Position numbers and translations under genes: made by a program
In this document: piece after piece, positions 1 through 45,517 of the stretch
Position numbering within the stretch: position 1 is the first letter of the stretch
How the letters are laid out: the number at the start of each line of letters is the position of its first letter
The notes under the pieces: model-generated
What the model saw: only the letters and a program-made list of their open reading frames with translations
What the model was told of the DNA's origin: nothing
Database searches by the model: none
Source: Gemmatimonadota bacterium
GTDB taxonomy: Bacteria; Gemmatimonadota; Gemmatimonadetes; Gemmatimonadales; Gemmatimonadaceae
Assembly (NCBI GenBank): GCA_021324775.1
Contig: JAJPIM010000021.1
Coordinates: 1 to 45,517 of the forward strand
DNA: 45,517 nucleotides
Reading direction: 5' to 3'

Positions 1-2
1 CC

Positions 3-182
3 GAATACCAGCGAGACGTCAAGGAGACGTACTCGACCGACATGGCGGATATGGACATGGATATGGACGACATGCACGACATGCCGGACATGCACGGTAC
101 GTCCTCGCCCGCTGCTGCCGGCGCGCGTGCGGGGAGGCCCTCCGACAGCAGTCTCACTCGACGAACAGCCCAGACACCGTGA
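3..182 (+). CDS. C-terminal end of an unidentified protein with a Met/Asp/His-rich tail (5' end outside window)
   Basis: An open frame enters from the window edge and stops at TGA 180-182. The last 59 residues include a run built almost only of Met, Asp and His (residues about 14-32 of the visible part, repeated D-M and H-D-M steps), then a Ser/Ala/Arg-rich disordered tail. The stop overlaps the GTG start of the next gene as GTGA, so the two are probably translationally coupled and this is likely the preceding gene of the ceramide operon. The fold is outside the window and I do not recognise the family. Met/His/Asp runs of this kind could bind Cu or another metal, but that is inference. Confidence 0.6.
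   Translation, partial: EYQRDVKETYSTDMADMDMDMDDMHDMPDMHGTSSPAAAGARAGRPSDSSLTRRTAQTP
43..97 (+). repeat. GACATG-type hexamer-like microrepeat within the coding tail
   Basis: The bases from about 43 to 97 are a degenerate tandem of GACATG/GATATG/CACGAC hexamers. They encode the Met-Asp-His tail of the partial gene. The regular spacing suggests expansion by slippage. Confidence 0.6.
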
Positions 183-1447
183 AATCAAGCGCCCAGCACG
201 CACCCGCTCAGGCATATCCGCGGACCGGGCCGAGTGAAGAGCCGGTGGCCGCAGCCGTGACCGAGCCGTCCGACGTCTTTGCCAAGGCGCATCAGTTCAC
301 GCGCCTTCGCGAAGTGCAGGCCATGGGGCTCTATCCCTATTTCGTACCTGTGCAGGCCTCGGGCTCGACCGAGATCATCATCAACGGCAAGCGCGGTGTG
401 ATGGTTGGGTCGAACAATTATCTGGGCTTCAGCCACGACCCGCGAGTGGTGGCGGCCGCGCAGGAGGCGATCGCGACGTACGGGACGGCGTGCACGGGGA
501 GCCGCTTCCTGAACGGCAACACGGAGCTGCACGAGCGCATCGAGGACCGGCTCGCGAAACTGACCGGCAAAGAGGCGGCGCTCGTGTTTTCCACGGGGTT
601 CCAGACCAACCTGGGCGTCATTTCCGCGCTCGTGGGCCGCGACGACACCGTCTACATCGACAAGCTGGATCATGCGAGCGTCGTCGATGGTTGCCGCCTC
701 GCGGCGGGCGACACGGTGCGGTTCCGGCATGGTGATCTCGACGACCTCGAAGCCAAGCTTCGCCAGTCGAATGGCGGCGGGAAGCTGATCGTCGTCGATG
801 GCGTGTTCAGCATGGAAGGCGACATCGTCGATCTGCCGCGACTGGCGGAGCTTCGGGCACGCTACGATGCGCGGCTCGCCGTCGACGATGCGCACGCGAT
901 CGGGGTGCTGGGCAAGACCGGCGCGGGGACGGCCGAGCATTTCGGACTCACCGACCAGGTGGACCTGATCATCGGGACGTTCAGCAAGTCGTTCGCGTCG
1001 ATCGGCGGGTTCGTCGCGGCGGACCAGGTCGTGATCGACTATCTCAAGCACCACGCGCGAAGCCTGATTTTCAGCGCCTCGATGCCACCGTCCGCTTGCG
1101 CGGCCGTCCTGGCGAGTATCGAGATCCTCGAGAAGGAGCCCGAACGACGGCTCAACCTGTGGGCCAATGCGGACCGGATGAAGGTGGGGCTCAAAGGCCT
1201 GGGGTTCGATATCGGTGGGAGCGAAACGCCGATCGTGCCCGTCGTCATCGGTGACGACCTGCTGACGTTCGAGTTCTGGCGCCAACTCTACGACAACGGG
1301 GTTTTCGCCAATGCTGTCGTGGCGCCGGCGGTCCCGCCGCACGCCTCGCGCATTCGCACGTCGTACTCGGCCACGCACACGCCCGACCAGCTCGACTTCG
1401 TCCTCGAGGTGTTCGCCCGCGTGGGTAAGGGGCTCGGGGTCATCTGA
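179..1447 (+). CDS. spt: Serine palmitoyltransferase (alpha-oxoamine synthase family)
   Basis: This 422-residue PLP enzyme belongs to the alpha-oxoamine synthase family (KBL, BioF, Spt, HemA). Family marks are the N-terminal NNYLGF motif, the TGSRFLNG segment, the DDAHAIG motif holding the cofactor-binding Asp/His, and GTFSKSF with Lys270 as the PLP lysine. By sequence alone it could be BioF or KBL. The next two genes match the other two steps of bacterial ceramide synthesis, so serine palmitoyltransferase, which condenses serine with acyl-CoA/ACP to 3-ketosphinganine in the cytoplasm, is the best call. The GTG start overlaps the stop of the preceding gene (GTGA), and about 40 low-complexity residues precede the conserved core. 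Confidence 0.88.
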   Translation: MKSSAQHAPAQAYPRTGPSEEPVAAAVTEPSDVFAKAHQFTRLREVQAMGLYPYFVPVQASGSTEIIINGKRGVMVGSNNYLGFSHDPRVVAAAQEAIATYGTACTGSRFLNGNTELHERIEDRLAKLTGKEAALVFSTGFQTNLGVISALVGRDDTVYIDKLDHASVVDGCRLAAGDTVRFRHGDLDDLEAKLRQSNGGGKLIVVDGVFSMEGDIVDLPRLAELRARYDARLAVDDAHAIGVLGKTGAGTAEHFGLTDQVDLIIGTFSKSFASIGGFVAADQVVIDYLKHHARSLIFSASMPPSACAAVLASIEILEKEPERRLNLWANADRMKVGLKGLGFDIGGSETPIVPVVIGDDLLTFEFWRQLYDNGVFANAVVAPAVPPHASRIRTSYSATHTPDQLDFVLEVFARVGKGLGVI

Positions 1448-1505
1448 CGATGGCTGTGTCCACCGCCAGGTTCGGCATGAGACGGCACGGCGGACGGAGG
1501 CACGG

Positions 1506-2633
1506 CTGATCGACGTCAAGCCGGTGCGGGGGCGAGCGGACCTTCGCGCATTCATCGAACTGCCGTACCGATTGTATCGCGACGACCCGCTGTGGATTCC
1601 GCCGTTGCGTCGCGACGTGGCGCACATGCTGGACAAGCACCATCCGTTTCACCAGCATGCCGAGGTCGAGCTGTTTCTGGCCCGAAACGATGCGGGTCAG
1701 GTCGTTGGGCGGATCGCCGCGGTCAAGAACGACGCGCATCTCGCGCAGCACCACGACGGGGCCGGATTCTTCGGGTTCTTCGAGAGCGAGCGCCAGCCTG
1801 AGGTCGCGGCGGCGTTGTTTTCCACGGTCTCCGCGTGGCTGGCCGCACGGGGACTCGGTGTCATGCGGGGACCCGCCAGCTTCTCCGTCAACGAGGAGTG
1901 CGGCTTGCTGGTCAAGGGCTTCGATTCGTCGCCCGTCGTCATGATGCCGTATAACCCGCCATGGTACGCCGATCTGATCGAGGGATACGGCTTCAAGAAA
2001 TCCAAAGATCTGATCGCGTACCACCACGAGGCCAACGGCGTGCCGGATCGGTTGGAGCGGGTCGCCGGCCGGCTGGCGGAGCGGCACCAGATCAAGATCC
2101 GTCCGCTGGATCTCAAGCAATTCAAGGCGGAAGTCGCGCGCGTCCGGATGCTCTACAACGCGGCATGGGACGCGAACTGGGGCAACATCCCCATGACCGA
2201 CGCCGAGTTCGACGATCTGGCCAAGCAACTCAAGCCGGTCGTGGTCCCGGAGCTGGTGCTGTTCGCGGAAGTCCGCGGCGAGCTCGCGGGCTTCGCGCTG
2301 GCGCTTCCCGATCTCAACGTCGCGCTTCGGCACATGAACGGCCGCCTCTTTCCCCTCGGCTGGGCGTACGGCCTGTGGTACGGGCGAAAGATCGACGCCG
2401 CGCGGATCCTCACTCTGGGAGTTCTGCCCAAGTACCGGTTGACCGGGGCGGCGGAATTGCTCTACATGGCGCTTTACAAGAACGCGACGGCGCGCGGCAT
2501 GACGCATGGCGAAGCGTCGTGGATTCTCGAGGACAACCTCCTCATGCGCCAGGCGATCGAGAACTTCGGCGGCGATCCGTACAAGACGTACCGACTTTAC
2601 GACAAGCCGATCCAGGCACCCGCTGCGGGCTGA
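1506..2633 (+). CDS. bCerS-like GNAT-fold acyltransferase (bacterial ceramide synthase candidate)
   Basis: About 375 residues, resembling the large GNAT-type proteins that lie between Spt and the epimerase-like reductase in bacterial ceramide loci. In Caulobacter the equivalent protein, bCerS, N-acylates the long-chain base. Visible landmarks are an N-terminal PYRLYRDDPLWIPPLRRDV stretch, a GPASFSVNEECGLLV segment, and the C-terminal LGVLPKYRLTGAAELLY acetyltransferase-like acyl-donor region. No ATG, GTG or TTG lies in frame at the conserved N-terminus. A GGAGG at 1496-1500 sits 5 nt before an in-frame CTG at 1506, used here as a provisional start. A 19-codon ATG mini-ORF (1450-1509) occupies the gap after spt in another frame. 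The family call rests on context and general similarity. Confidence 0.72.
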   Translation: MIDVKPVRGRADLRAFIELPYRLYRDDPLWIPPLRRDVAHMLDKHHPFHQHAEVELFLARNDAGQVVGRIAAVKNDAHLAQHHDGAGFFGFFESERQPEVAAALFSTVSAWLAARGLGVMRGPASFSVNEECGLLVKGFDSSPVVMMPYNPPWYADLIEGYGFKKSKDLIAYHHEANGVPDRLERVAGRLAERHQIKIRPLDLKQFKAEVARVRMLYNAAWDANWGNIPMTDAEFDDLAKQLKPVVVPELVLFAEVRGELAGFALALPDLNVALRHMNGRLFPLGWAYGLWYGRKIDAARILTLGVLPKYRLTGAAELLYMALYKNATARGMTHGEASWILEDNLLMRQAIENFGGDPYKTYRLYDKPIQAPAAG

Positions 2634-2645
2634 CCCGAAATCCCG

Positions 2646-3623
2646 ATGACTGGTTCTGGCGCCGGCTTCGCGCTCGTCACGGGCGCCAGCGGGTTCGTCG
2701 GCGGACACCTGGTCGAAGCGCTGGTCGCGGGCGGGTATCGGGTGCGCTGCCTCGTGCGCCCGCAGAGCGATCGCCGTTGGCTCGACAGCCTCGGGGTCAG
2801 CTATGCGGCCGGCACGGTGGAAGATGCCGGTGCGCTGCGGCGCGCGGTCGACGGGGTGGACGTCGTGTTCCACCTCGCGGCCCTCACGACGACGGCCCGC
2901 GCATCCGAATACGACAGGATCAACTACGGCGGCGTCGTGCGCCTCGTGGATGCCATGGCCGCGCGTCCCGTCAGGCTGGTCTTCTGCTCGAGCCTCGCCG
3001 CGGGAGGGCCAGCCCGAGCGGGCCGTCCGCTGACGGAGGCGGATCCGCCGGCTCCGATCGGCCCGTATGGCGAGTCGAAGCTTCGGGGTGAGCAGGTGGT
3101 GCTCAGTGGCGGCGTGCCTGCGGTCGTCGTGCGGCCATCGGCCGTGTACGGGCCGCGCGAGCGCGACATCCTGGCCGCATTCCGCCTCGCGGCGCGCGGC
3201 CTCGCGATCCGGACCGGGCCGCGGGGGCAGCAACTCGCCATGGTACACGTGGCGGACGTCGTGCGGGGACTGATCGCGTCCGCGCGGAGCGTGACCGCCG
3301 GTGGCGTCTACTACATCAACGGCGGCAACCATCCCTGGGACGACATCGTGACGGCGATGGGGCTCGCAGTCGGACGCCGCTCCCTCGTGGTTCCACTACC
3401 GGGGGTAGTGGTGCGTGGCGTGTCGTATGTCGCGCGCGAGTTTGCCCGCGTTACGAGCACCAAGGCGCTTCTCACGCCGGAGCGCGCTCGCGACATGTTG
3501 CAACCGGCGTGGATGTGCGACGATTCGCGCGCGCGCCGCGAGCTGGGCTATGCCCCGCAGATCGGCCTCACGGACGGGATGCGCTCGACGGCCGAGTGGT
3601 ATCGCTCGGCGGGGTGGCTCTAG
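2646..3623 (+). CDS. NAD(P)-dependent epimerase/dehydratase-family reductase, CerR-like
   Basis: A 325-residue extended short-chain dehydrogenase. It has the Rossmann motif TGASGFVG (residues 12-19), Ser115/Ser116 before the active site, and the catalytic YGESK pair Tyr141/Lys145. In Caulobacter the protein of this class in the ceramide locus, CerR, reduces the 3-keto group after N-acylation, and the gene order here (spt, bCerS-like, this gene) supports the same role. It starts 12 bp after the bCerS-like stop and ends 2 bp from the stop of the convergent flippase-like gene. Other extended SDR functions, such as sugar epimerase or sterol dehydrogenase, cannot be excluded from sequence alone. 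Confidence 0.8.
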   Translation: MTGSGAGFALVTGASGFVGGHLVEALVAGGYRVRCLVRPQSDRRWLDSLGVSYAAGTVEDAGALRRAVDGVDVVFHLAALTTTARASEYDRINYGGVVRLVDAMAARPVRLVFCSSLAAGGPARAGRPLTEADPPAPIGPYGESKLRGEQVVLSGGVPAVVVRPSAVYGPRERDILAAFRLAARGLAIRTGPRGQQLAMVHVADVVRGLIASARSVTAGGVYYINGGNHPWDDIVTAMGLAVGRRSLVVPLPGVVVRGVSYVAREFARVTSTKALLTPERARDMLQPAWMCDDSRARRELGYAPQIGLTDGMRSTAEWYRSAGWL

Positions 3624-3625
3624 AC

Positions 3626-4654
3626 TCAGCTCGTTTTGGGGGCGGTGTGCGCGCCGCGACGGCCGGAGACCCAGGTCAGTGTGAGGCCGATCCCGATCCA
3701 CGTGAGTTCGCGCAGGCGGCTCATGACCGACGCGTACACGCCGAGCGCCGGTGGGAGGCCGACCAATCCGAAGATGAGATAGAGTCCGCCTTCCTTCGAT
3801 CCCAGCTCGAACGGGATGAACACCGTGAGGTTCGTCGCGAGCTGCGAGAAGGCGCCGATCACGAACGCGGTGGCGTAGCCGATATGGAGGCCCATCGCGC
3901 GCGCGATGAACAGGAACTCGAACATCGCGATCATACGGCCCACTACCTCGGCGAGAATGGCGATCGTCAGCCGGCGGCGCTCCCCCTCGGTGAGCTCCGC
4001 CATCTGGTCATCGATGTGCTGCAAGGTGGGCCGCGCGGACTCGAAGCGAGCCGAATAGCGCCGGAGGATCGGGATTCGTGGCACCAGGTTGAGCGCCCGC
4101 TCGAGGAATCCGCGCCGGAAGAGCGACAAGAGGAGTGCGGCAACACCGAGCAGCCCGATCGCGGTCACGGTCAGCACGATGTCGGTCGCCGTCGTGCGGG
4201 GGATCAGCACCCACGCCACCGGCATGGCGATGACCCAGAACAGCACCTGGCCGAGCGTATGGACCACGCGGAAGCTCACGACCGACGCGGCCGCGCGGCT
4301 GGTACCGACCCAGTCCTTCGCGGCCGCGACGCGGAACGGCTCTCCACCGAGCGCAACGAACGGGGTCACGTAGTTGATCGCGAAGCTGGAGACGCTGATG
4401 GCGTACGCGCGCCAGAACGGGATCATCTTGGAGGTGGTGTTCTTCGCGGTCAGGTGGGCCCCTGCGCGGAGGAGTGTCTCCCAGGCAACGGTGTTGCTGA
4501 CATACACGAGGCCCCAGACGGCGACGATGGGGCCGAGCACCCACGCCGTGCTGCGGAGATTCCTGAGCAGTCCGTCGACGCCGGCCCGATAGAGCAGGCC
4601 CGCGAACACGACGGCTCCGAAGAGGAACACGACCAGCCGAACGCGCTTGCTCAC
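3626..4654 (-). CDS. LPG synthase TM/flippase-like membrane protein (PF03706-type)
   Basis: A 342-residue polytopic membrane protein with about eight hydrophobic segments and the features of the lysylphosphatidylglycerol synthase transmembrane/flippase-like family. These include the AINYVTPFVALGGEPFR segment and a late FIPFELGSKEGG motif near a P-x-x-G-x-K/x-E-G pattern. Such proteins move or modify lipids at the inner membrane. The GTG start is chosen because GAGGA lies just upstream, overlapping the stop of the Gfo/Idh gene (the stop is at 4662). It is the last gene of the seven-gene minus-strand unit and is a candidate translocator for the unit's lipid product. The substrate is unknown. 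Confidence 0.8.
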   Translation of the reverse strand: MSKRVRLVVFLFGAVVFAGLLYRAGVDGLLRNLRSTAWVLGPIVAVWGLVYVSNTVAWETLLRAGAHLTAKNTTSKMIPFWRAYAISVSSFAINYVTPFVALGGEPFRVAAAKDWVGTSRAAASVVSFRVVHTLGQVLFWVIAMPVAWVLIPRTTATDIVLTVTAIGLLGVAALLLSLFRRGFLERALNLVPRIPILRRYSARFESARPTLQHIDDQMAELTEGERRRLTIAILAEVVGRMIAMFEFLFIARAMGLHIGYATAFVIGAFSQLATNLTVFIPFELGSKEGGLYLIFGLVGLPPALGVYASVMSRLRELTWIGIGLTLTWVSGRRGAHTAPKTS

Positions 4655-4661
4655 CCGTTCC

Positions 4662-5714
4662 TCAACCGATCGCGACGCGCGAGCCGGTGCGCGCCGAGGT
4701 GTAGGCCGCTTCCAGGACGCAGGCCACCCGCGTGATATCGTCGAGCGCTGCCGGGTCGGTGCCACGGTCCATCGCGTCCGCAAATGCGGAGAAGAGCGCG
4801 GCGAACCAGCCGGCGTAAGACCGCTTGTCGAGTTGCACCGAGAAGTCGTGCGATTCCGGAGCCTGTCCGTTTCGCTCCAGGCGCAGGATGCCGCCCTGCC
4901 AGTCGATCGTGCCGCGATCGCCGATGAATCGCACGCGATTCTCGCGATGAGATGCGGACCACGTCAGCAGCAGAGTCGCGAGGCGGCCGGGAAACTCCAC
5001 CGCCACCTGTGCGGTGTCTTCGACGCCGTAGTCGAAGTGCCGAAGGCGGCCAGTCCACGCGCGGACACCTGTCGCCTGCTCTCCCGCGGCATCCAGCAGC
5101 GAGTAGAGCAGATGCGTCCCGTGATCGAGCAGGATCCCGCCGGCGCTCTCGGCCGCGACGGTCCTCCACGGTTGCGCGCGCGGGTCGCTCCCCGCATCGG
5201 CAGCGGGCCGATAGACCGAGAGCTCGGCCAGGTGCCAGCGGCCGATCGCCCCGCCGCGAATCCATTCCAGCATCTGGCGCCAGGCCGGGTTATACCGGTA
5301 CTGGTGGCAGGGCACCACGACACGGCGTGCGTTGCGTGCGGCGAGGGCGAGCTGCGCGGCCTCGTCCCGCGAGAGGGCGACGGGTTTCTCGCAGACCACG
5401 TGATAGCCGCGGGCGAGGGCCCAAAGCGTGGTCTCCAGGTGCGTGGCGGTCGGGGTGCAGACGTCGACGAAGTCCAACGTCCCCATCGTCTCGAGCGCGG
5501 CGCGATCGGGCACCACGGGGATGTCGGCACCGGCCGATGCACCGGGAGCGGGATCCACGGCGGCGACGATGCCGAGGCGGGCGCGCAGTGCCGGGTCATG
5601 TCTGAAGCCCGGCAGGTGGGCGTTCCGTGCGATCCCGCCAAATCCGATCAGCGCGCCGCGATAGGGGTGTGATCCGGCCGGGACGCTGCCCGTCCGCCCA
5701 TCAGTTTCCGCCAA
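4662..5714 (-). CDS. Gfo/Idh/MocA-family NAD(P)-dependent oxidoreductase
   Basis: A 350-residue protein with an N-terminal Rossmann fold (GFGGIA at 24-29) and the family's Glu-Lys-Pro motif at 109-111 (CEKPVAL), followed by the C-terminal alpha/beta substrate domain, which contains GGILLDHGTHLL. Family members oxidise or reduce sugars and cyclitols, myo-inositol 2-dehydrogenase among them. It overlaps the CDP-alcohol phosphotransferase gene by 14 bp, so it belongs to the same transcript. In context it may make the keto-polyol that the neighbouring aminotransferase would aminate, which is inference. Confidence 0.88.
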   Translation of the reverse strand: MAETDGRTGSVPAGSHPYRGALIGFGGIARNAHLPGFRHDPALRARLGIVAAVDPAPGASAGADIPVVPDRAALETMGTLDFVDVCTPTATHLETTLWALARGYHVVCEKPVALSRDEAAQLALAARNARRVVVPCHQYRYNPAWRQMLEWIRGGAIGRWHLAELSVYRPAADAGSDPRAQPWRTVAAESAGGILLDHGTHLLYSLLDAAGEQATGVRAWTGRLRHFDYGVEDTAQVAVEFPGRLATLLLTWSASHRENRVRFIGDRGTIDWQGGILRLERNGQAPESHDFSVQLDKRSYAGWFAALFSAFADAMDRGTDPAALDDITRVACVLEAAYTSARTGSRVAIG

Positions 5715-6723
5715 TGGGAACCGCTGGCGGTGTCGGTGGGTTGGGTGGAGTTGGTGGCACCGTGGCCATATCGCCCCGGAGGATCGCTCCGGCGCGGCGT
5801 TCCTGCTCGCCGACGATCGCCGCCATGATCACGTTCATCGGGAGGACCGTGACCCACAGGAGTCCAGCGGGCCATCCCGCGACGGCGGTAACGCCCAGCA
5901 CGATGAACCGGACGTTCTGGCCGAGCCAGGGACACCAGGACAGCAGGGGCAAGATCCGCTCGCGATAGGCGGCGGCGCCTCCGGGCGCGACACGATGGTC
6001 GCGGGTCGCCCGCACCAGCGCGACCGTTTGCGGGAAGAGCCGGGCCTGAAGTCTCGCGTAGCTCCGGTAGATGTTCGTCGTGAGCCGCTGAAACCACGAG
6101 ATGTTCGCTGGCACCTCGACCTCGTCGACATCGAGCTCGCTGCCTTTGCCCGTGCCCAGCGCAAGGAAGGCATGACGAACGAAGTCGATCGTGGCACTCT
6201 GGCTGGTGTGGCTGAACGACGCGATGACCGCGAGCAGGATGGCGGTCGTCCACGACCAGCCGCTGTAGAGCACCAGCCGGACGACGAGATGGACGCCGAG
6301 GTTCAGGAATCGGAGCCCATCCGATGATCCGTCGAGCGCGCGGCCCAAGCGGGTGGACGTGCCCCGCCGGCGCGCGAGTTGTCCGTCCGCGCTATCGAAC
6401 AGGTCGGAGACAATGAACAGCGCGAAACCAGCGGCATTGATCCACGGGCTCGTGTACACGAACAGGTGGCCTGCGACGAGTCCAATCACGACACTGATGA
6501 GGGTCACCTGGTCGGGGGTGATCCGCGTCGGGTAGAGGATGCCCGTGATGCGTGCGCCGATCGGGCGGAAGAACCGCAGATCCAGCCATTCCTCGACCTC
6601 GTCGCCCTTGGTCGCGAGCGGGTCCGTCTGGGGCGGGCCGGGTGGCCTCGCGGCTGCATCGTGGGCAGCCGCCAGCGGATCGGGCCGGCCGCCCAGCGCC
6701 TGATCCACCGTCTCCCAACTCAC
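5701..6723 (-). CDS. CDP-alcohol phosphatidyltransferase-family enzyme
   Basis: A 340-residue membrane enzyme that carries the complete family motif: Asp113-Gly114, Ala117-Arg118, Gly127, Asp131 and Asp135, with exact DGxxARx8GxxxDxxxD spacing. It has hydrophobic segments at about 72-108, 140-170 and 265-305. The family transfers a phospho-alcohol between CMP and an acceptor alcohol (PgsA, PssA, inositol-phosphate types). The N-terminus has about 40 extra Pro/Ala-rich residues, and the C-terminus is a Pro-rich tail of P-T-P-P-N-P repeats. The GTG start overlaps the aminotransferase stop as GTGA. A nucleotidyltransferase in the same operon suggests that the CDP-activated partner is made locally rather than being CDP-diacylglycerol. 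Confidence 0.88.
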   Translation of the reverse strand: MSWETVDQALGGRPDPLAAAHDAAARPPGPPQTDPLATKGDEVEEWLDLRFFRPIGARITGILYPTRITPDQVTLISVVIGLVAGHLFVYTSPWINAAGFALFIVSDLFDSADGQLARRRGTSTRLGRALDGSSDGLRFLNLGVHLVVRLVLYSGWSWTTAILLAVIASFSHTSQSATIDFVRHAFLALGTGKGSELDVDEVEVPANISWFQRLTTNIYRSYARLQARLFPQTVALVRATRDHRVAPGGAAAYRERILPLLSWCPWLGQNVRFIVLGVTAVAGWPAGLLWVTVLPMNVIMAAIVGEQERRAGAILRGDMATVPPTPPNPPTPPAVPIGGN

Positions 6724-8087
6724 GCCCCGACGCGCTCCGCGGCTTCTCCGAGCACGCCCTTCATGATGGCAAGCGCCTCGAGTGCCTCCTCTTCCCGAAT
6801 CACGAGCGGCGGATTGATGCGAACCTCAGGATTGTAGATCATCGCCAGGACTCCTCGCGAGAGGAGGGTATCGAAGATCCAGCGTGCCTGATCCTTGCCG
6901 ATCAGTTTATTCGTGCCGGGGACCACCAGATCCATGCCGATCATGAGACCGCGGCCGCGCACCTCTCCGACGATCGGGATCTCGCGTTGCCAGGTCTTCA
7001 TCTCGGCCAGCATCCGCGCGCCAACGACGCGGCTGTTCTCGACCAGTCCTTCCTCGATGATCGTCTCGATCGACGCGCGTGCGGCGGCCGCGGCGAGAGG
7101 ATTGCCGCCGTAGCTCGATGAACTGCCGCTGGGATTGGCCCACGGCTTGGCGGCTGCCACCTGCTCGCGCGCGATGACGCCGGTCATCGGGAAGCCGGCG
7201 CCGAAGCCCTTGCCGATCGTCATGATGTCCGGCAGGACGCCGTCATGCTCGATCGCGAACATCTTGCCCGTGCGGCCGAACCCCGTGAGCATCTCGTCGG
7301 CGATGAGTACGGCGCCGATCTTGTCGGCGAGCTCGCGTAGCACGCGGAGATAGCCTGGAGGCGGGATGACGTTGCCGGCCGTTCCCTGGATCGGCTCGAC
7401 GATGATCGCCGCCACGTCGTTCGTCGTCTCGACCTCGATCTTCTTGCGCAGGAACTCGACACAGTGCCAGGAGCACGAGGGGAACGTCTTGTCGAACGCG
7501 CAGCGTTCACACGAGGCGTACGGCGTGCTATAGGTGCCCGGCATCAGGGGGCCGAGGTGATGCTTGAAGCTCGAGCCGAGAAGCGGAAGGACACCGCTCG
7601 TCTTGCCGTGGAAGCCGCCCCAGAACCCGATGAACTCGGTCTTGCCGGTATACGACTTGGCGAGGCGGAAGGCCGACTCCACCGCTTCCGCGCCGCTGCT
7701 GTAGAGCTGCGTGCGGTTGAGATCACCCGGGGTGATGTCCGCGATCAGTTTGACGAGCGCGGCCCGGTGTTCGGACGTGAAGCTGCCGACATGCACGCGG
7801 GCGACCTGGCGCTGGACCGCGGCGACGTACTTCGGGTGCGCGTAGCCAAGGGCGGCGACACCCACACCGGCGAGGAGATCTATGTACCGGCGCCCGTCGA
7901 GATCGTAGAGCATGACGCCTTCGCCGCGATCGATGCAGAGGCGGCTGAAGAGGGCGACGCTCTGGGTGCCAGGGGCGAGGAATTCGGCTTCGGCGTTGAA
8001 GGCGGCGAGCGAGCGGGGACCCGGGCCGGCGCGGTCGGCTGGAGTGGCGGGGCGGGGCTCGGCGAGCGCCGTCAAAGGCTGCGTCAC
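6720..8087 (-). CDS. Class III PLP aminotransferase with a Cys4 insertion
   Basis: A 455-residue fold-type I aminotransferase. Visible features are the SSGAEAVESA phosphate-binding segment near 130-139, Asp264 in ADEMLTGFGRTG, and Lys293 in IGKGFGAGFP, which is the Schiff-base lysine. A Cys-rich stretch at 193-209 (Cys193, Cys196, Cys205, Cys209) could bind a metal or form disulfides; comparable Cys motifs occur in some ornithine/GABA-type class III enzymes. It is coupled by GTGA overlaps to the ATP-grasp gene upstream and the CDP-alcohol phosphotransferase downstream. The amino acceptor is unknown. The operon suggests a keto- or aldehyde-polyol rather than a normal amino acid intermediate. 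Confidence 0.88.
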   Translation of the reverse strand: MTQPLTALAEPRPATPADRAGPGPRSLAAFNAEAEFLAPGTQSVALFSRLCIDRGEGVMLYDLDGRRYIDLLAGVGVAALGYAHPKYVAAVQRQVARVHVGSFTSEHRAALVKLIADITPGDLNRTQLYSSGAEAVESAFRLAKSYTGKTEFIGFWGGFHGKTSGVLPLLGSSFKHHLGPLMPGTYSTPYASCERCAFDKTFPSCSWHCVEFLRKKIEVETTNDVAAIIVEPIQGTAGNVIPPPGYLRVLRELADKIGAVLIADEMLTGFGRTGKMFAIEHDGVLPDIMTIGKGFGAGFPMTGVIAREQVAAAKPWANPSGSSSSYGGNPLAAAAARASIETIIEEGLVENSRVVGARMLAEMKTWQREIPIVGEVRGRGLMIGMDLVVPGTNKLIGKDQARWIFDTLLSRGVLAMIYNPEVRINPPLVIREEEALEALAIMKGVLGEAAERVGA

Positions 8088-8917
8088 GTCGGAGATCTCG
8101 GTGAGGTGCGAGTGGTGTAGTAGTCGTGTGCATACGCCGCAATGTGCTCCGCGGCGTCGTCCCGGAATGGGGCGAAGCTTGGCCAGTCGTTCAGGTCGAT
8201 CAGCGTCGGCTGGTCCGGCGCAGGCAGTGCCACGTCCCCGCCGAACACGTCGAGTCGCAACTCGGCCGCCGCTGCGAAGGCGAGGGCGCGCAAGCGCGCC
8301 TCATCGACTTCCGGCACCGGGCCCGATGGCCCCGCCTCCGCACCGTAATACCTGAAAAACCGGCCGTCTGCGATCCCGTAGAACTTAAGCACCGGGCCCG
8401 GGACGTGCTCCTGCAAAGCGACCCTGGAGATGCCACGGGCGCCAAAGGCATCGATCGCGGCCCGAAGGCCGTCGCGCTCGACCGTCACGACATCCTCGGA
8501 GCGCTCGGCGTGGACGTCACCGCGCTTGACCCAGACCCGGCGTCCGTCGATGCCGAATCCGTCCAGGGCGGCGCGACCGGTAGTCGAGATCACGGCAGTC
8601 CGGGGGAAGGCCACCGGCCGGCCGGCGAGAATGGTGACGAGGCGGTGCCGGTGGCAACTCAATACGCTCGAAGGCCGATTGATGATCGGAACGGCCGAGT
8701 TCTCGAGGGGGAGCAGTTTTTCCGAGGCGTCGGGACCCTGGCACATGTTGAGCACCAGGTCCGAGTCCGGCAGCGTGGTCGCGAGCACGTCGCTCTCCGA
8801 CGCTCGCGCGACTTCCCAGCCCCGCGCGACAAGGCGGGCCACCGCCGCGTCGAGGATGGCGGTATCGTTGGCGCGATGCTGATTCGGTGAGTACGAAGGC
8901 TGCCGGTAGAGCGCCAT
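8084..8917 (-). CDS. ATP-grasp fold enzyme (RimK/ITPK-like)
   Basis: About 277 residues from the ATG at 8917; an in-frame GTG lies 8 codons further upstream. The central part has the ATP-grasp core: RVWVKRGDVHA (nucleotide-binding Lys), a VALQEHVPGPVLKFYG strand with the adenine-contacting region, and a late DLNDWPSFAPFR motif. The Asp-x-Asn near the C-terminus is the metal-binding pair of ATP-grasp enzymes. The P-G-P-V-L-K-F-Y-G and D-x-N-x-x-P-x-F combination recalls inositol phosphate kinases of the ITPK type as well as RimK-like ligases. Either a kinase or a carboxylate-amine ligase would fit the operon. It overlaps the aminotransferase gene by 4 bp. Confidence 0.75.
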   Translation of the reverse strand: MALYRQPSYSPNQHRANDTAILDAAVARLVARGWEVARASESDVLATTLPDSDLVLNMCQGPDASEKLLPLENSAVPIINRPSSVLSCHRHRLVTILAGRPVAFPRTAVISTTGRAALDGFGIDGRRVWVKRGDVHAERSEDVVTVERDGLRAAIDAFGARGISRVALQEHVPGPVLKFYGIADGRFFRYYGAEAGPSGPVPEVDEARLRALAFAAAAELRLDVFGGDVALPAPDQPTLIDLNDWPSFAPFRDDAAEHIAAYAHDYYTTRTSPRSPT

Positions 8918-8984
8918 GACGCGTGGCGCATCGCCGGTCACAGGCGCACTCCGGGCCTGGCCAGCATGGACTCCGGCGGACAGC

Positions 8985-9710
8985 TCATTCGTTCTCCGTA
9001 CCAAGCCAGGCGTTTGCGATGTCGAGATCGTGGCGGCGGTCCACGTCGACGATGCGTGGAACCTCAACCGTGGCTACACGATAGCCGTCAGCAACCATCT
9101 GAGCCAGGAACCCGCGCATCCGGGAAGCCCCCTGGCGCCGGGCGGTCGCGGCCTCGGTGCGGGCCCGTGGACTGAAGGCGTACACACCGCCGGTGACACA
9201 CGGGGGGTCGCTGCGGGTCTCGCCTATGGCACGGGCGACGCCCGCGGCGTCCCGGTGGACCCACAGGGGGCGCTCGTCATCGACATAGGGCGTCACCGCC
9301 AGCACCGCGTCCGCCCCGTCCGAGATCGCCTGAACCGCCCCATCGAATACTGCCCGCCAATCCCGGGCTCGCATCACCGTGTCGACCATGGTGCAAAAGA
9401 CATCTCCTCGGGGCACGGCGGCAAGTCCATCCACGAGTGTGTGGAGGGACGAGGGCGTGTGGCAGGTCACGACGCGGACCGCCGGAGGAGCACGGCCCGT
9501 GCCGTCCAGCACCTCGTCGAACGACGGGACAACCACGGACTCGGCGTCGCGGAGCATGCACGTGATACTCTCGCAGCCGAGGGCGCCGAGCATGCCGACG
9601 AGGCGAACGAGCTGCGGCTGGCCGCCGACCGCGACCGTCGCCTTCGGGCCGCCGATGCCATCGGCCGCGAGACGTGTCCCCTCACCGCCGGCGAGGATCA
9701 GGCCGTGCAT
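8985..9710 (-). CDS. MobA/GlmU-like nucleotidyltransferase (NTP transferase domain)
   Basis: About 241 residues. The ATG at 9710 places the LAGGEGTRL nucleotide-binding loop at residues 6-14, followed by a GPK lysine at about 23, the usual arrangement of sugar-phosphate and alcohol-phosphate nucleotidyltransferases. A central FCTMVDTVMR supplies a metal-binding Asp candidate. It overlaps the HAD phosphatase gene by 13 bp and lies 67 bp before the ATP-grasp gene. With a CDP-alcohol phosphotransferase in the same unit, a cytidylyltransferase acting on a polyol- or amino-alcohol phosphate is the most economical guess. The base and substrate cannot be read from the sequence. Confidence 0.82.
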   Translation of the reverse strand: MHGLILAGGEGTRLAADGIGGPKATVAVGGQPQLVRLVGMLGALGCESITCMLRDAESVVVPSFDEVLDGTGRAPPAVRVVTCHTPSSLHTLVDGLAAVPRGDVFCTMVDTVMRARDWRAVFDGAVQAISDGADAVLAVTPYVDDERPLWVHRDAAGVARAIGETRSDPPCVTGGVYAFSPRARTEAATARRQGASRMRGFLAQMVADGYRVATVEVPRIVDVDRRHDLDIANAWLGTENE

Positions 9711-10453
9711 GCCGACGGATCGCGGGGCGGAAGGGTGGCAGGGGCCAGCACGCCGGGTAACTCCGTCAGCGATGCGATGCGCGCCGTCGGCACGCATCCA
9801 GGCGGCAGTGGCCGCTGAGCCGGCGTGATCCAGACGGTTTGCATGCCAAGCTTGGCGCCTGGCCGGATATCGGCTTCGAAGTTGTCACCCACCATCCATG
9901 TTGCCTGTGGAGGAAGGCCCAGCGCCTCGATCGTATGCGTGAACGGGCGCGCGTCCGGTTTGGCGAATCCGAGGACCGCGGAATCGGTGACGATCTCGAA
10001 CAGATCGCGTATGCCAAGCTCCGTCAAGCAAATACCGAGATTGCCGGTAAAGTTCGAGATGATGCCGAGGCGGAAGCGGGGCTGGAGCGCTTCGAGCAGG
10101 GGGCGGTTGCGCGCGACTATTTGAATGGCTTGTTCGTGCACCCGGTTGGCCATCGCGCCCGGATCAATGGCGGCGCCGTCGGGCAACAGCGTCCGCAGAA
10201 GGCCGGCCTGAGTTTCCAGCATTACGCGGAATCCCAGGCCGCGGATTCCGGGGACCGTCTCGAGGGCTCGGTCCGACGCCCGAAACAGGGCCTCGAAGGC
10301 GTCGGCGCCAAGTTGGCCGCCGCCGGCCGCGTACGCCTCGTGAAACCGGACACTCCACCGTAGCCCGTCCGCGTCCAGCGTGCCGCCAAAATCAAACAGC
10401 ACCGCACCGCGATCATTGGGCGCGGGGCCGCCATTCGTCGCGATCAGGGCCAC
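9698..10453 (-). CDS. HAD-superfamily phosphatase
   Basis: About 251 residues from a GTG at 10453. All four HAD motifs are visible: DFGGTLD near residue 21 (nucleophile Asp), IISNFTG near 131 (motif II Ser), AKPDARPF near 164 (motif III Lys), and MVGDNFEADI near 187 (motif IV Asp). The cap domain lies between motifs I and II. No ATG exists before motif I. A second GTG at 10402 would place motif I at residue 4 and is an alternative start. It is the first gene of the tightly packed minus-strand unit, 173 bp from the MFS gene. A role in dephosphorylating a head-group intermediate is inferred from position only. Confidence 0.82.
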   Translation of the reverse strand: MALIATNGGPAPNDRGAVLFDFGGTLDADGLRWSVRFHEAYAAGGGQLGADAFEALFRASDRALETVPGIRGLGFRVMLETQAGLLRTLLPDGAAIDPGAMANRVHEQAIQIVARNRPLLEALQPRFRLGIISNFTGNLGICLTELGIRDLFEIVTDSAVLGFAKPDARPFTHTIEALGLPPQATWMVGDNFEADIRPGAKLGMQTVWITPAQRPLPPGCVPTARIASLTELPGVLAPATLPPRDPSACTA

Positions 10454-10626
10454 TCCGGGGCGTCCATCACCGTACTGTATCGTGACCCGTACATCGGGGC
10501 AAGCGCGAAGCGCTATCCGCGGGCGCGTGGCGGGGGGCCGGATTGCGGCCGTTCTCGAACGGCCGCCGCTGCCCTCGTCAGCCGGCCTGCGTGTGCCAGT
10601 GCGAGGTCTCCGGCGGACGACAAACG

Positions 10627-11862
10627 TTAAACGACGATCGGTTCCGGCTCGACGCTCGCCAGCGGGCCCAAGGCGCGGATGGTAGGCCAGTACCAGGCGA
10701 CCGCCACGACCACGATGATCGTGCCGATCGCGCCCGAAACGACGGAGAACACGGGGCCGAATGCGCCCGCGACCGCGCCTGATTCGAAGCCACCGAGGAG
10801 GTTCGACGTCCCGATGAACAGGCCGGTGATCGAGCCGACGCGGCCGCGCATCTCGTCCGGCGTGACGAGTGGAGCGATCGTGTTGCGGATCACGACGCTC
10901 ACCATGTCGAGCCCTCCGATGATGACGAGCATGGCCATCGACAGCGCGAACGACTGGGACACGCCGAAGATCAGCGTCCCCGCCCCGAACCCGAAGACCG
11001 CCCACAGCAGGGTGCGGCCCGCGCGCCGCATGGGCGGGAAGCTCGCCAACACCACCGCGGTCAGGACTGCGCCGAGGGATTGCGCGGCGTCGAGCCATCC
11101 AAGGCCAGCGGGACCGACGTGCAGGATGTCCTTGGCGTAGATCGGGAGGAGGGTCGTCGCTCCGCCCAGCAGCACGGCGAAGAGATCGAGCGTGATGATC
11201 GGGAGGAGGAGCTTGCTGCGGGCCACGAACCGGACACCGGCGACGAGTGCCGGCACGGTCATCTCGCCGCCGAGGCGCTCCGCCGAGTGGTGGCGCATCG
11301 CAGCGGCAAGAAGCAGGAACGCCGACGTGCCGATGGCGGCGCACACATAAACAGCGACGGCCCCGCCGCGGGCCGCGATCAATGCGCCACCCACCGCCGG
11401 GCCCACCACGGACGCCAGCTGCCAGCCCCCGCTGTTCCACGTGACGGCGTTCGCCAGGACATCGGCAGGTACGAGCCAGGGGAGGAGGGCGTTGCGGGCC
11501 GGGGTGTGAAACGCTCGAGCTACGCCGGTGAGCAGCACACAGCCGTACAGCGCGGCGAGGGGCCCCCGCGTCTGTGACACGATCGCCAGCCCAATGGAGC
11601 TCGCAGTAAAGATGGCCAGCGAAACCATGAGGACTCGCCGGCGGTCATGCGTGTCGATGATGTGTCCGGCGGGCAGGGCAAGCGCCAGGAGCGGTATCAA
11701 TGCAACCAGGCCGACGAACCCCAGCGCGTATGCTGAATGTGTGCGATCGTACAGCTCCCATCCGATCGCCGTGCCCTGCATCTGGAGGCCGATGTTCGAC
11801 ACGACCACGCCCGCGAACAGCAATCGAAAATCGCGGTAGCTGAGGGCGGCGGAGGCGAGCAC
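10627..11862 (-). CDS. MFS transporter, EntS-like (MFS_3 type)
   Basis: A 411-residue protein with 10-12 hydrophobic segments across its whole length. It starts with a SYRDFRLLFAG segment and carries the MFS loop-2/3 motif variant GHIIDTHDRRRVLM after the second helix, and a DEMRGRVGS loop in the second half. These are typical of the enterobactin-exporter-like MFS_3 group of drug and small-molecule exporters. It is divergent from the acetoacetyl-CoA synthetase gene across 70 bp and co-directional with the head-group cluster. The 173-bp gap to the HAD gene leaves it unclear whether it is part of that unit. Confidence 0.88.
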   Translation of the reverse strand: MLASAALSYRDFRLLFAGVVVSNIGLQMQGTAIGWELYDRTHSAYALGFVGLVALIPLLALALPAGHIIDTHDRRRVLMVSLAIFTASSIGLAIVSQTRGPLAALYGCVLLTGVARAFHTPARNALLPWLVPADVLANAVTWNSGGWQLASVVGPAVGGALIAARGGAVAVYVCAAIGTSAFLLLAAAMRHHSAERLGGEMTVPALVAGVRFVARSKLLLPIITLDLFAVLLGGATTLLPIYAKDILHVGPAGLGWLDAAQSLGAVLTAVVLASFPPMRRAGRTLLWAVFGFGAGTLIFGVSQSFALSMAMLVIIGGLDMVSVVIRNTIAPLVTPDEMRGRVGSITGLFIGTSNLLGGFESGAVAGAFGPVFSVVSGAIGTIIVVVAVAWYWPTIRALGPLASVEPEPIVV

Positions 11863-11932
11863 GCGGTCAATCTAGCCGATAGCTTTTCACACCACATGCA
11901 CGAAACGCGGACACGTCCCGCGATGGTCGCCG

Positions 11933-13969
11933 ATGGCTGACATCCTCTGGGAACTCAGCGCGGCCGAGAAGCGTCGCACCCGCATGGCGGCGTTCATCGA
12001 CGCGCAGCGTGCCGCCGGCGAGACCGGACTTGTGGCGCCCGACGCGCCGGACGCGTTCGCCTGCCTGCACCGCTGGTCCGTCACGCGCCCCGATCGGTTC
12101 TGGGCCGCTGTGTGGCGGTACTGCGGCGTGATCGCCGACGAGCGGAGCGGCGCTCCACCGTGGGACGATGTCCTCGTGGGCGGCGAGCGTATGGCGCCGC
12201 CGGATTCGATGCTCGGACCGCGGTGGTTCACCGGCGCGCGGCTCAACTTCGCGGAGAACCTTCTCGCGGGCGAAGGCGCATCGCTGGCGCTGGTCGCGTG
12301 GGACGAACGGGGGCCTGCGGGGCGTCTCACGTTCGGCGAGCTTCGCCAGGCGGTGGCATCGTGCGCCAGTGCACTGCGTGCCGCGGGGGTGGCCCCCGGC
12401 GACAGAGTCGCGGGATTCCTGCCCAACATACCGGAGACGGTCATCGCGATGCTGGCGGCGACGAGCATTGGTGCAGTGTGGTCGAGCTGCTCGCCCGATT
12501 TTGGGGCCGCCGCGGTGCTTGACCGCTTCGGGCAGATCGTCCCTCGGGTGCTGATCTGCGCGGACGGGTATCACTACGCCGGAAAGCGGATCCCGCTCGG
12601 CGATCGCAACGCGGAGGTCGCCGCCGCGCTGCCCTCGGTCGAGCGGTGCGTGATCGTGCCGAACCTCGACAGAGATGCGCGTCCCGAGCGGCTCGCGGAA
12701 CGCTTTCCGCACGCCATCGCTTGGCGTGATTTCCTGGCGGGCCACGAGCACGCGGCCGCGGTATACGAACGCCTCCCGTTCGGGCAGCCGGCGTTCATCG
12801 TGTACTCGTCGGGCACCACCGGCGCGCCGAAGTGCATCGTGCACAGCGCGGGCGGCACGCTGCTGCAACTGCTCAAAGAGCACGTACTGCACGTCGATAT
12901 CCGGCGAGAGGACCGGGTATTCTACTACACGACGTGCGGCTGGATGATGTGGAACTGGCTCGTCAACGCGCTGGCGGTGGGTGCCGCGGCGGTGCTGTAC
13001 GACGGTGCCGCGTTCCCTCCCGCGCGGCCCGCCATCCTGTGGGATATGGCGGCGGATGAAGGCGTGACCGTGTTCGGCACGAGCGCGAAATATCTGGCGC
13101 TTGCCGAGAAGCACGGCTTGCGCCCCGCCACGACGCACGACGTGCGCGGGGTGCGCACGATATTGTCGACCGGGAGCCCGCTCGCCGCGCACAGCTTCGA
13201 CTACGTGCGTCGCGAGGCCGGACCGCACATCCAGCTCTCGAGCATCAGCGGCGGCACCGACATCGTGTCGTGCTTCGTCCTCGGCAACCCCCTGACGCCG
13301 GTGCGGCGCGGTGAGATTCAGGGACGAGGACTCGGGATGGCGGTCGAGGTGTTCGATGGCGCGGGGCGAGCAATCACCGGTGTGGCGGGCGAGTTAGTGT
13401 GCACGAAGCCATTTCCCTCGATGCCGGCCAGGTTCTGGAACGACCCTGGCGCGGAGAAATACCGGGCGGCGTACTTCGCGCGGTATCCGAACGTGTGGCG
13501 GCATGGCGACTGGGCGCTGCTCACCGGCGACGGCGGCGTCGTCATCTACGGACGCAGCGACACCACGCTCAATCCGGGCGGCGTCCGCATCGGTACGGCG
13601 GAGATCTACCGTCAGGTCGAGCAGCTTCCGGAGATCGTCGAAAGCGTGGCGGTGGGTGCGGAAGTCCGGGCCTCGGACGGAGGACATGACACGGAAGTCG
13701 TGCTGTTTGTGCGGCTCGCTCCCGGCGTGACTTTGGACGACGCCCTTTGCGCGCGGCTCCGCGACGTCATCCGCCGGAACACGAGCCCCCACCACGTGCC
13801 CCGGCGCATCCATGCTGTGGCGGACATCCCTCGGACCGTCAGCGGCAAGATCGCGGAGCTGGCGGTTCGCGAGGCCATCCACGGGCGCCCGGCGGACAAT
13901 GCCGGTGCCCTGGCCAATCCCGGGGCGCTGGCCGAGTATCAGGAATTCGGCAAGTCGCTAGATTCATAG
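11933..13969 (+). CDS. aacS: Acetoacetyl-CoA synthetase (acetoacetate-CoA ligase)
   Basis: A 678-residue member of the acyl-adenylate-forming enzymes. The P-loop is IVYSSGTTGAPK (about residues 284-295), followed by IVHSAGGTLLQLLKEH, a stretch typical of acetoacetyl-CoA synthetases rather than acetyl-CoA synthetases. TGDGGVVIYGRSD is the hinge-region motif and RTVSGKIAELAV carries the C-terminal catalytic Lys. The length fits the family. It activates acetoacetate to acetoacetyl-CoA in the cytoplasm. Acetoacetate is an end product of tyrosine breakdown, and the next three genes encode that route. phhA begins 3 bp after this stop. No good ribosome-binding site is visible before the ATG. Confidence 0.9.
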   Translation: MADILWELSAAEKRRTRMAAFIDAQRAAGETGLVAPDAPDAFACLHRWSVTRPDRFWAAVWRYCGVIADERSGAPPWDDVLVGGERMAPPDSMLGPRWFTGARLNFAENLLAGEGASLALVAWDERGPAGRLTFGELRQAVASCASALRAAGVAPGDRVAGFLPNIPETVIAMLAATSIGAVWSSCSPDFGAAAVLDRFGQIVPRVLICADGYHYAGKRIPLGDRNAEVAAALPSVERCVIVPNLDRDARPERLAERFPHAIAWRDFLAGHEHAAAVYERLPFGQPAFIVYSSGTTGAPKCIVHSAGGTLLQLLKEHVLHVDIRREDRVFYYTTCGWMMWNWLVNALAVGAAAVLYDGAAFPPARPAILWDMAADEGVTVFGTSAKYLALAEKHGLRPATTHDVRGVRTILSTGSPLAAHSFDYVRREAGPHIQLSSISGGTDIVSCFVLGNPLTPVRRGEIQGRGLGMAVEVFDGAGRAITGVAGELVCTKPFPSMPARFWNDPGAEKYRAAYFARYPNVWRHGDWALLTGDGGVVIYGRSDTTLNPGGVRIGTAEIYRQVEQLPEIVESVAVGAEVRASDGGHDTEVVLFVRLAPGVTLDDALCARLRDVIRRNTSPHHVPRRIHAVADIPRTVSGKIAELAVREAIHGRPADNAGALANPGALAEYQEFGKSLDS

Positions 13970-13972
13970 AGG

Positions 13973-14932
13973 ATGGCCACTCCGGTGATCGACCGCGGAC
14001 AGGGGGCCGGCGCGAGCGCCGGGCCGGGACTGACGACGACCCAATCGCCGTTCATTGAGGCGGCTCAGCGGGCTGGACAACTGTACATCGAGCAGCCGTA
14101 CGAGCTCTACAGTGCGTCGAACCATGATGCCTGGCAGCATCTGTTCTCGCGCATGACGGGACGGTGGCAGGCGTATGCCAACGACCGGTTCCTGCAGGGA
14201 ATCGACTCACTCTGTCTGCCGGCGGACCGGGTGCCACGGCTGGACGACGTGAACCGGTTCCTGGCGCCTCGTACAGGATTTCGGGCAAAGGGCGTGAGCG
14301 GGTACGTGCCGGCGTTCGTGTTCTTCGACTGCCTGCGCAATCGCGAGTTCCCGACGACGATCACGATTCGCGATGGTGTGTCGCTCGACTATCTGCCCGA
14401 GCCGGACATCTTCCACGACATCGCGGGCCATGTGCCGATGCACACCGACCGTGCGTTCGCCGATACGCTGGTCCGGTTCGGCGACTGTGCGCATACGGCG
14501 GCGTCGCTCGTTGCGGGGATTCGCGACCAGGACGAAAAGATGCGGCGGATCACGAGCGTCTTCCGGGCGATGGCGCGGTTCTTCTGGTTCAGCATCGAAT
14601 TCGGACTCATGAAGGGGACGGATGGACGCGGGTACAAGGTGTATGGCAGCGGGCTCCTGAGCTCTCATGGCGAGATCGCGCACGCGGTCGATTCGCCGTC
14701 CGTGCAGCGGTACCCATTCCAGCTCGAGTGGGTCGTCAACCAGAGCTTCGAGATCGACCGTCATCAGCCATTGCTGTTCTCGGTCCAATCGTTCGAGCAT
14801 CTGTTTGAACTGGTCGGCGAACTCGAAGCGTGGATGCGTGCTGGAAAGCTGGACAACGTGGCGCCGGGCGAGCCGGCGATGAGCGAGGCCGATGTGAAGA
14901 GTTTCCTCGATGCCTCGGTGGCCGCGGCATAG
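13973..14932 (+). CDS. phhA: Phenylalanine 4-monooxygenase
   Basis: A 319-residue aromatic amino acid hydroxylase. The iron ligands are visible: His148 and His153 in PDIFHDIAGHVP, and Glu209 in FSIEFGL. The downstream YGSGLLSSHGE segment is also conserved. It converts phenylalanine to tyrosine using tetrahydrobiopterin and oxygen. The length matches bacterial PhhA; no separate N-terminal ACT regulatory domain is present, and the first 25 residues look disordered. It is followed by hpd and hmgA in the order of the pathway. No pterin-carbinolamine dehydratase gene (phhB) is in the window. Confidence 0.94.
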   Translation: MATPVIDRGQGAGASAGPGLTTTQSPFIEAAQRAGQLYIEQPYELYSASNHDAWQHLFSRMTGRWQAYANDRFLQGIDSLCLPADRVPRLDDVNRFLAPRTGFRAKGVSGYVPAFVFFDCLRNREFPTTITIRDGVSLDYLPEPDIFHDIAGHVPMHTDRAFADTLVRFGDCAHTAASLVAGIRDQDEKMRRITSVFRAMARFFWFSIEFGLMKGTDGRGYKVYGSGLLSSHGEIAHAVDSPSVQRYPFQLEWVVNQSFEIDRHQPLLFSVQSFEHLFELVGELEAWMRAGKLDNVAPGEPAMSEADVKSFLDASVAAA

Positions 14933-14978
14933 GGAGCAGGTGCCGAACGGAATCGGGCGCGCGACGAACCGTTCTTGA

Positions 14979-16115
<1,137 letters not shown>

Positions 16116-16241
16116 CAACCGTGGTGAGTGATTGGTGGCCCGCGCGCGGGTGCCGGCTCCGGCGGTCGCGTCCCGGACTCCGGCGATTTGCCTCCAGCGA
16201 TCCACTGACCGCGAACCACCAACTGCCAACCATCCATTCTC

Positions 16242-17435
16242 ATGCCGATATATCACACGCTGGGCGAGATCCCGCGTAAGCGGCACACCGTCTTTCGCAA
16301 GCCGGATGGCGGTCTGTATGCCGAGGAACTGATGGGGCACGAGGGTTTCACGGGAACATCCTCGCTCCTGTACCACCTGCATCCGCCGACGACCGTGAAA
16401 TCGGCGCGCCGGATCCGCGATCTGGCGTATCAGGCCGACGACGACGCCACCCTGCGGCACCGGCATTTCCTGACTGGGCGCGTGCGTCCCGGCGGGAGTC
16501 CGACGCTCGGCCGGGTGCCGCTCCTGTTCAACGCCGACGTCGCCATGCTCTACGTCGCGCCGGATGAGCAGGACGCGCATTTCTACAAGAACGCGCAGGC
16601 CGACGAGATCGTGTACGTCAGCAAGGGCTCGGGGGTACTGGAGTCGGCGTTCGGCGACCTCCCATACAAGGAGGGCGACTACCTGATCATCCATCGCGGC
16701 ATCACGCATCGCTTCCGGCTCGCGCTGGCGGACGGACCGTCGCAGTTTCTCATCATCGAGAGCCGCGGCCACGTCCGGTGGCCGAAGCGGTATCGGAACG
16801 ACTTCGGCCAGCTCATCGAGGGTGCCCCCTACTCGGAGCGGGACATCCGCCGCCCGGCGGCGCTCCGCCCGGTCGACCAGATGGGGGATTTCCGGATCCT
16901 GGCCAAACAGTATGACGGATTGAGCGAGATCGTCCTCGACCATCATCCGTTCGACGTCGTGGGCTGGGACGGGTATTTCTACCCGTGGGCGTTCAACATC
17001 CACGACTTCGAACCGATCGTCGGGCGCGTTCACCAGCCACCGCCGGTTCATCAGACATTTCAGGGCGACGGGTTCGTCGTGTGCTCGTTCTGCCCGCGGC
17101 CGTTCGATTTCGACGCCAACGCGCTGCCCGCGCCGTACAATCACAGCAACGTGGACTCCGACGAGGTGCTGTTCTACGCGTCGAGCGAGTTCATGAGCCG
17201 GAAGGGCATCGAATACGGCAGCGTCACCCACCATCCGGACGGCATCCCCCACGGGCCGCATCCGGGGCGCGCCGAGGCGAGCATTGGCGCCAAGTTCACC
17301 AACGAACTGGCGGTCATGATGGATTCCTTTCGCCCGCTGAAAGTGGCGAAGGCAGCGCTGGCGATCGAAGATCCGCTCTACCACAAGTCGTGGGTTGACG
17401 CCCAGCACGCGCAATTCAACCCACCGACATCGTGA
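16242..17435 (+). CDS. hmgA: Homogentisate 1,2-dioxygenase
   Basis: A 397-residue cupin-fold dioxygenase that opens homogentisate to maleylacetoacetate. It has the family's N-terminal YHTLGEIPRKRHT, central YKEGDYLIIHRGITHRF, and the iron-site region HHPDGIPHGPHPGRAEA near the C-terminus. It is a little shorter than the human enzyme, as is usual for this bacterial branch. A 126-bp gap separates it from hpd. Its stop overlaps the GTG of the first M16 peptidase. Maleylacetoacetate isomerase and fumarylacetoacetase, which complete the route, are absent from the window. Confidence 0.94.
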   Translation: MPIYHTLGEIPRKRHTVFRKPDGGLYAEELMGHEGFTGTSSLLYHLHPPTTVKSARRIRDLAYQADDDATLRHRHFLTGRVRPGGSPTLGRVPLLFNADVAMLYVAPDEQDAHFYKNAQADEIVYVSKGSGVLESAFGDLPYKEGDYLIIHRGITHRFRLALADGPSQFLIIESRGHVRWPKRYRNDFGQLIEGAPYSERDIRRPAALRPVDQMGDFRILAKQYDGLSEIVLDHHPFDVVGWDGYFYPWAFNIHDFEPIVGRVHQPPPVHQTFQGDGFVVCSFCPRPFDFDANALPAPYNHSNVDSDEVLFYASSEFMSRKGIEYGSVTHHPDGIPHGPHPGRAEASIGAKFTNELAVMMDSFRPLKVAKAALAIEDPLYHKSWVDAQHAQFNPPTS

Positions 17436-18814
17436 GGGTGGATCGGATCGCGAGCGTAGCGCTCGCGGCTGGCGCGCTCCTGTGGGGCGCCGCCAGGCTA
17501 CGGGCGCAGGCCAGTGACATCCCGCGGCTCCGGATCGAGCGGTACGTGCTGCCGAACGGGCTCGAGGTCGTGCTGCACGAGGATCACACGGTCCAGATGG
17601 TGGCGGTCAGCACCTACTACCATGTCGGGTCGGCCGACGAGCAGCGCGGACGCACCGGATTCGCGCACCTGTTCGAGCACATCATGTTCATGGGCTCGGA
17701 GCACGTGCCGGTCGGGAAGTTCGACCAGTGGCTCGAGGCCGCGGGTGCCAACAACAATGGGTACACGACCAACGACCGTACGACCTACTACGAGTGGATG
17801 CCATCGAACGCCCTGCCGCTGGCGCTCTGGCTCGACGCGGATCGCATGGGCTGGCTCCTTCCGACGATGGATCTGCCGAAAGTCGATCTTCAGCGCGACG
17901 TCGTGAAGAACGAGCGCCGCGAGAGCTACGACAACCAGCCGTACGGCCGCGCCGGCGAGACGATTCTCGCCGCGCTGTACCCGCCGGACCACCCGTATTC
18001 CTGGCCCGTGATCGGCTCGATGACCGACCTGAGTGCCGCGACGCTCGACGATGTGCGCGGATTCTTCCGGACGTACTACGCGCCGAACAACGCGACGCTG
18101 GTCCTGGCCGGTGATTTTCGCGCGGACTCCGCGAAGCACTGGATCGCGCGGTACTTCGGCGACATTCCGCGGGGGCCCGCGATTCCGGCGCGTCCGCGTG
18201 TGCCGGCGTTCACGGTGCCCCGCGACACGTTCATGGTGCAGGAAGATCACGTACAGCTTCCGCGCGTGTTCTACGCGTGGCATTCGGTGAAGGCGTTCCA
18301 CCCCGACGATGCGGCGCTCAACCTGCTGGCGTACGTTCTCGCCGGCGACAAGGCATCGCGCCTCTATCAGAGTCTGGTTTACGACCGCCAGGCCGCCCAG
18401 GATGTCGATGCGAGCCAGGACGGGAACCGGCTGGATGGCCAATTCAGCATCGACGTGACGCCCAAGCCCGATGTCTCGCCCGCGAGAGTCGATACGCTGG
18501 TCCGCGAGGCGATCCGGCGGGTGACCGACAGCGGGGTGACGGCCCTCGAGCTGCAGCGGGCCAAAAACGTGCACCATGCGAGAATGCTGGACCGGCTCGC
18601 GAGTGTGACCGAGCAGGCCGATCTGCTCAATTATTACGACTGGTTCGCGGGCACTCCGGACTACATCCAGCAGGATGCGGTCCGCTTCGATCACCTCGCG
18701 GCGGCCGATCTACAGCGTGTCGCCCGCTCGTACCTCGGGGCGCACAAGGTGGTGCTCACGGTCGTGCCGATGGGACATCCGGAACTCGAAGTCACGGGAC
18801 CGCCGATCCAATGA
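17432..18814 (+). CDS. M16 zinc metallopeptidase, catalytic partner (secreted)
   Basis: A 460-residue pitrilysin-family protein. The inverted zinc motif HxxEH is intact (His79, Glu82, His83, sequence HLFEH), and the distal Glu161 in KNERRE is at the expected spacing. The N-terminus (about 1-26, ending AQA) is a signal peptide, so it acts in the periplasm or outside. The GTG start at 17432 overlaps the hmgA stop as GTGA; a second in-frame GTG lies two codons later. The next gene encodes the zinc-less partner, as is common for two-chain M16B peptidases. It degrades peptides; the substrate is unknown. Confidence 0.92.
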   Translation: MRVDRIASVALAAGALLWGAARLRAQASDIPRLRIERYVLPNGLEVVLHEDHTVQMVAVSTYYHVGSADEQRGRTGFAHLFEHIMFMGSEHVPVGKFDQWLEAAGANNNGYTTNDRTTYYEWMPSNALPLALWLDADRMGWLLPTMDLPKVDLQRDVVKNERRESYDNQPYGRAGETILAALYPPDHPYSWPVIGSMTDLSAATLDDVRGFFRTYYAPNNATLVLAGDFRADSAKHWIARYFGDIPRGPAIPARPRVPAFTVPRDTFMVQEDHVQLPRVFYAWHSVKAFHPDDAALNLLAYVLAGDKASRLYQSLVYDRQAAQDVDASQDGNRLDGQFSIDVTPKPDVSPARVDTLVREAIRRVTDSGVTALELQRAKNVHHARMLDRLASVTEQADLLNYYDWFAGTPDYIQQDAVRFDHLAAADLQRVARSYLGAHKVVLTVVPMGHPELEVTGPPIQ

Positions 18815-18869
18815 GGCGCATCCCTGTGAGCGCATGCCTGTGAGGCGCATGCCTGTGAGGCGCATGCCT
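18811..18869 (+). repeat. 15-bp tandem repeat at an M16 gene start, one unit 14 bp long
   Basis: Four direct copies of GTGAGGCGCATGCCT: 18811-18825 (begins ATG, one mismatch), 18826-18839 (one G missing), 18840-18854 and 18855-18869 (both exact). The first copy supplies an ATG that overlaps the preceding stop. The missing base in the second copy puts that ATG out of frame with the peptidase. Confidence 0.9.
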
Positions 18870-20366
18870 GGATGGCCGCGCTCGTGGCGCGGCGCGGGTG
18901 TGGATGCCGCGATGTCGATCATGGTGATGGCCGCGGGGTGCACCCACGCTCCTGCAACGACCGAAGTCCCGGCCGCCGCGTTCGATCGCACCCGGCCGCC
19001 GGAGCTGGGACCGCCCCCGGCGGTGGTGATGCCCGCGGTCGCGAGACGGGAACTGCCGAACGGCCTGCAGATCGTGATGGTGGAGCGGCACAATCTCCCC
19101 CTCGCCGATTTCGTGTTGCTGGTCCGCACCGGGACGGAGGCCGATCCTTCCGGAAAGCCCGGGGTGTCGAGTCTCGTCGCGGACCTGCTCTCACGCGGCA
19201 CCGCCACGCGGTCCGCCACGGCGATCGCGGAGCAGAAGGCCCTCCTCGGCGTATCGCTCGGGGCCGCGAGCACGTGTGACCGGACGACCGTCTCGCTGCA
19301 TACGCCGATCGTGCAACTCGACAGCGCGTTGGCGTTGTTCGCGGACGTTGCGCTCCATCCGGCGTTCGCGCCGGCGGAGGTCGACCGGGCGAAGAGAGAG
19401 CGCGTGACCCGCCTCATCGAGTTGGGGGACCGCGGGCCGTTCGTGGCGTCACGGGCGTTCGATGCGATTCTCTACGGCCCGAACCAGCCGTATGGGAGGC
19501 AGGGGCTGGGAACCGAATCATCGATCCCGTCCGTCACCCGCCAGGATCTCCGCGCTTCGTACGCCGCCGCATTTCAGCCACGGAATGCCGTACTGATCGT
19601 GACCGGTGACGTCAAGCCCGACGATGTCGAGCGGCGCGCTCGGGCGTTGTTCGGCGGATGGGTGCCTGAGGGACCCGCTGCGGCGCGAGCCGGCGCTCCG
19701 CCAGCCGCCGCGGTCGCCGTCGTGTCCCAGCCGACAACGATCTACGTCATCAACAAACCGGACGCCGCCCAGTCCTCCATTCGTATCGGCAGTATCGGAG
19801 TCGCGCGGCCGACCCCCGATTATTTCCCGCTGCTCGTGCTCAACACGGCGCTCGGCGGCGCGTTCACCAGCCGGCTCAATCAGAATCTGCGCGAAACGCA
19901 CGGTTACACGTACGGCGCGGAGTCCGAGTTCGACATGCGGCGCGAGGCGGGCCCGTTCATGGCTCTTGCGGAAGTCGTCTCCGCGAAGACTGATTCCTCG
20001 CTCCTCGAGTTCATGCGCGAACTGCGCGCGATCCACGACACGATACCGGCCGCCGAGTTGAGCAAGACCAAGCGCTATCTGGAACTGCAACTGCCGGGGG
20101 ATTTTGAAACGACCAGCGACATCGCGTCCGATCTCATTCCCCTCGTGCTCTACGGACTTCCCGACGATTTCTATACCACGTATCAGCTTCGGGTGGGCGC
20201 CGTGACGCAGGCCGATGTGCAGCGCGTCGCGCAGCGCTATATCGACATTGGGAAACTCACGATCGTCGTGGTAGGCGACCGCCGGTCCATCGAGGGACCT
20301 CTCCGCGCGACCGGCGTTGGTCCGGTCGACCTGCGCGGCTCCAACGGTGAAACCATCCAGCAGTGA
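18834..20366 (+). CDS. M16 peptidase family protein, non-catalytic partner, probable lipoprotein
   Basis: About 510 residues from the in-frame ATG at 18834. The M16 fold is clear (RRELPNGLQIVMVERHNLPLADF, later GGAFTSRLNQNLRE), but the position of HxxEH reads VADLLSRG, so no zinc site exists. It fits the inactive partner of the preceding peptidase. A hydrophobic stretch ending MAAG-Cys suggests a lipoprotein signal. The start is uncertain: the ATG that would couple to the upstream stop (18811) is out of frame because of a 1-bp deletion in a tandem repeat, and it leads only to a 10-residue peptide. In-frame starts at 18834, 18840, 18849 and 18864 remain. Confidence 0.85.
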   Translation: MPVRRMPVRRMPGWPRSWRGAGVDAAMSIMVMAAGCTHAPATTEVPAAAFDRTRPPELGPPPAVVMPAVARRELPNGLQIVMVERHNLPLADFVLLVRTGTEADPSGKPGVSSLVADLLSRGTATRSATAIAEQKALLGVSLGAASTCDRTTVSLHTPIVQLDSALALFADVALHPAFAPAEVDRAKRERVTRLIELGDRGPFVASRAFDAILYGPNQPYGRQGLGTESSIPSVTRQDLRASYAAAFQPRNAVLIVTGDVKPDDVERRARALFGGWVPEGPAAARAGAPPAAAVAVVSQPTTIYVINKPDAAQSSIRIGSIGVARPTPDYFPLLVLNTALGGAFTSRLNQNLRETHGYTYGAESEFDMRREAGPFMALAEVVSAKTDSSLLEFMRELRAIHDTIPAAELSKTKRYLELQLPGDFETTSDIASDLIPLVLYGLPDDFYTTYQLRVGAVTQADVQRVAQRYIDIGKLTIVVVGDRRSIEGPLRATGVGPVDLRGSNGETIQQ

Positions 20367-20411
20367 CTCGTGCGCACGCGGCAGCGGGTCTCGGCGACAC
20401 AGGAGAGTGAC

Positions 20412-22622
20412 ATGCGTGAGCGCAGCGGAAACCGAGACGTGACAGGCGTCGTCCAGCCGCGTGCGCCGCGGGCCGGGGGACAGCGCCGTACAGCATGGCG
20501 GTTCGCACACGTCGGCGTCTGGTGCGCCATCGGGGCGACGAGCGCGTTCGCGCAGAGTGGCGTGCCCGTACACTCGGGCGGGCGCCCGATCACCTTCGAG
20601 GATTTCTCCGCGATGGGGGCGGTGTCGGACCCGCAGGTCTCACCCGACGGACAGCGAGTCCTGTATGCCGTCCGGACGACCGATCTGGCCGGCAACGCCC
20701 GCACGACTGTGACCTACATTCTCCCGGTGGCGGGCGGGACGCCGAAGCAATTCCCCGACGACACGACGCGGGCGAGTGAAGCGCGGTGGGCGCCGGGGGG
20801 ACGGATGGTCGCGTACGTCTCTCACGGCCAACTGTGGGTCGCCGCTCCCGACGGGTCAGGCCGCCGGCAACTGACCACTTTGAACGGCGGAGCGGGAGGA
20901 CCTGTGTGGTCACCGGACGGGTCCCGGATCGCGTTCACATCCGCCGCATATCCCAACTGCAGTGACGACGCGTGCAACGCGGCCCGCGCGAAGGCTGACG
21001 AGCTCAATCCCGTCAAGGCGCACGTCGCCGACCATCTGATGTACCGGCATTGGAACCGGTGGGACTCCGGGACGCGATCACACCTGTTCGTGATCGCCGC
21101 AAGCGGCGGCGCGCCGGTAGACCTCATGCCGGGGGCGTCGTACGATGTCCCGCCGCCTCCGTTCGCGGGGAGCGAGGCGTATGCGTGGGCGCCCGCCGGC
21201 GATGAGATCGCGTATACGGCCAAGGATCAGGGAGCGGCCGACGCCTGGACTACCGATCTCAATCTCTACACCGTGCCGGCGGCGGGCGGCCCGACTGTGG
21301 TCATCACCGCGTCCAACCGGGGAGCCGACCAGAACCCGGTGTATTCGCCGGACGGCCGGTACATCGCGTACGCATCGCAGGCACGGCCCGGGGACGAATC
21401 CGATCGGTGGCGCCTGATGTTCTACGACCGGCGGACCCGTGAGTCCAGGGAACTGCTGCCGAACTGGGACCGCAACGCCGACGGTTATCTGTTCACGGCC
21501 GACGGGCGCGGCATGATCCTGTCCACCACGGATGCGTCGCGCGAAAAGTTCTATCACGTCGCGATCGCGAACGGCGCCGCGGTGGGACAGCCGGTGCTGC
21601 TGGCCGGCGCTCACAACAACGGCTCGCCATCGTTGTCCGGCCCGTCCCACGTGGCGCCCGCGAAAAATCCGGGCGCGGCGGTGATGGTGTGGATGCGCGA
21701 TGCTGCCGAGACCCCACCGGAAGTGTACGCCGCCAGAGTGGTGGGAGCGTCGGTCTCCAACGTCCGGCAGCTCACGCACGTCAACGACGCGCTACTGGCG
21801 CAGCTCCGCCTGAATCCGGCCGAGGACTACTGGTTCCACGGCGCGGGCGGCGACAGCGTCCAGGGATTCATCATCAAGCCGCCGCAATGGGAACCCGGCA
21901 AGCGCTATCCCGCGGTGTTGTTGGTCCACGGCGGCCCCGAGGGTGCGTGGCTCGACAACTGGCACTCCCGGTGGAACTACCAACTCTTCGCGGCGCCCGG
22001 ATTCGCGGTGATCGCCATCAACCCTCGCGGATCGACGGGCTATGGCCAGAAGTTCGTGGATGGCGTCCCGAAGGATTGGGGAGGCAAGGCCTACACCGAT
22101 CTGATGGATGGCGTGGACGCGGCGCTCGTTCGGGCACCGTGGATCGATCCCGCACGCGTCGGAGCGGCGGGCGGCTCCTACGGTGGGTACATGGTGAATT
22201 GGATTGCCGGCCACACGGACCGGTTCAAGGCTCTGGTCAGCCACGCGGGCCCGTTCAATCTCGAAAACATGTACGGCGCGACCGAGGAGTTGTGGTTCCC
22301 GGAGTGGGAATACGGCGGCCCATTCTGGGATTCAACCGCAATGGCCACGCAGTACCGGCGATTCTCGCCTCACTTGTTCGCCAGCCATTTCGTGACGCCG
22401 ACGCTGGTGATCAACGGCGAGCTGGATTATCGGGTACCCTATACGGAAGGTGTCTCGATGTTCACCGCACTGCAGCGGCAGGGTGTGCCCAGCAAGCTCG
22501 TCGTCTTTCCTGACGAAGGGCACTGGGTCGGAAAGCCCCAGAACCAGAGGCTGTGGTGGAGCGAAGTGCAGGCCTGGTTGGAGAAGTATCTGCTGACGGC
22601 GGATGCCAAGGCGGAGCGATAG
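20412..22622 (+). CDS. S9-family prolyl oligopeptidase-like serine peptidase (secreted)
   Basis: A 736-residue protein with a signal peptide (cleavage near TSAFA-QS), an N-terminal WD40-like beta-propeller with several S-P-D-G-x-R/Y repeats, and a C-terminal alpha/beta hydrolase domain. The catalytic triad is visible: Ser589 in GGSYGGYM, Asp672 in GELDYRVPY and His704 in DEGHWV. This ATG is preferred because AGGAGA lies 5 nt upstream; an in-frame GTG at 20370 lacks such a site. It probably acts as a dipeptidyl or acylaminoacyl peptidase on imported peptides. It follows the two M16 genes by 45 bp, so the three may be co-expressed. Confidence 0.93.
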   Translation: MRERSGNRDVTGVVQPRAPRAGGQRRTAWRFAHVGVWCAIGATSAFAQSGVPVHSGGRPITFEDFSAMGAVSDPQVSPDGQRVLYAVRTTDLAGNARTTVTYILPVAGGTPKQFPDDTTRASEARWAPGGRMVAYVSHGQLWVAAPDGSGRRQLTTLNGGAGGPVWSPDGSRIAFTSAAYPNCSDDACNAARAKADELNPVKAHVADHLMYRHWNRWDSGTRSHLFVIAASGGAPVDLMPGASYDVPPPPFAGSEAYAWAPAGDEIAYTAKDQGAADAWTTDLNLYTVPAAGGPTVVITASNRGADQNPVYSPDGRYIAYASQARPGDESDRWRLMFYDRRTRESRELLPNWDRNADGYLFTADGRGMILSTTDASREKFYHVAIANGAAVGQPVLLAGAHNNGSPSLSGPSHVAPAKNPGAAVMVWMRDAAETPPEVYAARVVGASVSNVRQLTHVNDALLAQLRLNPAEDYWFHGAGGDSVQGFIIKPPQWEPGKRYPAVLLVHGGPEGAWLDNWHSRWNYQLFAAPGFAVIAINPRGSTGYGQKFVDGVPKDWGGKAYTDLMDGVDAALVRAPWIDPARVGAAGGSYGGYMVNWIAGHTDRFKALVSHAGPFNLENMYGATEELWFPEWEYGGPFWDSTAMATQYRRFSPHLFASHFVTPTLVINGELDYRVPYTEGVSMFTALQRQGVPSKLVVFPDEGHWVGKPQNQRLWWSEVQAWLEKYLLTADAKAER

Positions 22623-22650
22623 CGGTCCACCGGCGACTGCCGCGGCGAAC

Positions 22651-23298
22651 CTAGGGCTGAGGGCCCCGCGATACCGGACCGGCGTCACCCGCGGCGACCG
22701 GTACGACCCCATCGGCGCCGCCGGTGTGCAGAGTGCTCGTGGGTAGGACAGTGGTGGGCACTTCGGTGACGCCGCCGGAGATGATGAAAGCCAGCACATC
22801 GGAGCTGACCGAGTGCAACTGCGTCACCTGGCTCGTGGGATACAGGAGCAGGCGCCCCGAGAGACTATATGAGAACGGCACGTAGACGGTCACGTAGTCG
22901 GCGAGACCGAGCCGCGCGAGGGAATCCTGCGTGATGAAGCCGAGCGCCTTGGTGGTCCCGCTGCCATCGGCCGGAATCATGACGGGTGCGTCGAAGCGCC
23001 GGTGCTCGCCGACGAACGCATTGAGGAGGTCCTTGGTCGCCGAATAGAGGAGTCGTACGAACGGGAGCCGCTCGACGGCGCGGTCGATCGTCGAGAGGGC
23101 GCTCGCGGCGAGCAGGGTCGACCCGAGGAACCCGATGAGGGTGAACAGCGCGATCGTCACGATAAAGCCCAGACCCGGAATCGGGAGGCCCATCCAGCCG
23201 TCGATCGCCGTGAAGATGCGGACGCACACGTAGATCGTGACCGCGAGAGGGGCGCCGAACGCCAGACCGCGGAGAAAGTACGAAGCAAGCCGCCGCAT
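22651..23298 (-). CDS. DUF502 family membrane protein
   Basis: A 215-residue protein with two N-terminal transmembrane helices (about 7-28 and 45-68), then a soluble domain that includes PFVRLLYSATKDLLNAF and a late AFIISGGVTEVP segment, the usual layout of DUF502 proteins. Their biochemical function is not established; they are widespread, single-copy inner-membrane proteins. The last 30 residues are Gly/Pro/Val-rich. It converges on the S9 peptidase gene (28 bp apart) and diverges from the unknown lipoprotein gene. Confidence 0.88.
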   Translation of the reverse strand: MRRLASYFLRGLAFGAPLAVTIYVCVRIFTAIDGWMGLPIPGLGFIVTIALFTLIGFLGSTLLAASALSTIDRAVERLPFVRLLYSATKDLLNAFVGEHRRFDAPVMIPADGSGTTKALGFITQDSLARLGLADYVTVYVPFSYSLSGRLLLYPTSQVTQLHSVSSDVLAFIISGGVTEVPTTVLPTSTLHTGGADGVVPVAAGDAGPVSRGPQP

Positions 23299-23342
23299 GG
23301 GAGTTAACTTATACGCCGATCAGGACCGTGAGGACACGTTCG
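23299..23342. promoter_or_regulatory. Short divergent promoter region between DUF502 and lipoprotein genes
   Basis: This small AT-rich island in GC-rich surroundings contains GTTAACTTATAC (23303-23314). TTATAC at 23309 could be a plus-strand -10 box, and its complement GTATAA could serve the minus strand. No convincing -35 box can be fixed, so this is a weak call. Confidence 0.3.
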
Positions 23343-24110
23343 ATGCAACAGCCGAGGCGGGCGCACCCGAAGTGGGCGCACCGGCGCCGATCCGTGTTGT
23401 CGCTGGCCGTTTTGACGGCCGTCCTCGCGTGCGCGACCGGCAACGGGTCGGCGATTCCGCGAGGCTCGCCGCGGCTTGCGCCGGGGTCGACCCCGGAGCC
23501 GCTGCGGTACGAAGTCGTGGTGCCAGGCCGGCGGCCAGTGGTCCGAAGCCGCGTCGCGCGACTTCTCACGGACTCCATGTTTCATGTGACGAGCGCCGAT
23601 CTGGGGGCGGTCACCGCCTACAGCCTGGCCAGGCTGACCAAGATCCGGGTCGAAGTCGTGCCGGCCGGCAAGGATTCCATGCGGGTCGCTCTCACAGGGG
23701 AGACCTACATCGGCGACACGACCCGGCGTGACAGCATTTCCGGATTGCCGGAGCGATGGCGCCTGATCACCGCGAGCGATCCGACGGCACTCGAGCTCCG
23801 TGGGCTGGCCCGGGCCCTCCGGCTGTCGCGCGGCGAGCGCCAGGCCCCGGGATCGTCCGACACCGCGGGGCGTACCGCTGGTCCTGCCGCAGCCGGTACC
23901 CCAAGTCCTGGAGGCGCAACCGATTCGGGAGTCGCCGCAGTCCTGGCGACGACTCCCGTCGGGCGGTCCGTCGATGTCTGCCGCGACGTTCAGGTGCCAC
24001 CTGGTTGGCTCGTTCTGTTCTGGTACCGGGACCCGGCGCGATGCGCCGGTCTCGCCGACCAGGAGTACGTGGGTGAGCCGAACCTGATGCGAATCGAGCG
24101 AGAGTGGTAG
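23343..24110 (+). CDS. Uncharacterised lipoprotein
   Basis: About 255 residues; function not recognised. The N-terminus has basic residues, a hydrophobic stretch and a LTAVLA-Cys lipobox, so it is probably a lipid-anchored envelope protein. The first half has a mixed alpha/beta pattern with TGETYIGDTTRRDS; the middle (about 160-215) is a Gly/Pro/Ala/Thr-rich linker; the end has CRDVQVPPGWLVLFWYRDPARC with two Cys that could pair. The ATG at 23343 is chosen over the GTG at 23328 because GAGG at 23330-23333 sits 9 nt ahead of it. Neighbours give no clear functional hint. Confidence 0.7.
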   Translation: MQQPRRAHPKWAHRRRSVLSLAVLTAVLACATGNGSAIPRGSPRLAPGSTPEPLRYEVVVPGRRPVVRSRVARLLTDSMFHVTSADLGAVTAYSLARLTKIRVEVVPAGKDSMRVALTGETYIGDTTRRDSISGLPERWRLITASDPTALELRGLARALRLSRGERQAPGSSDTAGRTAGPAAAGTPSPGGATDSGVAAVLATTPVGRSVDVCRDVQVPPGWLVLFWYRDPARCAGLADQEYVGEPNLMRIEREW

Positions 24111-24251
24111 CGCGCTGCTGACGGCAGTCCGCCAGGATGGCGCCGGCCGATCGCCCAGAAACCTCGGCCGCGGCGCGCTTCGGCGCATGTCCGGCAGGCC
24201 TGCAGAGGGGCTCGGGACGGTGACAGGGCCGGGTGCGCCTCGTCATTCAAT

Positions 24252-26000
24252 GTGCCTTCTTCTTCACCGCCGCAGCCCTCCGCTGAACCGGGTAGTCCGC
24301 CGGCAGCGGGTGTGCGCCGGAACGGCGCCCGGCGGTCGGGGGCCCGCGATCGCGAGCTCACCACCCTGGAAGGACTCGAGTTCCTCGACATCAATAGCGG
24401 GGCCGAGCGGCGCGGCGCGCGGGTGCGCACGAAGATCATTCTGTACGTCATCACGTCGCTACTTCCCGTTTTCTTCGTCCTGAGCGCGATTTACCTGCCG
24501 CGGAAGTTCTGGGCGGTACAGCTCATGGAGGCGAGGGAAAGCGCCAGCACGGTGGCCGCGATTCTGGTTCGCCACCCGACACCCGGCGAAGTCGATGACG
24601 CGTTCGCGGCGTCCCTGGGGCAACTTCTGTACTTGGGCGTGCTCGACTCGGCGGGCCATGTGGTGAGCCAGCGTTCGGAGCATGACCGGGTGGTGCCACC
24701 CCCCGAGGTGCGTGGCGCGCCGTCATTGGCGGGATTGCGGCGAGGTACGGAGCGGGTGCTGTGGGTGGTGCGCCCCACGCGCGACAACCGGCGAGTAGTG
24801 CTCGGATGGTCGCTCGACCGCGCCAGCGCCGCCTGGTACGAGACGCGGGCCGTCTTCGGCGTGGCGACATTCGCGGCCGTGGTGGTCGCCTCGATCATCG
24901 CGTACATCCTCTCGCGCTCCGTGACCCGGCCGCTCGAATCGGTCACCGTGTCGCTGGATCAACTCATGCGACAGTCGCGGTGGGATCTGCGCACGCGCGT
25001 GGCGGTCCGGACCCGCGATGAAATCGGCGACCTGGCGGTGAGCGTGAACCGGTTCATCGCCGAGCTGGCCCATCTGGTGGCGTCATCGCGGGCAGCGGCG
25101 GAGCAGGTGGTGCGCCGCACAGACGAGTTGAGTGCCTCCACCGAGCAGATGAGCGCATCGGGCGAGCAACTGACGACGACCGTGGAGCACGTCGCCGCGG
25201 ATGCGGCCGCGCAGGCGCTCGCGGCGGCGAAGACGCGAGAGGAGGCGATCGCCGCCGGCGGCGCGGCGGAGGCCATGCTGGCGCACGTCGGCGAGGCGGA
25301 CTCGATCACCGAAGACACGCTGCGGGCCGCTCAAGCCGGCCTGGCCGGCGTGGCGGACGCGGACACCGCGATCGAACGGATCGTGCAAGCGGCGTCCGAG
25401 GCGCGGGGCAGCTTCGCCGAGGTGGAGCAGCGGCTGCGGTCGATCGCGGGCGCGACCGCGGGGATCGCGGGCATCGCGCAGACCACGAATCTGATCGCGC
25501 TGAACGCCGCGATCGAGGCCGCGCGAGCGGGGGAGAACGGCCGTGGCTTCGCGGTGGTCGCCGAGGAAGTCCGCAAGCTGGCGCGCGGCTCGGCGCGCCT
25601 CGTGGAACAGATCCGGAACGAGATACTCAGCATCCAGCAAGGGACGCGCGCCACGGCCGCGGATCTGGCGCGTGCGAACGAAGAAGTGCTGGCCGGGCGC
25701 CAGGTCATCGGCGCGACGGCGACCGCGATCCGGCAGTCCGCGGCCCGCGTCGAGGAAGCTGCGGGCATCGTACGGGGCGTCGCGGGACTCGCGACGGCGC
25801 AGCGGGAGGCGGTGCGCCGGATCGAGAGCCAGGCGGCCCATGTTGCCGCGCTCTCCGGCAACCAGGCGTCGGCGGCCGCACAGATGGCGGCATCGACTGC
25901 CGCACAGGCCGGCGTCATCGCCAATACGGCGTCGGATCTCAGCGCACTGCAAGCGGTCGTCTCGAAACTGCTGGCCTCAGTCGACCGGTTCCAGGTATAG
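24252..26000 (+). CDS. Methyl-accepting chemotaxis protein
   Basis: A 582-residue receptor. TM1 is at about 61-82 and TM2 at 201-220, enclosing a periplasmic sensor region of about 115 residues; HAMP follows at about 221-275, then a long coiled-coil signalling domain. The hairpin tip at about 404-445 has the conserved [30 protein letters not shown]-type sequence that contacts CheA/CheW. The N-terminal 57 residues are Pro/Arg-rich and probably cytoplasmic or untranslated; an in-frame GTG at about codon 58 (VRTKII) would begin just before TM1. No other chemotaxis gene is in the window, so its partners must be elsewhere. Confidence 0.9.
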
Positions 26001-26143
26001 GGCTGGTGCAGGGCTGGTACGGCGCGTTCTGTCGCGACGTTGGCGCAGGTGCTGTAACGACCGTCGTGACACCTGTCGGCCACGCCGCTCGCCAAATGGG
26101 TTTCCACTAGCTCGGGCGGCGTCGCTCCCGGTAACTTCCCAAC

Positions 26144-27199
26144 GTGAGCGCCGCGATACTGACGCAAGGGCTACGCAAGGTTTACCCGGCGCCGAGCTCG
26201 CGCGGGCGGCGTGACGGGTTCCAGGCCGGCCGTGGACCGGGCGGTGCATCGGGACCCCCGTTCCGCCCGCCTCCGGCGCCCAGCGCGAGCGGGGACCGCG
26301 ATAGCACCGGCATCGTCGCGTTGGCCGGACTGGACCTCGAGATCCGCGACGGCGAGTTCTTCGGACTCCTCGGGCCGAACGGAGCGGGGAAGACCACGAC
26401 GATCGGCATTCTCACGACGCGGGTCCGCGCGACCGTTGGGCGAGGCCTCGTCGCGGGGGCGGATGTCGGCACCGACAGTGTCGCCGTGCGCCAGCGGATC
26501 GGCGTCGTGCCGCAGCGGCCGAACCCCGATCGCGGCCTGTCGGTGCTCGACAATCTCGTGTTTCACGCCGCGTACTTCGGGATTCCGCGGAGCCGTGCCG
26601 TGGCGCAGGCACACGCTCTGCTCGAGCAGTTCGAGATCGGCCAGCGTGCCGAGTCGAAGGTCGACGAGCTCTCCGGAGGCCAGCAGCAGCGGCTGATGAT
26701 CGCGCGCGCGCTGATCCACGAGCCACGGGTGATCTTCCTGGACGAGCCGACGGTCGGACTGGATCCTCAGGCACGGCGCTCCCTTTGGGACATCCTGCGC
26801 GATCTCCATGCCCAGGGGCGCACGATCGTGATGACCACGCACTACATGGAGGAGGCGGACCGTCTCTGCGAGCGGGTGGCGATCGTCGACGAGGGGCGGC
26901 TGCTGGCGATCGACACTCCCGCGGCACTTCGGGCGCGCGCGCCGGGCGGCACGCTCGTGGAACTGACGCTCGATGGCGATGCGGCGCCGTCCGCGGCGCT
27001 CGTGCAGACGCTGGCGCACGTGACCGGTGTGTCGGCTCGCGACGGTGTGCTGCGCGTCTACAGCGACCGGGGCGGGCAGATCATCCCCGCGCTGATCGAC
27101 ACGGTGCAGAGCAGCGGCCGGACGGTCAACAACATCAATCTGGCCGCGCCGAGCCTGGAGACGCTTTTCCTGTCGCTGACCGGCAAGAGGCTCGACTAG
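26144..27199 (+). CDS. ABC-2 type transporter ATP-binding protein with a linker insertion
   Basis: A 351-residue nucleotide-binding subunit. Walker A GPNGAGKT is at 77-84, the Q-loop at Gln124 (VVPQRPN), signature LSGGQ at 176-180, Walker B VIFLDE at 196-201, and the switch His in TTHYMEEAD. The C-terminal 100 residues form the extra domain of DrrA-like exporters. Residues about 16-57 are a Gly/Pro/Arg-rich insertion between the first strand (LRKVYP) and the next core strand (IVALAGLDLEI), which is not part of the normal fold. The stop overlaps the permease GTG by 1 bp. Confidence 0.93.
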   Translation: MSAAILTQGLRKVYPAPSSRGRRDGFQAGRGPGGASGPPFRPPPAPSASGDRDSTGIVALAGLDLEIRDGEFFGLLGPNGAGKTTTIGILTTRVRATVGRGLVAGADVGTDSVAVRQRIGVVPQRPNPDRGLSVLDNLVFHAAYFGIPRSRAVAQAHALLEQFEIGQRAESKVDELSGGQQQRLMIARALIHEPRVIFLDEPTVGLDPQARRSLWDILRDLHAQGRTIVMTTHYMEEADRLCERVAIVDEGRLLAIDTPAALRARAPGGTLVELTLDGDAAPSAALVQTLAHVTGVSARDGVLRVYSDRGGQIIPALIDTVQSSGRTVNNINLAAPSLETLFLSLTGKRLD

Positions 27200-27984
27200 T
27201 GGCCGGGACCGTCCGGGCCTCGACCGTCTTCATCGCGCTGCTCCGGCGGGATGTCCGTGTCGCCCAGCGAGAGCTGCCCTATTTCCTCCTGCGCACGGTG
27301 ATGCAACCGATCATGTTCATCGTCGTCTTCGGGTACCTGCTGCCGAAGATGGGCTTTGTGCAGGGTTCGTATTCGGCCGCGCTCGTGCCCGGGATACTCG
27401 CGCTGAGTCTTGCGCTGGCCGCCGTTCAGTCGGTCACGCTGCCGATGGTTCAGGATTTCGGATGGTCCCGGGAGATCGAGGACCGTCTGCTGGCGCCGAT
27501 CCCGATTCCCCTGATCGCCGCCGAGAAGATCGTGATGGGCGTGCTCCAGGGGGTGATCGCGGCCGTCGTGGTGCTGCCGGTCGCTCGTGCGATCATGGGA
27601 CCGATCCCCGGGCTGACGCTGGCGCACGCGGGCGCCCTTGTGCTGGTGACGGTGGTGGGCGCCAGTACATTTTCGGCGCTCGGCCTCCTGATCGGATCGG
27701 TCATCCGCCCCGAGCAGATCGGACTCATGTTCAGTATCATCATCGCCCCGATGATTTTCTTCGGGTGCGCCTATTATCCGTGGCGTGGTCTCGATGTGGT
27801 GCCGGCGGTACAGTATGCGGTGCTGATCAACCCGCTAGTGTACGTGGCGGAGGGGATGCGCGGCGCACTGACACCCGCGCTGCCGCACATGAGTCTCGCG
27901 GTGGTGACGGGAGCACAACTGGTGATCATGACGGTGTTCTGTACGCTCGGCTTGCGGAGCTTCATGCGCCGCGCAGTGGGGTGA
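27199..27984 (+). CDS. ABC-2 type transporter permease
   Basis: A 261-residue membrane protein with about six transmembrane helices (near 25-45, 58-80, 107-130, 140-165, 170-195 and 228-255) and the ABC-2 pattern PMIFFGCAYYPW before the last helices. The GTG start shares a base with the stop of the ATPase gene, and its own stop overlaps the GTG of speA, so the three genes form one coupled unit. With the ATPase it would export a small molecule or lipid across the inner membrane; the cargo is unknown. Confidence 0.9.
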   Translation: MAGTVRASTVFIALLRRDVRVAQRELPYFLLRTVMQPIMFIVVFGYLLPKMGFVQGSYSAALVPGILALSLALAAVQSVTLPMVQDFGWSREIEDRLLAPIPIPLIAAEKIVMGVLQGVIAAVVVLPVARAIMGPIPGLTLAHAGALVLVTVVGASTFSALGLLIGSVIRPEQIGLMFSIIIAPMIFFGCAYYPWRGLDVVPAVQYAVLINPLVYVAEGMRGALTPALPHMSLAVVTGAQLVIMTVFCTLGLRSFMRRAVG

Positions 27985-30071
27985 GAGACGTGACGACAGC
28001 CAGCGGACCAGCGAGCGACACGCAGGCCGGCGAGGAGCGGGCGGCAGATCCGGCCGGTGCACGGGCCGCGGAAGCCGGTGATGCCCGGCGATCCCGCCGG
28101 GGTGGTGGAGGGGGCGGCAGCCGGGCGCGGGAGCGTGCGGCCGAAACCGCGCGCGCGCCGTGGACGTGCGACGATGCCCGCGGTGTATACAACATCGACG
28201 GGTGGGGCGCCGGCTTCTTCGACATCAACGATCAGGGACACGTCGTCGTGCGTCCGGATGCCGACCATCCCGAGCGCCAGGTGGATCTATTCGACGTGGC
28301 GCGCGATCTGGAGGAACAGGGCGTCGCGCTTCCGGTGCTGCTGCGCTTTTCGGACATCCTCCGGGCGCGGCTGACCGCGATCAGCACCCGGTTCGCGGAG
28401 GCGATCCAGGAGTTCGGGTACACGGGCGGCTACACGACCGTATACCCGATCAAAGTCAACCAGCAGCGCCACGTGGTCGAGGAGATCGTGCGGTCGGGGC
28501 AATCCCACGGTGTCGGTCTCGAATGCGGTTCCAAGCCCGAGCTGCAGGCGGTGCTGGCGCTCTCGGACTCGACGGACCACATGATCGTGTGCAACGGCTA
28601 CAAGGACGAGGAGTTCATGCGGCTGGCGCTCATGGGCCAGCGGCTGGGCCACAAGGTCTTCATCGTCATCGAGCAACTGAGCGAGATCGATGTGCTGCTG
28701 CAGGCCGCGGACGATCTCGGCATCGTGCCGATGGCCGGGGTCCGCATCAAGCTGCGGTCCGCCGGCTACGGGCGATGGGCGCAAAGCGGTGGCGAACGTT
28801 CGAAGTTCGGACTCACCGCCGCGCAGCTCGTGGAAGCGATCGAGTATCTGCGGAGCCGCGGGCGGCTCGACATCCTCAAGCTGATCCACTTCCATCTCGG
28901 GAGCCAGATCACCGACATCCGCTACATCAAGTCGGGTCTTCAGGAGATCGGCCGGTTCTACGCGGAACTGCGCGGGATGGGTGTCGACATCACGCACGTG
29001 GACGTGGGGGGCGGTCTGGGTGTGGATTACGACGGCACATCGTCGACGTCCGAGGCGAGCGTGAACTACACCCTGCAGGAGTACGCGAACGACGTGATCT
29101 ACGTGCTCGGCGAGTCGTGCCGCGAGGGCGAGCTGCCCATGCCGCACGTGATCAGCGAATCGGGGCGCGCGCTGACCGCGCACCACGCGCTGCTGCTGCT
29201 CAAGGTCATCGATGTGGAGTCCCAGGCCGAGCCGGCGATGCCGGCGCTCGGGCCAGAGGATCATCCTCTCCTGCACGACATGGTGGCCGACTGCCGCGAG
29301 TTGAGCTCACCGGCGGTACGCGCACGCCGCGTCGTGGAGGCGTACCACGATGCGACCTTCTACAAGGAGCACGCGCAGGAGCTGTTCAGCAGCGGTGTCC
29401 TCACGCTGAGCGGCCGGGCAGCCGCGGAGCAACTCTACTACTCGATCCTCAACGCGGTCGCGCGGGTGACGGATCGCGATCCGGAGCGGTACGAGGAGAT
29501 CCGCGCCGACGTCGAGGCGACGCTCGTCGACCGGTACTTCTGCAACTTCTCCCTCTTTCAATCCCTCCCGGACAGTTGGGCGATCAATCACCTGTTCCCG
29601 ATCATGCCGATCCACCGGCTCGGTGAGGAACCGACGCGCCGGGGCACCCTGCAGGACATCACCTGCGATTCAGATGGCAAGATCGACCAATTCGCGGGCC
29701 GCGGTCGCGGTCCGGCGTCGAGTCTCCGCCTCCACCCGTACCACCATGGTGAGGACTACATCCTCGGCATCTTCCTGACGGGTGCGTACCAGGAGATTCT
29801 GGGCGACCTGCACAATCTCTTCGGAGACACGAACGCCGTGCATATGCGGCTCACCGCCGACGGCTACGACGTGACGGACATCATGCACGGCGATACCGTC
29901 ACGCAGGTGCTCCAGTACGTGCACTTCGAGCCGAGCGCGCTCCTCACGGCGTTCCGGCGAAAAGTCGCGGCGGCCGCGGCGCTGACCCGGCAAGAGGGGA
30001 ACATGTTCATCGCCGAGTACGTCGCGGGTCTCGAGGGCTACACCTACCTGGAGGGCGAAGCCGCCCAGTAA
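27981..30071 (+). CDS. speA: Biosynthetic arginine decarboxylase
   Basis: A 696-residue PLP fold-type III decarboxylase that converts arginine to agmatine for polyamine synthesis. Lys158 in TTVYPIKVNQ binds PLP, and HVDVGGGLGVDYDG is the phosphate-binding glycine loop. The SpeA-specific middle and C-terminal parts are present (SLFQSLPDSWAINHLFPIMPIHRL). The first 55 residues are an Arg/Gly/Ala-rich low-complexity extension that is absent from the core family, so the true start could be later. The GTG at 27981 overlaps the ABC permease stop; another GTG follows at 27990. Confidence 0.93.
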   Translation: MRDVTTASGPASDTQAGEERAADPAGARAAEAGDARRSRRGGGGGGSRARERAAETARAPWTCDDARGVYNIDGWGAGFFDINDQGHVVVRPDADHPERQVDLFDVARDLEEQGVALPVLLRFSDILRARLTAISTRFAEAIQEFGYTGGYTTVYPIKVNQQRHVVEEIVRSGQSHGVGLECGSKPELQAVLALSDSTDHMIVCNGYKDEEFMRLALMGQRLGHKVFIVIEQLSEIDVLLQAADDLGIVPMAGVRIKLRSAGYGRWAQSGGERSKFGLTAAQLVEAIEYLRSRGRLDILKLIHFHLGSQITDIRYIKSGLQEIGRFYAELRGMGVDITHVDVGGGLGVDYDGTSSTSEASVNYTLQEYANDVIYVLGESCREGELPMPHVISESGRALTAHHALLLLKVIDVESQAEPAMPALGPEDHPLLHDMVADCRELSSPAVRARRVVEAYHDATFYKEHAQELFSSGVLTLSGRAAAEQLYYSILNAVARVTDRDPERYEEIRADVEATLVDRYFCNFSLFQSLPDSWAINHLFPIMPIHRLGEEPTRRGTLQDITCDSDGKIDQFAGRGRGPASSLRLHPYHHGEDYILGIFLTGAYQEILGDLHNLFGDTNAVHMRLTADGYDVTDIMHGDTVTQVLQYVHFEPSALLTAFRRKVAAAAALTRQEGNMFIAEYVAGLEGYTYLEGEAAQ

Positions 30072-30084
30072 CGGGCGGCCGCCC
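30061..30084. terminator. GC-rich hairpins between convergent speA and sod
   Basis: CCGCCC (30061-30066) can pair with GGGCGG (30073-30078), and GGGCGGCCGCCC (30073-30084) is a perfect palindrome. They lie across the speA stop and the 22-bp gap to the sod stop. There is no T-tract, so Rho-independent termination is only possible, not shown. Confidence 0.35.
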
Positions 30085-30093
30085 AGGGGCGCG

Positions 30094-30741
30094 TTATCCC
30101 TTCGCCTTGTCGAAACGTTTGGAGACTTCCGCCCAATTCACGACGTTCCAGAACGCGGCGATGTATTCCGGGCGCCGGTTCTGGTACTTGAGGTAGTAGG
30201 CGTGCTCCCAGACGTCGAGGCCGAGCAGCACGTGTGAAGGGCGCGTGCCCTCCATCACCGGGTTGTCCTGATTCGGCGTGGACGTAATCGCCAGCTTCCC
30301 GTCCTTGTGCAGCAACCACGCCCAGCCTGAGCCGAATCGGCCCGTCGCGGCGGCGGTGAATTGCTCCTTGAACTTGGCATAGTCGCCGAACGACTTCTTC
30401 ACGGCATCGCCGAGTGCGCCCGAGGGCTCGCCGCCCTTCTTGGCGGGGTCGAGCCAGAGCCAGAAGAGAGAATGGTTCCAGTGGCCGCCGGCGTTGTTGC
30501 GGACGGCGGTCCGGACTGCTTCGGGCACAGTCGCCACCCCGGCGACGAGGTCGTCGAGGGATTTCTTGGCGAGTTCGGGCGCCCTCTCGATCGCCGCGTT
30601 GAGGTTGTTGACGTAGGTCCCGTGATGCTTGTCGTGATGGATCTGCATCGTCTGGGCGTCGATGTGCGGCTCCAGCGCGTTGAACGCGTACGGGAGCGGC
30701 GGGAGCGTGAAGGTCGGGGGAGCGGCAGCGGTGGTCGTCAT
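30094..30741 (-). CDS. Superoxide dismutase, Mn/Fe type
   Basis: A 215-residue SOD. Metal ligands are visible: His35 in IHHDKHH, His90 in [10 protein letters not shown], Asp176 and His180 in DVWEHAYY. Gly86 in GGHWNH and Gln158 in TPNQDN are the residues usually found in the Mn type, but metal use cannot be fixed from sequence. No signal peptide is seen, so it is cytoplasmic. It destroys superoxide. It lies 23 bp after the DedA gene on the same strand and is probably co-transcribed with it. Confidence 0.95.
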
Positions 30742-30764
30742 GGCTGAGAGTGGTTCGGGTGGGG

Positions 30765-31427
30765 TTACGGCGATGCGGGAGGGAGATCAGCGATGGCGGC
30801 GAGGACGCGACGCTCGCGCCACCAGCCGATGATGCCGGGAAGAATCGATACAAAGATCACGCCAGCGATCACCATCTCGATGTGCTTGGCGACCCCGGGG
30901 ACGTAGTGGCCGAGGTAGTAGCCGAGGAACACCATACTCCAGATCCAGGCGGTGCCCCCGGCGACGCTGAACGTCAGGAACGTGCGATAGTCCATCCGGG
31001 CGACTCCCGCAACGAGCGGCGCGAACGTCCGGATGATGGGCATGAAGCGCGCGAGGACGATCGTCTTGGCGCCATAGCGCTCGTAGAACGCGTGGGCGCG
31101 CTCGACGTGGCGGCGCCGGAAAAAGAGCGACTCATCGCGCCGGAAGACGCGGGGCCCGCTGATCCGGCCGATCCAATAATTGGTATTGTCGCCGGCCACA
31201 GCCGCCACGTTGAGAAGCATCGCGAGGCCGTAGACGTTGAGCGGCAGGCCCTGGGACGCGAGAAGGCCGGCCGTCACGAGCACCGAGTCGCCGGGCAGGA
31301 AGAAGCCGAAGAAGAGGCCGGTTTCGACGAAGATGATGAGTGCCAGGCCGCCATACCCTGCCCACTGGACGAGACCGGCGAGGTCGTGCGATTGCAGCAG
31401 ATGCAGCAGGTGCTGGATGACTCCCAT
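30765..31427 (-). CDS. DedA family (SNARE-associated/VTT domain) membrane protein
   Basis: About 220 residues. DedA marks are [16 protein letters not shown] near residue 36, and [24 protein letters not shown] near 130, which has the Arg and Pro-Gly residues typical of the family, with hydrophobic segments between and after. DedA proteins are inner-membrane lipid or undecaprenyl-phosphate translocases in characterised cases. The start at 31427 ([11 protein letters not shown]) is chosen because earlier residues look non-coding; the ribosome-binding site is weak. Confidence 0.9.
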
Positions 31428-31697
31428 TCCCGGGGAAGCTAGCAGGGCTACGGGACGTAGGGTTAGGGCTGGAGGCTCTGGCGCGGCCGGGTATGACACA
31501 CGGGCCGTCGTACTCCATCGACGGCAGGCCTTTTCTTCGGGCTTGGATTGGCGCCGTTGCCCGAAAAGGGTGACCTATGGTTCTCGAACGGCGCCTGCAG
31601 CCCTCGACGACAGGCGGTGGGTGGCATCGACGTGCTGCTGCGCTTCAATGCGGGCCCGCGATTGGTTACTCATCCGCGGTCTCGTTTCCGGAGAATC

Positions 31698-32450
31698 GTG
31701 GCGGTTCTCGATCGTGTCATTGTCGTGCTGCTCGAACCCCAAAACCCGGTCAACATCGCCGGGACCGTCCGGGCGATGCGAAACATGGGACTCTCATCGC
31801 TCCGGCTGGTTCGCGCGGCGGCGTACGCGCCGGAGCAGATCGAGACGATCGCGCACGATACGACGGACCTCGTCGCCGCGATCCGGCATTTCGACGATCT
31901 GGACGCGGCCCTCGCGGACTGCACCGATGTGATCGCGTTCACGGCGCGGCGCCGGGCGGCCAAGCGCACGGTCCTGACGCCCCGGGAATCGGCGGCGCGG
32001 CTGCTCTCGGGGGACGAGCGGGCGCCAGTGGCGATCCTGTTCGGCCGGGAGGACGCCGGGCTCCCGAACGAGGCGCTCGATCGGGCGCTCGGGCTGTGCA
32101 CGATCCCGACGACGACTCACGGGTCGCTCAACCTGGCTCAGGCAGTGATGGTCGCGGCGTACGAGCTGCACCTCGCGGCTGGCGACGCGACACGCCCAGT
32201 GGCGCCGCCCAAGCACGACGCGCCTCCGGCGACGGCGATGCAATTCGGACAACTCTTCGAGGATGTGGAGCGGGCGCTGGCGGCGATCGATTTCTTCAAG
32301 ACCCGATATCCCGAGCACGTGATGCGGACGGCGAAATCGCTGGCCTATCGTGCCGCGCCGACCGCGCGCGAGATCGAACTCGTTCGCGCCATGGCGATCG
32401 AGGTCTTGCGAACGCTGGAGCGTGCGCGCATCATTTCGCGCAACAGATGA
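31698..32450 (+). CDS. TrmH/SpoU-family RNA methyltransferase, TrmJ-like
   Basis: About 250 residues. The three SPOUT motifs are present: EPQNPVNIAGTVRAMRN near residue 12, FGREDAGLPNE near 117, and SLNLAQAVMVAAYE near 140, so it forms a knotted SAM-binding fold. A C-terminal helical part follows, as in TrmJ, which 2'-O-methylates tRNA position 32. The GTG start is chosen because GGAG lies 4 nt upstream and conserved sequence begins directly after it; upstream codons are not conserved-looking. The exact RNA target is not proven. Confidence 0.88.
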   Translation: MAVLDRVIVVLLEPQNPVNIAGTVRAMRNMGLSSLRLVRAAAYAPEQIETIAHDTTDLVAAIRHFDDLDAALADCTDVIAFTARRRAAKRTVLTPRESAARLLSGDERAPVAILFGREDAGLPNEALDRALGLCTIPTTTHGSLNLAQAVMVAAYELHLAAGDATRPVAPPKHDAPPATAMQFGQLFEDVERALAAIDFFKTRYPEHVMRTAKSLAYRAAPTAREIELVRAMAIEVLRTLERARIISRNR

Positions 32451-32452
32451 CC

Positions 32453-32470
32453 TTGTGAAAAAGTTCACAA
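32453..32470. promoter_or_regulatory. Perfect dyad upstream of actA matching the Rex operator pattern
   Basis: TTGTGAA (32453-32459), AAAG, TTCACAA (32464-32470) is an exact inverted repeat with a 4-nt spacer. One CC/GG step on each side extends the arms to 9 bp (32451-32472). This is the published Rex operator form TTGTGAA-N4-TTCACAA. It also fits the CRP pattern TGTGA-N6-TCACA. It starts 3 bp after the trmJ-like stop and lies about 40 bp before actA, well placed to control the alternative complex III operon. Confidence 0.75.
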
Positions 32471-32512
32471 GGCGATTGGTTCACCCGTGAGCCTACACGA
32501 CGGATCGATTTG

Positions 32513-33301
32513 ATGCCGGGACGGAGGACGTGGGCGGCGATACCGATGTTTATCGCCGTAGCTGGTGTGGTCGCCGCGCTGGCGGCATACCAGGGCGCTT
32601 CGTCCCAGCAAGTCGCGAAAGTGGCGCCGGACACGGTGATCACGCACGACCCCGGCCCCGGTCCCTGGGGATATCACGGCGCGTCGTCGGAGCAGGGCTC
32701 CAGTCCAGTGCAGCCGATCAAGTTCCCCCACCCGAAGCACGTCAAGGGTCTGGGGATGAACTGCGTCTATTGCCACTATACGGCGAACAAGTCGATGGAT
32801 CCGGGGCTGCCGGCGATGAGCACCTGCATGGGATGCCATCTGTCGACGTATTCCCTCGCCAAGAAGCCCGAGATCGTCAAGCTGACCGCGTACTGGAACA
32901 AGCAGCAGCCGATTCCCTGGGTACGCATTCATAAGCTGCCGGAGTACGTCCATTTCCCGCACATGCGGCACGTGAACGCCGGCGTGACCTGCCAGACGTG
33001 CCACGGGCAGATCCAGGAGATGTACCAGGTCTATCAGTACGCGTCGCTCAACATGGGCTGGTGTCTCAACTGCCATGTGAACGGATACAGCCCGGCCGAG
33101 GGGGACGCAGCCGCTGGGTCGGCGCGCGACTATGGGCCAAAGGGCGCGAGTTCGCAGCCGAATACGGGTACGATACCCGTTGCCGCGAAGGACGCTGGCG
33201 CACCGCCTGCGCTGGGCGCGGCCGTCCGGTTCAACATTGGACCGCCACTGAGCGACGCACGCCACCGGGCGCGCTACGATTGCAGCACATGCCACTACTA
33301 G
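32513..33301 (+). CDS. actA: Alternative complex III subunit ActA, pentaheme cytochrome c
   Basis: A 262-residue protein with an N-terminal membrane anchor (about 8-26) and five CxxCH haem-binding sites at 84-88, 105-109, 160-164, 184-188 and 257-261. Extra His residues (for example in FPHPKH and FPHMRH) can be the distal ligands. It matches ActA, which passes electrons from the complex's iron-sulfur chain to periplasmic acceptors. It is the first of six act genes in canonical order. An in-frame TTG immediately precedes the ATG at 32513. No strong ribosome-binding site is visible. Confidence 0.95.
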   Translation: MPGRRTWAAIPMFIAVAGVVAALAAYQGASSQQVAKVAPDTVITHDPGPGPWGYHGASSEQGSSPVQPIKFPHPKHVKGLGMNCVYCHYTANKSMDPGLPAMSTCMGCHLSTYSLAKKPEIVKLTAYWNKQQPIPWVRIHKLPEYVHFPHMRHVNAGVTCQTCHGQIQEMYQVYQYASLNMGWCLNCHVNGYSPAEGDAAAGSARDYGPKGASSQPNTGTIPVAAKDAGAPPALGAAVRFNIGPPLSDARHRARYDCSTCHY

Positions 33302-33370
33302 CCGCTCGGGGAGTCGCCCGGGCGTACGCCTGCGGCGCGAGCGCCGCGCGACCGGGCGTGCGCCACCGGG

Positions 33371-33426
33371 GCATATGCCAGCAGGCATGCGCCAGTAGGC
33401 ACGCGCCAGTAGGCACGCGCCAGTGA
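33371..33426 (+). repeat. 14-bp tandem repeat between actA and actB
   Basis: Four head-to-tail 14-bp units occupy 33371-33384 (degenerate), 33385-33398, 33399-33412 and 33413-33426, with consensus GCACGCGCCAGTAG. A related but out-of-phase copy lies at 33356-33369. They fill most of the gap between the two act genes. Confidence 0.85.
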
Positions 33427-33456
33427 TGTCCGTATCCCCCAATCCAGGCAGAGACC

Positions 33457-36400
33457 GTGAGCGCCACCGCTGAGCCGGACGCCGCACCGGCGGCGAGTGG
33501 CGTCAAGCGCCGCGATTTCCTCAAGATCCTGGGGGCGGGAAGCGCCGTCACGGCGAGCGTGGGGTGCAGCACCAAGGGTGTCGGGCACCTCATCCCGTAC
33601 CTCGTGTCGCCGGACCAGACGGTGCCGGGCGTTTCGAACTATTACGCGAGCACGTGCCGGGAGTGTGCCGCCTCGTGCGGGCTGCTCGTGGAGACGCGCG
33701 ACGGGCGGGTCATCAAGCTCGAGGGAAATCCTGCCCACCCGCTGAATCGGGGGGCGCTGTGCGCGCGGGGGCAGGCGGCGCCGCAGGGGTTGTACAACCC
33801 GGACCGGTACCGCGAGCCAATGGTGCGGAAGGACGGGAAGCTCGTGCCCACGACGTGGGACGATGCGCTCCACCTGCTCGCGCAGAAGCTCGGCGAGGTC
33901 CGCAGCCGTAACCAGGCCGGGAACGCCGCGTTCGTGAACCTGCACGAGTCGGGCACCTTCCCCGGATTTCTCGACGAGTGGCTCGCCGCGTACGGGATGC
34001 CCGCGCATCTGTCGTACGATCCCGACCTGCCATCCGCCGTCCTCGCCGCGAACCGCGAGAGCTACGGGGTCAGTTGGCCGGGTCTCGACTTCTCGGCCGC
34101 TCGCGTCATCGTTTCGTTCGGCGCGGACTTCCTCGACGGCTGGGGCGCGAGCGTGCCGCAGCAGCTCGGCTGGGCGGACGCGAGAGCGAAGCTCGCCGAT
34201 GCGCCACGGATGATCTACATCGGCGCCCGGCGCTCGCTGACTGGTCTCAACGCCGACGAGTGGATTCCCGCCAGGCCCGGTTCCGACGTCGTCATTGCCA
34301 ACGCGTTGTTGGGTACTCTCGGACATGCAACCGGCGTCACGATGGCCCAGGCTGCGACCGCGAGCGGCGTGGATGCGGCGGTGCTGGAGCGGCTGGCGTC
34401 GGCGCTCGCGCAATCGAAGCCCAGTCTCGTGCTCGCGGGCGGGAGTGGCGTCGATGCACTGGATCTCGCGCACGCGGTGAATGCGATCAACCAGGTGGCG
34501 GGCAACGTCGGCCAGACCGTCAAGCCGGCGGAAGCGATCACCGCGTTCGAGCACGCCGCGACGTATGCGGATGTGCGCGACCTGGCGGACCGGATGCGAA
34601 AGGGTGCGGTGCCACTGCTCATGGTGCGTGGGGCGAATCCGGCGTTTTCCACGCCGCCCGCGCTCGGCTTCGCAGCCGCGATGGAGAAGGTGCCCTTCAA
34701 GGTCAGCTTCTCGAGCTATCCGGACGAGACGGCGGAGCTCTGCGATCTCGTGCTACCCGACCATCACGCGCTCGAGAGCTGGGGCGAGGCCGCCCCAGTC
34801 GCGGGGACGATCTCGCTGCAGCAGCCGGGGATGGATCCGGTGTTCGCGAGCCGCCAGACGGCGGACGTGCTGGTGTCGCTGGCGAAGGGCGACCCGGCGC
34901 TCGCCGCGAAGTATCCGTGGCCTGATTACCGGACGTGGTTGATCAGCCGGTTCCCGGGTGCGGCGACCGGGTTCACCAACGCGCTCACCACGGGCGTCGC
35001 GGAGAGCGGAGAGCCGGCGGCTCCGGCGAAGCCTGCGCCAGCCAAAGCGGCCGCCACCGAGAGGCAGCCCGCGAAGGCCGCGCCATTCAAGGCTGCGCCG
35101 CCGGTGCCCGGCGCGGGACTCGATCAGAGTCACGGCGACTTCTACCTGGTGATCTATCCGTCGCCGGCGCTCGGTGACGGCCGGGGGGCGAACAAACCCT
35201 GGCTCCAGGAGCTGCCGGACCCTGTCACCAAGATCGTCTGGCAAACCGTCATCGAGATTCATCCCGAGACGGCGCGGAAGCTCGGCGTGGAGGCCGGGGA
35301 TCACCTGAAAGTCGAGACTGACACCGGCTTGATCGAGGCGCCGGCGTTCGTGTACCTGGGGATCCGTGCGGACGCCGTGGCGATATCACTGGGCCGCGGC
35401 CACACGGCGTACGGGCGATATGCGCGCAATCAGGGACTGAGCCCGCTGGGTCTCATCCCGACGGCTGAAGACCACGCGGGGGCGTTGGCGCTGACCTGCT
35501 CCAAGGCCCGGGTGAGCAAGGCGGCGGACCATACGCTGCTCGTTTCCACCGAAGGATCGGCGCGGCAGCATGGCCGCGGGATCGCACGGGCGATCACCGT
35601 GACCGAGCTGGCGTCCGCTCCGCCGCCGGAGACGAATCCCGTGGCGGGGGCCGCCGCGCCCGCGGGCGGTGGCACCGCGGAGCCGGCGGAAGAGGAGATG
35701 CCGGGCGACGCGTCTCACGCGTTCCTGCCGGGCCTCCGGTCTCCGGTCGCCAACGACGCGCAGGGCAATTATGGCGACCCCGATTCCAAGTCGCTCGGCA
35801 TGTACGCCGCCGACCACTGGAGTGGCATGGCGAAGCGGCGGTGGGCCATGACCGTCGATCTGGCTCGGTGTACCGGGTGCTCGGCGTGCGTGACGGCGTG
35901 TTACGCCGAGAACAATATCCCGACCGTGGGTGCGCCCTGGCAGGGGGCGCAGGTGCTGCCCGACCATACGGGCTTCGGCGCCAACATCCTGCGCGGCCGC
36001 GAGATGGCGTGGATCCGCCTGGAGCGGTATTTCGAGGGTGCGAACCACGAAGACGGGCGCTTCGATCCGGATTTCGAGACGCGGTTCATTCCGATGCTGT
36101 GCCAGCAGTGCGGGAACGCACCGTGCGAGCCCGTGTGTCCGGTGTACGCCACCTACCATTCGCCCGACGGACTGAACGTGCAGGTCTACAACCGCTGCGT
36201 CGGGACGCGGTACTGCTCGAACAACTGCCCGTACAAAGTGCGGTACTTCAACTGGTTCGGGTACGGAGAGAGCGACCGGATCCAGTATGCGTTCCCGGAG
36301 CCGTTGAACTGGCAGCTCAACCCGGACGTGACCGTGCGGGGCAAGGGTGTCATGGAGAAGTGCACCTTCTGCCTGCAGCGGATTCGTGAGGCCGAGCATC

Positions 36401-36636
36401 GGGCGCGGCTCGAGCATCGCGAACTGGAGCCCGATGAGTTTACGGTCGCGTGTGCGCAGGCGTGTCCTTCGCGGGCGATCACATTTGGCGACGCGGCGGA
36501 TGAACGCTGGTCGATGACCAAGATGCTCGAGGATCGCCGGGCGTACCACGTGTTCGAAGAACTCAACACGTTTACCGCGGTGGTGTATCTGAAGCGAATC
36601 ACTCATCCGGCGCCGGCGGCGCCGGCGACGACATAG
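33457..36636 (+). CDS. actB: Alternative complex III subunit ActB, molybdopterin-type plus Fe-S fusion
   Basis: A 1059-residue protein. Residues 18-23 (RRDFLK) form a Tat signal, with a possible lipidated Cys37 in SVGC. The first two-thirds is a molybdopterin-oxidoreductase-like domain; in known ActB proteins this part lacks the cofactor. A Pro/Ala/Lys-rich linker lies near 515-550. The C-terminal third is a ferredoxin-like domain with Cys clusters near 804-815 (CTGCSACVTAC), 881-893 (CQQCGNAPC), 913-924, 968-971 (CTFC) and 1000-1005 (CAQAC), enough for four Fe-S clusters. It carries electrons from quinol to the haem subunits. The GTG start follows the 155-bp repeat-containing gap after actA. 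Confidence 0.95.
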   Translation: MSATAEPDAAPAASGVKRRDFLKILGAGSAVTASVGCSTKGVGHLIPYLVSPDQTVPGVSNYYASTCRECAASCGLLVETRDGRVIKLEGNPAHPLNRGALCARGQAAPQGLYNPDRYREPMVRKDGKLVPTTWDDALHLLAQKLGEVRSRNQAGNAAFVNLHESGTFPGFLDEWLAAYGMPAHLSYDPDLPSAVLAANRESYGVSWPGLDFSAARVIVSFGADFLDGWGASVPQQLGWADARAKLADAPRMIYIGARRSLTGLNADEWIPARPGSDVVIANALLGTLGHATGVTMAQAATASGVDAAVLERLASALAQSKPSLVLAGGSGVDALDLAHAVNAINQVAGNVGQTVKPAEAITAFEHAATYADVRDLADRMRKGAVPLLMVRGANPAFSTPPALGFAAAMEKVPFKVSFSSYPDETAELCDLVLPDHHALESWGEAAPVAGTISLQQPGMDPVFASRQTADVLVSLAKGDPALAAKYPWPDYRTWLISRFPGAATGFTNALTTGVAESGEPAAPAKPAPAKAAATERQPAKAAPFKAAPPVPGAGLDQSHGDFYLVIYPSPALGDGRGANKPWLQELPDPVTKIVWQTVIEIHPETARKLGVEAGDHLKVETDTGLIEAPAFVYLGIRADAVAISLGRGHTAYGRYARNQGLSPLGLIPTAEDHAGALALTCSKARVSKAADHTLLVSTEGSARQHGRGIARAITVTELASAPPPETNPVAGAAAPAGGGTAEPAEEEMPGDASHAFLPGLRSPVANDAQGNYGDPDSKSLGMYAADHWSGMAKRRWAMTVDLARCTGCSACVTACYAENNIPTVGAPWQGAQVLPDHTGFGANILRGREMAWIRLERYFEGANHEDGRFDPDFETRFIPMLCQQCGNAPCEPVCPVYATYHSPDGLNVQVYNRCVGTRYCSNNCPYKVRYFNWFGYGESDRIQYAFPEPLNWQLNPDVTVRGKGVMEKCTFCLQRIREAEHRARLEHRELEPDEFTVACAQACPSRAITFGDAADERWSMTKMLEDRRAYHVFEELNTFTAVVYLKRITHPAPAAPATT

Positions 36637-36647
36637 CGAGGCGGCGC

Positions 36648-38105
36648 ATGGCCACGAGCGCACCTCCGTATCCCGTCGCGGGCGGCGACGGCATGCCGCA
36701 TCCCAACGTCGCGTCCGCGGGCCGGCGGCTGCCCGCCGTGAAGGATTACGAGCAGGTGACCCGTGAGATCATGGGCACCCTCCATCCGACGCTGGCATGG
36801 TTCATCGGATTGGGGATCGCGATCGCGTTCTTGCTGCTGGGCGTGGCGTCGTGGATGTATCAGATCCACGAGGGCCTGGGGGTCGCCGGGTACCATCCGC
36901 CGGTGATGTGGGCGGTCTACATCGTGAGCTTTGTCTTCTGGGTCGGTATCGGGCACGCGGGCACCCTGATCTCGGCCATTCTCTATCTGTTCCGCGCGGG
37001 CTTCCGGACGACCATCTACCGGACCGCGGAAGTCATGACCGTCTTCGCCGTGATGACGGCGGGGCTGTTCCCCGTGCTGCATCTCGGGCGGCCGTGGAAG
37101 TTCTTCTGGTTGATTCCGTATCCGCACTGGCGGTGGATCTGGCCGCAGTTCAAGAGTCCGCTGGTGTGGGACGTGTTCGCCGTGCTCACCTATCTGACCA
37201 TCTCGGCGACGTTCCTCTACGTGGGGCTGCTGCCGGACATCGCGGTCCTGCGCGACCACGACCGGAACCCCATCCGGAAGAAGATCTTCGGGGCGTTGTC
37301 GCTCGGGTGGCGGAACAGCGATCGCGAGTGGCGCCATTTCGCTCGCGCGTACCTGTTCCTGGCCGCGCTGGCGACGCCGCTGGTGCTGTCGGTGCACTCA
37401 GTCGTGTCCTTCGACTTCGCGATGGCCAACACGCCGGGGTGGCACGCGACGATCTTCCCGCCGTACTTCGTGGCCGGGGCGATCTTCTCGGGTATGGGGA
37501 TGGTGTTCACCATCATCATCCCGCTCCGCAAGTGGTTCGGGCTCAAGCGCTATGTGACGCTGAACGACCTGGACGCCGGCGCGAAACTCTGCCTGTTCAC
37601 GTCGATGGTCGTCGGGCTCGCGTACCTCTCGGAGTTCTACGTCGGCTGGTATTCGGGGAGCGCGATCGAGAAAGAGTACTGGTGGAATCGCGTGTTCGGG
37701 CAGTGGTGGTGGGCGGCGTGGATCATGCTGATCTGCAATGGCGTGCTGCCGCTGTCGCTCTTCTGGCAGAATCTCCGGCGCAACACGACCTGGCTGTTCA
37801 TCCTGTCGCTGTTCATCAACCTGGGGATGTGGTTCGAGCGGTTCGTCATTATCGTGCCGTCCCTGTCGCACGAGTTCGAGCCGTGGCAGTGGGCCGGGTA
37901 CCAGGCGACCTGGGTGGACATCGCCATTCTGAGCGGCAGCTTCGGATGGTTCTTCATGTGGTTCCTGCTGTTCGTCAAGCAGCTTCCGATCATGGCGATC
38001 TCCGAGATCAAGGAGATCGTGCCGCCGAAGCGGCGTCCGCCGCAGACGCGCTCGCCGGTCGCCGCACGTCCCGCGCTGGGGACCGCAGGCGGGGGTGACG
38101 ACTAG
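36648..38105 (+). CDS. actC: Alternative complex III subunit ActC, NrfD-like quinol-binding membrane protein
   Basis: A 485-residue polytopic membrane protein of the NrfD/PsrC family with about ten hydrophobic helices spread from residue 45 to 455. It contains the early MYQIHEGLGVAGYHPPVMWAVYI helix region and an HAGTLISAILYLFR segment typical of ActC. It provides the menaquinol-oxidising site and possibly proton translocation. GAGG at 36638-36641 lies 6 nt before the ATG. The stop shares a base with the actD GTG. Confidence 0.94.
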   Translation: MATSAPPYPVAGGDGMPHPNVASAGRRLPAVKDYEQVTREIMGTLHPTLAWFIGLGIAIAFLLLGVASWMYQIHEGLGVAGYHPPVMWAVYIVSFVFWVGIGHAGTLISAILYLFRAGFRTTIYRTAEVMTVFAVMTAGLFPVLHLGRPWKFFWLIPYPHWRWIWPQFKSPLVWDVFAVLTYLTISATFLYVGLLPDIAVLRDHDRNPIRKKIFGALSLGWRNSDREWRHFARAYLFLAALATPLVLSVHSVVSFDFAMANTPGWHATIFPPYFVAGAIFSGMGMVFTIIIPLRKWFGLKRYVTLNDLDAGAKLCLFTSMVVGLAYLSEFYVGWYSGSAIEKEYWWNRVFGQWWWAAWIMLICNGVLPLSLFWQNLRRNTTWLFILSLFINLGMWFERFVIIVPSLSHEFEPWQWAGYQATWVDIAILSGSFGWFFMWFLLFVKQLPIMAISEIKEIVPPKRRPPQTRSPVAARPALGTAGGGDD

Positions 38106-38605
38106 TGCGCGGCGTGCTGGGGACCTTCCGCGAAGTCGACGCGACGATCGAGGCGATCCGGGCGCTCAAGCGGCAGCCCTCGTCGTCCGTGACGGTGTAC
38201 ACTCCGGCTCCCGACCATGCGATCGCCGACGCGATCGATGCGCCGGTGAGCGTCGTACGGCGGTTCGCGCTGATCGGCGGCCTCTGTGGCATGACGTTCG
38301 GGTACTGGATCCCGATCTACATCTCGAAGTGGTGGCCACTGGTGGTGGGAGGGAAGGCGGTGCCGTCGTGGATCCCGTATACCATCATCAGTTTTGAACT
38401 CATGGTGCTGATCGGAGGCCTGTCGACGGTGTTCGGGTTGTTCATCGTCGCGCGGCTGCCCGACCTTCGGCTGACCGTCGGCTATGATGCCCGATTCAGC
38501 GACGGCGACTACGGGGTGTGGGTCGAGTGTTTGCCGGAGCAGGCGAAAGCGGTGTCGGACACGCTGCGCCGCAGTGGCGCGGTGGAGGTGCGGAATGCGC
38601 CGTAG
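38105..38605 (+). CDS. actD: Alternative complex III subunit ActD (DUF3341)
   Basis: A 166-residue membrane protein with two transmembrane helices (about 55-78 and 95-120) between a short N-terminal FREVDATIEAIRALK domain and a C-terminal soluble part ending in GDYGVWVECLPEQA, which is the standard DUF3341/ActD plan. It is a structural subunit of the complex. The GTG start shares a base with the actC stop, and the end overlaps actE by 11 bp. Confidence 0.93.
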   Translation: MRGVLGTFREVDATIEAIRALKRQPSSSVTVYTPAPDHAIADAIDAPVSVVRRFALIGGLCGMTFGYWIPIYISKWWPLVVGGKAVPSWIPYTIISFELMVLIGGLSTVFGLFIVARLPDLRLTVGYDARFSDGDYGVWVECLPEQAKAVSDTLRRSGAVEVRNAP

Positions 38606-39350
38606 TCTGCCGCTTGCTGTGGGTTGTGCTGTCACCCATAACGTACGCCGCGTCGCTGGCGCGATCGTCCTCGCAGGCGCGATGGTCGCGGCCCAGGGGT
38701 GTTCGTGGTTCACGGCCTTCGTGGAGCAGCCCAAGATCGACCCGTGGGAAGTCGTGTCGTTCCCGGGGAAGACGCTGTTGCCTTCGCGCGGCAATCCGCA
38801 ATACTCCGTACCGATCACCGGCACCTTCGTGTCGGGCCTGCAGGTTTCGTACGCCCCGTTGCCGGGTGTCGTGGATTCGATGTCGGCGATCCAGAATCCG
38901 ACCCCGCCGAACGAGGCGTCGCTGGTGAACGGACGGAAGCTGTTCCAGATCAACTGCTCGCCGTGTCACGGCGTCGCCGGCCTCGGGGATGGTGCAGCCA
39001 CCAAGTTTGGTGTGACCGGGATCAACCTGACGGCGGATCACGCGAAGGGGCTGACGGATGGCTATATCTGGGGCATGATCCGCAACGGCCGCGGTGCGAT
39101 GCCTACATACAATCGCATCGAGGAGATGGACCGCTGGGACGTCGTCAACTACATCCGCGGGTTGCAGGGCAAGCTGCCGCAGCCGGTGCCGACGGGTCCG
39201 GTGGGCTATCCGGGCCAGACGGGTGATGCGCTGCCGGGTGCCACGATGACCGCGCCGACGCGGCCCGTGCCGTACTACCGGGGGCCGGGGTCACTGGACT
39301 CGATCCATGCCATCCGGGCGCAGGTGCCGGGGGTGGGGGGAGCGCAGTGA
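38595..39350 (+). CDS. actE: Alternative complex III subunit ActE, monohaem cytochrome c
   Basis: A 251-residue protein with one CxxCH site at 121-125 (CSPCH) and a downstream GAMPTYN Met as the likely second haem ligand. The N-terminus has a hydrophobic stretch ending AAQG-Cys36, a plausible lipobox. A Pro/Gly-rich tail ends the protein. It matches ActE, the monohaem cytochrome subunit on the periplasmic side. It overlaps actD by 11 bp and its stop overlaps the actF GTG. Confidence 0.94.
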   Translation: MRRSLPLAVGCAVTHNVRRVAGAIVLAGAMVAAQGCSWFTAFVEQPKIDPWEVVSFPGKTLLPSRGNPQYSVPITGTFVSGLQVSYAPLPGVVDSMSAIQNPTPPNEASLVNGRKLFQINCSPCHGVAGLGDGAATKFGVTGINLTADHAKGLTDGYIWGMIRNGRGAMPTYNRIEEMDRWDVVNYIRGLQGKLPQPVPTGPVGYPGQTGDALPGATMTAPTRPVPYYRGPGSLDSIHAIRAQVPGVGGAQ

Positions 39351-40675
39351 GCGCGCACGAGAACAATGAGCCGGTGTCGCGGGAGGATCTGGCGGCGCTG
39401 GCCGCGCGCCCGGTGCCTCCGGGGGCACGGAAGGCTGCGACCGGCGCGACGATCATTGGGCTGGTGGTGTTCATCGCGTATCTGTTCATCGATCCCGACC
39501 GGGCGTGGCGCGCGTTCCACTTCAACTGGTGGTTCTTCGCGTTCATCTCGTGGGCGGGCGTGACAGTGGCCGCGGTGCAACGGATCGTGACGGCCCGCTG
39601 GTCGCGCGAGGTGGTGCGGTTCCTCGAGGGCTACGTGGCGTTCCTGCCCCTCGCGTTCGTGGACCTGGTCCTGATCATGACAGTGGGCCGGTCGCACATT
39701 TTCCCGTGGACGCACCTGGCGCCGCCCGGGCCGGAGAAGCGGTTGTTCCTGGCGCCGGCGTTCCTGATTCCTCGCGACCTCATCATGTTCGCGATCGTGA
39801 CCGGGCTGGCGCTGTGGTTCATCTACCTGTCTGTCCGGCTCGATGTCGGGGTCGTGGCGGAGGCCGGCGCGAATTGGGCGAAGGGCATCCGCGCGCGGAT
39901 GCGCGAGGGATTCGGCGATGAACGGCGCGAGCTGCATACGACCCATTCGCGGCAGGGCGTGATCGCGGTGTTCATGGTGCTGGCGTTCGGCTATTTCGGC
40001 GAGGTCATGTCCTTCGACCTGTCGATGACGCTGGACATGCACTTTCAGAGCACGCTGTACGGGTGGTGGTCGTTTATGACGGCGTGGCTGGGATCCCTGG
40101 GTTCGTTTGCACTGCTCACCATGTGGTGGCGGAAGACGCTTCGCGCGGAGTCGCTGATCGTCGAGCGGCACTTCCACGACATCGGGAAGTTCTGTTTCGC
40201 GTTCACGGCGTTCTGGGGTTATCTCACGTTCGGGCAATACCTCGTGATGTGGTACGGCAACATGGGCGAGGAAACCCACTGGTTCCGCCTGCGTCTGATT
40301 CACCCGTGGCAGCCCATCACGACGGCGGCTGTCGTGCTGATCTTCCTGTTCCCGTTCTTCGGGTTGCTTGGCCGGGCCGCCAAGGTGTATCTGCCGGCGC
40401 TCACGTTCTTCACGGCGAGCAGTGTCATCGGGATCTGGCTCCAGCGGTACAGCGAGATCTACCCGGCGCTGTACGGCCGGGTGGACCATGCGCCGCTCGG
40501 CGTGCCGGAGCTGGGTGTGATGCTTCTTTACCTGGGCACCTGGGGCCTCTGCTACTTCGCCTTCATGGACGCGTTCCCGAAGATGCGAATCGTGCTCCAG
40601 ACCTCGCCCTACCGTGATGAGATCCAGGTACCGGTGGATCCGCGGACCATGGAGCCGTTGCCCGCGACCGAATAG
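39347..40675 (+). CDS. actF: Alternative complex III subunit ActF, second NrfD-like membrane protein
   Basis: A 442-residue polytopic membrane protein with about ten helices between residues 25 and 425, a distant paralogue of ActC. Landmarks are VGRSHIFPWTHLAPPGPEKR in a loop, the FGYFGEVMSFDLSMTLD helix and the KFCFAFTAFWGYLTFGQYLVMWYGN helix. It forms the second half of the membrane core with ActC. The GTG start overlaps the actE stop. It ends the act operon; no cytochrome oxidase genes follow. Confidence 0.94.
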   Translation: MSAHENNEPVSREDLAALAARPVPPGARKAATGATIIGLVVFIAYLFIDPDRAWRAFHFNWWFFAFISWAGVTVAAVQRIVTARWSREVVRFLEGYVAFLPLAFVDLVLIMTVGRSHIFPWTHLAPPGPEKRLFLAPAFLIPRDLIMFAIVTGLALWFIYLSVRLDVGVVAEAGANWAKGIRARMREGFGDERRELHTTHSRQGVIAVFMVLAFGYFGEVMSFDLSMTLDMHFQSTLYGWWSFMTAWLGSLGSFALLTMWWRKTLRAESLIVERHFHDIGKFCFAFTAFWGYLTFGQYLVMWYGNMGEETHWFRLRLIHPWQPITTAAVVLIFLFPFFGLLGRAAKVYLPALTFFTASSVIGIWLQRYSEIYPALYGRVDHAPLGVPELGVMLLYLGTWGLCYFAFMDAFPKMRIVLQTSPYRDEIQVPVDPRTMEPLPATE

Positions 40676-40696
40676 CTTACACGGGCGCGTATGCGT

Positions 40697-40721
40697 GGGC
40701 GATCGGCCGGTTCGATCGTCC
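40697..40721. terminator. Stem-loop between actF and tRNA-Ala
   Basis: GGGCGATCG (40697-40705) pairs with CGATCGTCC (40713-40721) over 9 bp with one G-U pair, closing a 7-nt loop. It lies 22 bp after the actF stop and 10 bp before the tRNA. There is no T-tract. It may end the act transcript or aid tRNA processing. Confidence 0.4.
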
Positions 40722-40730
40722 AACCGTCGC

Positions 40731-40803
40731 GGGCCGGTAGCTCAGTTGGGAGAGCGCCTGGTTTGCAACCAGGAGGTCGTCGGTTCGATCCCGATCCGGT
40801 CCA
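40731..40803 (+). tRNA. tRNA-Ala (anticodon TGC)
   Basis: A 73-nt cloverleaf. The acceptor stem is GGGCCGG/CCGGTCC with the G3-U70 pair that identifies alanine tRNA; the discriminator is A (40803). The D arm is GCTC/GAGC, the anticodon stem CCTGG/CCAGG with loop TTTGCAA and anticodon TGC at 40764-40766, and the T loop TTCGATC. CCA is not encoded. It reads alanine codons GCN. Confidence 0.97.
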
Positions 40804-40815
40804 TGTCGTAGGCCG

Positions 40816-40847
40816 ATGCCCCGCCATCGCTTTGATGGGTGGGGCAT
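40816..40847. terminator. Strong hairpin after tRNA-Ala
   Basis: ATGCCCCGCC..ATC (40816-40828) pairs with GAT..GGTGGGGCAT (40834-40847), about 13 pairs with one bulged G and one G-U, around a GCTTT loop. It follows the tRNA by 12 nt. There is no long T-run, but stability and position fit a terminator. Confidence 0.55.
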
Positions 40848-40922
40848 TGTCGTATCGCCGACTCTGAACGTCAGGTGGTCGTTTCGCGAACCGCGTCTCG
40901 GTGACAGCACGCCAACTCCTGG

Positions 40923-42407
40923 TTACCGGATGGCTTCAGTGCGAAACCGCAGGACGACTCGCGCGAGCGGTACCCCATCCTCGCTCCGGAACCCATTTGC
41001 GAACCGGGCGTCCAACGCGACCGCGTACGAACGTCCTGGCTCGAGGCGCACGGGGAGCGTGAAGACGGTTCGGCCCTCGTCGAATGTGCCCTTACCGGTG
41101 GTCTCGGGAAAACCTGCACCGGAGTCCTCCTGAAGGGGAGTGACCAACATCCCGTCAGCCATTGGCCGGTCGAACCAGATCCTGATCCGCCTCAGTGAAG
41201 CGTCGATTCCTGTCGCGCCATTGGCCGGTGACATGCTGACGACGCGCGGGCGTGCCGAGTCGTACTGCGCGGCCAGTGCTGGTAAACGCGCCGGCAGCGA
41301 CGCGAAGTAGCCGGCGGTTCGAGGGAGAAAGGTCTCGAAGTCGGGGTACTGGCCACGGGCGGTCTCGTATTGGCCAAGCAGGTCAGACAGATCGCGAATC
41401 CACAGGAATCCGCGCGCTTTCTCGTCAGCGATCTCCGCGTCCGCAGCCTCACGCCCTTCATGGGAGAGCCGATAGCGCACGACCGTCGCTCGGACTAACG
41501 ACTCGTCGATCACCGTCGGCCACGTGTCATACGCCTGATCCTTCATCTGCTGCTCCTCTGCCGCAAAGATTTGCGGTCCGGCGCCTTCGAACTGATCGAG
41601 ATGTCGCGCGATGATCGGGTTGATGAATGAGTGACTGAACTCGTGAACGACGTTGGGCATCTCCCGCTCGTCGAAGCGCGGCAACCCATCGCGGTCAGTC
41701 AGATACACGCCGACGATAGCGTAGAACTCCTGACCGTCGCCGGGCGTGCGGATTCTCGGGCCGTAGTTTGCGCCGCCGTTGAGGAGCGCCGGCACGAGGA
41801 TGAACGGTCTGACCGGGGCGTGACCGAAGAAGCGACCGAACCATGCGGGATCGCCGGACGAATCCACGAGTTGCCGAAGCCGATCTGCCGCCGTGGCGTA
41901 CAGCCGCTCGTGGGAGTGGAGGAATCGGTCCGTTTGGGCATCGCGCACGAACGCGCGAAGATCGCTGAGGAACGCCCGCGCGCCGGCTGGAGGCCAGGCC
42001 CATTCCGGTTCCTGATTCGGCGCATCGACGGGTACGATCTCGCCAAGATCGTGCGCATTGGTCAAGTGCACCGCGAATTCCATGGGATCGCTGAAACCAA
42101 TACCCGCCGAGTCCCCGAGTCCCCGAGCACGGCGCACGACCGGATGGTCGCGAAAGGGCCTGAACCACTTGTCAACATCCTTCTCGTACGACGGCACCCG
42201 GCCCTGATTGTACTCGCTGGCTCCTGCTAGGTGGAATACGATCGACAGAAGCTCGATCCGCGAGTCCGGGCGAACCTGGATAGACTGGCCGCGGGCTCGC
42301 GGCGGCGAGACGGCCCACGCCAGAAACAGCAGGCAGTGAACAATGAGGTACGGCGATCGTGTCCAGGCTGGAGCCGTCCTACCTGCCGTTCCGCTGCGGC
42401 GAGGCAT
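40923..42407 (-). CDS. Secreted putative metallopeptidase (DUF4932-like) with a C-terminal Ig-like domain
   Basis: About 494 residues. After a signal peptide (hydrophobic stretch ending RARGQS) comes a DUF4932-like region with a zincin motif HEFSH in NVVHEFSHSFINP, which gives HExxH with a following Asn-Pro. The C-terminal 110 residues begin RPRVVSMSPANGATGI and look like a Big_5/SbsA Ig-like domain, common in secreted proteins. It is likely an exported or surface peptidase; the substrate is unknown. The start is uncertain: the ATG at 42407 has no clear ribosome-binding site. It runs towards tRNA-Ala. Confidence 0.8.
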   Translation of the reverse strand: MPRRSGTAGRTAPAWTRSPYLIVHCLLFLAWAVSPPRARGQSIQVRPDSRIELLSIVFHLAGASEYNQGRVPSYEKDVDKWFRPFRDHPVVRRARGLGDSAGIGFSDPMEFAVHLTNAHDLGEIVPVDAPNQEPEWAWPPAGARAFLSDLRAFVRDAQTDRFLHSHERLYATAADRLRQLVDSSGDPAWFGRFFGHAPVRPFILVPALLNGGANYGPRIRTPGDGQEFYAIVGVYLTDRDGLPRFDEREMPNVVHEFSHSFINPIIARHLDQFEGAGPQIFAAEEQQMKDQAYDTWPTVIDESLVRATVVRYRLSHEGREAADAEIADEKARGFLWIRDLSDLLGQYETARGQYPDFETFLPRTAGYFASLPARLPALAAQYDSARPRVVSMSPANGATGIDASLRRIRIWFDRPMADGMLVTPLQEDSGAGFPETTGKGTFDEGRTVFTLPVRLEPGRSYAVALDARFANGFRSEDGVPLARVVLRFRTEAIR

Positions 42408-42410
42408 TGT

Positions 42411-42662
42411 CAACTGGTCTGAGCGACGAGGCGCTCGAATCGCGGGTCGCCATGCGGAGCACTCCGTGTCGGGCCGATCCGCGCCCACGCCGGCGAGATG
42501 AAATAGGTTTGGGCGACCAGGGAGTCGCCCGCGATGTCACCCATTCCCAAGAAGCTCATTCGCGGCCCTCCGTGGCGATCACGTAGGCACAATATTGAGT
42601 CCCCGCTCCGCCTCGGCGCGAGCTTTCGGGTAGCGCCGGAGGTGGAGGAGCCGGCTGAGGCG
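42411..42662 (-). pseudogene. Decayed C-terminal remnant of a TPR-containing protein
   Basis: No intact gene fits here, but three frames in order on the minus strand show pieces of one protein. First comes LLHLRRYPKARAEAERGLN, a clear TPR helix pair, ending in a stop. Next is CAYVIATEGRE in a second frame. Last is AQTYFISPAWARIGPTRSAPHGDPRFERLVAQ, which matches the tail typical of TPR-bearing kinase/regulatory proteins (pattern SPAW-R-DP---P-R-DPRF--L). Frameshifts and a probable internal deletion explain the breaks. The stretch lies between the DUF4932-like gene and the alpha/beta hydrolase gene. Confidence 0.6.
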
Positions 42663-42668
42663 GTCCGC

Positions 42669-44450
42669 CTAACGGGCGTCGGATCCGGGCCAGCGTTCGC
42701 CGACGGGGGTCTCGAGATGCCGGGCGAGAAAGGCGGGTACGAGGCGCACCACCTCGGCCGGGTCGGTATCGTGGCCGGCCATCCGCGCGAGGTAGACGGT
42801 CCGATCGTCTTTGGCCGAAAGGCGATGCAACGCAGAGTCGAGCATGACCGCGTTGCGGGAAAGGACGCCAGGGTCCTCGGCGCCGAAGAAGGCGAGCAGC
42901 GGTGGCAGTCGGCCGGCATAGTACACGGGCGACATCGCGATCATCTTCTGGCGAGCGTCGGCCAACGTGCGTTCGCCGCGGGCGACCGGTGCCAGCACCC
43001 ATTCGATGAACTGGCCTGGGGACCCGGCAAAGACGCCGGCGTGGGACCGCAGCGCGACGCGGAGCAGAGTCACCTTCGGCCAGTTGTTCGACCACATGGC
43101 GTCGAACCAATCGGCAGCTGGCGAGACCGCGACCACGCAGCGGATGCGCGGCTCGCGTTCCGCCATCAGCAGCGCCACGGCGCCTCCGCGGCTCCGTCCG
43201 AAGATGCACGAGCGCGACGGATCGACGCGCGAGTCGAGTGATGCGGCTGCCGCGAGAAACGATAGTGCGTCGTCCGCTCCGCCGTCCCATCCGTCGGTCC
43301 GATCGCCATCGGCCGTGAAGTCCTGCCCAGCAAAATGAATGATTTCGCCGCGGTACGCGGGGACGACAAAGATGTAGTTGCGAGCGCCGGTTCCGAGCAC
43401 ACGTAACGAGGGTGGGCCGTGGTCGAGTTGAAGCGGGCTGTACCTCGCGTTGGTGCCTTTAAGGTCGACGATTGTCGCGCAACAGGCCGGCAGGGGCGAG
43501 ACTGGCGCCACCACGGCACCGACATGGGTGTGTCCGCCGGACTCGTGCGCGACCATGGTGACGGTGAAGGAGTCGCCGTGGATGACCAGTCCACCCCGAT
43601 AGATGACTTTGACGTCGCGGGCCGAGTGGTCACGGGCGGCGATTGTCGCCCAGGCTGCGGCGATTTCACTGCTCGTCGGTGCGGCGAGCACTGACTCGGG
43701 CGGGAAGGGGAGTCGCCAGCCGGTGTCGGGCATGGCGATGGCGCCGTCGAGCCACGTCAGGATCCGCGCAATGCCGGTGTCGGTTGGCGCGAAGGTGCGC
43801 GCGCGATGCGCCGCGATCCGGGCTGCGGCGGTGTCGCCGGTCTCGGCCAACGCTTCCGCCTCTTGGCGCGCCAACCTGACATCCGCCGGCCATCGGACGA
43901 CGAGCTGACGGAGGACGCTGGCGACGATGTAGTGGCGCGACGGAAAATTGGAAAACACATCGTCAGTCACCTGCGCAGCCTTCTCGGGCGTCGCGCCGGC
44001 GCCCGTCAGGAGCTTGGCCGCCGCCCGCCCGTCGGCGTCGAAGAGCAGGTGCTCGACCGGCAGTGACGCCGCATTTCGGGACTCGCGTGAAAAAGACGCG
44101 GCAATCGGCAAGCCGGTCGTGCGTACGCCGGTGATCCGGTCGTGATCGCGAACGACGACGATCGTACGCGCCGGGCGGTCGTAGACCGCGAACGAATCGG
44201 GTCCGACCCTGAGCGCATATTCGATCGAGCTCCAGAGGACCGGTGACACGGCGACCGTGTCGCCGCACGTGGCGAGATACAGGATGTCGTCGCCAGCGCG
44301 ATATCGCCCCGTGATTCCGTTCGAACCCGTGCGTGCGCGCGTCCGGACGTCGGTTTGACTGCAGTCGCCCTGTGCGCGAAGGGTGACGAGTGGGGCGAGT
44401 AGCGCGACCGCGACGACATGGACCAGCATGCTCGAACCGTAGACGGGCAT
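42669..44450 (-). CDS. Secreted alpha/beta hydrolase
   Basis: About 593 residues. A signal peptide (hydrophobic VVAVALLAPLVTLRAQG) is followed by an N-terminal region of about 280 residues of unknown fold that includes a helical, TPR-like part. A C-terminal alpha/beta hydrolase domain follows. The nucleophile elbow is FGRSRGGAVA, the acid is probably Asp in FFGAEDPGV, and the base His in MAGHDTDP. It resembles prolyl-oligopeptidase-like esterases or peptidases; the substrate is unknown. Three in-frame starts (44498, 44450, 44429) precede the signal sequence; none has a strong ribosome-binding site. Confidence 0.8.
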   Translation of the reverse strand: MPVYGSSMLVHVVAVALLAPLVTLRAQGDCSQTDVRTRARTGSNGITGRYRAGDDILYLATCGDTVAVSPVLWSSIEYALRVGPDSFAVYDRPARTIVVVRDHDRITGVRTTGLPIAASFSRESRNAASLPVEHLLFDADGRAAAKLLTGAGATPEKAAQVTDDVFSNFPSRHYIVASVLRQLVVRWPADVRLARQEAEALAETGDTAAARIAAHRARTFAPTDTGIARILTWLDGAIAMPDTGWRLPFPPESVLAAPTSSEIAAAWATIAARDHSARDVKVIYRGGLVIHGDSFTVTMVAHESGGHTHVGAVVAPVSPLPACCATIVDLKGTNARYSPLQLDHGPPSLRVLGTGARNYIFVVPAYRGEIIHFAGQDFTADGDRTDGWDGGADDALSFLAAAASLDSRVDPSRSCIFGRSRGGAVALLMAEREPRIRCVVAVSPAADWFDAMWSNNWPKVTLLRVALRSHAGVFAGSPGQFIEWVLAPVARGERTLADARQKMIAMSPVYYAGRLPPLLAFFGAEDPGVLSRNAVMLDSALHRLSAKDDRTVYLARMAGHDTDPAEVVRLVPAFLARHLETPVGERWPGSDAR

Positions 44451-44516
44451 GCGCGAAGCATACCCACGCCCACTAACCAACTCCAGACGGCCGCCCACGA
44501 GGCATCAGCGTTCGTG

Positions 44517-44960
44517 CTACCGCAACGCCTGTCCGCGCATGTAACCGTCGCTCGAATGTCCGGATTTGTCGTACAGGCGGACGTGGACATAGGCGCCTTG
44601 GGTGCTCAACACTGCGACGTCCGTCGTGCTCTGGCCACCAAAGATCATCGAGCACGATAGCGACTCCTGCGTCGGGTCCTGGCCTGCCGTGTAGAACTCC
44701 TGCACGTCGGCGAGGGTGGTGCAGATCGCTTCCGTCTGCGTTCCCCTGAGGTGCGCGTGCCGCGCGCTTCTGGCGAACGAATCGGGAGGTGCGGCGGGAT
44801 TGGCCGGCGGCGCGGAATCGTGCGGCGCGGAATCGTGCGGCGCGACAGGGCGCGTCTGCGCCGTCTCCCGTTCCGATTTGTGGCCGCACGCGAGGATTCC
44901 CGGCAACAGAGCGAGAGCAGCCACGACGAGACGACACGCCCGCCGGTGGCGCCGCTTCAC
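44517..44960 (-). CDS. Lipoprotein with a C-terminal SH3-like domain
   Basis: About 147 residues from a GTG at 44960. The basic N-terminus, hydrophobic core and LPGILA-Cys lipobox mark a lipoprotein. A low-complexity linker contains a duplicated HDSAP unit. The last 40 residues (GAYVHVRLYDKSGHSSDGYMRGQAL) look like a bacterial SH3-like domain, often a wall- or protein-binding module. Other starts up to 45113 are open but lack coding character. The function is unknown. Confidence 0.65.
   Translation of the reverse strand: MKRRHRRACRLVVAALALLPGILACGHKSERETAQTRPVAPHDSAPHDSAPPANPAAPPDSFARSARHAHLRGTQTEAICTTLADVQEFYTAGQDPTQESLSCSMIFGGQSTTDVAVLSTQGAYVHVRLYDKSGHSSDGYMRGQALR
44808..44837. repeat. Perfect 15-bp tandem duplication in the lipoprotein linker
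   Basis: CGGCGCGGAATCGTG occurs at 44808-44822 and again at 44823-44837, followed by half of a third copy. It is in frame and doubles a five-residue HDSAP unit. Confidence 0.9.
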
Positions 44961-45230
44961 GACGTGAACGGTGAGTGGCAGCAAAGGATCATCTCGCTCA
45001 TCACGGTCTCCGTGTTGTGGCATAGCGGCGATGCCGTAATGTCGGTCTCCGGAATGGGGATCGCCACGACGAACTCCACGACCTGTCCATCTCGTGATCT
45101 CAGAATATGGCACACAAAGCCATTTTGGTTGCGGAATACGCGTGGCGCCGGCATTCTTTGCGCGCCCGTTCGCACGCGCGCCGGGACCGAGTTGCCCTCC
45201 ACACTCCTGCCGCTACGAGGAGAACGCCGC

Positions 45231-45517
45231 ATGACCGATGCATCCCAGACTCCAGAGCCGGAGCTGAGCGCCGAAGAGCGCGACCTCGGCATGGACCGCG
45301 ACATCACGCGCCGCGACTTCCTCAACACCGTCGCGCTCGGGACCGGGGCCGCACTGCTCGGCGCGACGGCTCCGGGGCTCGTGCCCAAAGCGGCAGCGCA
45401 GGTGCCGGCGGATCCGGCGCCGCCGTGGCATCCGTTCACGGGCTACTCGGGCATCGGCGACTATGCGCGCTCGAACGGCAACACGTGGGACGTGGTGTCG
45501 GCCGGGCACGGCATCCG
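45231..45517 (+). CDS. Tat-exported FAD/NAD(P)-binding oxidoreductase, spermidine dehydrogenase-like (3' end outside window)
   Basis: The first 95 residues of a gene that runs off the window. GAGGAGA at 45217-45223 lies 7 nt before the ATG. The start has MDRDITRRDFLN, a twin-arginine signal followed by a hydrophobic Ala/Gly-rich core, so the protein is exported folded. The segments LGMDRDITRRDFLN and GNTWDVVSAGHGIR resemble the N-termini of spermidine-dehydrogenase-like FAD/NAD(P)-binding proteins. The cofactor domain is outside the window, so the class is tentative. Confidence 0.7.
   Translation, partial: MTDASQTPEPELSAEERDLGMDRDITRRDFLNTVALGTGAALLGATAPGLVPKAAAQVPADPAPPWHPFTGYSGIGDYARSNGNTWDVVSAGHGI

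Follow-up and report, generated by a model that had tools for sequence, protein, structure and literature searches.

A gene cluster beside ceramide genes in a Gemmatimonadota bacterium predicted to make an amino-inositol phospholipid head group

Which head group, and on which lipid, might be made by seven closely packed genes that lie against the ceramide genes of a soil Gemmatimonadota bacterium? The locus was analysed within a window of 45,517 nucleotides (the whole stretch of DNA examined; contig JAJPIM010000021.1). All seven protein types named in an earlier note on this DNA were found as minus-strand genes at 3626–10453, with the expected folds according to Pfam and NCBIfam and, for the ATP-grasp enzyme, an AlphaFold model. 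The set is compact, neighbouring stops and starts overlapping or almost touching, and lies tail-to-tail with the spt–acyltransferase–reductase ceramide genes; since the SDR gene ends at 3623 and the flippase gene at 3626, the two groups meet end to end, as the earlier note had described. The start sites of genes 2, 3 and 7 were moved downstream of those in the mechanical ORF list, following relatives (NTP transferase ∼9710, ATP-grasp ∼8920–8935 and flippase ∼4654, the last because the relatives begin past the Gfo/Idh stop). The features are as follows.

179..1447, + strand: serine palmitoyltransferase (spt), first ceramide step (NF047600, 519 bits, below the equivalog cut-off of 640)
1311..2633, + strand: GNAT-type acyltransferase, candidate bacterial ceramide synthase (PF00583)
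2646..3623, + strand: SDR/epimerase-family protein, candidate ceramide reductase (PF01370)
3626..4654, − strand: gene 7, LPG_synthase_TM/HpnL-like membrane protein, predicted lipid flippase (PF03706, TIGR03476; ORF listed to 4783)
4662..5714, − strand: gene 6, Gfo/Idh/MocA oxidoreductase (PF01408, PF22725; alignment)
5701..6723, − strand: gene 5, CDP-alcohol phosphotransferase (PF01066; alignment)
6720..8087, − strand: gene 4, class III PLP aminotransferase (PF00202, E 2e-98)
8084..8935, − strand: gene 3, ATP-grasp enzyme (AlphaFold, Foldseek and profile matches; ORF listed to 9067)
8985..9710, − strand: gene 2, MobA-like nucleotidyltransferase (PF12804; alignment; ORF listed to 9797)
9698..10453, − strand: gene 1, HAD-family protein (PF00702; 15-sequence alignment)

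The gene order was the same in 26 of the 28 fetched Gemmatimonadota loci; of the two that deviated, one was cut by a contig end (L056) and one carried an insert before the flippase gene (L054). The seven-gene set, reordered, was also found in Ignavibacteria, Verrucomicrobia, Acidobacteria, Polyangiaceae and Eisenbacteria. Because the order is kept in Gemmatimonadota and the set is kept across phyla, a chance neighbourhood can be denied, and the predicted amino-inositol lipid gene set is probably distributed over about six bacterial phyla. A search for the set beside spt in other genomes, which had been proposed earlier, found it to recur, with spt adjoining the cluster in four phyla (outside Gemmatimonadota in Verrucomicrobia, an acidobacterium and Bacteroidales). 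The GNAT-type acyltransferase gene comes after spt in Gemmatimonadota and Bacteroidales loci, and roughly every second Gemmatimonadota locus has the SDR gene adjoining. An spt of at least 50% identity was present in 30/32 cluster-bearing and 87/266 other Gemmatimonadota genomes, counts that ignore phylogeny, and within a single family (f1) a close spt was present in 4/4 cluster-bearing and 6/99 other genomes; gaps in the metagenome-assembled genomes may explain the two of 32 cluster-bearing genomes in which none was found.

The dehydrogenase and aminotransferase genes were both present in 32 and both absent from eight of the 42 loci outside Gemmatimonadota. The two mixed cases were a locus at a contig end (L140) and one real exception (L142). 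Being jointly present or jointly absent, the two genes were taken as one module. No aminotransferase gene was found genome-wide in seven genomes with an aminotransferase-free cluster, and a Melioribacter genome carries one cluster of each kind, with and without the module (L109 and L116). Identity of the aminotransferase is 67–91% within Gemmatimonadota and 50–63% to other phyla, and this retention across phyla argues that it is not a casual passenger. Gene 6 is predicted to be an inositol dehydrogenase: it has the Gfo/Idh/MocA hallmarks of an E-K-P lysine and a D-x3-H dyad, K110, D197 and H201 are invariant in the alignment, and the catalytic lysine motif EKP was found in 60/60 and D-x-G-x-H in 59/60 sequences. 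Its best NCBIfam match, TIGR04380 (inositol 2-dehydrogenase), scored 65 bits and thus below the cut-off of 355. Gene 4 is predicted to be an inosose aminotransferase; the inosose aminotransferases of known kind are of the DegT type and not of class III.

The case for inositol comes from myo-inositol-phosphate synthase (MIPS), which is part of the operon in Ignavibacteria and Bacteroidales and on this ground makes inositol the probable substrate of the pathway. In 24 of the 42 loci outside Gemmatimonadota the operon contains a Bacteroides-type MIPS, a MIPS of independent lineage adjoins the ATP-grasp gene in L142, and where the cluster is without MIPS the gene occurs elsewhere in 15/16 genomes. 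All 32 cluster-bearing Gemmatimonadota genomes have MIPS, but so do 17/20 cluster-free ones, so that its presence alone is not diagnostic in this phylum. The operon in the window has no MIPS; one of the same lineage (64%) lies on another contig of the same genome (C31) beside a PIP-synthase-like gene, a pair that points to a second inositol lipid route in this bacterium.

The ATP-grasp protein of the window had no Pfam or NCBIfam match, and hence none to the curated ITPK model. Its fold was assigned from an AlphaFold model (pLDDT 90), with which Foldseek and VIA matches agreed. The top Foldseek match was D-Ala ligase and the closest folds by Z were the amino-acid ligases RimK and LysX/ArgX; as RimK scored Z 21 and PPIP5K Z 19, the fold cannot separate a kinase from a ligase. 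A single-sequence search of the PDB gave a chance match only, the similarities being seen with profiles; the best PDB matches of a broad ATP-grasp profile were ITPK4 (1.1e-5) and human ITPK1 (0.002), compared with 0.15 for RimK. ATP-grasp ligases carry Glu-x-Asn in the metal site, and Asp-x-Asn is expected for ITPK-type kinases. The metal motif near the C-terminus, D-[LIVM]-N-x-W-P-S-F, was found in 69/70 sequences and E-x-N in 0/70. By distant profile similarity the protein is nearest in sequence to inositol-phosphate kinases, and gene 3 is predicted to encode an inositol/inosamine kinase.

In the HAD protein motif I reads D-F-G-G-T, in which the nucleophile Asp is kept and the second Asp (the general acid/base) is replaced by Gly. 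The form D-[FYML]-G-G-T was found in 41/41 homologues outside Gemmatimonadota, so that this family departs from the DxD motif I of ordinary HAD phosphatases. PDB profile matches of the NTP transferase, all weak, included CTP-inositol-1-P, phosphocholine and glucose-1-P cytidylyltransferases; gene 2 is predicted to be a CTP:inosamine(inositol)-phosphate cytidylyltransferase. Gene 5 has the full catalytic motif of CDP-alcohol phosphotransferases, D-x2-D-G-x2-A-R-x8-G-x3-D-x3-D, as do 27/27 Gemmatimonadota homologues, and its closest PDB entries are AF2299 and PI/PIP synthases. The last Asp is replaced by Gly or Ser in most Bacteroidota and Ignavibacteria homologues. All curated substrate-level models scored below cut-off.

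A gene set that resembles a described, though unproven, inositol-lipid pathway of bacteria and to which a dehydrogenase and an aminotransferase are added makes an amino-inositol head group probable. The seven genes are judged, with somewhat better than even confidence, to synthesize an amino-inositol (inosamine) head group of a phospholipid and to export it, with ceramide as the most likely carrier. We infer the following steps, their order and the acceptor from sequence. Phosphate would be taken off by the HAD protein or a housekeeping phosphatase, one ring hydroxyl would be oxidized to a ketone by the Gfo/Idh enzyme and the ketone would be converted to an amine by the class III aminotransferase. 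The inosamine would then be phosphorylated by the ATP-grasp enzyme and activated to CDP-inosamine by the NTP transferase; the CDP-alcohol phosphotransferase would transfer phospho-inosamine to ceramide supplied by the adjacent spt–acyltransferase–reductase genes, and the LPG_synthase_TM protein would translocate the lipid. The scheme is weakest at the HAD step and in the choice of acceptor lipid. Several observations run against this best explanation, namely the class III aminotransferase, the HAD protein without the general-acid Asp and the low Gfo/Idh score, and further the MIPS outside the operon, the altered CDP-alcohol transferase Asp in Bacteroidota and Ignavibacteria and the fold comparison of the ATP-grasp enzyme. 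The amino-cyclitol phosphoceramide with a CDP-activated head group suggested in the earlier note is favoured by MIPS in the operon in other phyla, by spt beside the set in four phyla, by the inositol-kinase-like ATP-grasp enzyme and by the lack of PEP mutase. A phosphonate (aminoethylphosphonate) head group was rejected on the last ground, as no match to TIGR02320 above the curated cut-off was obtained in the 32 cluster-bearing genomes.

The closest described system belongs to Bacteroides vulgatus, a producer of inositol phosphoceramide (PI-dihydroceramide); a putative alternative inositol lipid cluster has been assigned to it and to Prevotella (BVU_RS13095, NTP transferase; BVU_RS13105, CDP-alcohol transferase; BVU_RS13115, HAD), usually adjoined by MIPS with exceptions such as P. 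copri (PMC9246714). No ATP-grasp enzyme, aminotransferase or dehydrogenase is named for that cluster in the text of the paper (PMC9246714). In our comparison five of the seven window genes are common to it (NTP transferase, ATP-grasp, CDP-alcohol transferase, flippase and HAD), and both have MIPS in the genome and a link to ceramide. The window set differs in its added Gfo/Idh dehydrogenase and class III aminotransferase, in the lack of an adjoining MIPS and in the last CDP-alcohol transferase motif Asp, which is intact here and Gly in the Bacteroidales copies read. With the aminotransferase added, a product other than PI-dihydroceramide is predicted. The arrangement NTP–ATPgrasp–CDPAP–(flippase)–HAD, with the ATP-grasp gene between those of the two transferases, was found in 17/19 Bacteroidales loci, with MIPS in view in 16 of these and an aminotransferase or dehydrogenase in 0/17; it corresponds to the inositol lipid cluster of B. 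vulgatus. The best reading of the window is a B. vulgatus-type inositol-phosphoceramide route into which an oxidation–amination module would have been inserted. The earlier statement that no described pathway has exactly this set thus holds for the module, the constant ATP-grasp gene and the spread over many phyla, but not for the five genes matched in B. vulgatus and Prevotella (PMC9246714).

Other systems are more distant. BT_1522–BT_1526 of B. thetaiotaomicron (CDP-diacylglycerol, PIP synthase, PIP phosphatase and AUR1-like transferase; PMC8791184, PMC9246714) likewise bring MIPS-derived inositol onto ceramide, but no AUR1-like IPC synthase, PIP synthase or PgpA-like phosphatase is among the ten genes at 179–10453. 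In ceramide diphosphoglycerate synthesis by CpgA–CpgD of Caulobacter crescentus a cytidylyltransferase likewise activates, as a CDP derivative, the head group that a ceramide lipid is to receive; there the substrate is phosphoglycerate, a ceramide kinase (CpgB) takes part and no dehydrogenase or aminotransferase is described (PMC12275187). Di-myo-inositol phosphate and archaetidylinositol synthesis (IPCT/DIPPS and AIP synthase) resemble the proposal in that the DIP route activates inositol phosphate with CTP and that the CDP-alcohol transferases share the fold of gene 5, but they involve no amination and yield an osmolyte or, in archaea, an ether lipid; the window proteins scored far under the cut-offs of the curated models. 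The scyllo-inosamine 4-phosphate branch of streptomycin synthesis consists of Gfo/Idh oxidation of inositol, transamination and ATP-dependent phosphorylation, the same sequence as proposed for the window set. Transamination is there carried out by StsC, a DegT-type enzyme, and the product of the branch goes to an antibiotic, whereas the window set has a class III enzyme and a predicted CDP activation and lipid.

The acceptor might instead be diacylglycerol, giving an amino-phosphatidylinositol, with the ceramide genes as mere neighbours or served later by a separate transferase. CDP-alcohol transferases of the gene 5 fold usually act on glycerolipids, some half of the clusters in Gemmatimonadota have no spt next to them, and an AUR1-like PAP2_3 protein adjoins the set in some Gemmatimonadota loci. 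The order proposed for B. vulgatus, PI-DAG before PI-DHC, points the same way (PMC9246714). The adjacency of spt in four phyla and its near-universal presence in cluster-bearing Gemmatimonadota make this acceptor rather unlikely, though a serious candidate. It is more doubtful that the ATP-grasp enzyme is a ligase joining an amino or other acid to an amine or inositol, which would make the head group an acylated aminocyclitol: its closest folds and top Foldseek match are ligases, but its profile prefers inositol kinases, its D-x-N motif is near-invariant and the gene is kept in Bacteroidales clusters that have no module and plain PI-dihydroceramide as the assigned product.

Those same clusters, in which a five-gene core plus MIPS seems to be enough, would suit a plain inositol lipid, with the dehydrogenase and aminotransferase in a side role such as inositol turnover or epimerization. 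This is improbable given that the pair moves as a unit inside the operon in distant phyla, that both cluster kinds occur in one genome and that the aminotransferase is so well kept between phyla. Little probability was likewise given to a CDP-activated scaffold other than inositol, whether a different polyol phosphate or a sugar, such as an amine derived from glycerol or heptose; sequence fixes the substrate of no enzyme here and every curated substrate-level model fell below cut-off, but MIPS of two lineages is found clustered with the set, and nearly every cluster-bearing genome has MIPS. Streptomycin-type aminocyclitols begin by dehydrogenation, amination and phosphorylation of inositol, as a soluble aminocyclitol, antibiotic or capsule part would here. 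Such a product is very improbable: the set is accompanied by a CDP-alcohol phosphotransferase, a flippase-like protein, spt and Mla lipid transporter genes (MlaEFD-type, within the one Ignavibacteria operon examined, L105), and no glycosyltransferase or polymer gene is constant in the clusters.

With the amino-inositol reading thus preferred, the chances are about evenly balanced that amino-inositol phosphoceramide is a new lipid class with a dedicated CDP-inosamine pathway in some six phyla, in which the ATP-grasp enzyme would re-phosphorylate the ring off the MIPS position. No inosamine or aminoinositol lipid was found in the open-access literature, which is a weak absence. If the reading is correct, an aminated zwitterionic inositol-type head group would join the bacterial sphingolipids, the lipid would be predictable from genomes in Gemmatimonadota, Ignavibacteria, Verrucomicrobia, Acidobacteria and others with poorly known lipidomes, and so far unassigned aminolipids of soil and sediment lipidomics would gain a testable identity and a marker (aminotransferase plus ATP-grasp). 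The ATP-grasp gene would also join the alternative inositol lipid route, itself unproven, of Bacteroides and Prevotella in the gut as a constant member not mentioned before, with a bearing on how these make inositol phosphoceramide. In two loci (L120 and L201) it adjoins IPC synthase and PIP synthase genes.

Open reading frames and domain matches in contig C21, part of a 4.2 Mb Gemmatimonadota genome, confirmed the seven-gene cluster described in the earlier note, with the folds named there:

10453 to 3626, minus strand: in this order, HAD, NTP transferase, ATP-grasp, class III aminotransferase, CDP-alcohol phosphotransferase, Gfo/Idh oxidoreductase and LPG_synthase_TM membrane protein

The cluster does meet the ceramide genes end to end, the LPG_synthase_TM gene ending three bases from the end of the opposite-strand trio of serine palmitoyltransferase (spt), GNAT acyltransferase and SDR. 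The proposed product, an amino-cyclitol or amino-polyol phosphoceramide made through a CDP-activated head group, was supported by comparative genomics and can be made specific: the set would represent the alternative inositol lipid pathway with amination added.

The putative alternative cluster of B. vulgatus and Prevotella comprises NTP transferase, CDP-alcohol transferase and HAD genes with MIPS (myo-inositol-phosphate synthase) and an LPG-synthase-like gene; production of phosphoinositol dihydroceramide was shown for B. vulgatus and P. veroralis (PMC9246714). Going by the published tag numbers, BVU_RS13095 and BVU_RS13105 could have a single further gene between them (PMC9246714). The ATP-grasp gene was found in 24 of 198 Bacteroidales genomes searched and 19 loci were fetched; in 17 it lies between the NTP transferase and CDP-alcohol transferase genes, followed by HAD, with MIPS within view in 16 of these. 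The other two loci are cut (L197) or different (L201). These loci contain no aminotransferase or dehydrogenase genes, which the window set adds to the B. vulgatus/Prevotella type. In L120 and L201 the ATP-grasp adjoins IPC (inositol phosphoceramide) and PIP synthases; on the Bacteroidales contig of L120 (1967-8104), genes for a PgpA-like protein, PIP synthase and phosphoinositol dihydroceramide synthase are joined to the ATP-grasp, CDP-alcohol transferase and HAD genes, an interleaving of both inositol lipid routes.

An ATP-grasp profile run against species genomes gave 314 relatives, of which the best 80 were kept; 42 of these lie outside Gemmatimonadota, in Ignavibacteria and other Bacteroidota, Verrucomicrobia, Acidobacteria, Polyangiaceae, 'Deltaproteobacteria' and Eisenbacteria, and the remaining cluster genes surround nearly all of them. 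Of the 42, 32 contain aminotransferase and dehydrogenase together and eight contain neither; one without the other is seen in L140, at a contig end, and in L142. No aminotransferase copy was found elsewhere in genomes whose cluster lacks one, and a Melioribacter genome carries two clusters, one with the pair and one without. This both-or-neither pattern and the two Melioribacter cluster kinds suggest that the pair switches the product between inositol and an aminated inositol. Catalytic residues are kept in both enzymes. L142 (9198-12554), possibly a further variant, lacks the aminotransferase; its ATP-grasp is extended at the N terminus and adjoins a different, actinobacterial-type MIPS and a Gfo/Idh gene. 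Three operons with the pair (L109, L111, L115) contain two ATP-grasp genes in tandem, which may be separate kinases for inositol and inosamine.

The scaffold is probably inositol, since MIPS is part of the operon in most Ignavibacteria and Bacteroidales, adjoins the ATP-grasp in L142 as well, and is found elsewhere in the genome in 15 of 16 cases outside Gemmatimonadota where the cluster lacks it. All 32 cluster-bearing Gemmatimonadota have MIPS, but so do most Gemmatimonadota. On contig C31 of the window's genome, MIPS adjoins a PIP-synthase-like CDP-alcohol transferase (L155:7113-9205; 163 bits against a cut-off of 170); this putative second inositol lipid locus indicates that an ordinary inositol phospholipid is probably also made.

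Within Gemmatimonadota, the ATP-grasp query was matched in 32 of 298 genomes, and 26 of the 28 larger loci fetched have all seven genes in identical order (L056 ends with its contig; L054 has an insert ahead of the flippase). The check proposed earlier, a search for the set beside spt in other genomes, was positive: spt, acyltransferase and SDR adjoin it in about half of the Gemmatimonadota loci, and spt does so, in arrangements unlike that of Gemmatimonadota, in Verrucomicrobia, one acidobacterium and two Bacteroidales. At 50% identity or more, spt occurs in 30/32 cluster-bearing Gemmatimonadota genomes against 87/266 others, and within the window's own family in 4/4 against 6/99 (hand count). 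The acceptor is probably ceramide, with diacylglycerol a possible alternative. MlaE, an ABC ATPase and an MCE-domain-like protein inside an Ignavibacteria operon (L105), and MlaE close to several Gemmatimonadota sets, point to a membrane lipid as product. In many loci of another Gemmatimonadota family (f2) a PAP2_3 (AUR1-like) protein adjoins the set (e.g. L062:3478-4539, between SDR and flippase), often with a second CDP-alcohol transferase; both are absent from the window.

The window ATP-grasp has no Pfam or NCBIfam match; its structure model (pLDDT 90) matches ATP-grasp enzymes. It is predicted to be a kinase because of profile-based similarity to inositol-phosphate (ITPK) kinases and a D-x-N motif, and because it also occurs in clusters to which plain inositol phosphoceramide is assigned. 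HAD motif I reads D-x-G-G-T, without the general acid of ordinary phosphatases, so the enzyme may depend on a substrate with a good leaving group, or it may have another role altogether; a transferase role has been suggested (PMC9246714). In Gemmatimonadota the CDP-alcohol transferase motif keeps its fourth and last Asp, presumably the catalytic base; most homologues from Bacteroidota/Ignavibacteria (L105, L114, L130, L188 and others) have Gly or Ser at this position. The simplest chain using every gene would run from MIPS through dephosphorylation, oxidation, amination, phosphorylation, CDP activation and transfer to lipid to translocation; alternatively, the molecule that is oxidised and aminated might be the phosphate, the CDP derivative or the completed lipid.

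Genes at 11933-17435, named from sequence as acetoacetyl-CoA synthetase-, phenylalanine hydroxylase-, 4-hydroxyphenylpyruvate dioxygenase- and homogentisate dioxygenase-like, form a putative aromatic amino acid breakdown cluster, which in part also adjoins the set in the two congeners.

Follow-up and report, generated by a model that had tools for sequence, protein, structure and literature searches.

Which regulator, if any, reads the inverted repeat that stands before the alternative complex III (act) operon of this Gemmatimonadaceae genome? An earlier sequence-only reading had taken the repeat for a Rex operator, with a site for a CRP/FNR-family protein as the alternative. Searching the window (the whole 45,517-nucleotide stretch that was analysed), we found the perfect 18-bp dyad that this reading had described, TTGTGAAAAAGTTCACAA, of the form TTGTGAA-N4-TTCACAA with the spacer AAAG, at 32453-32470; two further pairs per side (CC...GG) extend it to 22 bp, which accounts for the coordinates 32451-32472 given earlier. 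The 62-bp gap in which it had been placed is borne out by the gene ends, running from the upstream stop at 32450 to the actA ATG at 32513. Pfam and structure matches identify the genes that follow as a genuine alternative complex III operon with the gene set actABCDEF, in which ActA is a multihaem cytochrome, ActC is NrfD, ActD is hit by PF11821, and ActB and ActF match the solved complex structures 6btm, 6f0k, 8k9e and 6lod. The features of the locus are as follows.

31548..32450, + strand: upstream gene for a SpoU/TrmH-type RNA methyltransferase (PF00588); its 3' end contains the predicted act promoter
32406..32411, + strand: predicted act -35 element TTGCGA, from the family motif fit, within the upstream gene's end
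32429..32434, + strand: predicted -10 element CATCAT, from the family motif fit, 17 bp past the -35 element; predicted start at ~32441
32453..32470 (extended dyad 32451-32472), no strand: candidate Rex operator, exact match, kept in 45/56 family genomes
32513..33301, + strand: actA, multihaem cytochrome c subunit
33457..36636, + strand: actB, molybdopterin-type and Fe-S subunit, with matches to alternative complex III structures
36648..38105, + strand: actC, NrfD-type membrane subunit
38105..38605, + strand: actD (PF11821)
38484..39350, + strand: actE, monohaem cytochrome c; coordinates of the listed open reading frame, whose real start is probably later, after actD
39347..40675, + strand: actF, matching the ActF chains 6btm_F, 8k9e_F, 6f0k_F and 6lod_F

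The dyad is the window's only match at up to three mismatches, a loose threshold at which shuffled sequences average 0.32 matches. From base composition, 8.5e-6 exact copies are expected per window and 7.8e-4 per 4.19-Mb genome. A chance origin was rejected on the basis of this expectation and the shuffles. Across 59 genomes of the family, the soil-dwelling Gemmatimonadaceae, a scan at up to one mismatch gave 255 matches, compared with 4 for a reversed control pattern.

The sequence-only reading depended on there being a rex or crp homologue in the genome, and both kinds were found. One clear rex gene lies on contig C34, and two CRP/FNR-like regulators are also encoded. The C34 protein scores above the curated NF003992 cut-off and aligns over its full length with the solved Rex proteins of Thermotoga maritima and Thermus. 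Its N-terminal winged-helix domain carries Arg/Lys base-reading residues and is accompanied by a Rossmann domain, the organization expected of Rex. The residues with which T. maritima Rex reads bases, Arg48, Lys49, Arg60 and Gly61 (PMC8836258), are all conserved in the alignment. The motif is not found before the source genome's own rex; it immediately precedes rex in at least 16 relatives (for example G039, G087, G060, G116, G075, G132, G129, G134 and G144).

Comparison of act promoters showed that close relatives keep the dyad, as the sequence-only reading required. Of the 56 family genomes in which a usable match to ActA was found, 45 have the site directly 5' of actA, in 40 exactly and in 5 at one mismatch. 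Near-invariant half-sites around a free four-base spacer are what a dimeric DNA-binding protein leaves as its footprint. The motif's distribution also follows that of rex. In a sample of 132 genomes with completeness of at least 90%, the median among rex carriers is 4 sites, with none in 3 of 120, while 10 of the 12 genomes lacking rex have none (Fisher p 6e-11 against rex carriers, uncorrected for kinship). The losses of rex fall in several separate lineages (genus g78 of family f1, g27 of f2, g36 and g37 of f7, and family f10), and in three of the genomes without rex (G135, G153 and G072) the act operon is retained and its site is gone.

These patterns bear directly on whether the dyad is instead a TGTGA-N6-TCACA site that couples act to cAMP or another signal through a CRP-like protein. 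The earlier remark that the same bases fit this pattern is correct, and candidate CRP/FNR-like proteins are encoded, but any perfect Rex site includes the TGTGA-N6-TCACA core. Near-invariance extends to the pairs that are specific to Rex, AA/TT on the inside and TT/AA on the outside. Moreover, HTH_Crp_2 proteins persist in five genomes without rex (G072, G135, G153, G110 and G040), each of which has zero or one site. Given the motif before relatives' rex, its co-loss with rex and the survival of CRP-type regulators where sites have been lost, the evidence points to Rex, not CRP, as the reader of the site. CRP-like sites elsewhere in the source genome also differ in form from the act dyad, with TGTGATCTATCTCACA and TTGTGACGCAGATCACAA adjacent at locus L008. 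On this evidence the dyad is almost certainly a Rex operator rather than a CRP site, so that the Rex half of the original alternative stands and the CRP half, which we regard as very improbable, is disfavoured. The L008 dyads themselves are neighbouring CRP-type repeats at 3620-3717 (C39:44699), between OmpA-type and SDR genes, and suggest the form that real CRP sites take in this genome.

Some genomes depart from the overall pattern. In two of low completeness, G125 and G136, the act site is present and a search for rex found none, and G113 (family f1, genus g4; a 99% complete draft) has five Rex-type sites outside act with rex not detected. The missing rex genes of all three are probably assembly gaps; for G113, a recent loss would be the alternative. 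Beyond the family, act is hardly ever preceded by the site: the class's other families mostly lack it, and in other phyla there is mostly nothing before act. In the sister family f2, act has weak sites before it in G081 (TCGTGAAAAGTTTCACAT), G012 and G024, and a plastocyanin-like gene lying ~10 kb from actA (17 kb in one genome) has exact ones. The Eisenbacteria locus L090 has a 2-mismatch site at rex and a weak 3-mismatch site at act. In the Anaerolineales, four loci (L142, L152, L153 and L154) share a conserved palindrome, TCGTGCA-N4-TTCACGA, with three mismatches, directly past the act -10 element. This is possibly a Rex-type site in Chloroflexota; the rex genes of Anaerolineales bear a different palindrome, of the TTGTGC-N6-GTACAA type.

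An expectation-maximisation fit to 44 family act promoters returned the element TTGCGN and, after a spacer of 17 bp, a -10 element (NANNNT) whose fixed bases are A at -11 and T at -7; the operator comes ~17 bp after that. The distance between promoter and operator is near-constant across the family. Such a promoter is kept both in G072, which lacks rex, and in its relative G144, which has rex and lacks the operator. Based on the fitted promoter, the operator would occupy approximately +13 to +30 of the act transcript. Streptomyces avermitilis cydA1 offers a precedent, as its Rex operator likewise lies past the start of transcription (PMC5355995).

A further reading makes the repeat a hairpin in the leader RNA of act, or lets it terminate the gene upstream. 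Its 9-bp stem does fold well (-12 kcal/mol, z -4.2). However, neither a T-run nor a terminator lies 3' of the stem, and the stem shows no co-variation: its bases stay the same from genus to genus, and variation is seen in the loop. The identical sequence also occurs before unrelated genes and is gone where rex is gone. We therefore rejected the hairpin and the terminator, to which we give next to no weight.

Further copies of the motif, which the sequence-only reading had proposed to look for, do occur in the source genome. Allowing up to two mismatches gives seven sites, compared with one for the reversed pattern:

act: exact
5' of atpA-atpG: 1 mismatch
gap between clpP and clpX: 1 mismatch
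5' of nuoA: 2 mismatches
interval between the SDR gene and the OmpA-type gene: 2 mismatches; CRP-like in form
two remaining sites: within coding regions or at their edge

With sites before nuoA, act and atpA-G, the motif is common to complex I, alternative complex III and ATP synthase in this genome. In relatives, sites precede rex, act, atpA-G, atpI/Fo, nuoA, NDH-2, etfB, a plastocyanin/azurin-family gene and clpX. For nuo, atp, ndh2 and rex, targeting by Rex has been proven in S. avermitilis, whose Rex also bound operators carrying one to three mismatches (PMC5355995). That the motif precedes rex in relatives, vanishes without rex and marks the classic nuo/atp/ndh target set strongly supports the first option of the sequence-only reading, a Rex operator.

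We also observed Rex-type sites in other settings. The plastocyanin/azurin-family lipoprotein gene has such a site in many genera (L199, L204, L213, L216, L219, L229, L232, L235, L268, L270 and L271), and its blue-copper product is a plausible candidate for the electron acceptor of alternative complex III. The site before clpX, the gene for a protease subunit, recurs in several genera (L005 at C8:30947, L210, L217 and L234). In genus g31 of family f7, G006 and eight other genomes have 14 to 30 Rex-type sites each, where most relatives have 2 to 6. These sites (loci L285-L299) precede varied genes, including thyX-like, pyrF-like, ABC transporter and rex genes, and the Rex regulon of this genus is apparently expanded.

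The best explanation for the act dyad, and one that we hold with high confidence from comparative sequence evidence, is that it is the operator of the NAD(H)-sensing repressor Rex encoded on C34 and would form an NADH-responsive switch on act. At low NADH, a Rex dimer loaded with NAD+ would bind at approximately +13 to +30 of the transcript. Positioned just past the TTGCGN-N17-NANNNT promoter, it would block either the start of RNA polymerase or promoter clearance. When NADH accumulates, through oxygen shortage or fast substrate oxidation, NAD+ would be displaced, Rex released and alternative complex III produced.

Rex might also bind here and yet matter little, with act mainly controlled otherwise, either because Rex is redundant with another regulator or because it is active only under rare conditions. 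Eight rex-carrying relatives do have act without the site, and the Rex-bound atp operon of S. avermitilis appears to have other control too (PMC5355995). In contrast, placement past the predicted start suits repression, and the persistence of a near-perfect sequence in dozens of genera speaks for strong selection. We consider so minor a role unlikely.

Rex-type sites stand before act and most other respiratory and ATP-making genes of the family, so the cell probably tunes its respiratory chain by NADH level. Besides act, the family has the switch at complex I, NDH-2, ETF, both halves of ATP synthase and the plastocyanin-like carrier, and Rex appears to set the capacity of the respiratory chain as a whole. 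More tentatively, one NADH-sensing repressor may govern nearly the whole of oxidative phosphorylation in Gemmatimonadaceae (complex I, NDH-2, ETF, alternative complex III, the blue-copper acceptor and both ATP synthase operons) and Rex control of act may have arisen, or persist, in Anaerolineales as well, a combined proposal that we think somewhat doubtful.

The sequence-only reading knew of no described regulator for an act operon. Our literature search, which was non-exhaustive and did not extend to the Ravcheev 2012 survey, likewise found none, nor anything relevant on Rex together with act or with Gemmatimonadetes. That survey reportedly did not include Gemmatimonadota among its phyla. As far as the search went, regulation of alternative complex III levels in bacteria is apparently undescribed, and we found no earlier description of a Rex regulon in Gemmatimonadota. 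Rex operators and nuo, atp and ndh targets are already known; act as a target is apparently new. The act operon now has a named candidate regulator, an exact operator, a predicted promoter and a candidate signal (the NADH/NAD+ ratio). A Rex regulon is also outlined for a phylum whose regulation has received little study, and genomes that have lost rex provide natural controls.

Several known systems can be set beside this one. The general Rex consensus of Ravcheev 2012, as quoted in PMC5317091, is TTGTGAANNNNTTCACAA, and the act dyad matches all 14 of the bases specified there. The genome of Caldithrix abyssi contains both a predicted Rex site and an act operon; there, however, the site is reported before rex and hydrogenase genes, and the excerpted text makes no link to act (PMC5317091). 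The S. avermitilis Rex regulon shares the operator consensus, the targets nuo, atp, ndh2 and rex, and release by NADH, which here is a prediction. It differs in belonging to another phylum and in the quinol-oxidising step reported for it, which is cytochrome bd in S. avermitilis and alternative complex III here (PMC5355995).
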